Assembly (NCBI RefSeq): GCF_000215745.1 | Contig: NC_015663.1 | Coordinates: forward strand, 3,472,001 to 3,536,000 | Length of the DNA: 64,000 nt | DNA from: Klebsiella aerogenes KCTC 2190 | GTDB lineage: Bacteria; Pseudomonadota; Gammaproteobacteria; Enterobacterales; Enterobacteriaceae | Reading direction: 5' to 3' | Shown: one piece after another, positions 1 to 64,000 of the stretch | Layout: every line of letters starts with the position of its first letter | Numbering within the stretch: position 1 is the stretch's first letter | The notes under the pieces: generated by a model | Seen by the model: only the letters and a program-made list of their open reading frames with translations | What the model was told of the DNA's origin: nothing | Databases searched by the model: none | Program-made: the position numbers and the translations under genes

Positions 1-207
1 GGCAGCGATTTTCACTCTGTAACCCCAATCTCTTCCACTATTAATCAGGCTAACTCTGGCAGGGTACGCGGTGCGCGTAGCCGCGGCTCGTTGTCCATTC
101 AACCGGCAAGCAATGGCTTACAAGGAAGCCAAACCTCAATCGTTCGTGCGCATAATCGCGTTGCTCTTGACGCGCGTGATGTAAACCAACAACGCAAGGT
201 GCTATCC

Positions 208-996
208 ATGGGAAGACAAAAAGCAGTGATCAAAGCTCGTCGTGAGGCAAAACGTGTGCTGAGACGGGATTCGCGTAGCCATAAACAACGTGAAGAAGAA
301 TCGGTCACATCGCTTGTGCAAATGAGTGGCGTAGAAGCAATCGGCATGGCGCGGGATAGCCGCGATCTTTCGCCGATTGAAGCGCGTAATGAAGCTCAGG
401 CGCATTATTTGAATGCCATCGACAATAAACAGCTGATTTTCGCCACCGGCGAAGCCGGGTGCGGGAAGACCTGGATCAGCGCGGCTAAAGCAGCTGAAGC
501 CCTGATCCATAAGGATGTGGACAGAATTATTGTTACCCGTCCCGTTCTACAGGCCGACGAAGATCTCGGCTTCTTACCGGGAGATATCGCCGAAAAGTTC
601 GCTCCTTATTTCCGACCAGTATATGACGTACTGGTGAAGCGGTTGGGCGCTTCCTTTATGCAATACTGCCTGCGTCCGGAAATCGGCAAGGTAGAAATCG
701 CGCCGTTCGCCTATATGCGCGGACGCACCTTTGAAAACGCGGTGGTGATTCTGGACGAGGCCCAGAACGTGACCGCGGCGCAAATGAAGATGTTTTTGAC
801 CCGCCTCGGGGAGAACGTCACGGTGATCGTCAACGGCGATATTACCCAGTGTGATTTGCCCTCTGGCGTAAAATCAGGACTGAGTGACGCGCTGTCGCGT
901 TTTGAAGAAGACGACATGATTGGCATCGTGCGCTTTACCACCGATGACTGCGTGCGTTCAACGCTTTGCCAGCGAACGTTGAAAGCCTATTATTAA
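208..996 (+). CDS. phoH: PhoH, phosphate-starvation-inducible ATPase-like protein
   Basis: Cytoplasmic P-loop NTPase of the PhoH family, phosphate-regulated in E. coli; its exact task is unsettled (RNA-related roles are proposed for the family). Counting from the ATG at 208 (262 aa), Walker A GEAGCGKT is at residues 81-88 and Walker B ILDEAQN at 181-187. The reading frame is open without a stop all the way to base 1, and the upstream codons still look coding (the segment after the TTG at 91 reads as a basic, Gln/Asn-rich leader), so a longer form beginning before the window, as annotated for E. coli, is possible. I prefer 208 because AAGGT lies about 8 bases before it. Followed by a strong terminator. 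Identity is nearly certain; only the start is open. Confidence 0.9.
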   Translation: MGRQKAVIKARREAKRVLRRDSRSHKQREEESVTSLVQMSGVEAIGMARDSRDLSPIEARNEAQAHYLNAIDNKQLIFATGEAGCGKTWISAAKAAEALIHKDVDRIIVTRPVLQADEDLGFLPGDIAEKFAPYFRPVYDVLVKRLGASFMQYCLRPEIGKVEIAPFAYMRGRTFENAVVILDEAQNVTAAQMKMFLTRLGENVTVIVNGDITQCDLPSGVKSGLSDALSRFEEDDMIGIVRFTTDDCVRSTLCQRTLKAYY

Positions 997-1012
997 ACGC
1001 TAGTGAGTGTGC

Positions 1013-1045
1013 AAAGCCCGGGATGTCCCGGGCTTTGTTGTTTTT
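1013..1045 (+). terminator. phoH rho-independent terminator
   Basis: A perfect 10-bp stem (AAAGCCCGGG / CCCGGGCTTT) with a 4-base loop is followed by a T-rich tract, 17 bases after the phoH stop codon. Confidence 0.85.
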
Positions 1046-1054
1046 GCAACATTT

Positions 1055-1130
1055 CCCCGGCGGCGCTGCGCCTGGACGGGCTACTGGCTGGTGGTGCGGC
1101 CTGTGGGATGGGTAGCCCGGGCGAGGTATT
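1055..1130. repeat. REP-like palindromic repeat, copy 1
   Basis: GC-rich element with imperfect inverted arms (CCTGGACGGGCTAC near 1071 and GTAGCCCGGGCGAGG near 1112). A second copy with the same conserved ends and a diverged middle lies at 26518-26590. It resembles the short palindromic repeats scattered in Klebsiella-type chromosomes. Both copies sit at the edges of accessory DNA. Confidence 0.6.
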
Positions 1131-1212
1131 TGGAGTGACCACGCTCCGGTAGGCAGATTTGTCTACGGGCTTGGGGGCACCCCAAAAGTACCCCCTTAGA
1201 TATGTTGTTTTG

Positions 1213-2556
1213 TTAAACACAGCCAGTTTGAAGGTTCATTAACCTTCGAGTTTGTATATTAATTAAAACGAACGAGATGGCTGCAATCAGTCCTGTTCCA
1301 GCAAAAACGATAAACCATCCCATAACTGAGACTTGATTTGCCATTAACAGTCCGCCTAATGTGGGGCCAAGTAATCCACCAATTCTACCCAAAGAATTTG
1401 GTAAGCCGATTGCGACCGTTCTCAAATCATGTGGATAATGCTGAGCGATAAACGCATTAACGAGCGAATGAGCTGCAAACAAGAAAAAACCAACAAGGGT
1501 AATTAATACATATAGTACAACAATTGTGGATTTAACCCCCATCAGAATCAGACAAACAGAACCAATAAAGTAAATACTCGGCATTAGAATGGCAAATCCC
1601 TTTTTGTCTGCTACAGAACCCCAATAAATTGCACCTGCTATTGCCCCTGCACATAAAAAAATTGTGAAAGCAATACTAGAACCAAGAGCATATCCTGCAT
1701 TTGTCATAACGCCCGGGAGCCACACAATTACACCATTAATAAACAAAAGCCCCATGATGGCAATAACACAAGCTAAGAATGAAATAAGTGCATATTTTCT
1801 GCCAAACAAATCTTTATAATGAACCTTGTTAGAATCTATTTCTATTGTGAAATTATTAACGGCACTCTCAATATCTATGTTAGCGCTATAGTCTTTGTCA
1901 ATTCTGTACAGTACATTTTTTAACCCTGCCACATCTTTGTTTTTTAGCATGAAATGGGCACTTTCAGGCATTGTTTTTATTATATATGGTAACAATAATA
2001 CAGGTATTATGCCTAACCAAAAAACGGGTCTCCATTGTCCTACTTGAGTCGTAACATATATTGCAACAAAAGAAGCAATGATTGCTCCAAATTGATTTCC
2101 ACATAATGCAGTAGCAACTGATTTACTTTTGCTTGTTTTCGGTGCGTATTCAGATAACAGAGATATAACAAGAGGGATTACGCCCCCAAATCCAAATCCT
2201 GCGATAAATCTTAATATGGCAAAAACTTCTATTGTTGGGGAGAAGGCTTGACTAAATGTACCTACGCAGAAAAACATTACACTTATAATTAGTACTCGTT
2301 TTATACCAAATCGTCTTGATATGACACTCCACACGAGAGCGCCGAACAACGATCCAAATTCTGACAAACTACCCACATATCCAAGTTGATCCCAATCCAA
2401 GCCAGTCCATTCTTTGAAAAGCATAGGAATTATTGAACCATAAGCAGGTGCAGCGTATCCAGTAAATGTAATTAAAAACACACCCAAGATAACCAAGTTT
2501 GCATCAAACCTGCTAAATTTCCTTGACTCAATAAACTTTATTATGTCATTGTTCAT
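1213..2556 (-). CDS. MFS transporter, aromatic acid:H+ symporter-like (paralog 1)
   Basis: Inner-membrane 12-helix carrier of 447 aa. The N-terminal region (GYAAPAYGSIIPMLF, then a cytoplasmic loop SRRFGIKRVL after helix 2) and the RFIAGFGFGGVIPLVISLLSEYAP stretch are typical of the AAHS branch of the MFS (PcaK/BenK/MhpT relatives). It is clearly paralogous along its whole length to the carrier at 6552-7916, with shared stretches such as ALCGNQ/AICGNQ and NGYALGSS. The ATG at 2556 is preceded by GAGG at good spacing. It is AT-rich like the rest of the island and stands alone, reading toward phoH. The substrate is inferred to be an aromatic acid or aromatic glycoside; sequence does not settle this. 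Confidence 0.85.
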   Translation of the reverse strand: MNNDIIKFIESRKFSRFDANLVILGVFLITFTGYAAPAYGSIIPMLFKEWTGLDWDQLGYVGSLSEFGSLFGALVWSVISRRFGIKRVLIISVMFFCVGTFSQAFSPTIEVFAILRFIAGFGFGGVIPLVISLLSEYAPKTSKSKSVATALCGNQFGAIIASFVAIYVTTQVGQWRPVFWLGIIPVLLLPYIIKTMPESAHFMLKNKDVAGLKNVLYRIDKDYSANIDIESAVNNFTIEIDSNKVHYKDLFGRKYALISFLACVIAIMGLLFINGVIVWLPGVMTNAGYALGSSIAFTIFLCAGAIAGAIYWGSVADKKGFAILMPSIYFIGSVCLILMGVKSTIVVLYVLITLVGFFLFAAHSLVNAFIAQHYPHDLRTVAIGLPNSLGRIGGLLGPTLGGLLMANQVSVMGWFIVFAGTGLIAAISFVLINIQTRRLMNLQTGCV

Positions 2557-3333
2557 ACGACGCCTCGTGGTAACATTAACAACTTATTATTTTTAATAGC
2601 TATTTCATAACCATTTGTGACTGCCAGCAGTAATATTTTTTGTAAAACTTTTGATATTTTTTGATGAAATTCCCTCTCTCAGTTATTAACTGATCCAGTA
2701 AATATACTATTTGCTAAATACACCACAATGAAAACAGACATCACAGACTTTGATGGTGCTATGAAGAGAAAGATTCATTGTGCGGAAATTGTAGTTTATT
2801 AATTTATACTCCAATCATTTCCAGGTGAATTGATCATCAGCAATATGCGTTAAACAGTTATTTGATAGTATTTTAGATACCGTAGCGCTGTGAAATCGAT
2901 TTTGCAGATACGAGGTATCGCTCCAGCAAATAGAATAAGGCAGGATGTTTTTTATTAGATTTGACCCATGTTTTATATCACTATAATGAGCAATGTGTCA
3001 CATTTTTTGTTAGAGGGGTTTGACTTTTTCATTGAAGCAGAGTGCCTTAATAAGGCGCTGTTACGAAATAGCTGCGCGGTATAGTAGAGCACATTGAGAG
3101 TGCTCGGTCCAGATTGAGCGATGCCAATCACAGCACCAATTTCTCGTGACGAAAGACGTCTGATGTAGAAAGCAATTCATTGAACGCACGATAAAAATTA
3201 TGCCCGCATCGTAGGCTGATGCTGATGCTCGCGTCAATAACGTTGCCAGAAAGCTCTATTGCGTCCGTTCCTCCGTCGGGTATTGGATTAACTGGTCCAC
3301 ACAGTCGGCATTGAAAGGCTGAAATCATTACCC
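2557..3333. other. AT-rich intergenic DNA without recognisable gene
   Basis: No convincing coding region on either strand. The part next to 2556 must hold the promoter of the MFS gene. From about 3200 on, short peptides reminiscent of the N-terminal half of IS630-type transposases appear in shifting frames, so the decayed element probably starts somewhere in 3050-3330, but no clean end can be drawn. Confidence 0.5.
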
Positions 3334-3995
3334 GCCGCTGGCAGCCATCAGCTGGACCGGTATGGCAGTAGGGCTGCGTCAACTCTGCGCCGCATAAAGA
3401 TGAAAGTATGGCGGTAATTAACAAAACACTGGACGAATGTAGTGATGAGTATCCGGTCTTTTATGAAGATAAAATGGATATCCATCTTCATCCCAAAATC
3501 GGTGCGGACTGGCAACTGCTTGGACAGCAAAAATGAGTGATAACGCCGGGACAGAATGAAAAATATTATCTGGCTGGCGTGCTGCAGGGCAGGTAAGGTC
3601 AGTAATGTGGGTGGAAACAGTAAAAGTGCTGTTATATTTATCAGTCAGTTAAAATATCTGAAGGAGGCGTATCGATGAGATAAATGATAACGCTTATGTT
3701 GGACAATTACATTATTGACAAAAGTCGGGAAACACTGTGCTGACTGAAGCAGAACCCGAAGTTCATGGGGATTTATCATTCGGTTTACTAACCATAGGTA
3801 AATCATGTTGAACGGCTATGGTAGATGCTTCACGACACAATAACGCGCAACCATCTGCGTTGTTTAATGTGGCAGTTGTTTAAAAAAACATTATTTTATG
3901 GAAACAGCCAGCCCATTCTCCTAAGGAAAACATGGGCTGGCAAAAGTGTAGCGGTATTCAGCGCAGCTATTAGATATACAATGGTTATGTTGAGT
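3334..3995 (+). mobile_element. Decayed IS630-family transposase
   Basis: Conceptual translation across frameshifts and stops gives recognisable IS630-type blocks in the right order: RRWQPSAG (3334), PHKDESMAVINKTLDEC (about 3394), then YPVFYEDKMDIHLHPKIGAD, GQNEKYYLAG, KVSNVGGNSKSA, LDNYIIDKSRET and finally LHDTITRNH near 3825. At least three in-frame stops (one after HKP-type segment WQ at about 3370, one at 3535) and several frameshifts make it non-functional. The N-terminal third is too degraded to align by eye and no terminal inverted repeats were found. It lies between the two MFS paralogs, which suggests that it took part in assembling the left part of the island. Confidence 0.8.
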
Positions 3996-4972
3996 GACAA
4001 TTCCTGAATCTACCAGTTCTTCCTCGTATAAGTTCATGTCGGTTAGCATTTGTGATGAGCACCAGACCTTAATGGAGAATACGGAGCTGTTGAGTTGTTC
4101 ACTTTTATAGTGATCGTATTGCGCCGATGGTACTTTCTTTCGATCCTAAGTCATCCTCAAAAAATGTAAATAATTCTGCTTGTGATACTAATTACCAAGT
4201 GCAATTTTGAATGAGTATTATATAACAATACGATTTGAAAATGTTGTCATCAATAATAAAAAAAGAATAATGATTTTGAAAGAAGGGTGATCAGAATACT
4301 CTTTCAATGAAGTTAGATAAAAACTCTTAAATATTCTGATATTGAAATGATTAGATACAGTGTAAAATTTAATATTCTATCTAACAGTATATGATTTTAA
4401 AATCAGTACTTGAAGTTAAGAGTATATTGCATTGTTGGCATATTTAATAATTGTTACTGTGGATACCTAGTATCGGTTTCACAGATACTAAGTAATTAGC
4501 TGGCTAATATATTATTTTGAAATAGGAAGGTAATGGTAGTGATAAGTTGCCATCACGTTTCTCGTGTTAACGTCATGAAAATAAAGACATAAAAAAATTC
4601 TCATCGATAATTATTGATCATTTGATTAAAAACAGAACAATCATTTAATTATTTAATTAAATCGAACTACTTCAATACTAGAAAAAACTCAATCATTTTT
4701 ATAACTATATGTATATATTGACTTTTATTTTTCTTATGGCGTTTTCGAGATTCGGCTAATCATTAAAATATTGAAACATTGATCACAGAAATATAATTCT
4801 TGAATTGAATGTTATGAAATAATTGCATTATTTTATTCCTAGATATCGAAGCATTCTAAGTTTGATATTTTTTTGCATTGTCTAGTGCTTGCTGACGCTG
4901 AGAACGTAGGATGTCTCATTAACGAAGTGATTAACTAGAGCTCAAGTTATTTCTTTCGAAGGATTTTCAGTG
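3996..4972. other. Very AT-rich stretch without recognisable gene
   Basis: Nearly 1 kb of low-GC DNA (many A/T runs, for example 4240-4270 and 4600-4700) with no open frame worth calling. It precedes a small reading frame and the porin gene and probably holds their regulatory DNA. High AT content of this kind is commonly bound by H-NS in enterobacteria, but this is an inference. One CRP-like site is listed separately. Confidence 0.5.
4772..4787. promoter_or_regulatory. CRP-like site TGAAACATTGATCACA
   Basis: The right half TCACA fits the CRP consensus exactly and the left half only partly. The same 16-mer with three central differences recurs at 16684-16699 before the NHS-type MFS operon, which is why it is listed. 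Confidence 0.3.
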
Positions 4973-5227
4973 ATGGTCATGAATATGAACGTTTACAATA
5001 CTGAGTCTGTGATGCTAAAGGTTGATAATGGGCCAGATTCACTTAATCTATTCGGTTTTGCATTGGATAGTTTTATTGATATTCATACGGATATGTTAAA
5101 GGATTATTTGCAATTAGATAGTGCAAATGCCGAAACTGTTAACAGAGAATCCTCCATGACGGATAAGAACATTGGCCCATCGCTTAGTGCTTTGTTGTTT
5201 TCGGTTACAGGTTTTTATGACGAGTGA
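4973..5227 (+). CDS. Small hypothetical protein
   Basis: Open frame of 84 aa from ATG 4973, with a GAAGGA ribosome site about 9 bases upstream. The product is acidic, has no signal peptide, no membrane segment and no motif I recognise. It lies 148 bases upstream of the porin gene on the same strand. It may be a genuine orphan gene, the remnant of a longer one, or a chance frame in AT-rich DNA. No function can be proposed. Confidence 0.35.
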   Translation: MVMNMNVYNTESVMLKVDNGPDSLNLFGFALDSFIDIHTDMLKDYLQLDSANAETVNRESSMTDKNIGPSLSALLFSVTGFYDE

Positions 5228-5375
5228 TTTGCTCTTAATCAAGAGCCCTCTTAAGACTTCAATATTATAAAAATAACATAATTTATTATCGAATAAATAT
5301 ATTGAAAACAATGAGCCTATAAGGCTATGTATATTTTAGTGTGTCATTTAAGTGTTGAAATAGGTGAAGAAAATA

Positions 5376-6482
5376 ATGGATATTCGCTTAAGGAAAATCA
5401 GTGCCCTGGGTTTATTAAGTTTATTGTCGTTTAGCATGGCGAATGCAGCTGTAATTTATGATAAAAATGGTAATGAATTGGATTTATATGGGAAATTAGT
5501 TGCTAAGGGGAAATACAGTTTTTCAAAAGGCCATGCTCACAAAGATTCTGGATTTGGTTCAATTGGCTTCAGAGGGAAAACTAGAGTTACTGACGAACTG
5601 GAAGGGTATGGTCAGTGGGAATATCGTGCGTATACAAATTCATACGAAGGTAATCAAAGTACTGAGACTCGTATCGCTTTCTCTGGGATGAAATACGATA
5701 ATTTGGGTTCGATAGATTATGGGAGGAATTATGGAATCCTTTATGATGTAGAGTCATATACCGATCGAGCACCATCTCATTCAGCTATGACCTGGGGGGG
5801 GAATTACGGTGACAATTTCATGACCAGTCGCGCAGGCGGTGTATTGACCTATCGGAATCATGACTTTTTCGGTCTGCTAGATGGGCTGAGTTTTGGTATT
5901 CAGTATCAGGGTAAGAATGACCGCTCAAATGTTAACACATCTAATGGTGATGGTATTGGCTATTCTATCGGTTATGAGTTTGATAGTGGTATTAGTATTA
6001 TTAGCGCGTATAGTAACTCAAGTCGCACCTCAGATCAAAAATTAGATGGGAAAGGAAATAAGGCAGAAGCATGGGCGGTTGGTGTTAAATATGATGCTAA
6101 TAGTATATATCTGGCTACATTATATGCTGAAACGAGAAATACTACTCGTACTGGTTCAACCGGAAATGCTGGTTTTGCCAATAAAGCAGAAAACTTTGAA
6201 ATAATTGCTCAGTATGTATTTGACTCAGGTCTCATGCCATCATTGTCGTATGTGCAGTCGAAAGGTAAGGATTTAACTGCGAGGGGCTTATTTACGGGCG
6301 GAGATGCTGACCTGGCTAAGTTTGTTGAGGTTGGCGTGGCTTATTACTTTAATAAGAACTTTAAGGTATATGCCGACTATTATATTAATTTGCTGAACGA
6401 TAATAGCTCTTACGTAAAATCAGTAGGTGGAATGAATGGAAGTGATGACGTAATGGCATTGAACGCAACTTACTATTTCTAA
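5376..6482 (+). CDS. OmpC/OmpF/PhoE-type general porin
   Basis: Outer-membrane 16-strand trimeric porin, 368 aa. The start at 5376 (MDIRLRKISALG) is preferred over the GTG at 5364 because AGGTGA is about 8 bases upstream. Signal peptide to ANA near residue 24, then the family opening VIYDKNGNELDLYGKL. The block RIAFSGMKYDNLGSIDYGRNYG and the C-terminal phenylalanine (NATYYF), required for outer-membrane assembly, are present. The loop 3 region (DRAPSHSAMTWGGNYGDNF) and outer loops are unlike the housekeeping porins. It is followed after 69 bases by the MFS at 6552, so porin plus carrier look like a two-step uptake unit. AT-rich, acquired with the island. Confidence 0.9.
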   Translation: MDIRLRKISALGLLSLLSFSMANAAVIYDKNGNELDLYGKLVAKGKYSFSKGHAHKDSGFGSIGFRGKTRVTDELEGYGQWEYRAYTNSYEGNQSTETRIAFSGMKYDNLGSIDYGRNYGILYDVESYTDRAPSHSAMTWGGNYGDNFMTSRAGGVLTYRNHDFFGLLDGLSFGIQYQGKNDRSNVNTSNGDGIGYSIGYEFDSGISIISAYSNSSRTSDQKLDGKGNKAEAWAVGVKYDANSIYLATLYAETRNTTRTGSTGNAGFANKAENFEIIAQYVFDSGLMPSLSYVQSKGKDLTARGLFTGGDADLAKFVEVGVAYYFNKNFKVYADYYINLLNDNSSYVKSVGGMNGSDDVMALNATYYF

Positions 6483-6551
6483 TTTGTTATATATAAAGCT
6501 AAGGGCACAATTAGAACATGTGCTGTTTATATCACTATGAGATTGACGATT

Positions 6552-7916
6552 ATGAATCAAAACATACTGAGTGCATTTATTGATAGCAGTAAATCGACAG
6601 GGTTCCATAAGCTATTACTAGGGGTTTGCACGTTTGTTATTATTTTTTCAGGCTATGAACTTTCAGTTTTCGGCGCTATCGTTCCGGTTGTTATTCGTGA
6701 GTGGGAAATTAGCCCTACAGAGATTGGTTTTATCGGTAGTTCAGCAATGTTTGGTATGATGTTTGGTGCAGTACTGCTAAGCTGGATGGCCGATAAATAT
6801 GGTGTGAAGAAAATGTTGATATCCTCAATATTTATCTTTAATTTTTTTATCGTCATGGCAACATTTACAAATAATGGATTTACTTTTGGCCTTTGTCGCT
6901 TTATGGCTGGCGTGGGGAGTGGTGGTGCGACTCCCATTGTTATCTCCTTGCTCACGGAGTATTCACCCAAATCAAATAAGGCAAAAATGGTTGCAATTGC
7001 AATCTGTGGTAACCAGATTGGAGGGATGTTGGCTCCACTAGTAGCAATAAATGTGATGCCAAAATTTGGTTGGGAGCCAGTCTTATGGTTATCTATTGTT
7101 CCATTACTATTAATTCCTGTACTCATTAAGGTCATTCCAGAGTCAGCTAGATTTCTTGCAAAAACTAACCAAACTGAAAAACTTGACCGGATCCTAAAAA
7201 AAATTGATGTTGAGTACAAAGATACACAAACTAAAATTGAAAGGAGCATGAAAGGAATTCCTGTTGAAGGTAAGCCATCAGATAAAGTCTCATACTCCGT
7301 ACTTTTTAATAAGAAATACTTTGTCGGTACAGTGCTGATAACATTAATTTATATTTGTGGACTGCTTACCATAAATGGCGTTAACATTTGGTTACCACAG
7401 GTTATGAACCAAAATGGTTATGCATTAGGTTCAAGTCTTACTTTCTCAATAGTTTTGAACTTAGGCACTCTGATTGGTACCATTCTTTGGGCTGCTGCAG
7501 TTGACAAAGTTGGTTTTAGAATCTTGATGCCAGTAATCTATATTGCTGGTTCAATAAGCCTATTCTGTATGGGAATTAGGGCAAATTTGATTATACTCTA
7601 TTTATTCGTCGGTCTTATAGGCATGTTCGCATTTGCCGCCCATTCTCTAATGAACTCTTTCGCTTCACAGTATTATCCTGGTGAAATAAGAACTACGGGT
7701 GTCGGATTGGCTAACGCTACAGGTAGGGTTGGCGGTATGTTAGGGCCGATTATTGGCGGGATGCTTTTGACGGCTAATGTTTCATTAACAACATGGTTCC
7801 TGGCCTTTGCCATTCCTGGGGTTATTGCAGCACTATCGATGATTCTTATTAATGTACACAAACATTATATCAACAAAAGATATATGCTATCGAGTGAAAT
7901 GCTCGCAAAACAATAG
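6552..7916 (+). CDS. MFS transporter, aromatic acid:H+ symporter-like (paralog 2)
   Basis: Inner-membrane 12-helix carrier of 454 aa, AAHS-like. The second ATG (6552, MNQNIL) is chosen over 6537 because it aligns with the MNND start of the paralog at 2556 and has GAG upstream. Features include GYELSVFGAIVPVV in helix 1, the loop MADKYGVKKML after helix 2, and RFMAGVGSGGATPIVISLL in helices 4-5. It lies immediately downstream of the porin gene and ends at a bidirectional terminator facing the LysR gene. A probable proton-coupled importer for the compound that enters through the porin; the ligand is inferred to be aromatic from the family only. Confidence 0.87.
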   Translation: MNQNILSAFIDSSKSTGFHKLLLGVCTFVIIFSGYELSVFGAIVPVVIREWEISPTEIGFIGSSAMFGMMFGAVLLSWMADKYGVKKMLISSIFIFNFFIVMATFTNNGFTFGLCRFMAGVGSGGATPIVISLLTEYSPKSNKAKMVAIAICGNQIGGMLAPLVAINVMPKFGWEPVLWLSIVPLLLIPVLIKVIPESARFLAKTNQTEKLDRILKKIDVEYKDTQTKIERSMKGIPVEGKPSDKVSYSVLFNKKYFVGTVLITLIYICGLLTINGVNIWLPQVMNQNGYALGSSLTFSIVLNLGTLIGTILWAAAVDKVGFRILMPVIYIAGSISLFCMGIRANLIILYLFVGLIGMFAFAAHSLMNSFASQYYPGEIRTTGVGLANATGRVGGMLGPIIGGMLLTANVSLTTWFLAFAIPGVIAALSMILINVHKHYINKRYMLSSEMLAKQ

Positions 7917-7952
7917 CATCGTAAACATATACGAAATGAGATAATAAAAAAT

Positions 7953-7978
7953 CCTCCGGTATAGCCAGAGGGTTTTTT
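7953..7978. terminator. Bidirectional terminator between MFS and LysR genes
   Basis: Stem CCTCCGG / CCAGAGG (one mismatch) flanked by A-rich and T-rich tracts on both sides, midway between two convergent genes. Confidence 0.75.
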
Positions 7979-7999
7979 GATAGTAGATTATGATTTGAA

Positions 8000-8920
8000 T
8001 TAACTAAGCGGTTCTATATTCGATACAGACTTATGCAGGATCTGGCGTAACCATTGAATACCGAGATCGCCATCATGGTGCCTGTGCCATTGCAACTTCA
8101 TATCAAAAGGTTCAGAAATTATCGGGCATGGGAATATTGTTATTGGGAGGAAATTGGCGTAATAACGAGCAAAACGCTCATGAACTGTTGCTATCAAATT
8201 GGTTCCAATCAGTTGTGTCATTAGCATACTGAAAGAGGGTACAATAATGTCAATTCGTCGTTGGTATCCTGACTGGCTAAGGAATACCTCATCAAGTGAC
8301 CATCCAATCATTTTGCTGAATCTCGCGACGATATGACCGCTGGATAGGTAATCGTCAACATTTATACCATTTTGACACAATGGGTTACCTGACCATACGA
8401 CGCAGACAAATTGGTCATCAAAAAGATATTCTGCTGGATGCTGGGAGGATATCAAATTAGAGGGTGTAACGATAAGGTCGATAACGCCTATATTCAGATA
8501 CTCGCTAATCGGGCCGTCAATAATGGATGATATGTCCAGTCGAACATGCGGGGCTTGTTGCTGTATGAGTGATATTGCGTTGTTCATCACAACAGTGGCT
8601 GATGCATCAGAAATGTTTAATCGGAATGTACGAGTTGACGTTTCAGGTTCAAACTTTTGATTTTTATCAACAATTGCTTCACATTTGCTAATAACATCGT
8701 GTACCTCGTCTGCAAGCATTTCGGCAAATGGTGTTAGCTCCATACGCTGGCCGACCTGAACAAGCAACTGGTCGTCGAAAAATTCTCTAAGTCTTGATAA
8801 GGCTCCTGATGTCGCAGATTGGCTCAAATGCACGCGTTCACCGGTGCGAGTCACATTGCGCTCCGCTAAAAGCACATCAAGAATAATCAGTAGATTAAGA
8901 TCTAAACCACGAAGATGCAT
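8000..8920 (-). CDS. LysR-family regulator, NodD/NahR-like
   Basis: Cytoplasmic LysR-type transcriptional regulator of 306 aa. N-terminal winged helix-turn-helix (LDLNLLIILDVLLAERNV, then HLSQSATSGALSRLREFFDD) and C-terminal inducer-binding domain. The opening MHLRGLDLNLL, the GERVHLSQ/RLREFFDDQLLVQVG blocks and the C-terminal LQWHRHHDGDLGIQWLRQ are hallmarks of the NodD/NahR/LinR branch, whose known ligands are flavonoids, salicylate and other aromatics. It is separated from the ROK gene by a 249-base divergent region. It likely senses an aromatic aglycone and controls the uptake or catabolic genes of the island; which promoter it binds is unknown. Confidence 0.88.
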   Translation of the reverse strand: MHLRGLDLNLLIILDVLLAERNVTRTGERVHLSQSATSGALSRLREFFDDQLLVQVGQRMELTPFAEMLADEVHDVISKCEAIVDKNQKFEPETSTRTFRLNISDASATVVMNNAISLIQQQAPHVRLDISSIIDGPISEYLNIGVIDLIVTPSNLISSQHPAEYLFDDQFVCVVWSGNPLCQNGINVDDYLSSGHIVARFSKMIGWSLDEVFLSQSGYQRRIDIIVPSFSMLMTQLIGTNLIATVHERFARYYANFLPITIFPCPIISEPFDMKLQWHRHHDGDLGIQWLRQILHKSVSNIEPLS

Positions 8921-9169
8921 AGGCGTTTAATCACATAATAAATTTATGGTAAAAGTATCATTTCATAGTGCTTAAGTCGAGTTCAAATAAACTTTTACTC
9001 TGTATGGGGGAAGTGTTTGTCTTTTGATGATTTTATTGTTTTATTTCAATGGGATGCGAATCAATTAGTGTATTGTGTGTCAAGTTAGATGCTAATTAAG
9101 ATCATTGCGCAAATGTTCAGTTAGCCATAAAATTATTGCCATTTATAGTGGGAATATGAGGAGCGAAAA
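8921..9169. promoter_or_regulatory. Divergent promoter region of LysR and ROK genes
   Basis: 249 bases between two diverging regulator genes, AT-rich, with a good ribosome site (AGGAG) for the ROK gene. It must contain both promoters. I could not identify a nod-box or another named operator in it. Confidence 0.5.
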
Positions 9170-10342
9170 ATGGAGATAGGTAATTACACAAAAAAACAAA
9201 ACAGCGTTGCTTTAGTGCGTGAATTTTTGCTCAAAGAAGGTCCTCAATCTCAAGCTTCCATATCTAGGAAAACTGGGTTATCACCCGCTATGGTAAATTA
9301 TGTCGTTAAAAAACTGCGTGAATTAGGTCATGCAGAACTACATTGGGTCAATGGCAGGGAATGTCTTGTATCGTTAATATACAAGAAAGGTTTATATTTC
9401 TCTGTATTGGTATCTATAGATAAAATTACCTGTGTGCTTTTTTTGTTTGAGTTGGAAAAAAAAATTACCCTTGTATATCCTGTAGCACAAGATGCACCTG
9501 AGGAAAACAATCCATATACGGTTGTTAAAATTATTAATTCTATTCTCGACGAAAACGAATTGACTATTACGGATGTCTCTGGGATCGCTATAAGCATTAT
9601 AGCCCCGCTCGATATTAATAGCGAAACTATCATTTCATGGTCAGCTGGTCGATTACCGGGATGGCGTGATATTAAGATTAAGTCCTTCTTCGAAAATGAA
9701 TTAAAAATCCCGGTTGTTATAGGTAACGATGCTAACCATTCGACGATGGCTGAATGGGTATGGGGTGTTGGTCGAGGTATTGATAATTTTGTTTATATTG
9801 CGTGCTCCAAGCAAATAGGTGGTGGAATTATTATCAATAACCATATCTATAAAGGTGGAAATGGTATGGCTGCAGAGTTTGGTCATCTGATCATCGATAA
9901 TTCAGGACCAGTTTGTTTTTGCGGATGCCGAGGCTGTCTCAATACCTTCATTTCAGAGCGGGCAATTATAATGAATTTATCAAAATCAGAGAGTTATAAG
10001 AATTCTTTAAATGAGATAATTCTAGCTGCTTCTGATGGTGACGCCGCATGTCAGCGGGTGTTGTTTGAAGCTGGCAGAGATCTTGGCAAAGCTTTAGCAA
10101 ACATAGCGAAAATTTTAGCCCCAGGAGTGATTGCGATAGGCGGTGATCTTTCGACCGCAGGGCCATTATTTTTTGATAGTCTTATGGCTACTATTGAAGA
10201 ACATAACCTTGGCGCAGTCTCAACAACCATTGATTTTAAACTCGCTCAACTGACAAACCAACCTGAAATACTGGGTGGTATTGCTGCTCTGCTGGAGCAA
10301 AACAACCAAGGAATGAATCATCTTCCTGACTGGATGAAGTGA
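9170..10342 (+). CDS. ROK-family transcriptional repressor (NagC/Mlc/XylR-like)
   Basis: Cytoplasmic 390-aa protein: N-terminal winged HTH (residues about 26-52, ASISRKTGLSPAMVNYVVKKL) fused to a ROK sugar-kinase-like domain. Sugar-binding signature residues are visible: GND at 185-187, AEFGH with Glu236 and His239, and the zinc motif CFCGCRGC with Cys251, Cys253 and Cys256. The HTH shows that it is a regulator, not a kinase. AGGAG precedes the ATG at proper spacing. Its place between the NodD-like gene and the catabolic operon suggests that it represses the flanking genes and responds to a released sugar such as glucose or a 3-keto hexose; the effector is an inference. Confidence 0.9.
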   Translation: MEIGNYTKKQNSVALVREFLLKEGPQSQASISRKTGLSPAMVNYVVKKLRELGHAELHWVNGRECLVSLIYKKGLYFSVLVSIDKITCVLFLFELEKKITLVYPVAQDAPEENNPYTVVKIINSILDENELTITDVSGIAISIIAPLDINSETIISWSAGRLPGWRDIKIKSFFENELKIPVVIGNDANHSTMAEWVWGVGRGIDNFVYIACSKQIGGGIIINNHIYKGGNGMAAEFGHLIIDNSGPVCFCGCRGCLNTFISERAIIMNLSKSESYKNSLNEIILAASDGDAACQRVLFEAGRDLGKALANIAKILAPGVIAIGGDLSTAGPLFFDSLMATIEEHNLGAVSTTIDFKLAQLTNQPEILGGIAALLEQNNQGMNHLPDWMK

Positions 10343-10370
10343 TGATAGGTTATAGGTCGGTATTAGATCT

Positions 10371-11090
10371 TCATTTAAAAAAATTAGTCCAAAGCCAGGA
10401 TAGGGGCATTGCCCACAATAATGCAGGAAGCATATTGGCTACTGGAAACATCTTAATGCCGCAAATTCTCAACCCTGTTGCCATCATTACCAAGCCTCCA
10501 ACCGCATAGAAATCGTTGCGCATAACTGTAGTCGTTAGTGGCAGAAGTAAAACTGCACTATATGCAAGTAGTAACTGAATAATCAACTGTGGAACAAAAA
10601 GGATGGCTACTGAGTAGCCGAGTCTAGTTGCAAAAAGTACGGCACAGAAAAAATCCATGAACGATTTAGTAACAAGCACGGAGGAATTTCCGTTCATACC
10701 CTCGTTCATTGCGCCGACAATGCCAGTTCCACTGGCTCCGAATAAAATAATTAAAGCTACGAAAATATTCAAAAACTCCTCGTTTGTTATTTCTCCTCGA
10801 GGTTTGGGTAAAATCGATTCTATACTGTATTTGGCTTTTGTGGCAATTTTATTTATTTTCTTTTCAAGCCTTATTAATTCACCAGTGAGGGCTCCTAGGA
10901 TGCCAGATAATACCAGCACAGGCATGTTGACGGTATCCATTATTAATATAACTGACATTGCCATTGAACAAATGCCGAACATTAATGGCATACCTTCATT
11001 AAGACGTCGGGGGATCCAAGGTGATAAAAGACTTCCGCCTACTGCGCCTACGATAATTGCAATACTATTTATATATGGGCCAATAATCAC
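10371..11090 (-). CDS. DUF554 family membrane protein (YqgA-like)
   Basis: Inner-membrane protein of 239 aa with about seven hydrophobic segments. The opening MIIGPYINSIAIIVGAVGGS and the block FGASGTGIVGAMNEGM are typical of the DUF554/YqgA family, whose function is not established. Starts at GTG 11090 with GGAG upstream; 35 bases after the glucokinase gene on the same strand, so it is the last gene of the minus-strand operon. It converges with the ROK gene with 28 bases between stops. A transport role for a pathway product or ion is conceivable but unsupported. Confidence 0.85.
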   Translation of the reverse strand: MIIGPYINSIAIIVGAVGGSLLSPWIPRRLNEGMPLMFGICSMAMSVILIMDTVNMPVLVLSGILGALTGELIRLEKKINKIATKAKYSIESILPKPRGEITNEEFLNIFVALIILFGASGTGIVGAMNEGMNGNSSVLVTKSFMDFFCAVLFATRLGYSVAILFVPQLIIQLLLAYSAVLLLPLTTTVMRNDFYAVGGLVMMATGLRICGIKMFPVANMLPALLWAMPLSWLWTNFFK

Positions 11091-11125
11091 GCTAATATCT
11101 CCAAGTATCCCCGCTTATTGCAGGC

Positions 11126-12094
11126 TTAATTTAATGAATAACCAAGAAATTGACGCATATGTGCACCCGCACCCAATAGTCCTGGCTGAGGATTAGTTAT
11201 TAAGAACACCGGGATATCTTTGAGATATTCGCAGAAGCGACCTTTATCTTCAAATGCATTCCTAAATCCTGATGATTTGAAAAACTCCAGGAAGCGTGGA
11301 ACAATCCCGCCAGCAATATATACTCCACCAAAGGTCCCCATAGTCAGAGCCAGATTGCCACCAAATCGACCTAATAAAATGCAGAAAAGGCTGAGCGCGC
11401 GGCGGCAGTCTACACATTCGTTAGCTAAAGCTCGGTCAGTGATGTCCTTTGGTTTGAGTTTCTCTGGAATTCTTCCATCGACTTTTACAATACCCTTATA
11501 TAGATTAACTAGCCCAGGACCAGATAGTACTCGCTCGTATGAAATACGGCCATGATCTTTTCTCAGCACGGAGAGTATGCGATCTTCTTCTTCGCTGTTC
11601 GGGGCAAAATCAACATGGCCACCTTCGCCTGGAAGGCTGATAACTTGATTCTCAGACTGTATAAGATGGCAAACCCCTAAACCGGTACCGGCACCATAAA
11701 CGGCTACCGGTTTATTTCGCTCTGGATTCCCACCACCAAGTTTTAGCAAGTCTGAATCTTTCAACATTGGAATAGACATGGAAACAGCTTTGAAATCATT
11801 AATGACCTCAAGATGTGTAAGACCAAGGTTTAGCTTCATCGAGTTTATCGAAAATGCCCAACTATGATTAGTCATGTCAACCCAGTCATTTGTTATAGGA
11901 CAAGCAATGGCAATACAAGCTTCATCAACAGTTACGTGCTGGCCTTCAAGATAGTGCGTGATGACATCTTGTAGAGTTGCGTAATCATTTGCCGAATAGG
12001 TATGGATATGCGAGATTTTACCGTCAGCCACATCGCACAGAGCTAGCCTGGCATTTGTACCGCCGACATCGCCAACAAGTATAAATTTAGACAT
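11126..12094 (-). CDS. glk: Glucokinase (Glk type)
   Basis: Cytoplasmic ATP-dependent phosphorylation of free D-glucose to glucose 6-phosphate. The 322-aa product matches enterobacterial Glk over its full length (E. coli Glk has 321 aa): phosphate-binding [13 protein letters not shown] at the N-terminus, VINDFKAVS with the catalytic Asp, [21 protein letters not shown] and GRFGGNLAL. The ATG at 12094 is chosen because AAGGTG lies 7 bases upstream and this start aligns with E. coli Glk. It belongs to the minus-strand operon and is presumably an extra copy, since the housekeeping glk lies elsewhere in enterobacteria. Its presence predicts that the pathway yields unphosphorylated glucose in the cytoplasm. 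Confidence 0.93.
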
Positions 12095-12128
12095 TAAATA
12101 CACCTTAATGAATTGGTAATAAAGCGAC

Positions 12129-12163
12129 ATTGGTGAGCTTTCAGGGATGTTCAGTTCACCAAT
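12129..12163 (-). other. Intercistronic hairpin between GMC and glk genes
   Basis: Inverted repeat ATTGGTGAGCT / AGTTCACCAAT (11 bp with one G-U pair, 13-base loop) without a following T-run. Likely an RNA-stabilising or processing element rather than a terminator. Confidence 0.55.
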
Positions 12164-12186
12164 TTGACACGTTACAAATCAGGATG

Positions 12187-13854
12187 CTAAAGCTGACCAT
12201 TTTTATATTGGGTTGCCGCGTAATCACAAGCTCGCGCTGTAATTGCCATCATAGTTAATGTTGGACCAACAGTACCGCTGGTTACAAAACATGCGCCATC
12301 TGTGACAAAAACATTGCTCGCATCCCAACATTGGTTGTAATTGTTAAGCACTGAACTTTCCGGATCATCTCCCATCCTTGCACCACCGCTTTCATGGATA
12401 GCAGCACCCAGACCGACACTTTTCTTAAAGGAGAGTCGGAAAATTGTTTTCGTAAGAAGTGTTTCGTTGGGCATTGCATTCCGCCCATCTTCAAGCCCAA
12501 GTGCTGTTCCAGCAAAATCGATGTTGTAATTGCACTCCGTCACCATCTCCTTAATTGCACGTAATTGCTCTTTCAAGACGAGCAGATCGTTGGCTCCAAA
12601 AGAACAATTAATGTGTGGAGCAGGGATTCCCCATGCATCTTTCTTTTTAAAATTCAGCGTTATACAATTTTCTTTTCGCGGTAACATTTCGCCAAAACCC
12701 ATAAGTCCAAACTGTGCCGGGCTCCCTGGCGGAACATAACCTCGTCCAATAACCCCCTGGAACGCAAACCCACGTAGATAGTTTTTCTGGCTATCCTGGC
12801 CTAGGTTCTGGAAGCGAGGAATAACAATTCCGCCTGCGGGACGACAGAAGGGATCCTGGATAATTGTTTTATCGTATTCCCAACCCTTACTGTCAGGCAC
12901 AGAACCGGCAATAAGGCTTGGTGTCTGTTCTAGAAAATAACGTCCTAACAATCCCGTAGAATTACCAATGCCTTCAGGATGACGTGAAGAGCGCGAATTT
13001 AGCAGTAAGCGCACGGATTCAATTGCTGAGGCGCATAGCATGACCATGCCTCCGCGTACGCTATGTTCCTGCTTTGTTAATCTGTCTATAAATGTAACGC
13101 CGACTGCTTTACCACTTACCGGATCTACATCAATTTGCTTTGCTATAGCATCAGTACGTAACTCCAGACGACCTGTATCGATTGCTGCTTGTACCCCTAC
13201 TGGAATTCGCTTCAGGTTTGGGGTTGAAAAACGCCAACTGATAACTTTGCGTTCGGGCCACTTAGATTCGACCTTACTTTTAAATGCCTTTTCCGGTTTT
13301 GTTAGAATCGGTGCTTGAATATATTTACCATCGGGAAGATTCGGAATATTTTCTTCAGTCCCGTAAACCCCGAGGAATTCTTCAATGTGCGTATACCAAG
13401 GGGACAGTTCCTCGTAGCTGATCGGCCAATCCTGGCCGTAACCGTCGTAACTTGCAGCTTTGAAATCGTAGTCAGACATCCGTTGCAAAACTCGGCCATA
13501 TGTATGGAGTCTTCCACCGAGCTGTCTGCCACGGATCCAAAGAAAATATTGCCCTTTTGGTGTTGTGTAAGGGTTTTGCCAGTCATTCACAAAGAGATGG
13601 CGGTACTCGTTACTCATATACGCTGCACGCGCCTGTAAAGGCTGTCCAGTTAATGCAATTTTAAAACGGGCAAGTGCATCTATTTTTTTTATCTTTTCGT
13701 TATTACCCGGCGTTATGGGGAAATCTTTTTCGCCTAAAAATGGGCCAGCCTCCAGCAAAATTATATTCATCCCTTTCTCAGTTAATTCCTTCACCGCGAT
13801 GCTGCCAGCTACTCCTGAGCCGATAACAATTGCGTCATAAAATTCTTTTTTCAT
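12187..13854 (-). CDS. GMC-family FAD oxidoreductase, candidate glycoside 3-oxidase (CarA-like)
   Basis: Cytoplasmic flavoprotein of 555 aa without signal peptide. FAD-binding GSGVAG at residues 12-17 followed by an acidic strand end (LLEAGP); substrate and catalytic region at the C-terminus with HESGGARMG (His at about 487) and DGACFVTSGTVGPTLTMMA. In most GMC enzymes the last motif reads NPT; here it is GPT, so the second catalytic residue may be supplied differently. Start 13854 (MKKEFYDA) has GAGG five bases upstream and replaces a TTG six codons earlier. GMC proteins in bacterial C-glycoside clusters (CarA) oxidise the sugar 3-hydroxyl to a ketone; I infer the same here from the neighbouring CarB/CarC-like genes. 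Other sugar or polyol oxidations are possible. Confidence 0.85.
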   Translation of the reverse strand: MKKEFYDAIVIGSGVAGSIAVKELTEKGMNIILLEAGPFLGEKDFPITPGNNEKIKKIDALARFKIALTGQPLQARAAYMSNEYRHLFVNDWQNPYTTPKGQYFLWIRGRQLGGRLHTYGRVLQRMSDYDFKAASYDGYGQDWPISYEELSPWYTHIEEFLGVYGTEENIPNLPDGKYIQAPILTKPEKAFKSKVESKWPERKVISWRFSTPNLKRIPVGVQAAIDTGRLELRTDAIAKQIDVDPVSGKAVGVTFIDRLTKQEHSVRGGMVMLCASAIESVRLLLNSRSSRHPEGIGNSTGLLGRYFLEQTPSLIAGSVPDSKGWEYDKTIIQDPFCRPAGGIVIPRFQNLGQDSQKNYLRGFAFQGVIGRGYVPPGSPAQFGLMGFGEMLPRKENCITLNFKKKDAWGIPAPHINCSFGANDLLVLKEQLRAIKEMVTECNYNIDFAGTALGLEDGRNAMPNETLLTKTIFRLSFKKSVGLGAAIHESGGARMGDDPESSVLNNYNQCWDASNVFVTDGACFVTSGTVGPTLTMMAITARACDYAATQYKNGQL

Positions 13855-13910
13855 TTCTGCCTCGGCCGACAATTACCGGTTAATTATTAATTCTGCTAAT
13901 AAATAAAACA

Positions 13911-13932
13911 GGAGATAGCGTGGTCTATCTCC
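13911..13932 (-). other. Intercistronic hairpin between isomerase and GMC genes
   Basis: Perfect 8-bp stem GGAGATAG / CTATCTCC with a 6-base loop; on the minus strand it is followed by a U-rich stretch (TGTTTTATTT), so partial termination or processing inside the operon is possible. Confidence 0.55.
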
Positions 13933-13943
13933 TTTTGCCGAAA

Positions 13944-14999
13944 TCAGGAGATTCCAATCATTTTTTTGATTTCTGAAATATCGTTTCCAGTCTCAGCGAA
14001 ATCATCAAAAGCACGACTGGATACATTGATGATATGGTCTTGGATAAAACGACTTCCTTCCCGCGCACCATCTTCACTGTTTTTCAGGCAACATTCCCAT
14101 TCGAGTACAGCCCAGCCACTGTAATCATATTGAGCGAGCTTGCTAAAAATTGTTTTGAAATCGATCTGTCCATCACCAGGTGAGCGGAATCGTCCGGCGC
14201 GCTGTAGCCAGGGTTGGTACCCACCGTATACACCACTCCGACCATTTTTGTTAAACTCGGCGTCTTTGACGTGAAATGCTTTGATTCTCTCGTGATAAAT
14301 GTCGATGTAATCCAGATAATCAATCTGTTGAAGATGCAAATGGCTTGGGTCAAAGAGGATGTTGCAGCGTGGATGGTAGTTGACCTCATCAAGAAAACGT
14401 TCAAATGTTGCACCGTCATGTAGATCTTCACTTGGGTGAATTTCATAGCAAACGTCGACGCCATGTTCTTCAAAAGTGTTGAGTATTGGCAACCAGCGTT
14501 TCGCCAGTTCTTTAAAGCTTTCATCAAAAAGTACTGTGTTATGAGGTGGCCATGGATAGAGGTATGGCCAAGCGAGGGAACCTGAAAATGTTGCATGTGC
14601 GTTCAGCCCGAGTCGTGCGGATGCAATAGCTGCCTTTTTGACGATACCCACAGCCCATTCCTGCCGGGAGTGTGGGTCGCGCGCAACCCCATTGGGGGCA
14701 AAACCGCTGAAGGGTTGGTCATAAGCAGGATGAACAGCGACAAGTTGTCCTTCCAAATGAGTGGATAATTCGCTAATTTGTAAGCCATGTTCCGCAAGTA
14801 AGGCTTTGACGTCATCGCAATATTGCTGGCTTTGGGCTGCCAGTTCAACGTCAAAGATGTTTTTGTGATTACAAGGAATTTGTAAAGCTTTGAATCCGAG
14901 ATTCGCAGCCCAAATAGCCAGTCCTTCGAGGGTATTAAACGGAGATGTACTTCCAATAAATTGTGAAAGAAAAATGCCAGGACCTTTAAGAGTGTTCAT
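13944..14999 (-). CDS. Sugar phosphate isomerase/epimerase family TIM-barrel protein
   Basis: Cytoplasmic AP-endonuclease-2-type TIM barrel of 351 aa. Likely divalent-metal ligands are Glu186 (CYEIHP), Asp217 (LFDPSHL), His243 (AFHVKDAEF) and Glu300 or Glu302 (VLEWECCLK). Very strong ribosome site GAGGAGG before ATG 14999. This subtype, with the LEWECCLKN ending, is commonly found beside Gfo/Idh and GMC genes. Named isomerases act on hydroxy-ketone sugars; in this context it may hydrate the 2-hydroxy-3-keto-glucal released by lyases, or interconvert 3-keto sugars. It could alternatively be a second deglycosidase alpha-type subunit. Family call is firm, reaction inferred. Confidence 0.85.
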   Translation of the reverse strand: MNTLKGPGIFLSQFIGSTSPFNTLEGLAIWAANLGFKALQIPCNHKNIFDVELAAQSQQYCDDVKALLAEHGLQISELSTHLEGQLVAVHPAYDQPFSGFAPNGVARDPHSRQEWAVGIVKKAAIASARLGLNAHATFSGSLAWPYLYPWPPHNTVLFDESFKELAKRWLPILNTFEEHGVDVCYEIHPSEDLHDGATFERFLDEVNYHPRCNILFDPSHLHLQQIDYLDYIDIYHERIKAFHVKDAEFNKNGRSGVYGGYQPWLQRAGRFRSPGDGQIDFKTIFSKLAQYDYSGWAVLEWECCLKNSEDGAREGSRFIQDHIINVSSRAFDDFAETGNDISEIKKMIGIS

Positions 15000-15051
15000 A
15001 TAACCTCCTCATTAACCGGGGCAATGTTGCTAGAATTGAATGTACGAAACG

Positions 15052-15079
15052 AAGTGGCGCAAATTTAAGTGCGCCACTT
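15052..15079 (-). other. Intercistronic hairpin between Gfo/Idh and isomerase genes
   Basis: Perfect 10-bp stem AAGTGGCGCA / TGCGCCACTT with an 8-base loop, just after the stop codon of the first operon gene; no T-run follows on the minus strand. Confidence 0.6.
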
Positions 15080-15091
15080 AATTAAGAGAGA

Positions 15092-16216
15092 TTAGAACTC
15101 TACTGCCTGACCAGTTTCAGCAGATTTGTAGATTGCTTCCAGCACCTGAGTCACAATGAATGCTTGTTCCGCGGTAACAACTGGTTCCTTGTCGTTTTCA
15201 ATCGCATCAATGAAAGCAGCAAGTTCTGCATCCGCCACACGGAAAGGTTCGTTTCCAAGATCTAATGGACCAGGGCCGCCAAGTACGAATGGCTCAATAT
15301 CTACCAATTCACCAAAGCGCGCAGTATTAAATACAATACTACCTGTGCCGTCTACGGCTGAAGTTGGTGCAGCGGCACCATCACCTACTAATTCGGCACC
15401 AGCCTTTGTACCACAGAGTGTGACCTGTCCTTCACGGGCTTTAAGGATATTCAGCGCCCAGGAAGCCTCCAGGAAGATTGTTGCGCCATTTTCCATTTTG
15501 ATGAAACCGAACGCAGAATCTTCTACGTCGATAGTTTTTGGGTTCCATGGGCCAAACAAATTACCCTCATAATTGTCTTTCATTTTATGGAACACCGAAC
15601 CTGAAACCACCTTCGGCTTATAGTTGTCCATTGTCCACAGGGCAATATCCAGAGCATGGGTACCGATATCAATAAGCGGGCCGCCACCTTGTTTCTCTTT
15701 GTCCAGGAAAACACCCCAGGTAGGAACTGCTTTACGACGAACTGCATGGGCTTTTGCAAAATAGACTTCACCCAAATCACCCTCTGCGCTTGCTTGTTTT
15801 AAGATTTGTACGTCTTTACGGAATCGGTTCTGGTAGCCGATGGTGAGTTTTTTACCAGTACGTTTTGCCGCATCCAGCATTTTCTGCGCATCTGCTGTTG
15901 TTGCCGCCATCGGTTTTTCACAAAGGACATGTTTACCTGCCTCAAGAGCATCTACTGTCAGAGGGCTATGAGAGTTATTAGGAGTCAGAATGTAGACAAC
16001 ATCAATGGAAGTATCTTTAAGTAATTCGTGATGGTCTGAATAAGTTTTCGCTCCGGGGATGCCGAATTTAGCGGCTGCATCAATGGCACGATCAACTTCG
16101 ATATCACAGAAAGCGACCAGGTCTACACGATCTTTGGCTTTTTCAAATGCAGGAAAATGTTTACACACTGCAATACGGCCGCAACCAATAATACCAATAC
16201 GTAATTTTTTAACCAT
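15092..16216 (-). CDS. Gfo/Idh/MocA family NAD(P)-dependent oxidoreductase
   Basis: Cytoplasmic 374-aa dehydrogenase, first gene of the minus-strand operon. N-terminal Rossmann motif GIIGCGRIA (8-16), the family's catalytic EKP at 100-102 (Lys101), and the active-site helix with Asp183 and His187 (LIDIGTHALD). No signal peptide. Members of this family (for example DgpA of puerarin-degrading bacteria and enzymes of the 3-keto-glucoside pathway of Bacteroides) oxidise sugar 3-hydroxyls or reduce 3-keto sugars. With a GMC oxidase already present, reduction of 3-keto-glucose to glucose, feeding the adjacent glucokinase, is the simplest role. Family certain, reaction inferred. Confidence 0.88.
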   Translation of the reverse strand: MVKKLRIGIIGCGRIAVCKHFPAFEKAKDRVDLVAFCDIEVDRAIDAAAKFGIPGAKTYSDHHELLKDTSIDVVYILTPNNSHSPLTVDALEAGKHVLCEKPMAATTADAQKMLDAAKRTGKKLTIGYQNRFRKDVQILKQASAEGDLGEVYFAKAHAVRRKAVPTWGVFLDKEKQGGGPLIDIGTHALDIALWTMDNYKPKVVSGSVFHKMKDNYEGNLFGPWNPKTIDVEDSAFGFIKMENGATIFLEASWALNILKAREGQVTLCGTKAGAELVGDGAAAPTSAVDGTGSIVFNTARFGELVDIEPFVLGGPGPLDLGNEPFRVADAELAAFIDAIENDKEPVVTAEQAFIVTQVLEAIYKSAETGQAVEF

Positions 16217-16286
16217 TTCATTTATCTCCGGCTATAAACCTAATCAGGGCTGTAATTTCTTAAGAGGTTATAACAATAATAATAAT

Positions 16287-16309
16287 TTGATTTGATTGGC
16301 TCAAATCAA
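16287..16309. promoter_or_regulatory. Candidate operator: palindrome TTGATTT-N9-AAATCAA
   Basis: Perfect 7-bp inverted arms with a 9-base spacer, about 71 bases before the Gfo/Idh start codon. The size suits a dimeric repressor such as the ROK protein or a LysR dimer. No second copy was found by eye. Confidence 0.4.
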
Positions 16310-16683
16310 GAAGGTGCTACTGTTATGACGCAAATTAAAAATAAAAGGAAATGGCTTGTATGGATATAGGGTATCGGCCAAGCAGATACCTATCTAAAGT
16401 AGATTTAATAATCGACAGAAATTATAGAGATATTGGTCACATTTTTCCAAATGTACTATCCAATATTGTTTGTTGTTAAACTTAACCTATTGAAAAAAAA
16501 CAAGTTAAAATTCCTGGGTGAGAGTGGATTTTATGGTCAATTAATAATCAATCATTCAATCATATAATTAATTGCCTTTTTATTATTTTTGTTATTTTTT
16601 AGTATCTTATTGTATTTATTGATTATATTTGGTTTTTATTGCAATTGCTTGCGAATGGGTGGTTTTTCATACCATTCAAAAAA

Positions 16684-16699
16684 TGAAGTCTTGATCACA
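16684..16699. promoter_or_regulatory. CRP-like site TGAAGTCTTGATCACA
   Basis: About 101 bases before the MFS start codon; identical at 13 of 16 positions to the site at 4772-4787. Right half TCACA fits CRP; left half is poor. Confidence 0.35.
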
Positions 16700-16799
16700 A
16701 AAAAGAAAACTTTCCATTGTGGGATTTTAATATTTGGAATCTATTAAGGGCCAATAAACTCGTTCAACACCGGTGTCCCTACCAACGGCGGAGTTAAAA

Positions 16800-18071
16800 A
16801 TGCCAAGTTACTTAGTCGAAGATAATTCGAAATCAGTAGACCCATGCGTAAGCAAAGAGAAACCTGTGGGTAATGAAGCGATGACAAAGCCAATGTATAT
16901 ATTTAGCAGGCTTAGTATTCTGATGCTGCTACAATTTGTTGTTTTTGGATCCTGGTTTGCAACGATGGGCTTAGTTTTGTTTACCTATAAGCTCGGCTCC
17001 ATTATCGGTATGGCTTATACACTCTGTGCCATTGCCGCTATTATTTCACCTTTAGTATTTGGTGCTGTAGGTGATCGATTCATTTCATCTGAAAAAATAT
17101 TGGGTTTTTTGCACATTTTAGGTGGTATTGTTCAATTTATGATCCCTGCGTTGGTTGTATCGGGAAACAGCAACGTAATTTTAATCTTCATCTTTATTTA
17201 TATGATTTTCTTCCAACCAACTCAGGGATTGGTTAATTCACTTTCCTTCCAGCATCTTGGTAGTAAAAGTGATTTATATCCCTATCTTCGACTGTTCGCA
17301 ACGGGAGGGTGGGCAGTTGGAGGATTTATTGTTGGGATCCTTGGTTATTCTTCTACTGTAGGAATATTTTATGTGGCAGGAATTTCTAGCATTGTATTGG
17401 GTGGTTATTCTTTCACGCTGCCACGAACTTACCCAAGTGTCAAAGATAAAAAATTCAATGTATTAGATGCGTTAGGATTTCGCTCTCTTCAGCTATTTAA
17501 GAATAGAAATTTTGCAATATTAATGCTTTGTGCATTATTAACGTCAATATCATTGGGTGTATATAACACATATGCCTCAACTTTTATCGGTGCATTAGGT
17601 ATACCTGGTGTTGCTTCTGTCATGGCTTTAGGGCAAATATCAGAAGTGGCATTTATTGTGTTAGTGCCTTTTGTTATTAAACGCATTGGCATGAAATGGG
17701 CATTACTTATTGGTATGGCAATGTGGGGAATTCGCTTTATCATGTTTATCCTTGCCGCGAAAGGCCATCACTGGACCGCAATCATAGGAGTGGGATTACA
17801 TGGACTTTGCAACGATTTTTTCTTAATTATCAGTGCTATGTATCTTGATAGACTTGCGCCACCTGAGCTAAAGGTACAAGCACAAAGCTGGCTGATCATT
17901 GCGATATCTGGTTTTGGGGCTGCGTTTGGTTCTCTTATCTCAGGATACGTGTACTCCACTACAGTCAACCCTGAACAGGAGTACTCATGGATTACACTAT
18001 GGTCAGTTCCAATTAGCATTGCTGTATTAACGACTATTATTTGGCTTATATTGTTTAATGAAGATAAATAA
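16800..18071 (+). CDS. MFS transporter, nucleoside:H+ symporter (NupG/YegT-like) family
   Basis: Inner-membrane 12-helix carrier, 423 aa. Start 16800 (MPSYLVEDN) is preferred over GTG 16773 because GGAG stands six bases upstream. The LSILMLLQFVVFGSWFATMG opening, the ADRF-like loop GDRFISSEK, FFQPTQGLVNSLSFQHL, the LFATGGWAVGG segment and QISEVAFI resemble the NupG/XapB/YegT group, which imports nucleosides and, in some clusters, glycosides. First gene of the plus-strand operon with the deglycosidase-like pair, so it probably imports the intact glycoside. The N-terminal about 38 residues form an unusual hydrophilic extension. Confidence 0.87.
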   Translation: MPSYLVEDNSKSVDPCVSKEKPVGNEAMTKPMYIFSRLSILMLLQFVVFGSWFATMGLVLFTYKLGSIIGMAYTLCAIAAIISPLVFGAVGDRFISSEKILGFLHILGGIVQFMIPALVVSGNSNVILIFIFIYMIFFQPTQGLVNSLSFQHLGSKSDLYPYLRLFATGGWAVGGFIVGILGYSSTVGIFYVAGISSIVLGGYSFTLPRTYPSVKDKKFNVLDALGFRSLQLFKNRNFAILMLCALLTSISLGVYNTYASTFIGALGIPGVASVMALGQISEVAFIVLVPFVIKRIGMKWALLIGMAMWGIRFIMFILAAKGHHWTAIIGVGLHGLCNDFFLIISAMYLDRLAPPELKVQAQSWLIIAISGFGAAFGSLISGYVYSTTVNPEQEYSWITLWSVPISIAVLTTIIWLILFNEDK

Positions 18072-18134
18072 TGTTATGTAAATTGTGAATTTAGGTTTGG
18101 TTTATCAGGATTTAATTAATTTGTTGGAGGAATT

Positions 18135-18587
18135 ATGTTCGATAATTATCTTATTCGCCCGGGAAGTCTAAGAAATGAGAAGGTCAATGGTGAAGTCATT
18201 GGGTTCTCTTTAGCTGTAAGGCATGCAAACTATCGTGGCTGCTATATCTCTTTACATAATGGCTATTACTTGTCTATCGATGGCGTTGAATACCCAAACT
18301 CTGTGCAGACATTTGAAATCAATGGCAAAGGACCTCGCAGTTATGAAGAATTATCTCTCGCTGTATATGAACATTGGGATTATGGCGATGATGGTATTTT
18401 GCATGTAGCACTCCCTGGGGGATTAAAACCGGGCAAGCACACCGTTCTTTTCCAGCAATCGGTCCTTGCGGCTTATGGATATTTACCTACAGACGAAACG
18501 TGGGTTAAGACTCCACCTGTGCCAGGAAATGGGGCAGGATCTGACAAAACTCCGCATATTGTGAAGTTCGAAATGATTGTTGAATAA
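18135..18587 (+). CDS. DUF6379 protein, C-glycoside deglycosidase beta-subunit-like (CarB/DgpB/DfgB)
   Basis: Small cytoplasmic beta-rich protein of 150 aa. The pattern NYLIRPGSLRN, VNGEVIGFSLAVRHANYRG, YYLSIDGVEYP, RSYEEL and PGGLKPGKHTV matches my knowledge of the DUF6379 / C-glycoside deglycosidase beta family, where this small subunit packs against a TIM-barrel alpha subunit and completes the active site. The alpha-like gene follows after 10 bases, as in known car, dgp and dfg clusters. GGAGG precedes the ATG at good spacing. Together the two are predicted to cleave the bond between the anomeric carbon of a 3-keto sugar and an aglycone. Confidence is high on family, moderate on substrate. 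Confidence 0.82.
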   Translation: MFDNYLIRPGSLRNEKVNGEVIGFSLAVRHANYRGCYISLHNGYYLSIDGVEYPNSVQTFEINGKGPRSYEELSLAVYEHWDYGDDGILHVALPGGLKPGKHTVLFQQSVLAAYGYLPTDETWVKTPPVPGNGAGSDKTPHIVKFEMIVE

Positions 18588-18597
18588 GGTGAATAAA

Positions 18598-19707
18598 ATG
18601 AAACGTGGTGTATCCCTATATAGTTACCAGCAGTCTCAATTCTTTAAGGAGTCAAACCTTGAGTCGCAGCTCAATGAAGTTGCGAATAATTTGTATGGTG
18701 CTGATGGTATTGAACTCATCGATGAAATGTCGATCAAATATCCTGTACCTGATAAGGCATTCATGCAGCGCTGGTATCGCCTGATTGACATTCATGGCCT
18801 TAAGCCTGTTGCTATGGATGTTAGTATGGACGTGTTGCAGTTTCGCACACACGTTATGAACCATGATGAATGTGCTGAGCGTCTTAGAAGTGATATCAAA
18901 CTTGCTAAAATGCTGGGCTTCAGCATTGTTCGCGTATTGTCGATTGTTCCTTTGGATGTAATGGTTAAAGCACTGCCACTGGCTGAAGCACTTGATATTC
19001 GTATCGGTAAAGAGATACATCAGCCTATGTCGTTAGAAGGCCGTCAGGTTAGTGAAATCATTGAATTTAGTGAGAAAAATCATACTCGCCATTTAGGTAT
19101 TGTTCCTGATTTTGGTATCTTCGGTACACGTCCTTCAGAAGCACAGTTAGGATGGTTTGAGCGTCGGGGGGCTAACCCTGAAGCCTCAAATGCGGCAGTT
19201 AAACTTGCAGGGTTGGTAAAGACCGATCCCCAAACGTTCAATGTGGCGAACCAAACTGCCGGGAATGTCCGCGCTGCCTTTGGCCGCTTTATTGCGACCG
19301 GCGAATGTGAGGACGAAATGAAAGTTTGTTTCAAGGCGGTGAAAACTCTTGCAGAAGAGTTTATTAAACAACCTAAACCTCTGGATTATACGGTGGTTGG
19401 GGAAGGATTGACATTGTCGAACACTTCAGTCGAGACGTTGCGCGAAATCTGTCCTCATATCACGCATGTTCATGCCAAGTTCAACAACATGTCCGAAATA
19501 CCAGATAAGCCGGGCCAGTATCAGGATATTGCGATTGACTACGTATCTGCAATCGACGCTCTGCGTCGTGGTGGTTACGAGGGATATCTCAACTCGGAAT
19601 ATGAAGGTCAACGTTATTTCCAGGATCGCGGTCGAGAATTCATGATGGATGAATTTGAGCAGGTCCGTCGACACCAAGAAATGCTTCGCCGTCTAATCAC
19701 GGCTTGA
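18598..19707 (+). CDS. TIM-barrel protein, C-glycoside deglycosidase alpha-subunit-like (CarC/DgpC/DfgA)
   Basis: Cytoplasmic sugar phosphate isomerase/epimerase-type barrel of 369 aa, start 18598 (MKRGVSLYSYQQ) with AGGTGA upstream. Candidate metal ligands: Glu139 and His141 (GKEIHQP), Asp171 (VPDFGIF), His290/His292 (THVHAKF) and Glu334 (NSEYEG). The length and the MKRGVSLYSY opening fit the alpha subunits of the Mn-dependent C-deglycosylating enzymes DgpC, CarC and DfgA, which convert 3-keto C-glycosides to aglycone plus a 3-keto-glucal. Coupled to the DUF6379 gene by a 10-base gap, suggesting stoichiometric expression of an alpha/beta complex. An O-glycoside lyase activity on 3-keto glucosides is the main alternative. 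Confidence 0.85.
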   Translation: MKRGVSLYSYQQSQFFKESNLESQLNEVANNLYGADGIELIDEMSIKYPVPDKAFMQRWYRLIDIHGLKPVAMDVSMDVLQFRTHVMNHDECAERLRSDIKLAKMLGFSIVRVLSIVPLDVMVKALPLAEALDIRIGKEIHQPMSLEGRQVSEIIEFSEKNHTRHLGIVPDFGIFGTRPSEAQLGWFERRGANPEASNAAVKLAGLVKTDPQTFNVANQTAGNVRAAFGRFIATGECEDEMKVCFKAVKTLAEEFIKQPKPLDYTVVGEGLTLSNTSVETLREICPHITHVHAKFNNMSEIPDKPGQYQDIAIDYVSAIDALRRGGYEGYLNSEYEGQRYFQDRGREFMMDEFEQVRRHQEMLRRLITA

Positions 19708-19715
19708 TTACCACG

Positions 19716-19739
19716 ACCTGTCACCCCACGGTGGCAGGT
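19716..19739 (+). other. Intercistronic hairpin before the lactonase gene
   Basis: Stem ACCTGTCACC / GGTGGCAGGT (10 bp, one G-U) with a 4-base loop, no T-run; 8 bases after the alpha-subunit-like stop codon. Confidence 0.55.
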
Positions 19740-19765
19740 TCAATCTGACCTTAAAGGGATTTATA

Positions 19766-21094
19766 ATGAGTTATGTACAGAATTCATTAGTGACTAATGC
19801 ATTATTATTGCTGTGCAGTGTTGCTAGCGGAAATTCTGCGCTGGCTGAGACTCTGAAATCAAGTGCGCAACAGGTTGATAAGACGATGAATACGACTTCT
19901 GCTAAAGATAAAATCATTTCTGACAATGCGTCAAACATTGTGTTTGTCGGAACATATGGAGATGAACATCAACCCGGTGGAATATATTCTCTACGGATTA
20001 GTGAGACAGGGAAACAAATTGAACAACTGGGGCATTTGGCAAATCCTAAGTTATCCGGATATTTGATCTATGATGCCAAAACGACAACATTGTATTCCGT
20101 TGACGAACGCAAGAATGACGGTCGAGGCCCGGTAGAGCCAGCCGCGAGTGTGATGGCCTTTTCAGTGAATCTGGAAAATGGTCACTTGAAACAACTGAAT
20201 GAGCAGCGTGCTCCAGGCCCACGGCCGACCTATCTAAGCCTTGATAGCCAGAATCGAAGATTGTTTACTGCCAACCATGGTGATTTTGAACATGTGGAGA
20301 AGGTGGTATTCAAAGACGAGAAATGGACGTCAGAGTATGTCTATGATGATTCTACCGTCATTATGTATGGCTTAAATAAAGATGGTTCTATTGCAGGGAT
20401 TAATGACCTTGTTGTTCTACAGGGACATGGGAAAGATCCGAACCGTTCAAAACAGGCTGGGGGACACGCACAAGCAAGCCCGCATGCGCACAGTGCAGTT
20501 ATTTCTCCTGATGGTAATCATCTGTTAGTTTGCGATAAAGGGACAGATCAGGTTCTGGTTTATTCTGTTGGTGATAAATTGACACTAGTTAACAGTTATC
20601 AGTTTCCGGAAGAATCTGCACCTCGTCATTTGGTGTTTGCAGACAATCAGCGGCTATATCTCGATCTTGAAATATCCTCTGAACTGGCATCTATGGAGTT
20701 CAATCCACAAACTGGCAGTTTGAAACTACTCGATAAAATTTCAACATTGGATTCTGGTTTCCACGGCCTTAACGAACCTGCTGAAATAAGACTTCATCCT
20801 AACCATCGATTTGTATATGTAAATAATCGTGGTGAGGATACGATCGCGTGGTACAGCATTGGTGGCAAAGGGAAACTAATGCGTCTTGGGTCAGTGAAAC
20901 TCGCAAAATCGATTCACCCGGGGCTCGCATCACGTAGTTTTGCTTTTGAACCTAATGGCCGTTATATGATTTCAGCAGATCGTCCAGATAATAAAATTAA
21001 AGTTTATAGTGTTAATAGTGACAATGGGGCATTAACCTTTATTTCAGAATTTACCGTTCCGCAACCTGCATTTTTGACATTCGCAACTAAATAA
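19766..21094 (+). CDS. Secreted lactonase-family beta-propeller (6-phosphogluconolactonase-like)
   Basis: 442 aa with a signal peptide (hydrophobic NALLLLCSVASG, cleavage after ALA near residue 27), hence periplasmic, followed by a seven-bladed propeller of the lactonase (YbhE-type Pgl) family: blade motifs FVGTYGDEHQPGGIYSLRI, RPTYLSLDSQNRRLFTANHG, HAHSAVISPDGNHLLVCDKG and EIRLHPNHRFVYVNNRGEDTIAWY are clear. Cytosolic relatives hydrolyse 6-phosphogluconolactone; a periplasmic form must act on an unphosphorylated lactone or glycoside, or may bind sugar. Its partner genes suggest a step before import. AAGGG lies before the ATG. Family certain, substrate unknown. Confidence 0.87.
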   Translation: MSYVQNSLVTNALLLLCSVASGNSALAETLKSSAQQVDKTMNTTSAKDKIISDNASNIVFVGTYGDEHQPGGIYSLRISETGKQIEQLGHLANPKLSGYLIYDAKTTTLYSVDERKNDGRGPVEPAASVMAFSVNLENGHLKQLNEQRAPGPRPTYLSLDSQNRRLFTANHGDFEHVEKVVFKDEKWTSEYVYDDSTVIMYGLNKDGSIAGINDLVVLQGHGKDPNRSKQAGGHAQASPHAHSAVISPDGNHLLVCDKGTDQVLVYSVGDKLTLVNSYQFPEESAPRHLVFADNQRLYLDLEISSELASMEFNPQTGSLKLLDKISTLDSGFHGLNEPAEIRLHPNHRFVYVNNRGEDTIAWYSIGGKGKLMRLGSVKLAKSIHPGLASRSFAFEPNGRYMISADRPDNKIKVYSVNSDNGALTFISEFTVPQPAFLTFATK

Positions 21095-21096
21095 AA

Positions 21097-21127
21097 ATAA
21101 GCTAATGGCAATCTGTCATTAGCTTAT
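21097..21127 (+). other. Intercistronic hairpin before the OprB-type porin gene
   Basis: Perfect 11-bp stem ATAAGCTAATG / CATTAGCTTAT with a 9-base loop, followed by GAAAAACTTTT. Could be a weak terminator or a stabilising stem between the lactonase and porin genes. Confidence 0.55.
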
Positions 21128-21268
21128 GAAAAACTTTTAATTTAACCCTCTTATGAGGTGACTTAACTACTTTTTTACTTTTATATAAATTATTCCGATT
21201 TTAAGGGGTAGCTATTCCCTTATACCACTGTGATAGAAGAACTTACCTTTATAACGAGAGTAATAATA

Positions 21269-22615
21269 ATGACTGATACCTTTCAATTTAAATCTGGTTT
21301 AGTGATGGCGTCCCCTTTTCTTATTGCATTTGGATGTAACGCTACAGCGGAAACGACGGCTTGGAGTCCGACTGTGCTAGGTTATGAACCCCCCACACCG
21401 GGTTTATTTGGCGATTGGGGTGGGATGCGAACAACGCTGGCCGATAATGGGTTTAATTATGCCTTAATTTATTCTACCGAAAGTGCTTATAATGCTGACG
21501 GTGGCTTTAATTCTGATAAACATTTTGCTTTCACCGATCAAACTGCATTGCTTTTTAATCAAGATCTTGAACAATTAACCGGTATTAGCGATGCAAAAAT
21601 TGAAGGCCTGATTACTAACCGCAACCATGATGACAATTTAACGACAGAGAGAGTTCAGGACCCTCGGGCACGCTTCAATGATTTAACCCAAGAAGTATGG
21701 GGAGGAGGGTCGATAACCCGATTGGGTTACCTTACCTTCAGCCGCACCTTCGATGATCGAAAATTGAAATGGCGCATTGGTCAGATGAACTACCAACAGA
21801 CCTTTGATCAGAGTATTCCATGTGATTTTCAGGTCCTTTCGTTATGTGGTGGCAAGTCCGCATATGCGCAGACCTGGAGTACATGGAACATCCATTCATG
21901 GGGAACAACGTTTGCCTATGCTCTGACACCTGAACTCACGATTAAGACTGGCGTGCTCGAACAAAACCCCAGCGCGTCTGATAGATCTCGGGCATGGTCA
22001 TTTAATGCGAACGGCAGCAAAGGCGTTTTATTGCCTCTTGAAGCAGAATATAAAACAATTGTGAATGGACTGTCTGGGGTGTATAACGCAGGTGTCTTAT
22101 ATACAAATTCTCCACAGTACGACCTTTATACACCAGTAGGTAAGACAACTAAGGTTTACGATAATACATGGTTTTTCTGGGGAGGATTCAACCAACAAAT
22201 AACGCAGAAGCCAGGCGATCGGGAACAGGGGATGAGTATATCGGCCAGCATGAGTCTCGCGGACCAACGTACAAATCCTTACCACATAGTTGCCTCAGCA
22301 GAAATGCGTTATCGCGGTCTTTTTGATGCTCGCCCACAGGATTATCTTGGATTAGGTGTTAGTTGGTTTGATATGAGTAATCATCTCGCACACAGTGCAC
22401 GTGAATCGAATAACATAAATAACATCACGGATTATTATAATCCACTTTATCAACCTGTAGCTGGTAAAGCCGTCAATTTTGATCTTTATTATCGCTTGAG
22501 ACCAGTCTCATGGCTGGATATTCAACCAGATATACAGTATTGGATTAATCCAGGTGGGATTAAAGAAACCAAAAATGCTCTCGTGATTGGACTTAAAACA
22601 GCAGTAAGATTCTAA
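21269..22615 (+). CDS. OprB-family carbohydrate-selective porin
   Basis: Outer-membrane protein of 448 aa from ATG 21269 (MTDTFQFKSG), with GAGAG upstream; the frame also has a GTG at 21230 that lacks a ribosome site. Signal peptide ends near TAE (residue 28 or so). The LFGDWGGMRTTLADNG block is the typical opening of OprB/carbohydrate porins, and the chain ends in a beta-strand with terminal phenylalanine (KTAVRF). OprB relatives allow uptake of glucose and other sugars across the outer membrane. Last gene of the plus-strand operon, after a 174-base gap containing a hairpin. Probably admits the glycoside substrate. Confidence 0.88.
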   Translation: MTDTFQFKSGLVMASPFLIAFGCNATAETTAWSPTVLGYEPPTPGLFGDWGGMRTTLADNGFNYALIYSTESAYNADGGFNSDKHFAFTDQTALLFNQDLEQLTGISDAKIEGLITNRNHDDNLTTERVQDPRARFNDLTQEVWGGGSITRLGYLTFSRTFDDRKLKWRIGQMNYQQTFDQSIPCDFQVLSLCGGKSAYAQTWSTWNIHSWGTTFAYALTPELTIKTGVLEQNPSASDRSRAWSFNANGSKGVLLPLEAEYKTIVNGLSGVYNAGVLYTNSPQYDLYTPVGKTTKVYDNTWFFWGGFNQQITQKPGDREQGMSISASMSLADQRTNPYHIVASAEMRYRGLFDARPQDYLGLGVSWFDMSNHLAHSARESNNINNITDYYNPLYQPVAGKAVNFDLYYRLRPVSWLDIQPDIQYWINPGGIKETKNALVIGLKTAVRF

Positions 22616-22681
22616 ATATTAGCTTGAAAGTGGAGGTTATCACAATGATAACCTCCCTATTGATTCTGTAAGCACAGCTAT

Positions 22682-23026
22682 TATTATGGTTTTCCTGTTT
22701 ACTGGTTCGGAATGCCTGTCTTAATGAAAGACTATATTGACCGCGTGTGGGATCATGGTATCGCATATGTAAAAGGCAGGCGCTTACCAGTAAAATAGGT
22801 ACGCTGGATTGGCCTTGCTGGTTACGATGAAGAAGGATTCCATAAACAAGGTATAGGGGAGAGCCTGAGTCACTGTATGAATGCCGGTCTCTCGGGTATT
22901 TGTTGTATTGAAGATCGTGAAACTGAATATTTCTTTGATACATAAGGCTCTATCCGAAAAGATTTAGGGGATCTCCATAATGAACTTGTGGAACAGGCGT
23001 ACATCATGGCAAGAAAATTCGTTTAG
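22682..23026 (+). pseudogene. Remnant of a flavodoxin-fold NAD(P)H:quinone oxidoreductase
   Basis: Conceptual translation YYGFPVYWFGMPVLMKDY, DRVWDHGIAY, VRWIGLAGYDEEGF continues to ELVEQAYIMARKFV and matches the C-terminal two thirds of the MdaB/KefF-type NAD(P)H dehydrogenase family (FMN-binding YWF-MP-LK--IDRVW). The N-terminus is gone and two in-frame stops (22796-22798 TAG, 22943-22945 TAA) interrupt it, so it cannot make a full product. It lies just after the last gene of the glycoside operon and marks the decayed right end of the island. Confidence 0.8.
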
Positions 23027-23328
23027 CATGTTAAAGAAAACCTGTTAGTAGAAAAAATATTACAAAGTTAGTAATTTCTTAATACCGGAAGATGTCAATA
23101 TCGCCGGTTTTCGAAAAGGAATGAATTCTTTAGTTATATAATCCCTGCTATTTGTGCTGAATGGCGCAACGCTTAGCAGGTGATTTTAAAAAGTTAAGTC
23201 GAGAAAAACACCGAAAAATCGCGGAATTTAGATGCAATAAAAGCCCGTTTACACGAGCGTCTTTATGTAGCATTTTATGCAGGACAAAACCAATTTTACG
23301 TTGTAAGTGATTGATTTTGTATTAAATA
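23027..23328. other. Decayed DNA at the island border
   Basis: No intact gene. A short stretch at 23082-23138 can be read as IPEDVNIAGF, which recalls LacI-family regulators, and a 49-codon frame begins at 23161, but neither is convincing. Likely remnants of earlier inserts next to the tRNA gene. Confidence 0.4.
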
Positions 23329-23690
23329 TGACGGTGAGGGGGGCTCGCTTCGCTCGCCCCTGCGGGGCAGCCCGCTTACTGCGTTCGCGGTCTGTCCAAC
23401 TGGCAGCGCCATTTGTCGAACCCCGGTCGGGGGTTCTCATCCCCGCCAACGGAGAATATAAAAGAAAAAAGCCCGTACTTTCGTACGAGCTCTCATCTCG
23501 AATATGGCGGTGAGGGGGGGATTGACTCGCTTCGCTCGCCCCTGCGGGGCAGCCCGCTTACTGCGTTCGCGGTCTGTCCAACTGGCTGCGCCAGTTGTCG
23601 AACCCCGGTCGGGGGTTCTCATCCCCCCCCCCCAACGGAGAATATAAAAGAAAAAAGCCCGTACTTTCGTACGAGCTCTCATCTCGAATA
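23329..23690 (-). repeat. Tandem tRNA-Ser-derived repeats, locus 1
   Basis: Two units (23329-23504, 176 bases; 23505-23690, 186 bases) lie directly downstream of the tRNA gene on the minus strand. Each contains the last part of the tRNA (CCCCTCACCGCCA or a variant), the stretch up to the AAAGTACGGGCTTTTTT terminator stem, and a GC-rich block including GGTTCTCATCCCC that mimics a T-arm. Unit 2 contains an 11-C run at 23623-23633. Organisation is like the rtT repeats behind E. coli tyrT. Confidence 0.85.
23651..23676 (-). terminator. tRNA-Ser terminator (copy 1)
   Basis: On the minus strand GCTCGTAC-GAAA-GTACGGGC followed by six T, 15 bases after the tRNA CCA end. The same stem recurs in each repeat unit. 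Confidence 0.8.
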
Positions 23691-23778
23691 TGGCGGTGAG
23701 GGGGGGATTCGAACCCCCGATACGTTGCCGTATACACACTTTCCAGGCGTGCTCCTTCAGCCACTCGGACACCTCACC
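23691..23778 (-). tRNA. serX: tRNA-Ser (anticodon GGA), copy 1
   Basis: 88 bases, encoded CCA end, long class II variable arm (TGTGTATACGGCAACGTATC region), anticodon loop CTGGAAA giving GGA, T-arm GGGGGTTCGAATCCCCC. Sequence identical to the second copy at 26923-27010 and, as far as I recall, to enterobacterial serX/serW. Has its own strong promoter. Confidence 0.97.
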
Positions 23779-23819
23779 ATATTGTCTTGCTGCTCACCTT
23801 GGGTGGGCAACGGGGCGCT

Positions 23820-23848
23820 ACTATAGGGAGTTGCGCTAAAACGGTCAA
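23820..23848 (-). promoter_or_regulatory. Promoter of tRNA-Ser copy 1
   Basis: On the minus strand TTGACC, 17-base spacer, TATAGT, followed by a GC-rich discriminator (GCGCCCC), the pattern of stringently controlled stable RNA promoters. Confidence 0.8.
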
Positions 23849-23924
23849 GCATATTTTTTTCTTTCTTTACCGTTCGGTTAAGCAATGAACACTGCCCCGT
23901 CGATTCATCGACGGGGCAGCTATT

Positions 23925-24602
23925 TTAACGCTGGGAATCCAGCTTTTCGTTGTTCTTCACGACGTCCTGCGCCTTGCTGTAGCTTTCAATCAGCAACTGA
24001 TACGCCGGGAAGACTTTGGTGTACACCTCAGCCCACTCGGCGGCATCCGGACGGTTCCAGGTGCGCTGCAGTTCAGAGGCTACCGCGGCGGTATCCATTG
24101 GTACTACGCCGGCCTGGACTACGCGGGCCAGGGTGATCTCCTGCGCCATTTTGCTGTAGGTACCGGAGGCATCGATAACGGCAAACACTTTATAACCGTC
24201 GGCGACGGCGGCAATTGCCGGGAAAGCCATGCACACGCTGGTAATGGTACCGGCGATGATTAAGGTTTTACGTCCGGTCGCTTTCACCGCTGCGACAAAC
24301 TCCGGGTTGTCCCAGGCGTTGATCTCGCCTTTACGCGCAATATACTTCGCATGCGGCGCATTCTCATGAATTTCCGGAATCAACGGGCCGTTCGGGCCCT
24401 GCGGCACGGAAGCGGTGGTGATCACCGGGATCCCGGCAAGTGATGCCATTTTCGCCAGCGCGGCGGCGCGAGCGCGCAGTTCCGGCATCGGCATATCGCC
24501 AACGGTCTGGAACAGGCCGCTTTGGTGGTCAATCAACAGCATCGCGGTATCGTTAACATCAATCACCGGACGAGAACCGTTAAAGTTAGCTGGAGTAGAC
24601 AT
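23925..24602 (-). CDS. Isochorismatase-family cysteine hydrolase (YcaC-like)
   Basis: Cytoplasmic hydrolase of 225 aa from ATG 24602 (MSTPANFNG), with GAGGTGAAG upstream. Catalytic triad of the family is visible: Asp in MLLIDHQSG, Lys in ARKGEINAW and Cys in [10 protein letters not shown], with the cis-peptide segment before the Cys. The YcaC-like subgroup has no assigned substrate; nicotinamidases and isochorismatases are relatives. Located 19 bases after the pirin gene, so the two are co-transcribed. Flanked by duplicated tRNA-Ser loci, hence probably acquired as a small cargo. Confidence 0.87.
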
Positions 24603-24621
24603 ATTCTTCACCTCAATTTCG

Positions 24622-25482
24622 TTAGATTTGGCCAAAACGGCCGCTGTTAAAATCGCGAATTGCTTCGGCAATTTGCGTTTTGGTATTCATCACAAACGGG
24701 CCGTAGCCCACGATCGGCTCCTGTAGCGGTTCGCCGGCCATCAGCAGAACCTTCGCGTTGGAGCTCGCTTCCAGATGGAAGGCTTCACCTTTTTGGCTCA
24801 GCACTACCAGCTGTCCTTCCCGTGCGTTTTCCGTACCGTTGACGATGACTTCGCCTTCGAGCACGACCAACGCGGTGCTCCAGCCTTCCGGCTGACGCAA
24901 TGTCACATCGTGACTTTGTTTGAGCTGCATATCCCACACGTTTAACGGTGAGAATGTGTGCGCTGGGCCGGCGACATCGCCGTAACGCCCGGCAATCACT
25001 CTGACGGTCCCGGCGTCGTCTTCCAGCGTTGCTTGCGGAATGACGTCTGCGGTAATGCTCTGATAGCCCGGGGTCGTCATTTTGTCTTTCGCCGGCAGGT
25101 TGACCCACAGCTGCATCATTTTCAGTTCACCGCCGGAGCGGGTGAACGCTTCGGAGTGGAACTCTTCATGCAGAATCCCGGCGCCAGCCGTCATCCACTG
25201 CACGTCGCCAGGGCCGATAACGCCGCCTCTACCGGTTGAGTCGCGATGCTCGACTTCACCGGAGTAGACAATGGTGACGGTTTCGAATCCGCGATGCGGA
25301 TGCTCGCCGACGCCGCGTTTACCGCTTCCCGCCGGAAACGTGTGCGGGCCGGCGTAGTCAAGCAGTAAGAACGGGCTCAATTGTTCGCCGTGGGTCTGGT
25401 AAGAAAACATTGAGCGAACCGGGAAACCGTCGCCCACCCAGTGCTGCGAAGGGGCGGTGTAAACGCCAGTAATCTGTTTCAT
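24622..25482 (-). CDS. Pirin family protein
   Basis: Cytoplasmic bicupin of 286 aa from ATG 25482, preceded by AGGAG. Metal-binding His residues of the N-terminal cupin are present in [14 protein letters not shown] and [13 protein letters not shown]. coli pirins YhhW and YhaK relate; YhhW has quercetinase (flavonol 2,3-dioxygenase) activity in vitro, and others act as redox sensors or regulators. Divergent from a LysR gene with a 115-base shared control region, upstream of the isochorismatase-like gene. A quercetinase role would fit flavonoid metabolism next door, but this is speculative. Confidence 0.9.
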
Positions 25483-25597
25483 GGTTATCTCCTGCGTGTC
25501 TGTATCTGATGTGAATAAGCTTATATCTGGGGCTAATATTCCGGTAAATAGCGAAAATGACCTATACTGTTCTAAAAATGGAACGATGGAGAAAAGG

Positions 25598-26503
25598 ATG
25601 CAGGATCTCAACGACCTGGCCTGGTTTGTTCAGGTGGTCGACCATGGCGGTTTTGCCGCTGCCGGTCGGGCGCTCGACCAGCCCAAATCCAAACTCAGCC
25701 GCCGCATTGCGCAACTGGAAGAGCGCCTGGGCGTGCGTCTGATTCAACGAACCACCCGACAGTTCGCCGTCACGGAAGTCGGCCAAACTTTCTATCAACA
25801 CTGCAAGGCGATGTTGATAGAAGCCGAAGCGGCGCATCAGGCGGTAGAAACGCTGCAGTCTGAACCGCGCGGCAGCGTCAAGCTCACCTGTCCGGTAACC
25901 CTGTTGCATGCCCATGTTGGCCCGATGCTGGCGCGCTTTATGGTGCGATATCCTGGGGTGACGCTACATCTGGAAGCCACCAATCGGCGGGTGGATGTGG
26001 TGGGCGAGGGGGTTGATGTGGCCATTCGCGTGCGACCAAGGCCATTTGAAGATAGCGACCTGGTCATGCGGGTGTTGGCCGATCGCGGCCATCGCCTGGT
26101 GGCGAGTCCGGCGCTGATAGCCAGGCTTGGGCGCCCGCAGGCGCCGGCGGAATTGAGCACCTGGCCGGGGCTAAGTATTGGCGCCGGAAAACATCAGCAT
26201 AAATGGCAACTTACCGGGCCAGAGGGGGCGCGGGCCGAGGTTTATTTCACGCCGCGGATGGTGACCAGCGATATGCTGGCGCTGCGCGAGGCGGCCATGG
26301 CGGGCGTTGGCGTGGTTCAACTTCCTTTATTAATGGTGCGCGATCAGTTGGCATCAGGGGAGTTGGAAATCGTGCTTGATGAGTGGCAGCCGCGGCGGGA
26401 AGTCATTCATGCGGTGTTTGCTTCGCGGCGCGGTTTATTACCTTCTGTCAGAGCGCTGGTGGATTATCTCAGCGAAGAGTATCAACGGATGGAAGAGGAT
26501 TAG
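25598..26503 (+). CDS. LysR-family transcriptional regulator
   Basis: 302 aa from ATG 25598 (MQDLNDLAWFVQVVDHGGF); GGAG lies six bases upstream, though the ATG at 25586 is also possible. N-terminal HTH (FAAAGRALDQPKSKLSRRIAQLEERLGVRL) and LysR substrate-binding domain. Sequence type is that of the many AaeR/DmlR-like LysR proteins that regulate an adjacent divergent gene, so pirin plus hydrolase are the likely targets. GC content is that of the backbone, unlike the NodD-like regulator of the island. Confidence 0.9.
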   Translation: MQDLNDLAWFVQVVDHGGFAAAGRALDQPKSKLSRRIAQLEERLGVRLIQRTTRQFAVTEVGQTFYQHCKAMLIEAEAAHQAVETLQSEPRGSVKLTCPVTLLHAHVGPMLARFMVRYPGVTLHLEATNRRVDVVGEGVDVAIRVRPRPFEDSDLVMRVLADRGHRLVASPALIARLGRPQAPAELSTWPGLSIGAGKHQHKWQLTGPEGARAEVYFTPRMVTSDMLALREAAMAGVGVVQLPLLMVRDQLASGELEIVLDEWQPRREVIHAVFASRRGLLPSVRALVDYLSEEYQRMEED

Positions 26504-26517
26504 CTCAGGCTCTTTTT

Positions 26518-26590
26518 CCCGGCGGTGGTGCGCCTGGACGGGCTATTGGTGGCGGGGCCTACTGTATAGGTAGCCCGGGCGAGGCATTTA
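26518..26590. repeat. REP-like palindromic repeat, copy 2
   Basis: Shares CCCGGCGG, TGCGCCTGGACGGGCTA and TAGCCCGGGCGAGG with the element at 1055-1130, with a different centre. Followed by a hairpin GACCCCGG / CCGGGGTC at 26595-26619 that may end LysR transcription. Confidence 0.6.
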
Positions 26591-26666
26591 TGCCGACCCC
26601 GGGAAGGTTTACCGGGGTCAGATGCGAAAAAAGCCCGTACTTGCGTACGAGCTCTCATCTCGAATA

Positions 26667-26922
26667 TGGCGGTGAGGGGGGATTGACTCGCTTCGCTCGC
26701 CGTTACTCGGCCCATCCATGGGCCTCGCCCCTTCGGGGCCAACGCAGGCGTTGTTCAAAAACGCTCCCGGCGTTTTTGTCGGGGCAGCCCGCTTACTGCG
26801 TGCGCGGTCTGTCCAACTGGCTGCGCCAGTTGTCGAACCCCGGTCGGGGGTTCTCATCCCCCCCGTACGGAGAATATAAAAGAAAAGAGCCCGTACTTTC
26901 GTACGAGCTCTCATCTCGAATA
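26667..26922 (-). repeat. tRNA-Ser-derived repeat, locus 2
   Basis: One 256-base unit downstream of tRNA copy 2, matching the units at 23329-23690 but enlarged by about 70 bases (26700-26780, with the inverted pair AACGCAGGCGTT and AACGCTCCCGGCGTT). Begins with the tRNA 3' end and is preceded at 26628-26653 by one more terminator stem (GCCCGTACTTGCGTACGAGC). Confidence 0.85.
26883..26909 (-). terminator. tRNA-Ser terminator (copy 2)
   Basis: Same stem as in copy 1 but the T-run is shortened to CTCTTTTC on the minus strand, so it may be leakier. Confidence 0.65.
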
Positions 26923-27010
26923 TGGCGGTGAGGGGGGGATTCGAACCCCCGATACGTTGCCGTATACACACTTTCCAGGCGTGCTCCTTCAGCCACTCGG
27001 ACACCTCACC
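26923..27010 (-). tRNA. serX: tRNA-Ser (anticodon GGA), copy 2
   Basis: 88 bases, identical to copy 1 at 23691-23778, including the encoded CCA. It lies next to ghrA, the position of serX in E. coli, so this is probably the ancestral copy. Confidence 0.97.
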
Positions 27011-27046
27011 ATATTGTCTTTCCCGTTGTTGCTGGGAACGGGCGCT

Positions 27047-27075
27047 AATGTAGGGAAATACGTATCTCCCGTCAA
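27047..27075 (-). promoter_or_regulatory. Promoter of tRNA-Ser copy 2
   Basis: On the minus strand TTGACG, 17-base spacer, TACATT and a GC-rich discriminator (GCGCCCG). Its sequence differs from the copy 1 promoter although the tRNAs are identical. Confidence 0.78.
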
Positions 27076-27278
27076 TCAACTTTTTTAAAAAAAGATGCGT
27101 TTAGCCAAACTTCAAACAACTTGCTTCTTAAACGCGCGGGAATCGTTTTTTTTGTCACCATTCTCTTTATTCCTCGATAGCGATACGAAATTTGTTATGC
27201 TGGCAAACCAATACAAAACAAAGAGTAAAACACGACGCAAACCTCAACCTACTCACGCGTCAGTAATCAGGAGTCATT

Positions 27279-28217
27279 ATGGAGATTATTTTTTACCACC
27301 CGACGTTCGATACCCCCTACTGGATCGCAGAGCTGGAAAAACATCTGCCGGGAGCGCGAGTTCGTGAGTGGAAACCTGGCGACAATCAACCAGCCGACTA
27401 TGCGCTGGTCTGGCATCCACCGGTAGAAATGTTGCAAGGCCGCAAATTGAAGGCGGTTTTTGCCCTCGGCGCAGGCGTGGATTCTATTCTTAGCAAGCTG
27501 CGGGAGCATCCGGAAATGCTGCCGCTTTCGATCCCGCTGTTCCGCCTCGAAGATACCGGTATGGGCCTGCAGATGCAGGAATATGCGGTAAGCCAGGTAC
27601 TGCACTGGTTCCGCCGCTTTGATGATTATCAGGCGCTGAAGCTGCAATCCCGCTGGCAGCCGTTGCCGGAATACCGTCGCGAAGATTTCACTATCGGCAT
27701 TATGGGGGCAGGGGTGTTGGGCGGCAAAGTCGCGGAAAGCCTGTTGCGCTGGGGTTTCCCAGTGCGCTGCTGGAGCCGTAGCCACAAATCCTGGCCGCAA
27801 GTTGAGAGTTTTGCCGGTCAGGAAGAACTGGGCGCATTTTTACGGCAAACCCGCGTGCTGATCAACCTGTTGCCAAATACGGCTGAAACCGTCGGCATCA
27901 TTAATGAAACTTTACTCTCTCAACTTCCGGATAACAGCTATGTTCTGAATCTCGCCCGCGGCGTACATATTGTTGAGCCGGATTTACTGGCCGCGCTTGA
28001 CAGCGGTAAGGTGAAAGGGGCGATGCTGGATGTCTTTAGCCGCGAACCGCTGCCGAAAGAGAGCCCGCTGTGGGCGCATCCGCGTGTGGCCATGACGCCG
28101 CATATTGCCGCCGTTACCCGTCCACAGGAAGCGATCGCTTATATTGCCAGTACCATTAGCCGCCTGGAGCGTGGTGAAACGGTCAGCGGGCAGGTCGATC
28201 GCCAACGCGGCTACTAA
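27279..28217 (+). CDS. ghrA: Glyoxylate/hydroxypyruvate reductase A
   Basis: Cytoplasmic NADPH-dependent 2-hydroxyacid dehydrogenase, 312 aa, reducing glyoxylate to glycolate and hydroxypyruvate to glycerate. The chain matches E. coli GhrA from [12 protein letters not shown] to the C-terminus; nucleotide-binding motif [13 protein letters not shown] near 146-158, catalytic Arg in [12 protein letters not shown] and His in [12 protein letters not shown]-type site (CAGGAG) before the ATG. Single gene followed by a terminator; divergent from tRNA-Ser copy 2. Confidence 0.95.
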
Positions 28218-28224
28218 TCGATAA

Positions 28225-28245
28225 CCCCGCTACGGCGGGGTTTTT
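28225..28245 (+). terminator. ghrA terminator
   Basis: CCCCGC-TACG-GCGGGG stem followed by TTTTT, eight bases after the stop codon. Confidence 0.9.
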
Positions 28246-28299
28246 ACTGATCATGACTCCTGATTCCTGCTATTCTTGCCACAAACAGAGGAGGAGATT

Positions 28300-29040
28300 G
28301 TGATTTATCCTGTTGACCTGCACATGCATACCGTCGCCAGCACCCACGCCTATAGTACCCTGCATGACTATATTGCCGAGGCCAAACGTAAAGGCATTAA
28401 ACTTTTTGCCATCACCGATCACGGCCCGGATATGGCCGATGCGCCGCACTACTGGCATTTCGTCAATATGCGTATCTGGCCGCGTCTGGTAGATGGCGTC
28501 GGCATTCTGCGCGGCATTGAAGCGAATATTAAAAATACCCAGGGTGAAATTGACTGTACCGGACCAATGCTGACCTCGCTGGATCTGATTATTGCCGGTT
28601 TTCATGAGCCGGTATTCCCGCCTCAGGATAAAGCCACCCACACTGAAGCGATGATTGCCGCGATTGCCAGTGGCGCAGTCCACATGATTAGCCATCCAGG
28701 CAATCCGAAATTCCCGATCGATATTCCGGCAGTAGCCGAAGCAGCGGCAAAGCATCATGTGGCGCTGGAAATTAATAATTCCTCTTTCCTTTCATCGCGT
28801 ATCGGTAGTGAAGATAATTGCCGGGCAATCGCCGCCGCCGTGCGTGATGCGGGTGGTTGGGTGGCGCTGGGTTCGGACTCCCATACCGCCTTTACGCTTG
28901 GCGAATTTACCGAATGTCGCAAAATCCTCGACGCGGTGAATTTCCCGGAAGAGCGGATCCTTAACGTCAGTCCGCGTCGACTACTGAATTTCCTCGAATC
29001 ACGCGGAATGCCGGCGATTGCGGAATTTGCAGACCTTTAA
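28300..29040 (+). CDS. ycdX: PHP-domain phosphatase YcdX
   Basis: Cytoplasmic metal-dependent phosphatase of the polymerase-and-histidinol-phosphatase superfamily with a trinuclear zinc site; in E. coli it supports swarming. 246 aa from GTG 28300 (YPVDLHMHT), chosen because GGAGGAG sits just upstream and the start matches E. coli. Metal ligands: DLHMH near 5-9, the ITDHGPD His, the GIEANI Glu, FHEPVF, ISHPGNP and SDSHTAFT. First gene of a ycdX-ycdY-ycdZ run with a 23-base gap to ycdY. Confidence 0.95.
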
Positions 29041-29063
29041 TTTGAACCACTGGAACATATTGT

Positions 29064-29618
29064 ATGAATGAATTTTCAATCCTCTGTCGCGTGCTGGGCT
29101 CGCTGTACTATCGTCAGCCGCAGGACCCGCTGTTGGTGCCGCTGTTCACGCTGATTCGCGATGGCAAGCTGGCCGCCAGTTGGCCGCTGGAACAGGATGA
29201 ATTACTGGAGCGTCTGCAGAAGAGTTGTGATACCCAGCCGTTAACCGCTGATTACAACGCCCTGTTCGTTGGTGACGAATGTGCGGTCTCGCCTTATCGC
29301 AGCGCGTGGGTTGAAGGCGCCACGGAAGCGGAAGTCCGCGGTTTTCTCACTCAACACGGTATTCCTACTGGCGACGGGCCAACCGATCATATTGGATCCC
29401 TACTGCTGGCCGCATCCTGGCTTGAAGATCATGCCTCTGATGACGAAAGCGAAACGTTGGAAACGTTGTTTGCCGATTACCTCTTACCGTGGTGCGGCAC
29501 CTTCCTCGGTAAAGTCGAGGCGCATGCGCAAACCGCATTCTGGCGTACCATGGCGCTACTCACGCGTGAAGCTATATCCGCCATGTGGGATGAGCTGCAG
29601 GAAGAAAACGACGAATAA
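29064..29618 (+). CDS. ycdY: TorD/DmsD-family chaperone YcdY
   Basis: Cytoplasmic all-helical redox-enzyme maturation type chaperone of 184 aa. In E. coli YcdY associates with YcdX and increases its zinc loading and activity. The block FVGDECAVSPYRSAWVEG and GPTDHIGSLLLAASWL is typical of the TorD-like fold. Directly downstream of ycdX, matching this partnership. Weak ribosome site. Confidence 0.93.
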   Translation: MNEFSILCRVLGSLYYRQPQDPLLVPLFTLIRDGKLAASWPLEQDELLERLQKSCDTQPLTADYNALFVGDECAVSPYRSAWVEGATEAEVRGFLTQHGIPTGDGPTDHIGSLLLAASWLEDHASDDESETLETLFADYLLPWCGTFLGKVEAHAQTAFWRTMALLTREAISAMWDELQEENDE

Positions 29619-29694
29619 TTGTGATTTAAGTCACTTTTAGTGTGAAACAGCAAACTCACGCATTCATATTGTGTGTTCTGGATCGCATTTGGTT

Positions 29695-29720
29695 GCCGCG
29701 TATCTGCTATGATACGCGGC
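29695..29720 (+). promoter_or_regulatory. Perfect hairpin / extended -10 element abutting the ycdZ start
   Basis: GCCGCGTATC, six-base loop, GATACGCGGC, ending one base before the ATG at 29721. Inside it TGCTATGAT reads as a perfect extended -10 promoter (TATGAT at 29708-29713), which would place transcription start at about 29720, nearly at the start codon. No Shine-Dalgarno sequence is visible. Confidence 0.5.
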
Positions 29721-30203
29721 ATGAACATACTCTTCGCAATCGCACTCACGACGGGCATTCTCTCCGGTATTTGGGGATGGGTGGCGGTCTCACTTGGCCT
29801 GCTGAGCTGGGCCGGTTTCCTCGGCTGTACGGCCTATTTCGCTTGCCCACAGGGCGGCCTGAAAGGGCTGTTGATTTCCGCCTGCACTGTCATGAGCGGC
29901 GTGATATGGGCGCTGGTGATTATTTACGGTAGCGCGCTGGCGCCGCAGTTGGAAATCCTCAGCTATGTGATGACCGGAATAGTCGCCTTCCTGATGTGTA
30001 TTCAGGCGCGTCAGCTGCTGCTCTCTTTTGTTCCCGGAACCTTTATCGGCGCCTGCGCGACCTTTGCCGCGAGCGGCGACTGGCGCATTGTCGTACCATC
30101 ACTGGCGCTGGGATTGGTCTTTGGCTATGCCATGAAAAACAGCGGGCTGTGGCTGGCGGCGCGAGCGGCAAAGAATAAGTCTCTGGCTAACGATAACGTC
30201 TGA
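29721..30203 (+). CDS. ycdZ: DUF1097 inner-membrane protein YcdZ
   Basis: Inner-membrane protein of 160 aa with five or so hydrophobic segments. ATG 29721 (MNILFAIALTTGILSG) matches the E. coli start; the frame extends upstream to 29673 but that part lies in the promoter. Function is not established. Block GWVAVSLGLLSWAGFLGCTAYFACP is conserved. Possible leaderless transcript, see the adjacent hairpin entry. It is the last backbone gene before the spot where E. coli carries the curli operons. Confidence 0.92.
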   Translation: MNILFAIALTTGILSGIWGWVAVSLGLLSWAGFLGCTAYFACPQGGLKGLLISACTVMSGVIWALVIIYGSALAPQLEILSYVMTGIVAFLMCIQARQLLLSFVPGTFIGACATFAASGDWRIVVPSLALGLVFGYAMKNSGLWLAARAAKNKSLANDNV

Positions 30204-30481
30204 TTTTCTTCACATTTCCTCGACGACGGGAGTAAGCTTCCCGTCACTCACTACATGAAAGCCTTTTCGCATCAACCCCTCTTCGATTGTTTTTTCCTCT
30301 TAATGCAGACATTTTGAGCAAACAAACCATAATAATTTGATACCGTTTGCAAAAACGGAGAGAAAAAAGTATCAACGGGTACTTCATATATATACTGATT
30401 TTGTATGTAGTTGCTTGTATTCAACTGCGCTCATGGATGATTTGTAAGGTTTTTTTGACCGTTACGCAGAGGGGTTTTGCC

Positions 30482-30787
30482 GTGAAAAAAATGACTGGCG
30501 TACTACTTGCTACAGTTTGTTTCCTTCCCGCTTTATTGACTTTTTCAACTACCTCTAACGCCGCAAGCGGCGTGATTCGTTTCCACGGCGGCGTTGTCGA
30601 ACCGCCTTGTAAAATTCGTTCTTCAGAAGATCAGGTCTCGATGGCTTGCGCTAAGCAGAAGTCAGTCACTTTTTCTGCCCAGCAGGTAGCCCGGGGAGAT
30701 CTGCAACATGCCAATATCAAATCTACACAGTTCACCTTTATCAATCCCCAGCACACCAACGCTATTCTCGAAGTGAGTTATCGGTAA
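30482..30787 (+). CDS. Small secreted YmdA-like protein, paralog 1
   Basis: 101 aa from GTG 30482, with GAGGGG upstream. Signal peptide (KKMTGVLLATVCFLPALL, cleavage near SNA), then a short beta-type domain with a cysteine pair (EPPCKI ... SMACAKQ) and the C-terminal NPQHTNAILEVSYR. The disulfide spacing and the tyrosine near the end recall fimbrial-like and curli-locus accessory proteins, and the position before ymdB is that of E. coli ymdA. Paralogous to the next gene, including the upstream GCGCTCATGGATG. Function unknown. Confidence 0.72.
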   Translation: MKKMTGVLLATVCFLPALLTFSTTSNAASGVIRFHGGVVEPPCKIRSSEDQVSMACAKQKSVTFSAQQVARGDLQHANIKSTQFTFINPQHTNAILEVSYR

Positions 30788-31017
30788 TAGCAAGGCCCCT
30801 GCAGATCCAGCGGGGGCCTTCGCCGCGCCTCTCTCCTGACATTCTCACGCTGCTTTTTTGTAGCAAAATCAAGATGAATCGATTTTGTTAGCAAAAAGAA
30901 AACAAAAAGTAATATATTTGTATTTCATAACGCAATCATTGCCTTGCCGTATTCTGGCGGCGCAGTGCGCTCATGGATGGCCTGTTGCTTCTTTGCTATT
31001 AAACAGAGGAGACTGCC

Positions 31018-31320
31018 GTGATAAAAAAAATCCACACCTTCGCGATGCCATGTCTGATGTTGTCGTGCTTGTTTGGAGCAGTGCACGCCGCGCCGACCGA
31101 CGGCGTTGTCGCCATTTATGGGCAGGTCGTCGATCCGTCCTGCGAAGCCAATAGTGTGGGCGAAAAGATTGAAATGGCCTGCCAGCAGCTGCCTACCCGG
31201 GCGCTTTCGCCCCAGGTGCTGACGACGGGAAATTACAGCAATGACGCCGTCCGTTCAGCACAATTAAAGTATATTGATCCGCAACATACCCGCGCTATCC
31301 TCGAAGTGAATTATCGCTAA
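31018..31320 (+). CDS. ymdA: Small secreted YmdA-like protein, paralog 2
   Basis: 100 aa from GTG 31018, strong GAGGAG upstream. Signal peptide (CLMLSCLFGAVHA), then the same domain as in the previous gene: GQVVDPSCEAN, EMACQQ, DPQHTRAILEVNYR. Adjacent to ymdB as ymdA is in E. coli, so this copy is the better positional candidate for ymdA. The two copies have diverged strongly in the middle but keep both cysteines and the C-terminal motif. Exported to the periplasm or beyond; role unknown. Confidence 0.72.
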   Translation: MIKKIHTFAMPCLMLSCLFGAVHAAPTDGVVAIYGQVVDPSCEANSVGEKIEMACQQLPTRALSPQVLTTGNYSNDAVRSAQLKYIDPQHTRAILEVNYR

Positions 31321-31410
31321 TTACTGCCCCTCAGGCTTCCGCCTTGGGGGCTATCATGCCATAGTAGACACCACGCTAAGTATGAAGACGTTTGCCGACA
31401 GGAGGGGGAA

Positions 31411-31935
31411 ATGGTTGTTCAACCTGAGGTGGTTCTCGGCGATATTACGACGTTGCAGGTAGATGTTATTGTCAACGCGGCAAACCCATCGTTACTGGGC
31501 GGCGGCGGTGTTGATGGCGCCATTCATCGCGCAGCGGGCCCGGAACTACTGGCAGCCTGCAAAATAGTCCGCCAGCAGCAGGGCGAATGTCCGCCCGGGC
31601 ATGCGGTTATCACCAGCGCCGGTAATCTACCGGCCAGCGCGGTGATTCATGCAGTCGGCCCCGTCTGGCACGGCGGTGACGAGCAAGAGGCCGAATTACT
31701 GACGGATGCCTATCGCAATAGTCTGTTGCTGGCGGCAGCCAATAATTATCGATCTATTGCTTTTCCGGCTATCAGCACCGGCGTATATGGCTATCCGAAA
31801 CAGGCGGCGGCGGAAATTGCGGTGAAAACGGTGAAGGCTTTCCTCACCCGATATAATCCACTGGAACGAGTGTGCTTTGTCTGCTTTGATAACGAAACGG
31901 CGGAGATCTATCAGCGATTATTGCAGGCAGAATGA
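31411..31935 (+). CDS. ymdB: Macrodomain O-acetyl-ADP-ribose deacetylase YmdB
   Basis: Cytoplasmic macrodomain protein, 174 aa, hydrolysing O-acetyl-ADP-ribose; in E. coli also a modulator of RNase III and biofilm. Macrodomain motifs: [20 protein letters not shown] with the catalytic Asn and Asp, HAVGPVW, and the phosphate loop [17 protein letters not shown] lies upstream. In E. coli ymdC/clsC follows directly; here it is absent and opgC follows convergently. Confidence 0.95.
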
Positions 31936-31979
31936 ATCGCGGCACCGGCAGCACGCAGGCGCGCTGCCGGTTGCGGATT

Positions 31980-33140
31980 TTAGTTAACCGACACCGGCGC
32001 TTTCGCCGGTTTTTGCTGCGGTTTGCCTGAGAACAGGAAGCGCAGCAGAGGAATACGTAGATGGATTTCGTACAGCACCAGCGCAATGCCCACCACAAAC
32101 ACCAGTCCGGCGATAAAACCTAACAGATTCGATTTGATTATTGGCGTAATCCACGCCCCGTACAGCAGGGTGAGGGGATGATGCACCAGGTAGATAAACA
32201 GCGAGGCGTTGACGAAGTAAGTCACCCGAGCGGACTGGAAGTTGAGCAGGCGGTGGCCCAGCGAGAATACCACGTTCACCATCCACAGCCCAAGCACCAT
32301 GGTAATCACCGATTCGGTTTCATACATCCAGCCATCGCCGGAACCATACTGCTGGTTAAGACGATAGGCGATAAAGCCCAGCAGTGCGCCGACAAAACAC
32401 CAGGGTGATGAGGTGGTGAACATCGCTTTTAGCCGCGGGTTGATGAACGTCTGCGCGCCGAGAACAAAGAACGGCAGATAGAACAGGGTCTGCATAACGA
32501 TGAAGTTAAACAGTCCGTTGCTGAGAATCGGCGGGTAAACGATAAAAATAGTGCGACGAATTACCGCATACAACACGCCAAGACCAAGGAAAATAAGCGA
32601 TAATTGACCAAATGTGACAGTGTCACCAAAGCTGGCGGTCTGCGTTTTCCCTCGATTGGCCAGCCACTTAAACAGCACCACGCCGAGAGTGGTCAGCACG
32701 ACCAGCACCAGCAGGAACCACAGATGAGAGATAAGCTCCCATGCCAGGGTGTTGAATTTGTCATAGCCGGAGAGCGTGTGCCAGTTTTGCGCTTTACCAT
32801 TAACGTATTGCAGCATCAAGAATTGCGGCAAAGTCAGAAGTGGAATCGCGGTGAGCATCGGAATGCCAACGCGCTCTACGCGTACTTTCCACCATTTCTT
32901 TAGGGGATAGCGTAGAAACAGCATGTAAGAGAAGTAGCCGGAAATAACAAAGAAGACCTGCATGCGGAAAGCATGGATAAAGTCGTTGAACAGCGTTAAC
33001 CCCCAGGAGGGTTCCAGGCTATTCACATGCCAGCTGTGGCTGGAGTAGATAAGCGAAATGTGAAAGGGTATCCCCAGCAGCATCAGCCAGGCGCGGATGC
33101 TGTCGAAGAAATATTCACGCTCTACTGGTGTTTTATTCAT
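31980..33140 (-). CDS. opgC: Glucan succinyltransferase OpgC
   Basis: Inner-membrane acyltransferase-3 family protein, 386 aa with about ten helices, adding succinyl groups to osmoregulated periplasmic glucans. Matches E. coli OpgC ([28 protein letters not shown] at the N-terminus with the catalytic-region His, [14 protein letters not shown]). Divergent from opgGH with about 250 bases between, as in E. coli, so it shares the glucan function with its own promoter. Confidence 0.95.
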
Positions 33141-33332
33141 AAATTCACAACAATCTCAGACAATTCGTCTTATCACTCGTGGCGATAACGGTTACATTCC
33201 CAGCAACCCTACATGAACTCAGGGTATCTGTCTCCAGGATAAGTACGCAAAGTGCAATATGGGACAGAGAACTGTTTATTCCCTGGTCCGCTAAGCTGAA
33301 CAATGCAGGGATTATGTTGTCGGATTGCCTGA

Positions 33333-37467
<4,135 letters not shown>

Positions 37468-37481
37468 GCCGTACGTTAAGG

Positions 37482-37513
37482 AAAATACCGGCAATTGTGC
37501 CGGTATTTTTTTG
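37482..37513 (+). terminator. opgGH operon terminator
   Basis: AAATACCGGC / GCCGGTATTT stem with a 6-base loop and a run of seven or more T, 15 bases after the opgH stop. Confidence 0.92.
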
Positions 37514-37528
37514 CCTGAGAGGAAGTGA

Positions 37529-37756
37529 ATGAGAATATTTGTGCTTATCGCCATGACGCTGGTACTCAGCGGCTGCGGCAGCATTATTAGCCGTACGGTA
37601 CCGGGGCAGGGCCATGGCAACCAATATTACCCCGGCGTACAGTGGGATGTTCGTGATTCAGCCTGGCGCTATCTGACCATTCTCGATCTGCCATTCTCGC
37701 TGGTATTTGATACGCTGTTACTACCGTTAGACGCCAGCCACGGCCCTTATGAGTAA
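37529..37756 (+). CDS. yceK: Lipoprotein YceK
   Basis: 75-aa DUF1375 lipoprotein: signal MRIFVLIAMTLVLSGC with lipobox LSGC, Cys16 becoming the lipidated N-terminus; Gly17 follows. Mature part (GVQWDVRDSAW, LDLPFSLVFDTLLLPLD) matches E. coli YceK. Function unknown. Its stop codon abuts the stop codon of the convergent msyB gene without a gap, so the two transcripts must overlap unless terminated inside coding sequence. Confidence 0.93.
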   Translation: MRIFVLIAMTLVLSGCGSIISRTVPGQGHGNQYYPGVQWDVRDSAWRYLTILDLPFSLVFDTLLLPLDASHGPYE

Positions 37757-38143
37757 TTAACGCTCGTCCCACTCATCGGCTGCGGTCTGCCCCTCTTCGG
37801 TATCCAGGGAAGGCTCCAGCTGAAACTCGCCTTCATCCCATTCGTGTAGCGTATTTTCTTCCACCCATTCCTGGCGTAGCTCGATTTCGTCATAATCGCC
37901 GTCAAATACGCTCTGTGCCGCTTCGCCACTGAGCATGGCCAGGCACTCGCCTTCTTCATCTTCGCTGGCGAAGAATTCAGCCCGCCAGGCGATATCGCCA
38001 TCCTGGAGAATATACTTCTGCATATTGAACTGTTCGATGTTGGCAGTTTCTTCATCGCTGTCGGGATTATCGGCCAAAAACTCTTCCCGGGCGGCGTCGA
38101 TGGCCTCTTCGAGCGTGGCGTAGAAAACTGATTCCGTTGACAT
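37757..38143 (-). CDS. msyB: Acidic protein MsyB
   Basis: Cytoplasmic, extremely acidic protein of 128 aa, known in E. coli as a multicopy suppressor of secY and secA export defects. The frame from MSTESVFYATLEEAIDAAREEF matches; Glu and Asp make up more than a quarter of the residues (DNPDSDEETANIEQ, DEWDER end). Convergent with yceK with zero intergenic bases. Confidence 0.94.
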   Translation of the reverse strand: MSTESVFYATLEEAIDAAREEFLADNPDSDEETANIEQFNMQKYILQDGDIAWRAEFFASEDEEGECLAMLSGEAAQSVFDGDYDEIELRQEWVEENTLHEWDEGEFQLEPSLDTEEGQTAADEWDER

Positions 38144-38234
38144 AGCTAACCCCCTAAGAAGAATGAAAAAGGAACACGTTTCAATCTATAGAAGGCGGTT
38201 AGTCTGGCGTCAAGGCAGAGAAGCGCTGAAGCGC

Positions 38235-39485
38235 TTAATTTACCGAACGTTTACCCGAGCCCCCGTCATCCGCTGAAGCGTCGTGCCGTGGGCGGCGCAG
38301 ACTGATGGTCGAGTAAAAAGCGTTAAACAGGACGACGCAGGCGGTGACGAGGAACACGGCGCGGAAGCCGTAGTTGGCCGAGACCGAGGCGCCGATTAAC
38401 GGGCCGGTGACGTTGCCGATATCGCGAAACGACTGGTTATAGCTGAAGATACGTCCCGAAATCTGGCTGGTGGAGTTGTACACCAGCAGGGTTTGTACGG
38501 CGGGTAACAGCGCGCCGTCGGCGGCACCAAGCAAAAAGCGCAGAATGCCTAGCTGCAGCGGCGTCTGAACGAATGACATCGGGATCAGTAATAGCACGGA
38601 GATAACCAGAGCAACTATCAGGATCTTTTCCGGCCCAATGCGATCGCCGAGCTTGCCTAAACGTGGCGCGCTCAATAGGGCGGCAATGCCGGGTACGGAA
38701 GCAATCATGCCGCTAATAAAGGCGATATTACTGACGTTACCTGCCAGGTCGCGCACGTAGAGCGTCAGGATCGGCGCAATGGAGCCGGTAGCGACCTGGA
38801 TAATCAATGAGGTGACGAACAAGCTCAGCACCAGTTTAGGATTCTTAAGCGAACCGAAAACGTCCCTGGCATTGAGCATCTCTTTTTTGTTCACCGGAAC
38901 AAAGTTTTCGCGGATTAAAAACAGGGTGAACAGGAAGCAGATAAACAGCACCGTGGCGGTCATAAAGAAGACGGTGCGCAACCCCCAGTGGTCGGCAAGG
39001 AAACCGCCAGCCAGCGGGCCGAGCAGGGCGCCGCTTACCGCGCCGGTTGAAAGCGTTCCTAGCGCCCAGCCGCTTTTCTGACGGGGGATCTGGGTGGCGA
39101 TCAGCGCATTGGCATTGGGAATAAACCCGCCCAGTAAACCCAGCAACGCGCGCAGGATCAGGAATTGCCAAATGTTCTGCGCCATGCCCATCAGCATCAT
39201 GACGATAGCCATCCCCAGCGCCGAACGCAGCAGCATAATCTTACGCCCTTTACGGTCGGCTAATCCGCCCCAGAACGGCGAGGCAACGGCGGAAAAGAGG
39301 AAGGTTATGCTAAAGACCAGCCCTGACCACATATTCAGCGCGCTATGGCCGGTGACGCCCAACTGTTCGACGTAGAGCGGCAAAAAAGGCATCACGAGGC
39401 TAAAGGCGGCGCCGGTTAAAAAGCAGCCAAGCCAGGTGACGGTAAGATTTCGTTTCCAGTTAATAGGTGTATCAGCAGACGACAT
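38235..39485 (-). CDS. mdtG: MFS multidrug efflux protein MdtG
   Basis: Inner-membrane 12-helix proton antiporter, 416 aa, linked in E. coli to fosfomycin and deoxycholate tolerance and controlled by the mar/sox/rob system. Strong match from [20 protein letters not shown] through [14 protein letters not shown] (motif A) and [19 protein letters not shown]-terminus is rich in Asp, Ser and Gly and eight residues longer than in E. coli. A marbox was not identified by eye. Confidence 0.95.
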
Positions 39486-39658
39486 AAGGTCTCACTGGCC
39501 CGCGGCGCGGGTCAAAATAAAGGAAAATATGAGCCTGCTAATTATGCGCCTGAGAAATGGTTGTCGCAATGGAGCATAGCTTTTAAAGCTAAAGGAGTAT
39601 TTAAGAGGACTGGCGGTAGAATTTATCCGGGCAGAGAACCGCCCGGATAGTGAGTCAA

Positions 39659-40579
39659 TCAGTAGCGCGAAGGCACGCCTTCCGGACGGGTTTTAAAGCG
39701 GCGATGCAGCCACATATATTGCTCTGGCGCCATCAAAATGCACTGTTCGACGATTTTGTTCATCCACGCGGCGGTGGTTTCTGCGTTTTCCAGAGGCGGA
39801 TCGCATTCCGGCGGCAGCATGATGAGCTCATAGCCTTTGCCATTCGGTTTGCGCCGTGGGACGAATGGCACAATGCACGCTTTAGACATTTTCGCCAGCA
39901 TCCAGGTCCCGGAAGTGGTGGCGGCCTGCTCGACGGCGAACAGGGGGGCGAAGACGCTGGCGGTCGGGCCGTAGTCATGGTCCGGGGCATACCAGACCAC
40001 TTCGCCTTTTTTCAGCGCGCGGATCATGCCTTTGAGATCTTTACGGTCAATCATATCTTTGTTGGAACGCAGGCGGCCCCAGGTCTGCAGCCAGTCGATA
40101 ACCGGGTTGTCATTCGGGCGATAGACGCCGATACCGGGTTGGTTCATGCCGAACATGCGCGCACCCATTTCCAGCGTCAGGAAATGAATGCCAATCAGCA
40201 GGATACCGCGGTTTTGTGCCTGCACGTCGCGGACATGTTCAAAGCCGATGGTGTCTGTCCAGCGCGCAATGCGTCGGGTTGGCCAGAACCATGCCATCCC
40301 GGTTTCCATCAGGCCCATGCCGACGGACTCAAAGTTTTGTACTACCAGTTGATGACGCTCCTGCTCGCTCTTCTCAGGAAAGCAGAGCTCAAGATTGCGA
40401 TAAGCGATTTTTGCGCGGCGTTTCATAAAACGCATCGCCAGACGACCAATGGCATTACCGAGACGGTAGATAACCGGATAAGGGAGTTGGACAACTAACC
40501 ACAACAGGCCTATGCCCAGCCAAAGCAGCCAGTAGCGCGGATGGAGCAGCGCGGCGGAAAATTTCGGTAAATGGGTCAT
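39659..40579 (-). CDS. lpxL: Lauroyl-Kdo2-lipid IVA acyltransferase LpxL
   Basis: Inner-membrane acyltransferase, 306 aa, transferring laurate (or a similar acyl chain) from acyl-ACP to Kdo2-lipid IVA in lipid A synthesis. Single N-terminal helix ([14 protein letters not shown]), catalytic HX4E-type box IHFLTLEMG, and the [11 protein letters not shown] and [14 protein letters not shown] blocks of the HtrB/LpxL family. Divergent from trhO. Confidence 0.95.
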
Positions 40580-40786
40580 TTCATACCTGTCTGATTAAAC
40601 AACGCGTTCTATTATCGCATTTTTTTCCGCTACCGCCAAAAGCAGTCTCCGGCTGAAGCCGATTGTTAACGGCTGAAAACCGCGTGGATGAAATGTAGCG
40701 TAAAATGTAGGGATGTAAATTAACGGTGTTTGCTATATGATGCCCGCCGTTTATTTTACTCATTTCCTATGTCGAGCAGGTACACC

Positions 40787-41851
40787 ATGCCAGTGTTACA
40801 CAACCGCATTTCAAATGAGACGTTAAAGGCGCAGATGCTGGCTGAGACCGAGCCGCGCACGACGATCTCGTTCTATAAATATTTCACTATCGTTGACCCG
40901 AAAGCGACCCGCGACGCTCTGTGGCTGGCGTTGACTAAGCTGAACGTCTTTGGCCGCATCTATCTGGCCCATGAAGGTATCAATGCGCAGATCAGCGTGC
41001 CGGAAAGCAAGGTCGCAGCGCTGCGTGAATTTCTCGATAGCTTCGATCCGGCGCTAAAGGGGTTACGTCTGAACATCGCGCTGGATGATGACGGTAAATC
41101 CTTTTGGGTCCTGCGCCTCAAGGTCCGCGACCGCATTGTGGCCGACGGTATTGATGACCCAACCTTTGACCCCTCTGATGTGGGCGAGTATCTGAAAGCG
41201 GCGGAAGTGAACGCGATGCTGGACGATCCGGACGCGGTATTCATCGATATGCGTAACCATTATGAGTACGAAGTCGGTCATTTTGAGAACGCGATGGAAA
41301 TTCCGGCGGATACCTTCCGCGATCAATTGCCGAAAGCGGTTGAGATGATGCAGGAGTACAAAGACAAGAAGATTGTCATGTACTGTACCGGCGGTATTCG
41401 CTGTGAGAAAGCCAGCGCCTGGATGAAGCATAGCGGTTTCAATAAGGTGTGGCACATCGAAGGCGGGATTATCGAGTATGCGCGCCGCGCCCGTGAACAG
41501 GGATTGCCGGTACGCTTTATTGGTAAGAACTTTGTCTTTGACGAAAGAATGGGCGAGCGTATTTCTGATGATGTGATTGCCCACTGCCATCAATGCGGCG
41601 CACCATGCGACAGCCACACCAATTGCCTGAACGACGGCTGCCATTTGCTGTTTATTCAGTGCCCGGCTTGTGCCGAGAAATTTGCCGGTTGCTGCAGCGA
41701 AGCCTGTATGGAAGAGCATAAACTACCGGAAGAGGAGCAGCGCAAACTGCGGGCGGGGCGAGAGAATGGCAATAAGATTTTCAATAAATCCCGTGGTCGT
41801 CTTAATACCAAATTAGGTATCCCGGATCCCGACCCGTCAGTAAAACCATAA
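40787..41851 (+). CDS. trhO: tRNA uridine(34) hydroxylase TrhO (YceA)
   Basis: Cytoplasmic rhodanese-domain enzyme, 354 aa, that hydroxylates U34 of certain tRNAs in an oxygen-dependent step toward cmo5U. ATG 40787 ([10 protein letters not shown]) aligns with the E. coli start; the frame extends upstream but without a ribosome site. Ferredoxin-like N-terminal domain, rhodanese active site YCTGGIRC with Cys200, C-terminal cysteine-rich zinc region ([23 protein letters not shown]). Its last 15 bases overlap the antisense yceO gene. Confidence 0.95.
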
Positions 41852-41950
41852 CCAGATGAGGTCGATTACTGCTAGCAGCAGCCACAGCGCGAGATAAATC
41901 ATAAAGTGCTCGCGCACATTGTTGACTAACCAGTGATACAGGCGACGCAT
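41837..41950 (-). CDS. yceO: Small membrane protein YceO
   Basis: 37-aa frame [16 protein letters not shown] followed by a single hydrophobic helix ([20 protein letters not shown]). It matches E. coli YceO (46 aa) in position and sequence, starting at the internal MRR of that protein. It overlaps the 3' end of trhO by 15 bases on the opposite strand. Predicted small inner-membrane protein; in E. coli linked to biofilm and acid phenotypes. Too short for usual gene finding. Confidence 0.75.
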
Positions 41951-41967
41951 AAACGTTCTCAATCAAT

Positions 41968-41998
41968 AAACGGCCTCCATTGAGGCCGTTTCGTTTTA
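41968..41998 (+). terminator. trhO terminator
   Basis: AAACGGCCTC / GAGGCCGTTT perfect 10-bp stem with a 4-base loop and CGTTTT tail, between yceO and solA. Transcription of trhO therefore reads through yceO in antisense. Confidence 0.8.
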
Positions 41999-42008
41999 TG
42001 GCTGGCTA

Positions 42009-43127
42009 TTATTGTGAAAATCGCGCTAGCGAGAAGGGAGTCAAATCAAACTCCGTCGTTTCACCTTGCGCAAATTGCGTCGCAATTTCGCCAAGTACCG
42101 GGGCAAATTTGAAACCGTGACCGCTTAAACCGGTAATGAGTAATGTGTTGTCGTGACCGGGAAGGGTATCAATGATGAAATCTTCATCTACCGTATTATC
42201 GTACGTACAGGAGGCGCCGTGCAGGCAGCCGCCAATTCCGGGCAGCACGTTGCGCAGGAAGTTGAACGACTCAGACCCATCGCTGGCGACAGCGCCAAAC
42301 GGTTTCCGCTCGCCCGGTTCGGAAATCAGCTGGCCGCCATTGTGTTTGCCGATCTTCAATTCGTTGTCTTCCGCCGGGAAGCCATAATACTGATCGCCAT
42401 TCGGTAGTTCGCCGGTGAAAGCAGGGAAGTTATTTTTCGTGCTATAGCGACCATCGGCCTGGAACCAGGCGAAGACTTTACGTACCGGTTGAATGGGCAG
42501 TTCCGGCAATAATTTCGTTACCCAGGTTCCGGCGCTGATCAGCAGTTTTTTGCCATTGTAACTGCCGTCAGCGGTATCGATGGTCACGCCATCGGCATGA
42601 TGATGGATCGCGGTCACCGGACAGTTGAAGAGCTGGGCACAACCCGCCTCACGCGCCAGCCGGATCCAGGTTTCAACCGCCAGTTCGCTGCGTAACACGC
42701 CGGAAGCCGGCTCAAAAATTGCCCGATAATCTTGTGGGATACGAATCTCCGGCCAACGCTTCATGACAGCTTCAGCGTCCAGTTCCTCTACGTTAAGCTT
42801 AAACTGACGCGCGCTGTGGGCCACGTTATTGAGAAAATCGGAGCTGGCCGGGCCCAGGTTAATGACGCCGGTTTTTTCGAATACGGCCTCGCCGCTGTCT
42901 TGCGCGAATTCGTCCCATAGCTGCTGGGCACGTAGCACCAACGGTACGTATTTTTCGCCCTCGCCATAAGCGTGACGAATCAGACGCGTGTTGCCATGGT
43001 GGCTGCCTTCCTGATGCGGCGGTTTGTGGGCATCGGTCATCAGGACATTCAGACCGGCGCGACGGGCGTAATAGCCAGCGGCAGCGCCAACGGAGCCGCT
43101 ACCGATAATGATGAGGTCGTATTGCAT
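42009..43127 (-). CDS. solA: N-methyl-L-tryptophan oxidase SolA
   Basis: Cytoplasmic flavoprotein of 372 aa of the monomeric sarcosine oxidase family. FAD dinucleotide motif [19 protein letters not shown] at the N-terminus, [18 protein letters not shown], and the Cys in [13 protein letters not shown] that carries FAD covalently in this family. Oxidises N-methylated amino acids, releasing formaldehyde and hydrogen peroxide. In E. coli yceI/yceJ precede it; they are absent here. Confidence 0.94.
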
Positions 43128-43251
43128 GGTGAGTTCCGGGTTATTGTTTTATTAGCAGGGTAATTAACATCTGCCGGATGTACAAGCGCGAAAAATAATT
43201 CAGGCACCCGCAGGTGCCTGTTCAGTGAATATTTAGACATCATCGGTGATG

Positions 43252-43506
43252 CTAATGTCTGCGATACTCATTTGCCTGGTAATCGCCAGATTCTATCTTC
43301 GCTATTCCTGCTTCCAGAATAGAAATAAACTGACGTGCGACGTCCGTCGTTAGCCATAGCGTCTGGCCAATTTCTGCTTCTTTATCGCTTTCTTGGGTGG
43401 GGTTTTGGTAGTGCAGGCGCAACATCAGCGCATCGTAGCTATCAACGGTGCTGATGTCCCATCCGACGAGGGGATGGGTCTGGATGACTTCATTATTCTT
43501 TTCCAT
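43252..43506 (-). CDS. bssS: Biofilm regulator BssS
   Basis: 84-aa cytoplasmic protein, almost identical at both ends to E. coli BssS (MEKNNEVIQTHPLVGWDIST, LTTDVARQFISILEAGIAKI, YRRH). Start at the second of two consecutive ATG codons, as in E. coli. BssS affects biofilm formation and indole or AI-2 signalling through catabolite control; no biochemical activity is known. Followed by a 124-base gap to solA. Confidence 0.94.
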   Translation of the reverse strand: MEKNNEVIQTHPLVGWDISTVDSYDALMLRLHYQNPTQESDKEAEIGQTLWLTTDVARQFISILEAGIAKIESGDYQANEYRRH

Positions 43507-43810
43507 CATAACCCCTTATTCATATGTTAAAAGACAACAATTCTCGAGGTTTAATGCTTGTTTTCTGAAGCAGGTTAATTATATCAGCAGTTAAGTACAA
43601 ACTCGAGAAAATAAATAAATAGCGACAAATTTTGCGCTGATTGGCGGTTTTTTGCGCGAGTTTCGTCCTGGGTCTCATTATTTTTTAAGGAATTTATCAG
43701 GATATTAAGGAAAGTCTTAGTTATAAGCGGAGATAAAAAAGCCGGGGCGACCCGGCAAAAAAAAGCACAATGAGGGAGCAAATTGATTTTGCGTAAGCAG
43801 ACCCGGAGGC
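43507..43810. other. Intergenic region bssS-dinI
   Basis: 304 bases holding the bssS promoter and the dinI terminator; no convincing gene on either strand. Confidence 0.6.
43734..43757 (-). terminator. dinI terminator
   Basis: GCCGGG-GCGA-CCCGGC stem; on the minus strand it is followed by six T. Confidence 0.85.
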
Positions 43811-44056
43811 TTAGTCGTGGATAAACCAGTCGTCGGCGCTTTCCCAGGTTTCCTGCAGGATTTCGCTAATCCGGTCTTTGTCTTCTTTCAGGCCACCGAT
43901 GACAGATAAATTATTGCCGGCGGCATAACGTACCGTGACCTGGTTTTCACGTTCAGGGTAATAGTGAGCGATACGCTTAGCGAGTTCGTTATTCAGCGCT
44001 TCCAGCGCGCCGTTGGGTAAGGCTGTGGTTTTGGCAATTGACACTTCGATGCGCAT
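43811..44056 (-). CDS. dinI: DNA-damage-inducible protein I
   Basis: 81-aa cytoplasmic SOS protein that binds RecA filaments and modulates their coprotease activity. Start 44056 (MRIEVSIAKTT) matches E. coli; the longer frame crosses the LexA box and is rejected. Two-helix, three-strand DinI fold with acidic C-terminal helix (EILQETWESADDWF). Directly controlled by the LexA site 20 bases upstream. Confidence 0.96.
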   Translation of the reverse strand: MRIEVSIAKTTALPNGALEALNNELAKRIAHYYPERENQVTVRYAAGNNLSVIGGLKEDKDRISEILQETWESADDWFIHD

Positions 44057-44075
44057 AATGGCCCCCTGGGTAATA

Positions 44076-44095
44076 TACTGTTTATTTATACAGTA
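44076..44095. promoter_or_regulatory. LexA box (SOS operator) of dinI
   Basis: TACTGTTTATTTATACAGTA, a near-perfect match to the consensus CTGT-N8-ACAG with the extended TA ends, 20 bases before the dinI start codon. Confidence 0.95.
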
Positions 44096-44129
44096 ACGCT
44101 TGCACATTTACAACAGGGGGCAAAAAACT

Positions 44130-45176
44130 TTATTTTTTCATCGTCCAGCGCACGGTTTCGCCAGCCAGGAACGGTATCAGCGTATCGCCAGGAAGGGCGA
44201 TGCTTTCGGCGACGGTACTCTCTTCGCGTACCAGTTCAACGTAGCTTTCATTCACCGGCAGGCCGTAGAAACGCGGGCCATTCAACGAGCAGAAAGCCTC
44301 AAAATGTTCCAGCGCATTCATCTCTTCAAAGACGGTGGCGTAACTACCAAGCGCGGTCGGGGCATTGAAACAGCCCGCGCAGCCGCAACTGGCCTCTTTA
44401 CGGTGGCGTGCATGCGGAGCGGAGTCGGTGCCGAGGAACGTGCGACTGAACCCGCTGGCGACCAGTTCACGCAGCGCCTGCTGGTGGATATTGCGCTTGA
44501 GGATCGGCAGGCAATATAGATGCGGGCGAATACCGCCAACGAGCATATGGTTGCGGTTAAACATCAGATGCTGCGGCGTGATGGTGGCGGCCAGCAGTTC
44601 GTTGCCGTCGCGCACGTATTCAGCGGCATCTTTGGTGGTGATATGTTCGAAGACCACTTTTAACCCCTGCAGCCGTTTGCGCAGCGGTTCCATCACTGTC
44701 TCGATAAAGCGCGCTTCGCGATCGAAGATATCGATATCAGCATGGGTAACTTCGCCGTGCACCAGTAGCGGCATGCCCAGTTTTTCCATCCGTTCCAGCA
44801 CCGGCATAATGGCATCGGTGCTGGTCACGCCGTGACTGGAGTTGGTGGTGGCGTTTGCCGGGTAGAGCTTGGCTGCGGTGAACACGCCTTCATGGAAACC
44901 GCGCTCCAGTTCGTCCGGGTCGAGCGTGTCGGTCAGGTAGCAGGTCATCAGCGGAGTGAAATCATGCCCGGCGGGAATCGCATCGATGATGCGCTGGCGG
45001 TAAGCAATAGCAGCAGCGACGGTCGTTACCGGCGGTACCAGATTCGGCATCACGATCGCCCGGCCATAAAACTCACTGGTGTAAGGCACGACGGTTTTCA
45101 ACATATCATCATCGCGTAGATGGATATGCCAGTCGTCAGGGCGGCGGATTTTCAATACCTGGGGTTGTGCTGTCAT
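44130..45176 (-). CDS. pyrC: Dihydroorotase PyrC
   Basis: Cytoplasmic zinc amidohydrolase, 348 aa, cyclising carbamoyl aspartate to dihydroorotate in pyrimidine synthesis. Metal ligands His17 and His19 in [10 protein letters not shown], the carboxylated Lys in [14 protein letters not shown], His in [11 protein letters not shown] and FEHITT, and Asp in LGTDSAPH. Class II dihydroorotase length. PurR box 62 bases upstream. Confidence 0.97.
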
Positions 45177-45237
45177 GGAAGGCTCCGGCTAATTGGTTCA
45201 GTCATCAGGGCTGTTTTTTGCCGGGCACTAAGGATAA

Positions 45238-45253
45238 GCGTAAACGTTTTCCT
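45238..45253. promoter_or_regulatory. PurR operator of pyrC
   Basis: On the minus strand AGGAAAACGTTTACGC, matching the PurR palindrome (consensus ACGCAAACGTTTTCGT) with the invariant AAACGTTT-type centre; PurR control of pyrC is established in E. coli. Confidence 0.88.
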
Positions 45254-45270
45254 TTGCACTCATTTCCGTA

Positions 45271-45301
45271 AAAAATTAAGGGCGCCATATTCAGCGCCCT
45301 T
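45271..45301 (-). terminator. yceB terminator
   Basis: AAGGGCGC / GCGCCCTT with an 8-base loop, followed on the minus strand by AATTTTT, immediately after the yceB stop codon. Confidence 0.85.
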
Positions 45302-45306
45302 ATTGT

Positions 45307-45867
45307 TTAATCAGTGAAGGGGATGATTATCTCGCCCGGTTTCACTTCAATGCCTTTAGCGTATTTCTTCGCTAAGGCTTCACCGGTGCTGGCATCTTCA
45401 CGCAGAACGTAGGCTGGTTGCTGATTGAAATAGCTGCGCAGCGACTGATTCAGATAAGGGATCAGCGTCTGTACCACGGAGGTGAGCTTTTCCGGCTTAA
45501 CTTTCGCATCGACGACTTCCATTTCACGCAGATAAATCGCGCCTTGCTCTTTATTGAACACCGGCAGCGCTTTGAGCTTCAGGTCGATGGTCGCTTTCTG
45601 ATTTCCAAACAGCGAATTCAGATCCAGATTAGCGGTTCCGCTCAACGACACCTTGTTCGGCTCTTCACGACCAATGGCGCTGGTCAGGTTTTGCAGCTCA
45701 ATGTGCGCATCCGCTACGCCAGGCAGGCCGATATCTTTAGCGAAGTGATTACGTTTCTGCAGCGCCTGGTTAATCTCCTGCTCGCTAACGGAGTATTGCG
45801 TAAGCTGGTTACATCCGCTCAGAAGGCCGCTGACAATCAGCGCGGCCGCGATCAACATCTTTTTCAT
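45307..45867 (-). CDS. yceB: Lipoprotein YceB (DUF1439)
   Basis: 186 aa from ATG 45867 (MKKMLIAAALIVSGLLSGCNQ), with lipobox LSGC and lipidated Cys19. Mature domain is the BPI/TULIP-like DUF1439 fold; matches E. coli YceB in length and sequence. Probably anchored in a membrane leaflet facing the periplasm; function unknown. In E. coli grxB separates it from mdtH; here grxB is absent and mdtH is the upstream neighbour. Confidence 0.93.
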   Translation of the reverse strand: MKKMLIAAALIVSGLLSGCNQLTQYSVSEQEINQALQKRNHFAKDIGLPGVADAHIELQNLTSAIGREEPNKVSLSGTANLDLNSLFGNQKATIDLKLKALPVFNKEQGAIYLREMEVVDAKVKPEKLTSVVQTLIPYLNQSLRSYFNQQPAYVLREDASTGEALAKKYAKGIEVKPGEIIIPFTD

Positions 45868-45981
45868 TGGGTTCCTTAACGTCATGCCATAGCTAATCCT
45901 GACACAAAGCAGCATGGTCTGCTAGCCCCGCTTGTACTAGCGGAAAATGCTGAAAAAAAGGATTACCACTTTGGCTGATTG

Positions 45982-47190
45982 TCAGGTGCGCGGTTCCAGC
46001 ATGCCGGAAGCCGACCGTTTCTGGCTAAACTGCCACCATAGCGCAATGAAAGTTGCAAAGCCGATAATGCCCAGCATCAGCCACGGTAGTTCAGGTTGAT
46101 TAAGCACTTTACCTGCATCAAACAGCCAGCCGCCGCCGGCATACCCCAGCGCGCCGCCAAATGCCAGACCAAGGCGGCTGAAACCCATATAGCTGCCGCG
46201 AGCGCGGGCATCAGCCAGTGAAGCGCCCAGCGTTTCGCGCGCAGGTTCGGCAATGATCGAGCCGATATAGAAAATACAGATTAAGGTAAACAGCTGCTGT
46301 AGCGTGCTGGTTAAGCCAATCGGCAGCATCGCCGCCGTCATCACCAGCAAACCCGCCATCAGACGATGCTCGAGGCGAAAACGTTTCTCGCTCCAACGGG
46401 CGATGGGATACAGCAGCGTCAGGGAGATTGTTGCCTCGATGGCATACATCCATTTCACCGCCGCCGGAGAACCCGCAATATCGTTAACCATAATCGGCAG
46501 CATGAGCATCACCTGCACGGCCAGCATGTAGTAACCGGTCAGGGTCAACACGTAAGTGACAAAGCGCTTATCGCGTAACACCAGCCCCAGTCCTTCGCGG
46601 ATCGGTGTTTTGACCGTCGAGAGTTTCCATGCCGGCAGATACCAGGCGTTAAATGCGGCACAGGCAATAAAGAGCGCTGCCCCTGCGCTGCACACCAGAC
46701 GGAAATCGTACTGTAATAGCCAACTGCCGAGAAGGGCGCCGATGACCGCGCCGGCGCTATCCTGCATCATCAGGATAGAGAAGAAACGACCACGTTGATG
46801 CGGGCGCACCAGTTTGACCACCAGCGCCGCTCGCGGCGGGTCGAACAGGGTGCCGCCGAGACCAGACAAAATGCATGAGAGCCAGAGCACCCAGGGCTCA
46901 TGGGCGACGGCCATCGCCGCGAAACCGCCGGCGCGCATCAGCATGCCGGTGACGATCATCGGTTTGGCGCCGAAACGATCGGCAATCGCCCCACCGAAGA
47001 TGCCTAAACCTTGTTGCACCAGCTGACGTAGACCGAGGGCGATACCGACCATCAGCGCCGCCCAACCCATTTGGTCGACAAAACGGATCGATATCAGTGG
47101 GAATACGACAAAAAAGCCGAGCACAACCAGCATGTTATCGACTAACAGGAAATATTTACCCAGGCTCCTTGCCTGCGATACGCGGGACAT
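45982..47190 (-). CDS. mdtH: MFS multidrug efflux protein MdtH
   Basis: Inner-membrane 12-helix proton antiporter, 402 aa from ATG 47190 ([20 protein letters not shown]), preceded by GAGGGG; a longer upstream frame is not used. Norfloxacin and enoxacin export has been reported for E. coli Mdt[27 protein letters not shown] contains MFS motif A. Divergent from rimJ. Confidence 0.95.
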
Positions 47191-47417
47191 TTCCCCTCCA
47201 GGGAAAAAGAAAGATAAGCTTAGATATTCTGCGGGGGCGGCGGTTATTTTCCCAGCATACTGGCGACAATATTTTTTTATCAAAAAGCAAGATCGATTGA
47301 GCCTATTCATCGAAAAATGGAGATGGTGCAGAAAATGGTATGTTGCTGTTTTCCCACCTTCACTCAGGGAAGGTATAGTGAAAGATATTAGTTTGGGGCA
47401 GGGAACAGGAGTGAGGA

Positions 47418-48002
47418 ATGTTTGGCTATCGCAGTAACGTACCCAAGGTGCGTTTGACGACGGACCGGCTGGTGGTGCGGCTGGTTCACGATCGTGACGC
47501 CTGGCGTCTGGCCGATTATTACGCGGAAAACAAGGGGTTCCTGAAACCCTGGGAGCCGGTGCGCGATGAAAGCCACTGTTATCCTTCCGGCTGGCAGGCA
47601 CGATTATCGATGATTACGGAGTTTCATAAACAGGGTTCGGCCTTTTATTTCGCGCTACTCGATCCTGATGAGAAAGAGATTATTGGCGTAGCGAATTTCT
47701 CAAATGTGGTGCGTGGTTCATTTCATGCCTGTTATCTCGGCTATTCCATTGGTGAAAAGTGGCAAGGGCAGGGGCTGATGTTTGAAGCGCTGACCGCGGC
47801 GATTCGCTATATGCAACGTACGCAGCATATTCACCGTATCATGGCCAACTATATGCCGCATAACAAACGCAGCGGCGATCTGCTTGCCCGGCTCGGGTTC
47901 GAAAAAGAGGGTTACGCAAAGGACTACCTCCTCATTGATGGGCAATGGCGAGACCACGTATTGACGGCGTTAACGGCCACTGACTGGACACCAGGGCGCT
48001 AA
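47418..48002 (+). CDS. rimJ: Ribosomal-protein S5 alanine N-acetyltransferase RimJ
   Basis: Cytoplasmic GNAT acetyltransferase, 194 aa, acetylating the N-terminal Ala of ribosomal protein S5; also an assembly factor. Acetyl-CoA loop [14 protein letters not shown] and [23 protein letters not shown] are present. First gene of rimJ-yceH-yceM, with a 9-base gap to yceH. Confidence 0.96.
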
Positions 48003-48011
48003 GGAGAAAAC

Positions 48012-48659
48012 ATGAAATATCAGCTAACCGCGCATGAAGCGCGCATCATTGGTTGCCTGCTGGAGAAGCAGGTGACCACGCCGGAACAATATCCGCTATC
48101 AGTGAATGCTGTGGTTACCGCCTGTAACCAGAAAACCAACCGTGAGCCGGTAATGTCGCTGGCGGAAAGCGACGTCCAGGATTTGCTGGATGAGCTGGTC
48201 AAACGCCACTACCTGCGTACGGTAAGCGGTTTTGGCAACCGGGTGACCAAATATGAACAGCGCTTCTGCAATTCGGAATTTGGCGATCTCAAATTAACGG
48301 CGGCGGAAGTCGCCATTGTCACGACGCTGCTGCTGCGCGGTGCGCAAACGCCAGGCGAGCTGCGTAGCCGCGCGCAGCGGATGTATGAATTCCGCGACAT
48401 GGCCGAGGTGGAAAGCACGCTCGACAATTTGGCCAGTCGTGAAGACGGTCCTTACGTCGCGCGCCTTCCGCGCGAACCGGGTAAACGCGAAAGCCGCTAT
48501 ATGCACCTGTTTTGTGATGACATGGATTCGCTCATCACCGTGGTCGAGGCGGTGTCGCCGCCGAATGACGATTTGCAGGCGCGCGTTGAGGCGCTGGAAA
48601 GTGAAGTCGCTGAGCTCAAAGTACGCCTTGATTCACTACTGGCTCATTTAGGAGAGTAA
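48012..48659 (+). CDS. yceH: DUF480 protein YceH
   Basis: 215-aa cytoplasmic protein of the UPF0502/DUF480 family: two winged-helix domains ([28 protein letters not shown] and [28 protein letters not shown]) and a C-terminal coiled coil ([21 protein letters not shown]). Function unknown, DNA binding likely. Stop codon two bases before the yceM start, so translation is coupled. Confidence 0.95.
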
Positions 48660-48661
48660 CC

Positions 48662-49585
48662 GTGACGGCGAAATTACGTGTTGGCGTGGTTGGACTTGGC
48701 GGCATTGCGCAAAAGGCATGGCTGCCGGTGCTGGGCGCCGCTGATGGCTGGACGCTGCAGGCCGCCTGGTCGCCAGGAAAAGAGAAAGCGTTACGCATCT
48801 GCGAAACCTGGCGTCTGCCCTATGCCGACTCTCTGGATGCGCTGGCGGCGCAATGTGATGCGGTATTTGTCCATACCTCAACCGCTTCACATTATGAAGT
48901 GGTTCATCATCTGCTGAATGCAGGCGTTCATGTTTGCGTTGATAAGCCGCTGGCGGACAAGCTCAGCGAAGCCGAATCATTGGTTGAACTGGCGGCACGT
49001 CGGCGTTTAACGTTAATGGTGGGCTTCAATCGCCGCTTTGCGCCGTTGTATCGTGAATTGAAAGCGCATCTCAATGACGCGGCGTCATTGCGCATGGATA
49101 AGCACCGTAGCGATAGCGTGGGCAAAGAGCTGCGCTTTACCCTGCTGGATGATTATCTGCATGTTGTCGATACCGCGCTGTGGCTGGCGGGAGATAAAAC
49201 GCGGGTGGACGGTGGGGTCCTGCAAACCACTTCTCAAGGGGAAATGCTCTACGCCGAGCATCACTTCAGCGCGGGGCAACTGCAGATCACCACCAGTATG
49301 CATCGTCGCGCGGGAAGCCAGCGTGAGTGGGTGCAAGCGGTGACCGATGGCGGACTGTATGAGGTGTGCGATATGCGCGAGTGGCGTGAAGAGCGGGGCA
49401 GCGGTATCCTGCAGCGCCCGGTGCCCGGCTGGCAAACGACGCTTGAGCAGCGTGGATTCGACGGCTGCGCGCGGCACTTCATTGAATGCGTGCAAAATCA
49501 GACGGTTCCGGAAACCGCCGGCGAGCAGGCGCTTTTAGCCCAGCGGATCGTGGAAAAGCTCTGGCGCGAGGCGATGAGCGAATAA
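48662..49585 (+). CDS. yceM: Gfo/Idh/MocA family oxidoreductase YceM (MviM)
   Basis: Cytoplasmic 307-aa putative NAD(P)-dependent oxidoreductase. Rossmann motif GVVGLGGIAQKAW and CVDKPLADK in place of the usual EKP. Starts at GTG 48662, two bases after yceH. Conserved upstream of murJ (mviN) in enterobacteria, though no link to cell-wall synthesis has been shown. A separate lineage from the island enzyme at 15092-16216. Confidence 0.94.
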   Translation: MTAKLRVGVVGLGGIAQKAWLPVLGAADGWTLQAAWSPGKEKALRICETWRLPYADSLDALAAQCDAVFVHTSTASHYEVVHHLLNAGVHVCVDKPLADKLSEAESLVELAARRRLTLMVGFNRRFAPLYRELKAHLNDAASLRMDKHRSDSVGKELRFTLLDDYLHVVDTALWLAGDKTRVDGGVLQTTSQGEMLYAEHHFSAGQLQITTSMHRRAGSQREWVQAVTDGGLYEVCDMREWREERGSGILQRPVPGWQTTLEQRGFDGCARHFIECVQNQTVPETAGEQALLAQRIVEKLWREAMSE

Positions 49586-49648
49586 CTGGTTGTAACAACT
49601 GACAGTAGTAATTCATTGCGAACCCGGTAGACTATCGCCACTTTCCAG

Positions 49649-49670
49649 CGCCCGCTTTTGCGGGCGTTTT
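49649..49670 (+). terminator. yceM terminator
   Basis: CGCCCGC-TTTT-GCGGGCG followed by TTTT, between yceM and murJ; murJ must have its own promoter or partial read-through. Confidence 0.8.
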
Positions 49671-49698
49671 ACTCCATGGGTTGTGGAATAAGACAGTA

Positions 49699-51234
49699 AT
49701 GAATCTATTAAAATCATTAGCGGCAGTCAGCTCGATGACCATGTTCTCGCGCGTACTGGGGTTCGCCCGCGATGCTATCGTCGCGCGTATTTTTGGCGCC
49801 GGGATGGCGACCGACGCCTTTTTTGTGGCCTTCAAACTGCCAAACCTCTTGCGGCGTATTTTTGCCGAAGGCGCCTTTTCTCAGGCGTTTGTGCCGATTC
49901 TCGCTGAATATAAAAGCAAGCAGGGCGAAGACGCGACGCGGGTGTTCGTCTCCTATGTTTCCGGGCTGTTGACGCTGGTTCTGGCGCTGGTCACGGTGGC
50001 GGGGATGCTGGCGGCGCCATGGGTGATTACCGTAACCGCTCCGGGCTTTGCCGATACGCCGGATAAATTTGCCTTAACCACCCAGCTGCTGCGTATCACC
50101 TTCCCCTATATTTTATTGATTTCGCTGGCGTCGCTGGTGGGGGCGATCCTTAACACCTGGAACCGCTTCTCGGTTCCCGCGTTCGCGCCGACCTTCCTCA
50201 ACGTCAGCATGATTGGTTTTGCCCTGTTTGCCGCGCCTTATTTTCATCCGCCAATGCTGGCGATGGCTTGGGCGGTCACGGTTGGCGGTATCCTGCAACT
50301 GGCGTATCAACTGCCGCATCTGAAAAAAATCGGTATGCTGGTTCTGCCGCGGGTTAACCTGAAAGATGCCGGGGCGATTCGCGTGGTTAAGCAGATGGGG
50401 CCGGCGATCCTCGGCGTCTCTGTCAGCCAGATCTCGCTGATTATCAATACCATTTTCGCTTCCTTCCTGGTTTCAGGTTCGGTCTCCTGGATGTATTATG
50501 CCGACCGTCTGATGGAGTTCCCCTCCGGCGTGCTGGGCGTGGCGCTGGGCACCATCCTGTTGCCATCGTTATCAAAAAGTTTCGCCAGCGGCAATCACGA
50601 TGAGTACTGCCGACTGATGGATTGGGGGCTGCGTCTGTGCTTCCTGCTGGCCTTGCCAAGCGCGGTTGCCTTAGGCATTCTCGCCAAACCGCTGACGGTA
50701 TCGCTATTCCAGTACGGTAAGTTTAACGCTTTCGATGCGGCGATGACGCAACGCGCTCTGGTGGCTTATTCGGTTGGACTGATGGGGCTTATCGTCGTGA
50801 AGGTGCTGGCGCCGGGCTTTTACTCGCGCCAGGATATCAAGACGCCGGTTAAAATCGCCATTGTTACTCTGATAATGACCCAGGTGATGAACCTGGCGTT
50901 TATTGGCCCGTTGAAGCATGCCGGCTTGTCGCTGTCTATTGGTCTGGCTGCCTGTCTGAACGCCGCGCTGCTTTACTGGCAACTGCGTAAGCAGAAAATC
51001 TTCACGCCGCAGCCGGGCTGGTTCGTCTTCCTGCTGCGTCTGGTCATCGCGGTGCTGGTCATGGCCGCAGCGCTCGTCGGCGTGATGTATCTGATGCCGG
51101 AATGGTCGCAGGGGACGATGCCGTTCCGCCTGATGCGTCTGATGGTAGTAGTGGTCGCCGGCGTAGTCGCCTATTTCGCGACATTGCTGCTGCTCGGCTT
51201 TCGCCTGAAAGAGTTTGCCCGCCGCACGATTTAA
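49699..51234 (+). CDS. murJ: Lipid II flippase MurJ
   Basis: Inner-membrane MOP-superfamily protein, 511 aa with 14 helices, moving lipid II across the membrane for peptidoglycan synthesis; essential in E. coli. Start 49699 ([25 protein letters not shown]) matches E. coli. Essential arginines in [28 protein letters not shown] and the [20 protein letters not shown] block are intact. In E. coli it is followed by flgN and the flagellar operons, here by a terminator and an MFS gene. Confidence 0.97.
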
Positions 51235-51261
51235 ATTCACCGTAACGTCGGGCCTGATTAA

Positions 51262-51291
51262 CCCGTTCCGCCATGCGGAGCGGGTTTTTTT
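51262..51291 (+). terminator. murJ terminator
   Basis: CCCGTTCCGC / GCGGAGCGGG (one mismatch pair) with a 3-base loop and a run of seven T. It is 50 bases from the end of the convergent MFS gene. Confidence 0.88.
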
Positions 51292-51293
51292 AT

Positions 51294-52504
51294 CTCACGG
51301 CGCGTTCTGCGGCCTGTAGACGAGCATTTTCCAGCAGGCGGATAATCAGAGCAATCGCGCCGCTGCTCACCGCCAGAATCACCACACCGTTCCAGCCAGC
51401 CAGCACGTACAGTTTACTTCCCAGCACCGATCCCAGAGCCATTCCGATGAAGACCACGGTAAATAGCAAGGCGTTAAGCCTGCCGCGGGCCTGGGGCTCC
51501 AGGCTGTAAACCAGGTTTTGATGCGCCACCAGGCTCGACTGCAGACCAAGGTCAAAACCGATAGCCGATAACGCAATCAGCGCCAGTTGGCCGTGTACCG
51601 GCAACGCGGGCAGTAGCAACATCAGGGCAAAGGAGACGGTGACTAACGCCGCGCCGAGCTGGGTGACTCTCCCCGCGCCAACTTTATCCGCCAAACCGCC
51701 TGCCAGCGGTGCCGCCAGGGCGCCTGCTGCGCCAGCGATACCGAAGCCGCCGGCGACCGCGCTACCCATCTGGTAATGTTCGGCGAGCATCACCGCCAGC
51801 GTCGACCAGAACGCGCTAAAGGCGATAGACAAAAAGCCCTGGGCGAATGCCGCGCGGCGCAGCGCGGGATAGCGCTGCCACAAATGGGCCATTGACTTCA
51901 GCAACTGCGGATAACTGAGGGTAGAGTGGATCTCAAAACGCGGCACAACACGCCACATTAACAGGCCGATAAAGGCGATACTGACTGCCGCAGCCTGGTA
52001 CATGACCCGCCAGCCAAATAGCGCGCCGACCAGCCCGCTGACGGTACGTGAAAGCAGGATCCCCAGTAGCAGGCCGGTCATCACCGTACCGACCATCTTC
52101 CCCTGTTTGCCCGCCGGCGCCAGAATCGCCGCCGCCGGGACAATATCCTGCGCCATGGTCGCCGCCATGCCAATCAGCAGGCTGACGACCAGTAGCGAGG
52201 TAAGCTGACCGGTCAGGCTGCAGAGTAGCAACAGTACCGCCAGCACGGCGCTTTTCAGCAGGATAAGCGTTCGGCGATCGTGGCGATCGCCGAGCGGCAG
52301 CAGAAATAATATTCCCAATGCATAGCCAGCCTGGGTCAGGGTGGGCACCAGCCCCATTCCTTCAACGCTGAGATGCAGGTTGGCGCCGATTAACGGCAGC
52401 AGCGGCTGGGCGTAGTAGATGGATGCGACGCTGAAGCCAGCGCCGAGCGCGAGAATAAAAATAACCCAGCCGGCCTGGCGGGGGGATAAAGGAAGCGGTG
52501 TCAT
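51294..52504 (-). CDS. MFS transporter (YnfM/YgaY-like)
   Basis: Inner-membrane 12-helix carrier, about 404 aa. The block ASIYYAQPLLPLIGANLHLS, the motif LFLLPLGDRHDRRTLIL and AMAATMAQD-type segment GMAATMAQDIVPAAA fit the drug/arabinose-type efflux branch of YnfM and YgaY. Divergent from a LysR gene with 109 bases between, the usual regulator-exporter layout. It sits where E. coli has the flg operons and shares the GC-rich codon use of the backbone. Substrate unknown. Confidence 0.88.
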
Positions 52505-52613
52505 GGTAGTGCCCTCGTAAATGCGTTGGCGCTATTGTTCCCTGAAGCAGACTGGCGCGGAAGATAGGGTAGTGGTAAAACGGTTATACGTAGCACGTAT
52601 AGGCAAAATATAA

Positions 52614-53552
52614 ATGAAGAAACAAGAGCGTATAGATCGGATTGAGCTGATGCGGACCTTTATTCGCATCGTCGAAGCGGGTTCGCTCTCGGCGGCGGCT
52701 CTGCAGATGAGTACGACTCAGGCGACCGTCAGCCGACGTTTGCAGTCGCTGGAGACGTTACTTGGCGCGAGGCTTATTCTGCGCACGACCCATGCGATGA
52801 AACTGACCGATGACGGCGAGCGCTGTTATCAACATGCGCGGCGGCTGGTGGACAGCTGGCTGGCGCTGGAAGATGATTTGCGCATCGAGGAGGACCGGCC
52901 GGTTGGCGTGCTGCGGGTGCGGGCGCCGCACGCTTTTGGCCAACAGCAGTTGCTGGGTCCGCTGGTGAGTTTTCTGCAGCGATATCCCGAGCTCTCCGTT
53001 GAGTGGATGCTGAATGATAAAACCGTCGATTTTCTTAGCGATAATATTGATTGCGCGATCCGCGTTGGCGCGGAAGTCGATCCATCAACGGTATCGGTAC
53101 TGTTGGCTGTGGTTCCTCGCAGCCTGGTGGTTGCGCCTGAGCTATTGGCGCGCCATCCGGAACTCAGCGAACCGCAGGCGCTCTCCGCGCTGCCATGGGT
53201 CGCTATCAGCACCTTTTATCAGCATGAAGTCACGCTACAGCATCAGGTGGACGGGCAGTTGGTGAGTTTCCCGATTGTCCCTTGTCTGAGTACCGATAGC
53301 GTCTACGTTGCGCGTAACACCGCCCTGGCGGGGCTGGGGGCGGCAATTGTTTCCAGTTGGGCGGTGGAGGAGGATATTGCGGCAGGCAGGCTGATTGAGC
53401 CGTTTGCGCAGTGGCGGGCTTCGCCGCTGCCGGTGCATCTGGTTTATCCCTGGGCGCGCTATTATCCGACGCGGCTACGCAAGTTTCTCGATTTGATGCG
53501 CGAAGTGATGCCACAGGTGGCGGGGATGCAGCGCCCGGACGAGAAGAAATAA
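52614..53552 (+). CDS. LysR-family transcriptional regulator
   Basis: 312 aa: N-terminal HTH (IELMRTFIRIVEAGSLSAAALQMSTTQATVSRRLQSLE) and inducer-binding domain. The first 60 residues are typical of AaeR/DmlR-type LysR proteins. Divergent from the MFS gene at 51294-52504, its probable target. Ends at a bidirectional terminator shared with rne. Confidence 0.9.
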   Translation: MKKQERIDRIELMRTFIRIVEAGSLSAAALQMSTTQATVSRRLQSLETLLGARLILRTTHAMKLTDDGERCYQHARRLVDSWLALEDDLRIEEDRPVGVLRVRAPHAFGQQQLLGPLVSFLQRYPELSVEWMLNDKTVDFLSDNIDCAIRVGAEVDPSTVSVLLAVVPRSLVVAPELLARHPELSEPQALSALPWVAISTFYQHEVTLQHQVDGQLVSFPIVPCLSTDSVYVARNTALAGLGAAIVSSWAVEEDIAAGRLIEPFAQWRASPLPVHLVYPWARYYPTRLRKFLDLMREVMPQVAGMQRPDEKK

Positions 53553-53579
53553 AAAAACCGGCCAGTTGGCCGGTTTTTT
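53551..53579. terminator. Bidirectional terminator between LysR gene and rne
   Basis: AACCGGCC-AGTT-GGCCGGTT with A-run before and T-run after, located between two convergent stop codons. Confidence 0.92.
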
Positions 53580-53591
53580 CGTTGAGCACCG

Positions 53592-56500
53592 TTACTCTAC
53601 AGGCTGCGGACGGGTAGCTTCCGCCGTGGCTTGATGAGTGGCGCTATGGCCGCCTGCAGACCCTTTACCCTCAAAGGCAAACGGAGGACGAACCCAATCG
53701 CTTTGGCGCGGCGCTTCCGGCACGTATTCCGGAGCCGGTGCGCGGGTCATCGGCGCGGTCGCATGGCGAGTAGCGGTGGTCGCCGGTTGCGCTTTCACCA
53801 CTGGCGCGGTGCTGATGACCGGCGTCGGTTCAACAACCGGCGCGGCTTCTTCAACGGCGGCAACGGTCGTTTCTTCGACAACAGTGGTTTCTTCTTCGGC
53901 AATCGTTGGCTGCGCAGTGACGGTTTCTTCAGTAGCTGGAGCAGGTGCGGTCTCAGTTTCTTCGACTACCGGCTCTGCTGGCTCACTGACTTCTGCCTGC
54001 GGCGCAACGCTTTCCGCAACAATTGCGGTCTCTTCAACCACCGCCGTTTCTTCGACGACCGGAGCTTCAACTACGGTCGCTTCTGCGGTCGGTTCGCTGG
54101 CCACTGCCGGTGCGACAGTTTCAGCTGCGACGGTTTCCGCAACGACAACCGGAGCGATAGTCTCCGCGACGACTGGCGTAATGATAGGCTCAACGTTGGC
54201 GGTTTCCTGTACCGGTAACTCTTCCTGCTGCTGATCATGCGCACGGGCAATTGGATAGCGGATCCACGCTTTACCTGACGCCAGCTCAGGCGACGCGCAG
54301 GCGATGGCCAGCGGCATCGGCGACTGGGTCGGATAACGCTCATCGCGGTAACGACGGCGACGTTGGCCGCTTACGCGCAGGTGGCGCGGAGAGCGACGAG
54401 AGCGACGCGGCATACCGTTAGATTCACGAGCGTCGCCGTTTTCATCCTGCTCAGCGGCAGTTTCAACGACGGCCGGCAGATCGACTTTTGCCAGTTCCGT
54501 ACGCGGCGTAGTGGATTCCGCCTGCTGCTCAGCAACGGCTTCGACAACCTGCTCGGTTTCTGCGGATTCAAAGCGGACTTTCTGCGCCAGCTGACGCGGC
54601 TTACGACGCGGCATGCTCTGAACGCGCTCTTCCTGCTCGGTTTCCTGCTGTACTACCGGTTCTTCGCGGGTCTGAGTTTTCGCTTCCTGCTGTGCCTGAC
54701 GCTTGTCATCATTACGACGGCGGTTGCGTTCACGGCGCGGTTGCTGTTGCTCATCGCGTGACTTGCCTTTATCAGACTCATCGCCCGCGTTTTGGCGAGA
54801 TTCGCGCAGTTCAGCGTTCTGTGATTGTTTGTCACGACGGTTACGGCGGTTCTCCTCGCGTGATTCACGAGATTCGCGACCTTCTGTGTTTTCTCCGCGA
54901 TTATCACGATTATCACGGTTGTCACGATTATCGCGGTTATCACGACGGTCGTTACGGTCGCGGCGATTATTAGAACGCGGTTTACGGCGCTCTTGCTGAC
55001 GCTCAGGTTTCTCTTCAGTTTTTTGCTCGGCTTTGACTTCAGCCGGTTTAGCTTCTTCTGCGCCGGAGAAGATGTTTTTCAACGCGCCGAAGAAGCGGGA
55101 CAGCAGACCAGGCTGGGCAGGCGTTGCTACCTTCGCTGCCGGAGCAGCGGCGGCTTTCGCTGCGGTCGGCGCGGCTGCGGTTTCTTCCTGTACCGGCGCA
55201 GGCGGCGCATCCGGCATCACGAAAGCAGCCAGCGCTGGCTCTTCGCGGCGTTTGCGTTCAGCCGGTTCTTCGTCAGACGGCATCGCCATCTCTTCTTCGT
55301 GCAGTTTCGGCAGCAAATAGCTCAGCGTTGAGGTTTCTTCGCCTTTACGCACGCGCAGTACGGAGTAATGCGGGGTTTGCATCTCATCGTTAGGGACGAT
55401 GATGACGCGAATGTCGCTCTGGCGGGTTTCAATCGCGCTGACTGCGGCACGTTTTTCGTTAAGCAGGTAAGAAGCGATAGGTACCGGAACGATCGCGTGG
55501 ACTTCTTTGGTGTTCTCTTTCAGCGCTTCTTCTTCAATCAGGCGCAGGATAGAGAGCGACAGCGATTCGTTGTCACGCACGGTACCGGTGCCGCTACAGC
55601 GTGGGCACACGTGGTGGCTGGATTCGCCCAGCGACGGGCTCAGACGCTGGCGGGACATCTCCAGCAGGCCGAAGCGCGAGATATGGCTGATCTGGATACG
55701 CGCGCGGTCCTGGCGGACGGCTTCACGCAGGCGGTTTTCAACCGCACGCTGGTGGCGGACCGGGGTCATATCGATGAAGTCGATAACGATCAGGCCGCCA
55801 AGGTCGCGCAGACGCAACTGGCGCGCGATTTCGTCAGCCGCTTCGAGGTTAGTGTTGAACGCCGTTTCTTCGATATCGCCGCCGCGGGTCGCGCGAGCGG
55901 AGTTGATGTCGATAGCGGTCAGCGCTTCGGTGCTATCGATAACGATAGAACCACCGGACGGCAGACGCACTTCACGCTGGAACGCGGATTCAATCTGGGA
56001 TTCAATTTGGTAGTGGCTGAACAGCGGGATTTCACCGGTGTACAGTTTGATTTTGCTGCTGAAATCCGGACGACCGAGGGCGGCGATATGCTGGCGCGCC
56101 AGCTCAAGCACTTTCGGATTATCGATCAGGATTTCGCCGATGTCCTGGCGCAGATAGTCGCGGAAGGCACGCACGATAACGTTACTTTCCTGGTGGATCA
56201 GGAACGGAGCAGGGCGGCTCTCAGCGGCTTTCTGAATCGCTTCCCAGTGCTTCAGGCGGAAGCTCAGATCCCACTGCAGCGCTTCAGCGGATTTGCCAAC
56301 GCCCGCGGTACGCACGATAAGACCCATGCCGTCCGGCAGCTGAAGGCTCGCCAGCGCTTCTTTCAGCTCGGTACGATCGTCACCTTCGATACGGCGCGAA
56401 ATGCCGCCGGCGCGAGGGTTGTTCGGCATCAGTACCAGGTAGCTGCCTGCCAGGCTGATAAAGGTGGTCAGCGCGGCGCCTTTATTACCGCGCTCTTCTT

Positions 56501-56816
56501 TATCAATCTGAACAATGACTTCCTGACCTTCGCGCAGAACGTCCTTAATGTTAGGGCGGCCATGAGCGCTGTAATTGGCTGGGAAGTATTCGCGGGCAAT
56601 TTCTTTGAGGGGGAGGAAACCATGACGCTCAGCGCCGTAATCGACAAACGCGGCTTCAAGGCTAGGTTCAATACGAGTGATTTTGCCTTTGTAGATGTTC
56701 GCTTTTTTCTGCTCGTGCCCGGGGCTTTCGATATCCAGGTCGTACAGGCGCTGCCCATCAACAAGAGCGACGCGCAACTCTTCCTGCTGAGTTGCGTTGA
56801 TTAACATTCTTTTCAT
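53592..56816 (-). CDS. rne: Ribonuclease E
   Basis: Essential endoribonuclease and degradosome scaffold, 1074 aa, attached to the inner membrane. N-terminal catalytic half is nearly identical to E. coli: S1 domain from about residue 39, catalytic Asp in AIDINSAR and VIDFIDM, Zn-link CPRCSGTG near 404. The membrane-binding amphipathic helix [15 protein letters not shown] is present. C-terminal half has an Arg-rich RNA-binding region with five tandem Asp-Asn-Arg triplets (626-640), [20 protein letters not shown], the enolase and PNPase-binding ends ([36 protein letters not shown]) separated by a long Val/Glu/Thr/Ala low-complexity stretch. Confidence 0.97.
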
Positions 56817-57641
56817 CGTAACTTACTCATTATTCTTACATTGACGACTAAGCTACGGGCAGAGTAACGCCTTACCGGGTGAAAACCGATGGCCTCGAGT
56901 CTGGTTCACGTCGCCAACCTCACGGTTGTCGCGCGCTTAAGAGGCGCAGAGTGTCGGTCGCCTGTGTTTCAAACGGAAACACAGCGCAATTATTCAGGGG
57001 AACAGCCTGGGATGTATCACCAGAGAATATTCCATTTATACACTTCATCCTTTAAGTGATTTCGCGTTGGCCGCGCTTGTTCACCTCAATCGATTGCTTG
57101 TACAACCGACTGAAGATTCTCTCTTTTGCAGCCTTGACGCACCTCAAACGATGTTGCGTATATTCTCATCGTCTCTCACGTCGCAGGAGTAATGGCTTAA
57201 CCTGTTCACCTCAATCGGAGGATTCAGATGAACTCCCGGTGGTTCCGGAGTCGATGCCGTCCTGCCACGCAAAAATCTTATAGAGCCTGTGCCGGTAAGG
57301 ACTGCAACCCGCAGCCCGCTAACTGTCTGAAAGATCAATACGTCTTACGCCATTGCTGCGTGGATGATCGGTCAGACAAAATTGGTCATTCCGCTAATTT
57401 CTTGTTCTAACAAGTGTCAACACGGAAAACGGCTTCATTATTCCATTGCTAACCTTGTTATAGCAAGTTCACTTTTACCTTTTATCACCGGGTTACTCAC
57501 AGTTTTTTCACCAGCGTCTACAGATTGTTCTAATAACAAACAAAACGCCGATGAAGCATGCGATGAAAACCGGATACTGATAAATATAAGCATATAAAAA
57601 TGAGTGGCGCTAATGCCCTCGGCTATTTAGAATCGCCGACC
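56817..57641. promoter_or_regulatory. rne leader and rne-rluC divergent control region
   Basis: 825 bases without a credible gene. The first roughly 360 bases on the minus strand should be the rne 5' untranslated region, which in E. coli mediates RNase E autoregulation. A perfect hairpin CTGTGTTTC / GAAACACAG (56962-56984) lies where a regulatory stem is expected. The remainder is more AT-rich and must hold rne and rluC promoters. Short open frames here (57056-57283 and others) lack ribosome sites. Confidence 0.7.
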
Positions 57642-58595
57642 ATGAAAACTGAGACTCCAACCGTAAAAATGGTTGCCATTTCCGCCGATGAAGCGGGGCA
57701 ACGTATCGACAACTTTTTGCGTACGCAACTTAAGGGCGTACCGAAGAGCATGATTTATCGCATCCTGCGTAAAGGCGAGGTGCGGGTGAACAAAAAACGC
57801 GTCAAGCCGGAATATAAACTGGAAGATGGCGATGAAGTGCGTATCCCGCCGGTGAGGGTCGCCGAGCGCGAAGAAGAGGCCGTTTCGCCGCATCTGCAAA
57901 AAGTGGCGGCGCTGTCGGATGTTATCCTCTATGAAGACGAGCATATCCTGGTGCTGAATAAACCTTCCGGCACCGCGGTGCACGGTGGTAGCGGTCTGAG
58001 CTTCGGCGTGATTGAAGGGCTGCGCGCGCTACGCCCTGAGGCCCGTTTCCTGGAACTGGTCCACCGTCTCGATCGTGATACCTCAGGCGTTCTGCTGGTA
58101 GCGAAAAAACGTTCGGCGCTTCGCTCGCTTCACGAGCAACTGCGTGAGAAAGGGATGCAGAAGGATTATCTGGCGCTGGTCCGCGGTCAGTGGCAGTCGC
58201 ACACGAAGGTGGTACAAGCGCCGCTGCTGAAAAATATTCTGCAGAGCGGCGAGCGCATCGTGCGCGTGAGCCAGGAAGGTAAGCCTTCCGAAACGCGCTT
58301 TAAAGTGGAAGAGCGTTACCCGTTTGCCACGTTGGTGCGCTGCAGCCCGGTTACCGGGCGTACGCATCAGATTCGCGTTCACACCCAGTATGCGGGACAT
58401 CCTATTGCTTTTGACGATCGTTATGGCGATCGCGAGTTTGACAAGCAGCTTTCAGGGACAGGTTTAAACCGTCTGTTTTTGCATGCGGCAGCGCTGAAGT
58501 TCACTCATCCAGGCACCGGTGAAGTGATGCGTATTGAAGCGCCGTTGGATAACCAACTGAAACACTGCTTGCAGGTTTTGCGCAATAGCAAATAA
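57642..58595 (+). CDS. rluC: 23S rRNA pseudouridine(955/2504/2580) synthase RluC
   Basis: Cytoplasmic pseudouridine synthase, 317 aa. S4 domain (QRIDNFLRTQLKGVPKSMIYRILRKGEVRVN) then the RluA-type catalytic domain with HRLDRDTSG, Asp144 being the nucleophile. ATG 57642 (MKTETPTVK) matches E. coli; a TTG or ATG further upstream in frame is less likely. Followed by a terminator. Confidence 0.95.
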   Translation: MKTETPTVKMVAISADEAGQRIDNFLRTQLKGVPKSMIYRILRKGEVRVNKKRVKPEYKLEDGDEVRIPPVRVAEREEEAVSPHLQKVAALSDVILYEDEHILVLNKPSGTAVHGGSGLSFGVIEGLRALRPEARFLELVHRLDRDTSGVLLVAKKRSALRSLHEQLREKGMQKDYLALVRGQWQSHTKVVQAPLLKNILQSGERIVRVSQEGKPSETRFKVEERYPFATLVRCSPVTGRTHQIRVHTQYAGHPIAFDDRYGDREFDKQLSGTGLNRLFLHAAALKFTHPGTGEVMRIEAPLDNQLKHCLQVLRNSK

Positions 58596-58599
58596 GCAC

Positions 58600-58632
58600 A
58601 GCGGCGGATTCATACTCCGCCGCTTTCTTTTA
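58600..58632. terminator. rluC terminator
   Basis: AGCGGCGGA / TCCGCCGCT perfect 9-bp stem, 7-base loop, then TTCTTTT, between convergent rluC and yceF. Confidence 0.85.
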
Positions 58633-58635
58633 TGG

Positions 58636-59220
58636 CTAGCTAAGCAGCGGGTTAAAGCCTTCCCGGCGCAACATCTGGCATAGCGCTATCAGCGGTAATC
58701 CAACCAGCGAATTAGGATCGCGTCCTTCCAGTCGCTCAAATAGCGTGATGCCTAAGCCTTCGCTTTTAAAACTGCCGGCACACTGCAGAGGGTTCTCTTT
58801 ACGGATATAGGCCTCGATCTCCTGATCGCTTAAATGACGAAAATGGACATCGAAGGGTTCGCATTCCGTTTGCAGGTGTCCGTTGGCGGAATTGTAGAGC
58901 GCAAGCCCGGTATAAAAAGTGACAATCGTGCCGCTGGCTTTGCGTAGCTGACGGTGAGCGTTTTCTTCAGTGTGCGGTTTACCGGTGATTTCGCCGTCTA
59001 AGACGCAAACCTGATCGGAACCTATAATAAGGTGCTGAGGGAAGCGGGATGCCAGCGCCTGGGCTTTGGCTTGCGCCAGACGCACAACCAACTGGCGAGC
59101 GGATTCGCCGGGCTGAGGCGTTTCGTCAACCTCCGGCGCCGCGCATTCGAACGGCAGCGTGAGTTTTTCCAGCAGCATCCGCCGCCACGGCGAGGTTGAG
59201 GCCAGGAGAAGATTAGACAT
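58636..59220 (-). CDS. yceF: Maf-like nucleotide pyrophosphatase YceF (m7GTP-specific)
   Basis: Cytoplasmic house-cleaning pyrophosphatase, 194 aa, hydrolysing m7GTP in E. coli. Maf motifs: [17 protein letters not shown] at the N-terminus, the PEVDETP segment, [12 protein letters not shown], and FYTGLALY. Divergent from yceD, with about 140 bases between. Confidence 0.95.
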
Positions 59221-59361
59221 ATTTTTTCATCCACATATAGCGCTTCGCAGAGCATCATTTTAAACTATGCGCCGCAATGTGTGCGAATAAATGGCAAAAG
59301 GCAACCTGAGGCTGCCTTTTTCTTTGACTCTATGACATTACAAAGTTAATATGCGCGCCCT

Positions 59362-59883
59362 ATGCAAAAGGTAAAATTACCCCTGACTCTCGATCCGGTT
59401 CGCACGGCTCAAAAACGCCTTGATTACGAGGGTATCTACGCCCGTGATCAGGTTGGCCGTGTCGCCGATTCAGTCGTCAGCGTGGACAGTGATGTGGAAT
59501 GCAGTATGTCGTTCGCTATCGATAACCAGCGTCTCGCCGTTATTACCGGTGATGCGAAGGTGTCGGTAACCCTCGAATGTCAGCGTTGCGGGAAACCGTT
59601 CCCTCATCATGTTCACACAACGTATTGTTTCAGCCCTGTCAGAAATGACGAACAGGCAGAAGCACTACCGGAAGCGTATGAGCCGATTGAGGTTAACGAA
59701 TTCGGTGAAATCGATCTGCAGGCGATGGTTGAGGATGAAATCATTCTTTCCTTGCCGGTAGTTCCGGTGCATGATTCTGAACACTGTGAAGTGTCCGACG
59801 CGGACATGGTCTTTGGCGAACTGCCTGAAGAGGCACAAAAACCAAACCCATTTGCCGTATTAGCCAGCTTAAAGCATAAGTAA
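59362..59883 (+). CDS. yceD: Large ribosomal RNA subunit accumulation protein YceD
   Basis: Cytoplasmic DUF177 protein, 173 aa, required for normal 23S rRNA accumulation. [22 protein letters not shown] opening, CQRC pair in [12 protein letters not shown] and the acidic C-terminal half. Always upstream of rpmF; 16-base gap here. Confidence 0.95.
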
Positions 59884-59887
59884 TTGA

Positions 59888-60073
<186 letters not shown>

Positions 60074-60219
60074 TCACGCCTTACTCCGTGGATTTCACGT
60101 TGCAAGAAAACGTAGTCAACGTCCTTGTAACGTGAAAGACAAGAGTAAAAGCGTGGTGAAGCTTAGTGAGGATCTCCCCAGGTAACTGGGGAATAACCGA
60201 ACCGGGCAGCGACGATACC

Positions 60220-61320
60220 TTGACACGTCTAACCCTGGCGTTAGATGTCATGGGGGGCGATTTTGGCCCATCCGTGACAGTGCCTGCAGCACTGCAGGCA
60301 CTGAACTCTAATTCGCAACTCACACTTCTTTTAGTCGGCGACCCCGACGCCATCACGCCATTACTTGCCAAAGCTGATTTCGAACAACGTTCGCGACTGC
60401 AGATTATCCCTGCACAGTCAGTTATTGCCAGTGATGCGCGACCCGCGCAGGCTATCCGCAGTAGCCGCGGAAGCTCGATGCGCCTGGCGCTGGAGCTGGT
60501 GAAAGAAGGGCGAGCCGAAGCCTGCGTTAGCGCGGGAAATACCGGCGCGCTGATGGGATTGGCGAAGTTATTGCTTAAGCCCATTGAGGGGATTGAGCGC
60601 CCGGCGCTGGTGACGGTACTGCCGCATCAGCAAAAGGGCAAAACGGTAGTGCTGGATTTAGGCGCTAACGTCGATTGCGACAGTACAATGCTGGTGCAGT
60701 TCGCCGTAATGGGCGCAGTGTTAGCTGAAGAAGTGGTGGGGATTAAAAACCCACGCATTGCGTTGTTGAATATCGGTGAAGAAGAGATGAAAGGTCTCAC
60801 CAGCATTCGCGATGCGTCGGCAATGCTCAAAAAACTGCCGTCCTTCAACTATATTGGTTACCTTGAAGCTAACGAACTGTTGACGGGGAAAACGGATGTT
60901 CTGGTTTGTGACGGATTCACAGGCAACGTCACATTAAAGACGATGGAAGGTGTTGTCAGGATGTTCCTTTCGCTGCTGAAATCACAGGGAGAGGGAAAAA
61001 AACGGTCGTGGTGGCTGATTTTATTAAAGCGTTGGTTACAAAAAAGCCTGAGCAGGCGATTCAGTCACCTCAACCCCGACCAGTATAATGGCGCCTGTCT
61101 GTTAGGATTGCGCGGTTCTGTGATCAAAAGTCATGGCGCTGCCAACCAGCGCGCATTTTGCGTCGCAATAGAGCAGGCAGTGCAGGCGGTGCAGCGGCAG
61201 GTTCCACAGCGGATCGCCGCTCGCCTGGAATCGTTATACCCAGCAGGCTTTGAACTGCCAGGGAGCAGCAGCGGTAACGGGAATGCCCGACAGCACACCG
61301 GGACCAACGGATACGACTGA
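60220..61320 (+). CDS. plsX: Phosphate acyltransferase PlsX
   Basis: Peripheral membrane enzyme making acyl-phosphate from acyl-ACP for phospholipid synthesis. 366 aa from the TTG at 60220 ([16 protein letters not shown]), the start equivalent to E. coli; the ATG-less frame upstream to 60166 is unlikely. [25 protein letters not shown] and [11 protein letters not shown] motifs present. The last 20 residues (Ser/Gly/Asn-rich) differ from E. coli and extend the protein by about ten. Confidence 0.93.
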
Positions 61321-61373
61321 CGCCCTGCGGTTTGAACAACGCGGGTATATTACCCAAGAGTGACTGAGCGTAC

Positions 61374-62327
61374 ATGTATACAAAGATTATTGGCACCGGC
61401 AGCTACCTGCCTGAGCAAGTGCGTACTAACGCCGACCTGGAAAAAATGGTTGAAACGACTGACGAGTGGATTGTCACACGTACAGGTATTCGTGAACGCC
61501 GTATTGCCGCAGCGAACGAGACAGTTGCTACGATGGGCTTCGAAGCCGCAAAGAAAGCGCTGGAAATGGCGAATGTCAACCCGGAACAAATTGGTCTGAT
61601 CGTTGTTGCGACCACCTCGGGTACTCATGCCTTCCCGAGCTCTGCGTGCCAGATTCAATCTATGCTGGGTGTCAAAGGCTGTCCGGCGTTTGACGTCGCA
61701 GCTGCCTGCGCGGGCTTCACCTACGCGTTGAGCATCGCCGACCAGTATGTGAAAAACGGCGCCGTAGATTACGCGCTGGTGATTGGCGCCGACGTGCTGG
61801 CGCGCACCTGCGATCCAACCGATCGCGGTACGATCATTATCTTCGGCGACGGCGCGGGCGCAGTGGTGCTTGGCGCTTCTGAAGAGCCAGGCATTATTTC
61901 CACGCATCTGCATGCCGATGGCCGCTACGGTGAGCTGTTAACGCTGCCGAACGCCGATCGCGTAGAGCCGGAAAATCCGATTTATCTGACGATGGCCGGC
62001 AACGAAGTGTTTAAAGTTGCGGTCACCGAACTGGCGCATATCGTTGACGAGACGCTGGCGGCCAATAATCTTGAGCGCTCGGCGCTAGATTGGCTGGTGC
62101 CGCACCAGGCTAACCTGCGGATCATCAGCGCGACGGCGAAAAAGCTGGGAATGTCGATGGATAATGTGGTGGTCACGCTCGATCGTCACGGTAACACTTC
62201 TGCCGCCTCGGTCCCTTGCGCGCTCGATGAAGCCGTTCGCGATGGCCGTATTCAACGCGGCCAGTTGATTCTGCTGGAAGCCTTCGGTGGTGGTTTCACC
62301 TGGGGTTCCGCGCTGGTTCGTTTTTAG
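61374..62327 (+). CDS. fabH: Beta-ketoacyl-ACP synthase III
   Basis: Cytoplasmic initiating condensing enzyme of type II fatty acid synthesis (acetyl-CoA plus malonyl-ACP), 317 aa. Catalytic Cys112 in AACAGF, His in [10 protein letters not shown] and Asn in [11 protein letters not shown]. Starts 53 bases after plsX; 15-base gap to fabD. Confidence 0.97.
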
Positions 62328-62342
62328 TATAAGGATTTAAAC

Positions 62343-63272
62343 ATGACGCAATTTGCTTTTGTGTTCCCGGGACAGGGCTCTCAGGCTGTCGGTATGCTGG
62401 CAGATATGGCCGCGACCTGGCCAGTTATTGAAGAGACTTTCGGCGAAGCTTCCGCAGCGTTGGGTTACGATCTGTGGGCGCTTGCCCAACAGGGCCCGGC
62501 AGAAGAACTGAACAAAACCTGGCAAACGCAGCCGGCGCTGCTGACCGCTTCCGTCGCGTTATATCGCGTATGGCAGCAGCAGGGTGGTAAAGCGCCGGCG
62601 CTGTTAGCCGGTCATAGCCTTGGCGAATACTCTGCGCTGGTCTGCGCGGGCGTGATTAATTTCGCTGATGCCGTTCGTCTGGTTGAACTGCGTGGCAAAT
62701 TCATGCAGGAAGCGGTACCAGAAGGTACCGGCGCGATGTCTGCAATTATTGGCCTCGACGACGCGTCCATCGCTAAAGCCTGTGAAGAATCTGCACAAGG
62801 GCAGGTGGTTTCGCCAGTGAACTACAATTCACCGGGTCAGGTGGTTATCGCCGGGCACAAAGAAGCCGTTGAGCGTGCAGGCGCTGCGTGTAAAGCCGCA
62901 GGCGCCAAACGTGCGCTGCCGTTGCCGGTCAGCGTACCGTCTCACTGCGCGCTGATGAAACCTGCCGCTGAAAAACTGGCGGTAGAGCTGCAGAAAATCA
63001 CTTTTAATGCGCCGACCATTCCAGTTGTGAACAACGTCGACGTGAAGTGTGAAACCGCGCCTGATGCTATCCGCGACGCGCTGATTCGCCAACTGTACAG
63101 CCCGGTTCAGTGGACTAAGACCGTTGAGTTTATGGCATCTCAGGGCGTCGAGCACCTGTATGAAATGGGCCCGGGTAAAGTCCTCACCGGCCTGACCAAA
63201 CGTATTGTTGACACCCTGACTGCTTCTGCGCTCAACGAGCCGGCTGCGATGTCTGCGGCGCTTGAGCAATAA
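62343..63272 (+). CDS. fabD: Malonyl-CoA:ACP transacylase
   Basis: Cytoplasmic enzyme loading malonate on ACP, 309 aa. Oxyanion GQGSQ near 11-15, catalytic Ser92 in GHSLGE and His in VPSHCALM. Operon position between fabH and fabG is standard. Confidence 0.97.
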   Translation: MTQFAFVFPGQGSQAVGMLADMAATWPVIEETFGEASAALGYDLWALAQQGPAEELNKTWQTQPALLTASVALYRVWQQQGGKAPALLAGHSLGEYSALVCAGVINFADAVRLVELRGKFMQEAVPEGTGAMSAIIGLDDASIAKACEESAQGQVVSPVNYNSPGQVVIAGHKEAVERAGAACKAAGAKRALPLPVSVPSHCALMKPAAEKLAVELQKITFNAPTIPVVNNVDVKCETAPDAIRDALIRQLYSPVQWTKTVEFMASQGVEHLYEMGPGKVLTGLTKRIVDTLTASALNEPAAMSAALEQ

Positions 63273-63284
63273 AAGAGGAATACC

Positions 63285-64000
63285 ATGAGTTTTGAAGGAA
63301 AAATCGCGCTGGTTACCGGTGCGAGCCGCGGTATCGGCCGCGCAATCGCTGAAACCCTCGCCGCGCGCGGCGCGAAAGTTATCGGTACTGCCACCAGCGA
63401 AAGCGGTGCGCAGGCAATCAGCGACTATTTAGGCGCCAACGGTAAAGGTCTGATGTTGAATGTGACCGACCCGGCATCTATTGAATCTGTTCTGGAAAAT
63501 GTTCGCGCAGAGTTTGGCGAAGTTGATATCCTGGTCAATAATGCCGGGATTACTCGTGATAACCTGTTAATGCGAATGAAAGATGATGAGTGGAACGATA
63601 TTATCGAAACCAACCTGTCATCTGTATTCCGTCTGTCAAAAGCGGTAATGCGCGCTATGATGAAAAAGCGTCATGGGCGTATTATCACTATCGGTTCTGT
63701 GGTTGGTACCATGGGAAATGCTGGTCAGGCTAACTACGCTGCGGCGAAAGCGGGTCTGATTGGTTTCAGTAAGTCACTGGCACGTGAAGTTGCGTCTCGC
63801 GGTATTACTGTAAACGTTGTTGCTCCGGGCTTTATTGAAACGGACATGACGCGTGCGCTGACCGATGAGCAGCGTGCGGGTACGCTGGCTGCAGTTCCTG
63901 CGGGGCGCCTTGGCTCCCCAAATGAAATCGCCAGCGCGGTTGCATTCTTAGCCTCTGACGAAGCGGGTTACATCACTGGTGAAACCCTGCACGTCAATGG
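63285..64000 (+). CDS. fabG: 3-oxoacyl-ACP reductase FabG (3' end outside window)
   Basis: Short-chain dehydrogenase reducing 3-ketoacyl-ACP with NADPH. N-terminal TGASRGIG nucleotide motif (11-18), NNAG (85-88), and the triad Ser138, Tyr151, Lys155. 238 of the usual 244 codons lie in the window; the frame is still open at base 64000, so the stop is just beyond. GAGG precedes the ATG, 12 bases after the fabD stop. Confidence 0.97.
   Translation, partial: MSFEGKIALVTGASRGIGRAIAETLAARGAKVIGTATSESGAQAISDYLGANGKGLMLNVTDPASIESVLENVRAEFGEVDILVNNAGITRDNLLMRMKDDEWNDIIETNLSSVFRLSKAVMRAMMKKRHGRIITIGSVVGTMGNAGQANYAAAKAGLIGFSKSLAREVASRGITVNVVAPGFIETDMTRALTDEQRAGTLAAVPAGRLGSPNEIASAVAFLASDEAGYITGETLHVN

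Follow-up and report, generated by a model that had tools for sequence, protein, structure and literature searches.

A probably mobile gene island in Klebsiella aerogenes with a predicted C-glycoside lyase of a separate clade and a candidate route for bergenin catabolism

A 64,000-nucleotide stretch of the Klebsiella aerogenes KCTC 2190 chromosome (contig NC_015663.1, positions 3,472,001 to 3,536,000; here, the window) carries a set of genes resembling those of glycoside catabolism, which raises the question of what compound they serve. An initial annotation had read them as a candidate complete island for C-glycosides or 3-keto-glycosides, and the genes on which it relied (those for the GMC and Gfo/Idh enzymes, the second TIM barrel, the MFS carrier, the glucokinase, the lactonase, and the OprB-type porin) are present at the positions it gave, as is a DUF554 gene. 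Gene identities are direct observations from profile and sequence matches, as follows (coordinates within the window).

1213..2556, minus strand: second MFS carrier, best match to the aromatic acid/H+ symport family (TIGR00895, 237 bits, below the cut-off of 418.55)
5364..6482, plus strand: Porin_1 general porin (64% to the porin beside a second lactonase on the Pantoea plasmid)
6537..7916, plus strand: MFS carrier, best match to the aromatic acid/H+ symport family (TIGR00895, 303 bits, below the cut-off of 418.55)
9170..10342, plus strand: ROK-family transcriptional regulator with HTH (family profile)
10371..11090, minus strand: DUF554 membrane protein (family profile; the Pantoea set has a DUF554 gene as well)
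11126..12130, minus strand: glucokinase (NF001414, 572 bits; cut-off, 502)
12187..13872, minus strand: GMC flavin oxidoreductase, fructose/glucose dehydrogenase-like (family profile and sequence comparison)
13944..14999, minus strand: second TIM barrel, predicted 2-hydroxy-3-keto-glucal hydratase of the 8ro4 type (529 bits, residues 1 to 350)
15092..16216, minus strand: DgpA-type Gfo/Idh/MocA oxidoreductase (9m3d DgpA1, 476 bits; 7xr9 DgpA, 425 bits)
16773..18071, plus strand: MFS carrier of the Nuc_H_symport family (family profile)
18135..18587, plus strand: CGD beta subunit, 150 aa
18598..19707, plus strand: CGD alpha subunit, 369 aa, a predicted TIM-barrel lyase carrying a metal site
19766..21094, plus strand: PF10282 lactonase-type propeller with an N-terminal signal peptide-like leader, judged by eye and with a crude script (6igb periplasmic gluconolactonase, 93 bits)
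21230..22615, plus strand: OprB-type carbohydrate porin (PF04966, 222 bits; shares 59% with the porin of the Pantoea plasmid)

The 150-aa protein had been assigned to DUF6379 and matches that family under its present name, PF19906 CGDB (E = 1.3e-30; 106 bits; cut-off, 27.6). Its stop codon lies 10 bases before the ATG at 18598 of the 369-aa protein, which matches the alpha chains of solved C-glycoside deglycosidases (CGDs; 8qvc, 160 bits). The metal ligands named initially (Glu139, Asp171, His292, and Glu334) are correctly numbered, and with His141, Lys294, and Glu336 all seven CGD metal and catalytic residues are kept; the CGD alpha site is described as having 1His/2Glu/1Asp/1Lys metal ligands plus a catalytic His and Glu (PMC8563793). 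The same residues, and a PF19906 beta subunit adjoining a TIM-barrel alpha subunit, are found in DgpBC/PuCGD, DfgAB/EuCGD, CarBC/MiCGD, PurBC, and AgCGD. However, the CarB/CarC-like label given earlier does not fit the window pair strictly, as the pair falls in a separate clade (15 alpha sequences; tree support, 100/100) with an insertion in alpha (about residues 195 to 275) and a longer beta C terminus. In this clade, E139, H141, D171, K294, E334, and E336 occur in 39 of 39 aligned sequences and H292 in 37 of 39. The beta C-terminal extension (residues ∼107 to 140) is conserved as well, containing 20 of the 57 positions (out of 150) that are invariant across 19 clade sequences, and four beta-alpha fusion proteins occur among the 120 matches listed, in keeping with a putative single complex in which alpha and beta would share an active site. 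The window alpha subunit is 25 to 34% identical to those of other-clade plasmid loci; the sister of the clade is an alpha subunit from Niallia (50% identity), which has no propeller. What is new on the sequence level is that the lyase belongs to a separate clade for which we found no characterized member.

Homology also supports the remaining steps of oxidation, hydration, reduction, and phosphorylation alongside elimination. The C-glycoside or 3-keto-glycoside reading and its five-step assignment therefore stand, but not as a novelty: this route is known elsewhere, a self-contained four-step glucoside route having been published for Agrobacterium (PMC10628242). The step sequence of that nonhydrolytic route (GlycDH, AtOGE, AtHYD, and Gfo) is the same as in the window, and the window hydratase is close to 8ro4. 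Unlike in the Agrobacterium-type operon, the eliminase of the window is not an OGE-type enzyme but the CGD alpha/beta pair, Gfo is of the DgpA type, and a propeller, a glucokinase, and a porin lie alongside. PurABC homologues in Klebsiella have also been mentioned (PMC12724307).

The Gfo/Idh enzyme resembles intestinal DgpA/D3dgpA, of which D3dgpA is reported to oxidize bergenin (PMC11239390), although in the window it is accompanied by a GMC enzyme and by a lyase of another clade. From this similarity, we propose that it couples glycoside 3-oxidation to the reduction of 3-keto-glucose, with the GMC enzyme as a putative priming 3-dehydrogenase. No exported leader was seen on the GMC enzyme, which shares 24% identity over ∼330 residues with the GMC proteins adjoining CGD genes in Deinococcus aetherius and one Streptomyces strain, compared with 50 to 54% with another GMC group; it appears not to be of the CGD-adjoining type, which speaks against a CarA/PurA-type partner. 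A periplasmic GMC complex with a gamma subunit is disfavored by the missing leader and by the position of the sole PF13618 match in the genome, ∼285 kb away. Likewise, the full-length match of the second TIM barrel to hydratase 8ro4 disfavors an O-glycoside eliminase. Most clade loci have other paralogues in place of the Gfo and hydratase types of the window: 3 of 19 show a DgpA-type Gfo, and 2 of 19 show an 8ro4-type hydratase. In the form predicted for the window, the redox loop is thus not shared by the whole clade.

The gene set of the window is unlikely to be a chance assembly, since a Pantoea piersonii plasmid carries the same families in another arrangement (with a different Gfo/Idh paralogue, at 29%), and related clusters were found at 16 loci. 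The island is probably mobile; megablast against an E. coli collection gave no match to it, and the low-GC stretch of the window also includes the porin at 5364 to 6482 and the MFS genes at 1213 to 2556 and 6537 to 7916.

We then compared the neighborhoods of the lyase clade with those of other clades by tblastn, with a threshold of 40% identity (30% for the propeller) across 60% of the reference. A propeller accompanies 18 of 19 clade loci, whereas the same test found none at 13 other-clade loci, and 6 further ones also gave none (0/19 controls); all 19 controls carry the beta gene. Of the 120 alpha clusters listed, 27 are taken to lie on the same contig as one of the 120 listed propeller clusters, since the longest contigs of the two are equal in length. 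The propeller is also listed for enteric species in which the listing shows no clade alpha subunit.

Aromatic O-demethylases of two unrelated families were present in 12 of 18 clade loci versus none of 19 controls (P = 1e-5), the 18 leaving out the window, Enterobacter EA-1, and an Anaerolineales locus on a 4.5-kb contig. As the tblastn references came from clade loci and thus favor the clade, we repeated the count without the two source loci (10/16; P = 4e-5); with the window and Enterobacter EA-1 counted, it becomes 12/20 (P = 5e-5), and by genus, from a list made by hand, 9/15. Independence is limited in that three clade loci are from Amycolatopsis and two from Novosphingobium flavum, and the stretches compared are unequal, mostly 20 kb per side or to the contig end but ∼8 to 15 kb per side where a locus came from an annotated plasmid, among clade and control loci alike. 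Below the thresholds, one control holds a VanA-like protein (28%) and two hold VanB-like proteins (34 to 35%). DesA-family copies near clade loci number 7, against 0.20 expected, and those DesA-type proteins that were scored fall short of the curated cut-offs, so these enzymes, or the aglycone, may differ. No demethylase was found within the stretch examined in 6 of the 18 clade loci, and the window and Enterobacter EA-1 contain no DesA or VanA.

Genes for further aromatic degradation are scattered over the same neighborhoods. Gallate dioxygenase scores above cut-off in two Novosphingobium clusters, and 4-oxalomesaconate tautomerase plus CHA aldolase do so at three loci; two controls (G1444 and Croceicoccus marinus) also have ring-cleavage genes. 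The K. aerogenes genome itself has no gallate dioxygenase. On the Pantoea plasmid (p174224), the glucoside genes adjoin an apparently complete gallate route, and O-demethylation and gallate pathway enzymes are encoded. This plasmid comes from a blood isolate.

Taken together, the signs of a lactone, a methoxyl group, gallate, and a C-glucoside point to bergenin, the lactone of 4-O-methylgallic acid 2-C-glucoside (PMC11053098). A DgpA enzyme is reported to oxidize bergenin in vitro, and 3-oxo-glucose is reported to serve DgpA as an oxidant (PMC11239390). We consider it reasonably probable that the island is a mobile module for aromatic C-glucoside catabolism whose substrate is most likely bergenin (or norbergenin). 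On the neighborhood evidence, the substrates suggested earlier (puerarin, orientin, mangiferin, and aloin) are less likely. We infer activities, step order, substrate, and aglycone fate as follows. Bergenin would enter via the porins and the MFS carrier, and the propeller would open its delta-lactone, yielding 4-O-methylgallate 2-C-glucoside; this step would probably be periplasmic in Klebsiella and cytosolic in most listed relatives. The GMC enzyme would prime oxidation of the glucose 3-OH, which the DgpA-type enzyme would then sustain, and the alpha/beta metal lyase would cleave the C-C bond by beta-elimination, yielding 4-O-methylgallate and 2-hydroxy-3-keto-glucal. The hydratase may convert the latter to 3-keto-glucose, the presumed oxidant of the next DgpA turnover, and the resulting glucose would be phosphorylated to glucose 6-phosphate by the glucokinase. 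Klebsiella would retain the sugar and probably export the aglycone.

Several observations count against bergenin: the clade loci without a demethylase, the lack of a propeller in Niallia, the propellers of enteric species with no clade alpha subunit listed, the limited spread of the window's Gfo and hydratase types, and the ring-cleavage and VOC genes of some controls. Two further points do so as well. First, the function of PF10282 proteins cannot be read from sequence: the window propeller is a relative of PpgL (6igb) and other PF10282 propellers and has a leader, but at about 93 bits to PpgL, with an aryl delta-lactone as its proposed substrate. Its role as a bergenin lactone hydrolase is thus a proposal. 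Second, the groups that DesA/LigM and VanA are known to act on are meta-methoxyls, whereas the methoxyl of bergenin is para.

The strongest alternative, if an unlikely one, is a generalist module that serves plant C-glucosides of the flavonoid, xanthone, or anthrone type, and O-glucosides as well, the propeller being a side activity. The steps would suit any beta-glucoside, and CGD enzymes are reported to accept several aglycones and O-glycosides (PMC10628242; PMC8563793). Against such a module, the propeller and the demethylases are missing, at the thresholds used, from all 19 other-clade loci, some of which instead hold VOC, FAH-hydrolase, and cyclase genes, and the unusual invariance of the beta stretch near the aglycone in the clade (20 of 34 positions) fits one aglycone type. 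Less probable still is another methoxylated hydroxybenzoate or coumarin glucoside, O- or C-linked, with the propeller opening a different lactone, for example, one from ring cleavage: demethylase and gallate pathway genes would suit any source of O-methylgallate, and CGD also cleaves 3-keto O-glucosides (PMC10628242), but the propeller is tied to the lyase more tightly than the aromatic genes are and is present even where no aromatic gene was found, and C-glycoside cleavage is described for beta-containing lyases, not OGE (PMC10628242). That the pair is an isomerase or epimerase on keto sugars, unrelated to aromatic glycosides, is highly improbable: such enzymes are among its TIM-barrel relatives, but the seven lyase residues and adjacent PF19906 partner are kept, a hydratase relative lies in the island, and aromatic genes lie near its relatives.

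We lean slightly toward this being the first recognized dedicated bergenin pathway, in which a separate C-C lyase clade works with a lactone-opening propeller. In Pantoea it would take the form of a plasmid for both sugar and aglycone, and in Klebsiella that of a chromosomal island for the sugar alone; it would extend over Actinomycetota, Pseudomonadota, and others, with unrelated demethylases and ring-cleavage enzymes recruited for the same aglycone. If so, it would reside both on a Klebsiella-group chromosome and on a plasmid of a clinical Pantoea strain, provide a role for many "lactonase family" propellers, and explain possible use by soil and enteric bacteria of a medicinal C-glucoside that the characterized gut degrader Dorea leaves, Dorea itself being described as not metabolizing bergenin (PMC10772555). 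A lyase clade without a characterized member found now poses a precise question about one known natural product.

The ROK regulator belongs to the island set, since 13 of 19 clade loci encode a ROK relative of at least 38% identity, and probably controls it; an operator search for it gave weak inverted repeats and nothing stronger. The MFS carrier at 16773..18071, a relative of which with at least 40% identity is encoded at 13 of 19 clade loci, is proposed as the glycoside importer; nothing besides its family name favors a nucleoside substrate. By its best match, the carrier at 6537..7916 is a possible aglycone carrier.

The genes around the lyase pair very probably constitute a 3-keto-glycoside beta-elimination island, laid out as follows:

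9170-10342, plus strand: ROK regulator
10371-16216, minus strand: DUF554 protein, glucokinase, GMC oxidoreductase, TIM barrel and Gfo/Idh dehydrogenase
16773-22615, plus strand: MFS carrier, PF19906 protein, second TIM barrel, PF10282 propeller and OprB porin

The 150-aa protein (beta) matched the C-glycoside deglycosidase (CGD) family PF19906 (CGDB) with 106 bits, and its nearest solved chains are DUF6379 proteins, including DfgB and DgpB, in agreement with its assignment to DUF6379 in the initial annotation. The 369-aa TIM-barrel lyase (alpha) matched CGD alpha chains (top match, 8qvc; 160 bits). Locating the metal and catalytic residues by published numbering (PMC8563793) gave E139, H141, D171, H292, K294, E334, and E336, which include the four metal ligands proposed earlier (Glu139, Asp171, His292, and Glu334); H292 is found in 37 of 39 rows of the clade containing alpha, and the other six residues are invariant in all 39. 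Four beta-alpha fusions with PF19906 occur among the 120 alpha relatives listed, one of them nearly linker-free, and these in-clade fusions support alpha and beta as a predicted working pair. The Gfo/Idh protein matched DgpA chains (476 and 425 bits), the minus-strand TIM barrel matched the 2-hydroxy-3-keto-glucal hydratase 8ro4 (529 bits), and the glucokinase scored over its curated cutoff. The GMC protein (∼98 bits to fructose/glucose dehydrogenase large subunits) is 50 to 54% identical to GMC proteins of Rhizobium, Pantoea, and Novosphingobium but only 24% identical to the GMC enzymes adjoining CGD genes in Deinococcus aetherius and one Streptomyces strain.

The island resides in a 5.28-Mb one-contig genome, and part of it is 99.8% identical to a 6,249-bp record labeled Klebsiella aerogenes. 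The GC content is 0.33 to 0.46 over roughly 1 to 23 kb, compared with 0.49 to 0.60 to the right, and this low-GC stretch has a phoH-like gene on one side and a duplicated tRNA-Ser region on the other. There, a 163-bp direct repeat (98%) with tRNA-Ser(gga) lies at 23626-23788 and 26858-27020, near four copies of a 56-bp unit and an RtT RNA (23505-23643). The repeat region is likely the edge of an inserted island, within which a decayed IS630-like transposase remnant is found (3109-3966).

In a tree of 32 alpha proteins, drawn without solved chains, the window alpha falls into a long-stemmed group of 15 rows (support, 100/100) that contains an enteric subgroup. Its identity to alphas of plasmid loci outside this clade is 25 to 34% over nearly the full length. 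By tblastn of the window genes, the propeller was present in 16 of 16 loci and directly adjoined alpha in 14; in a wider set, all clade loci but Niallia carried it (18 of 19), compared with none of 13 other-clade loci and none of 6 further other-clade plasmid loci. The beta gene is present in all 19 controls, i.e., CGD loci outside the clade. In an independent check, 27 of the 120 alpha clusters listed had a longest contig equal in length to that of a listed propeller cluster. The window GMC type occurs in 14 of 19 clade loci, the DgpA-type Gfo in 3, and the 8ro4-type hydratase in 2; most remaining loci have other Gfo and hydratase-like paralogues in these places. Many clade loci hold a second hydratase-like TIM barrel, e.g., L028:12486-13505, which is 29% identical to the window hydratase and a close relative (514 bits) of PDB 2zds, solved as a "putative DNA-binding protein"; this type probably performs the same hydration step. 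The Niallia sp. Man26 plasmid (L030/L125) carries a sister-clade pair accompanied by a ROK glucokinase, a PTS for glucose, a symporter for aromatic acids, and a small amidohydrolase; this last protein might stand in for the lactonase.

With respect to O-DEMETHYLASES and gallate, clade loci contain two unrelated aromatic O-demethylase families: a DesA/LigM type (one Streptomyces, three Amycolatopsis, an actinomycete MAG, and Novosphingobium flavum), of which the DesA-type proteins that were scored fell under curated cutoffs, and a Rieske VanAB type (Caballeronia, Actinomycetospora, Nocardia, Actinoplanes, Novosphingobium resinovorum, and Pantoea). An O-demethylase was present in 12 of 18 clade loci versus 0 of 19 controls (P = 1e-5 by a Fisher test), and of 28 DesA-family matches over 15 genomes, 7 were near clade loci versus 0.20 expected. 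A further Streptomyces contig opens with folate genes that elsewhere come after DesA, which is no more than suggestive. A gallate dioxygenase scoring over the cutoff occurs in the N. resinovorum cluster and, in N. flavum, directly follows the hydratase. The tautomerase acting on 4-oxalomesaconate marks the gallate route, and it and CHA aldolase scored over cutoffs in Actinomycetospora, Actinoplanes, and Pantoea. Seven clade loci neighbor a VOC extradiol dioxygenase under family cutoffs (one match partial), conserved in L071:11113-12069, L092:5820-6767, and L118:18885-19853; it could represent another, unrelated kind of enzyme opening the ring of gallate or O-methylgallate. A 36% identical relative lies by the Deinococcus control, and VOC genes are named in two annotated controls. 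Two controls (G1444 and Croceicoccus marinus) have ring-cleavage genes, which counts against specificity.

Taken together, lactone, methoxyl, gallate, and C-glucoside point to bergenin, and we therefore favor bergenin-type lactone C-glucosides, with some reservation, as the native substrate. Bergenin bears both an ortho and a para hydroxyl. One or the other is required on the aglycone by the CGD mechanism (PMC10628242). Bergenin is the lactone of 4-O-methylgallic acid 2-C-beta-D-glucoside (PMC11053098); a DgpA enzyme forms oxo-bergenin (PMC11239390), yet bergenin is not metabolized by Dorea (PMC10772555). In AgCGD2, the beta loop R107-G120 adjoins the aglycone (PMC8563793) and corresponds roughly, by numbering, to the most invariant stretch of the clade betas (20 of 34 positions invariant versus 37 of 116 elsewhere). 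This invariance fits a single aglycone type.

The glycoside would be imported, its lactone opened, and the initial oxidation carried out by the GMC enzyme. In a redox-neutral loop, DgpA would then move hydride from glycoside to 3-keto-glucose; elimination and hydration would follow, with glucokinase acting last. DgpA is published as using 3-oxo-glucose as its oxidant (PMC11239390); we infer that DgpA and the hydratase close such a loop here. A leader was found in the window propeller, in propellers labeled Klebsiella oxytoca and Kosakonia, and in several 436-aa paralogues, and none was seen by a crude test in 102 of 120 propellers listed; the compartment of lactone opening therefore probably differs among carriers. 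The genome yielded no gallate dioxygenase, and relatives of DesA and VanA are absent from the window, so that export of the aglycone is probable, with the MFS genes at 1213-2556 and 6537-7916 (family matches below cutoff) as possible carriers.

One Pantoea plasmid, NZ_CP115898, unites glucoside and aglycone genes, all within 25,966-55,852. The 11 island gene families are present but rearranged, the Gfo being a different paralogue. Directly beside them are an aromatic-acid-carrier-like MFS gene, VanB- and VanA-like genes, galB (the record's own name; NCBIfam gives only below-cutoff deacetylase matches), and CHA aldolase, along with 4-oxalomesaconate tautomerase, a methionine-synthase-like gene, a porin, a leader-bearing second propeller, and the VOC dioxygenase.

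The pathway class is known: published work includes an Agrobacterium four-step route (PMC10628242), the CGD distribution across several phyla (PMC8563793), and PurABC homologues named in K. variicola and K. pneumoniae (PMC12724307). What is new, as far as we have seen, is the clade together with its propeller and its likely substrate. The words "lactonase" and "bergenin" are absent from the main texts of PMC8563793, PMC10628242, PMC12724307, and PMC10807413, and a search of open-access literature found no paper on bacterial enzymes cleaving bergenin.

The clade is rare in the genomes drawn. It occurred in 1 of 20 from the genus Klebsiella; PF19906 was found in 3 of 295 family genomes (including G046, of the Enterobacter EA-1 type, and G092, with an other-clade alpha). 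Of 369 class genomes, the one containing the window alone had PF19906, and that genome is also the sole clade member among the 3 of 398 phylum genomes with alpha relatives. The related cluster of Enterobacter sp. EA-1 (L002/L025) has many broken frames, reflecting either sequencing error or decay, and its genome (G046) scores as 49% complete. Klebsiella pneumoniae and Pantoea piersonii are among the named enteric relatives in the matches listed. A protein labeled Salmonella enterica Kentucky (P0007, a 262-aa "xylose isomerase, partial") is 92% identical to alpha over 71% of alpha, so that the island may move between enteric bacteria.
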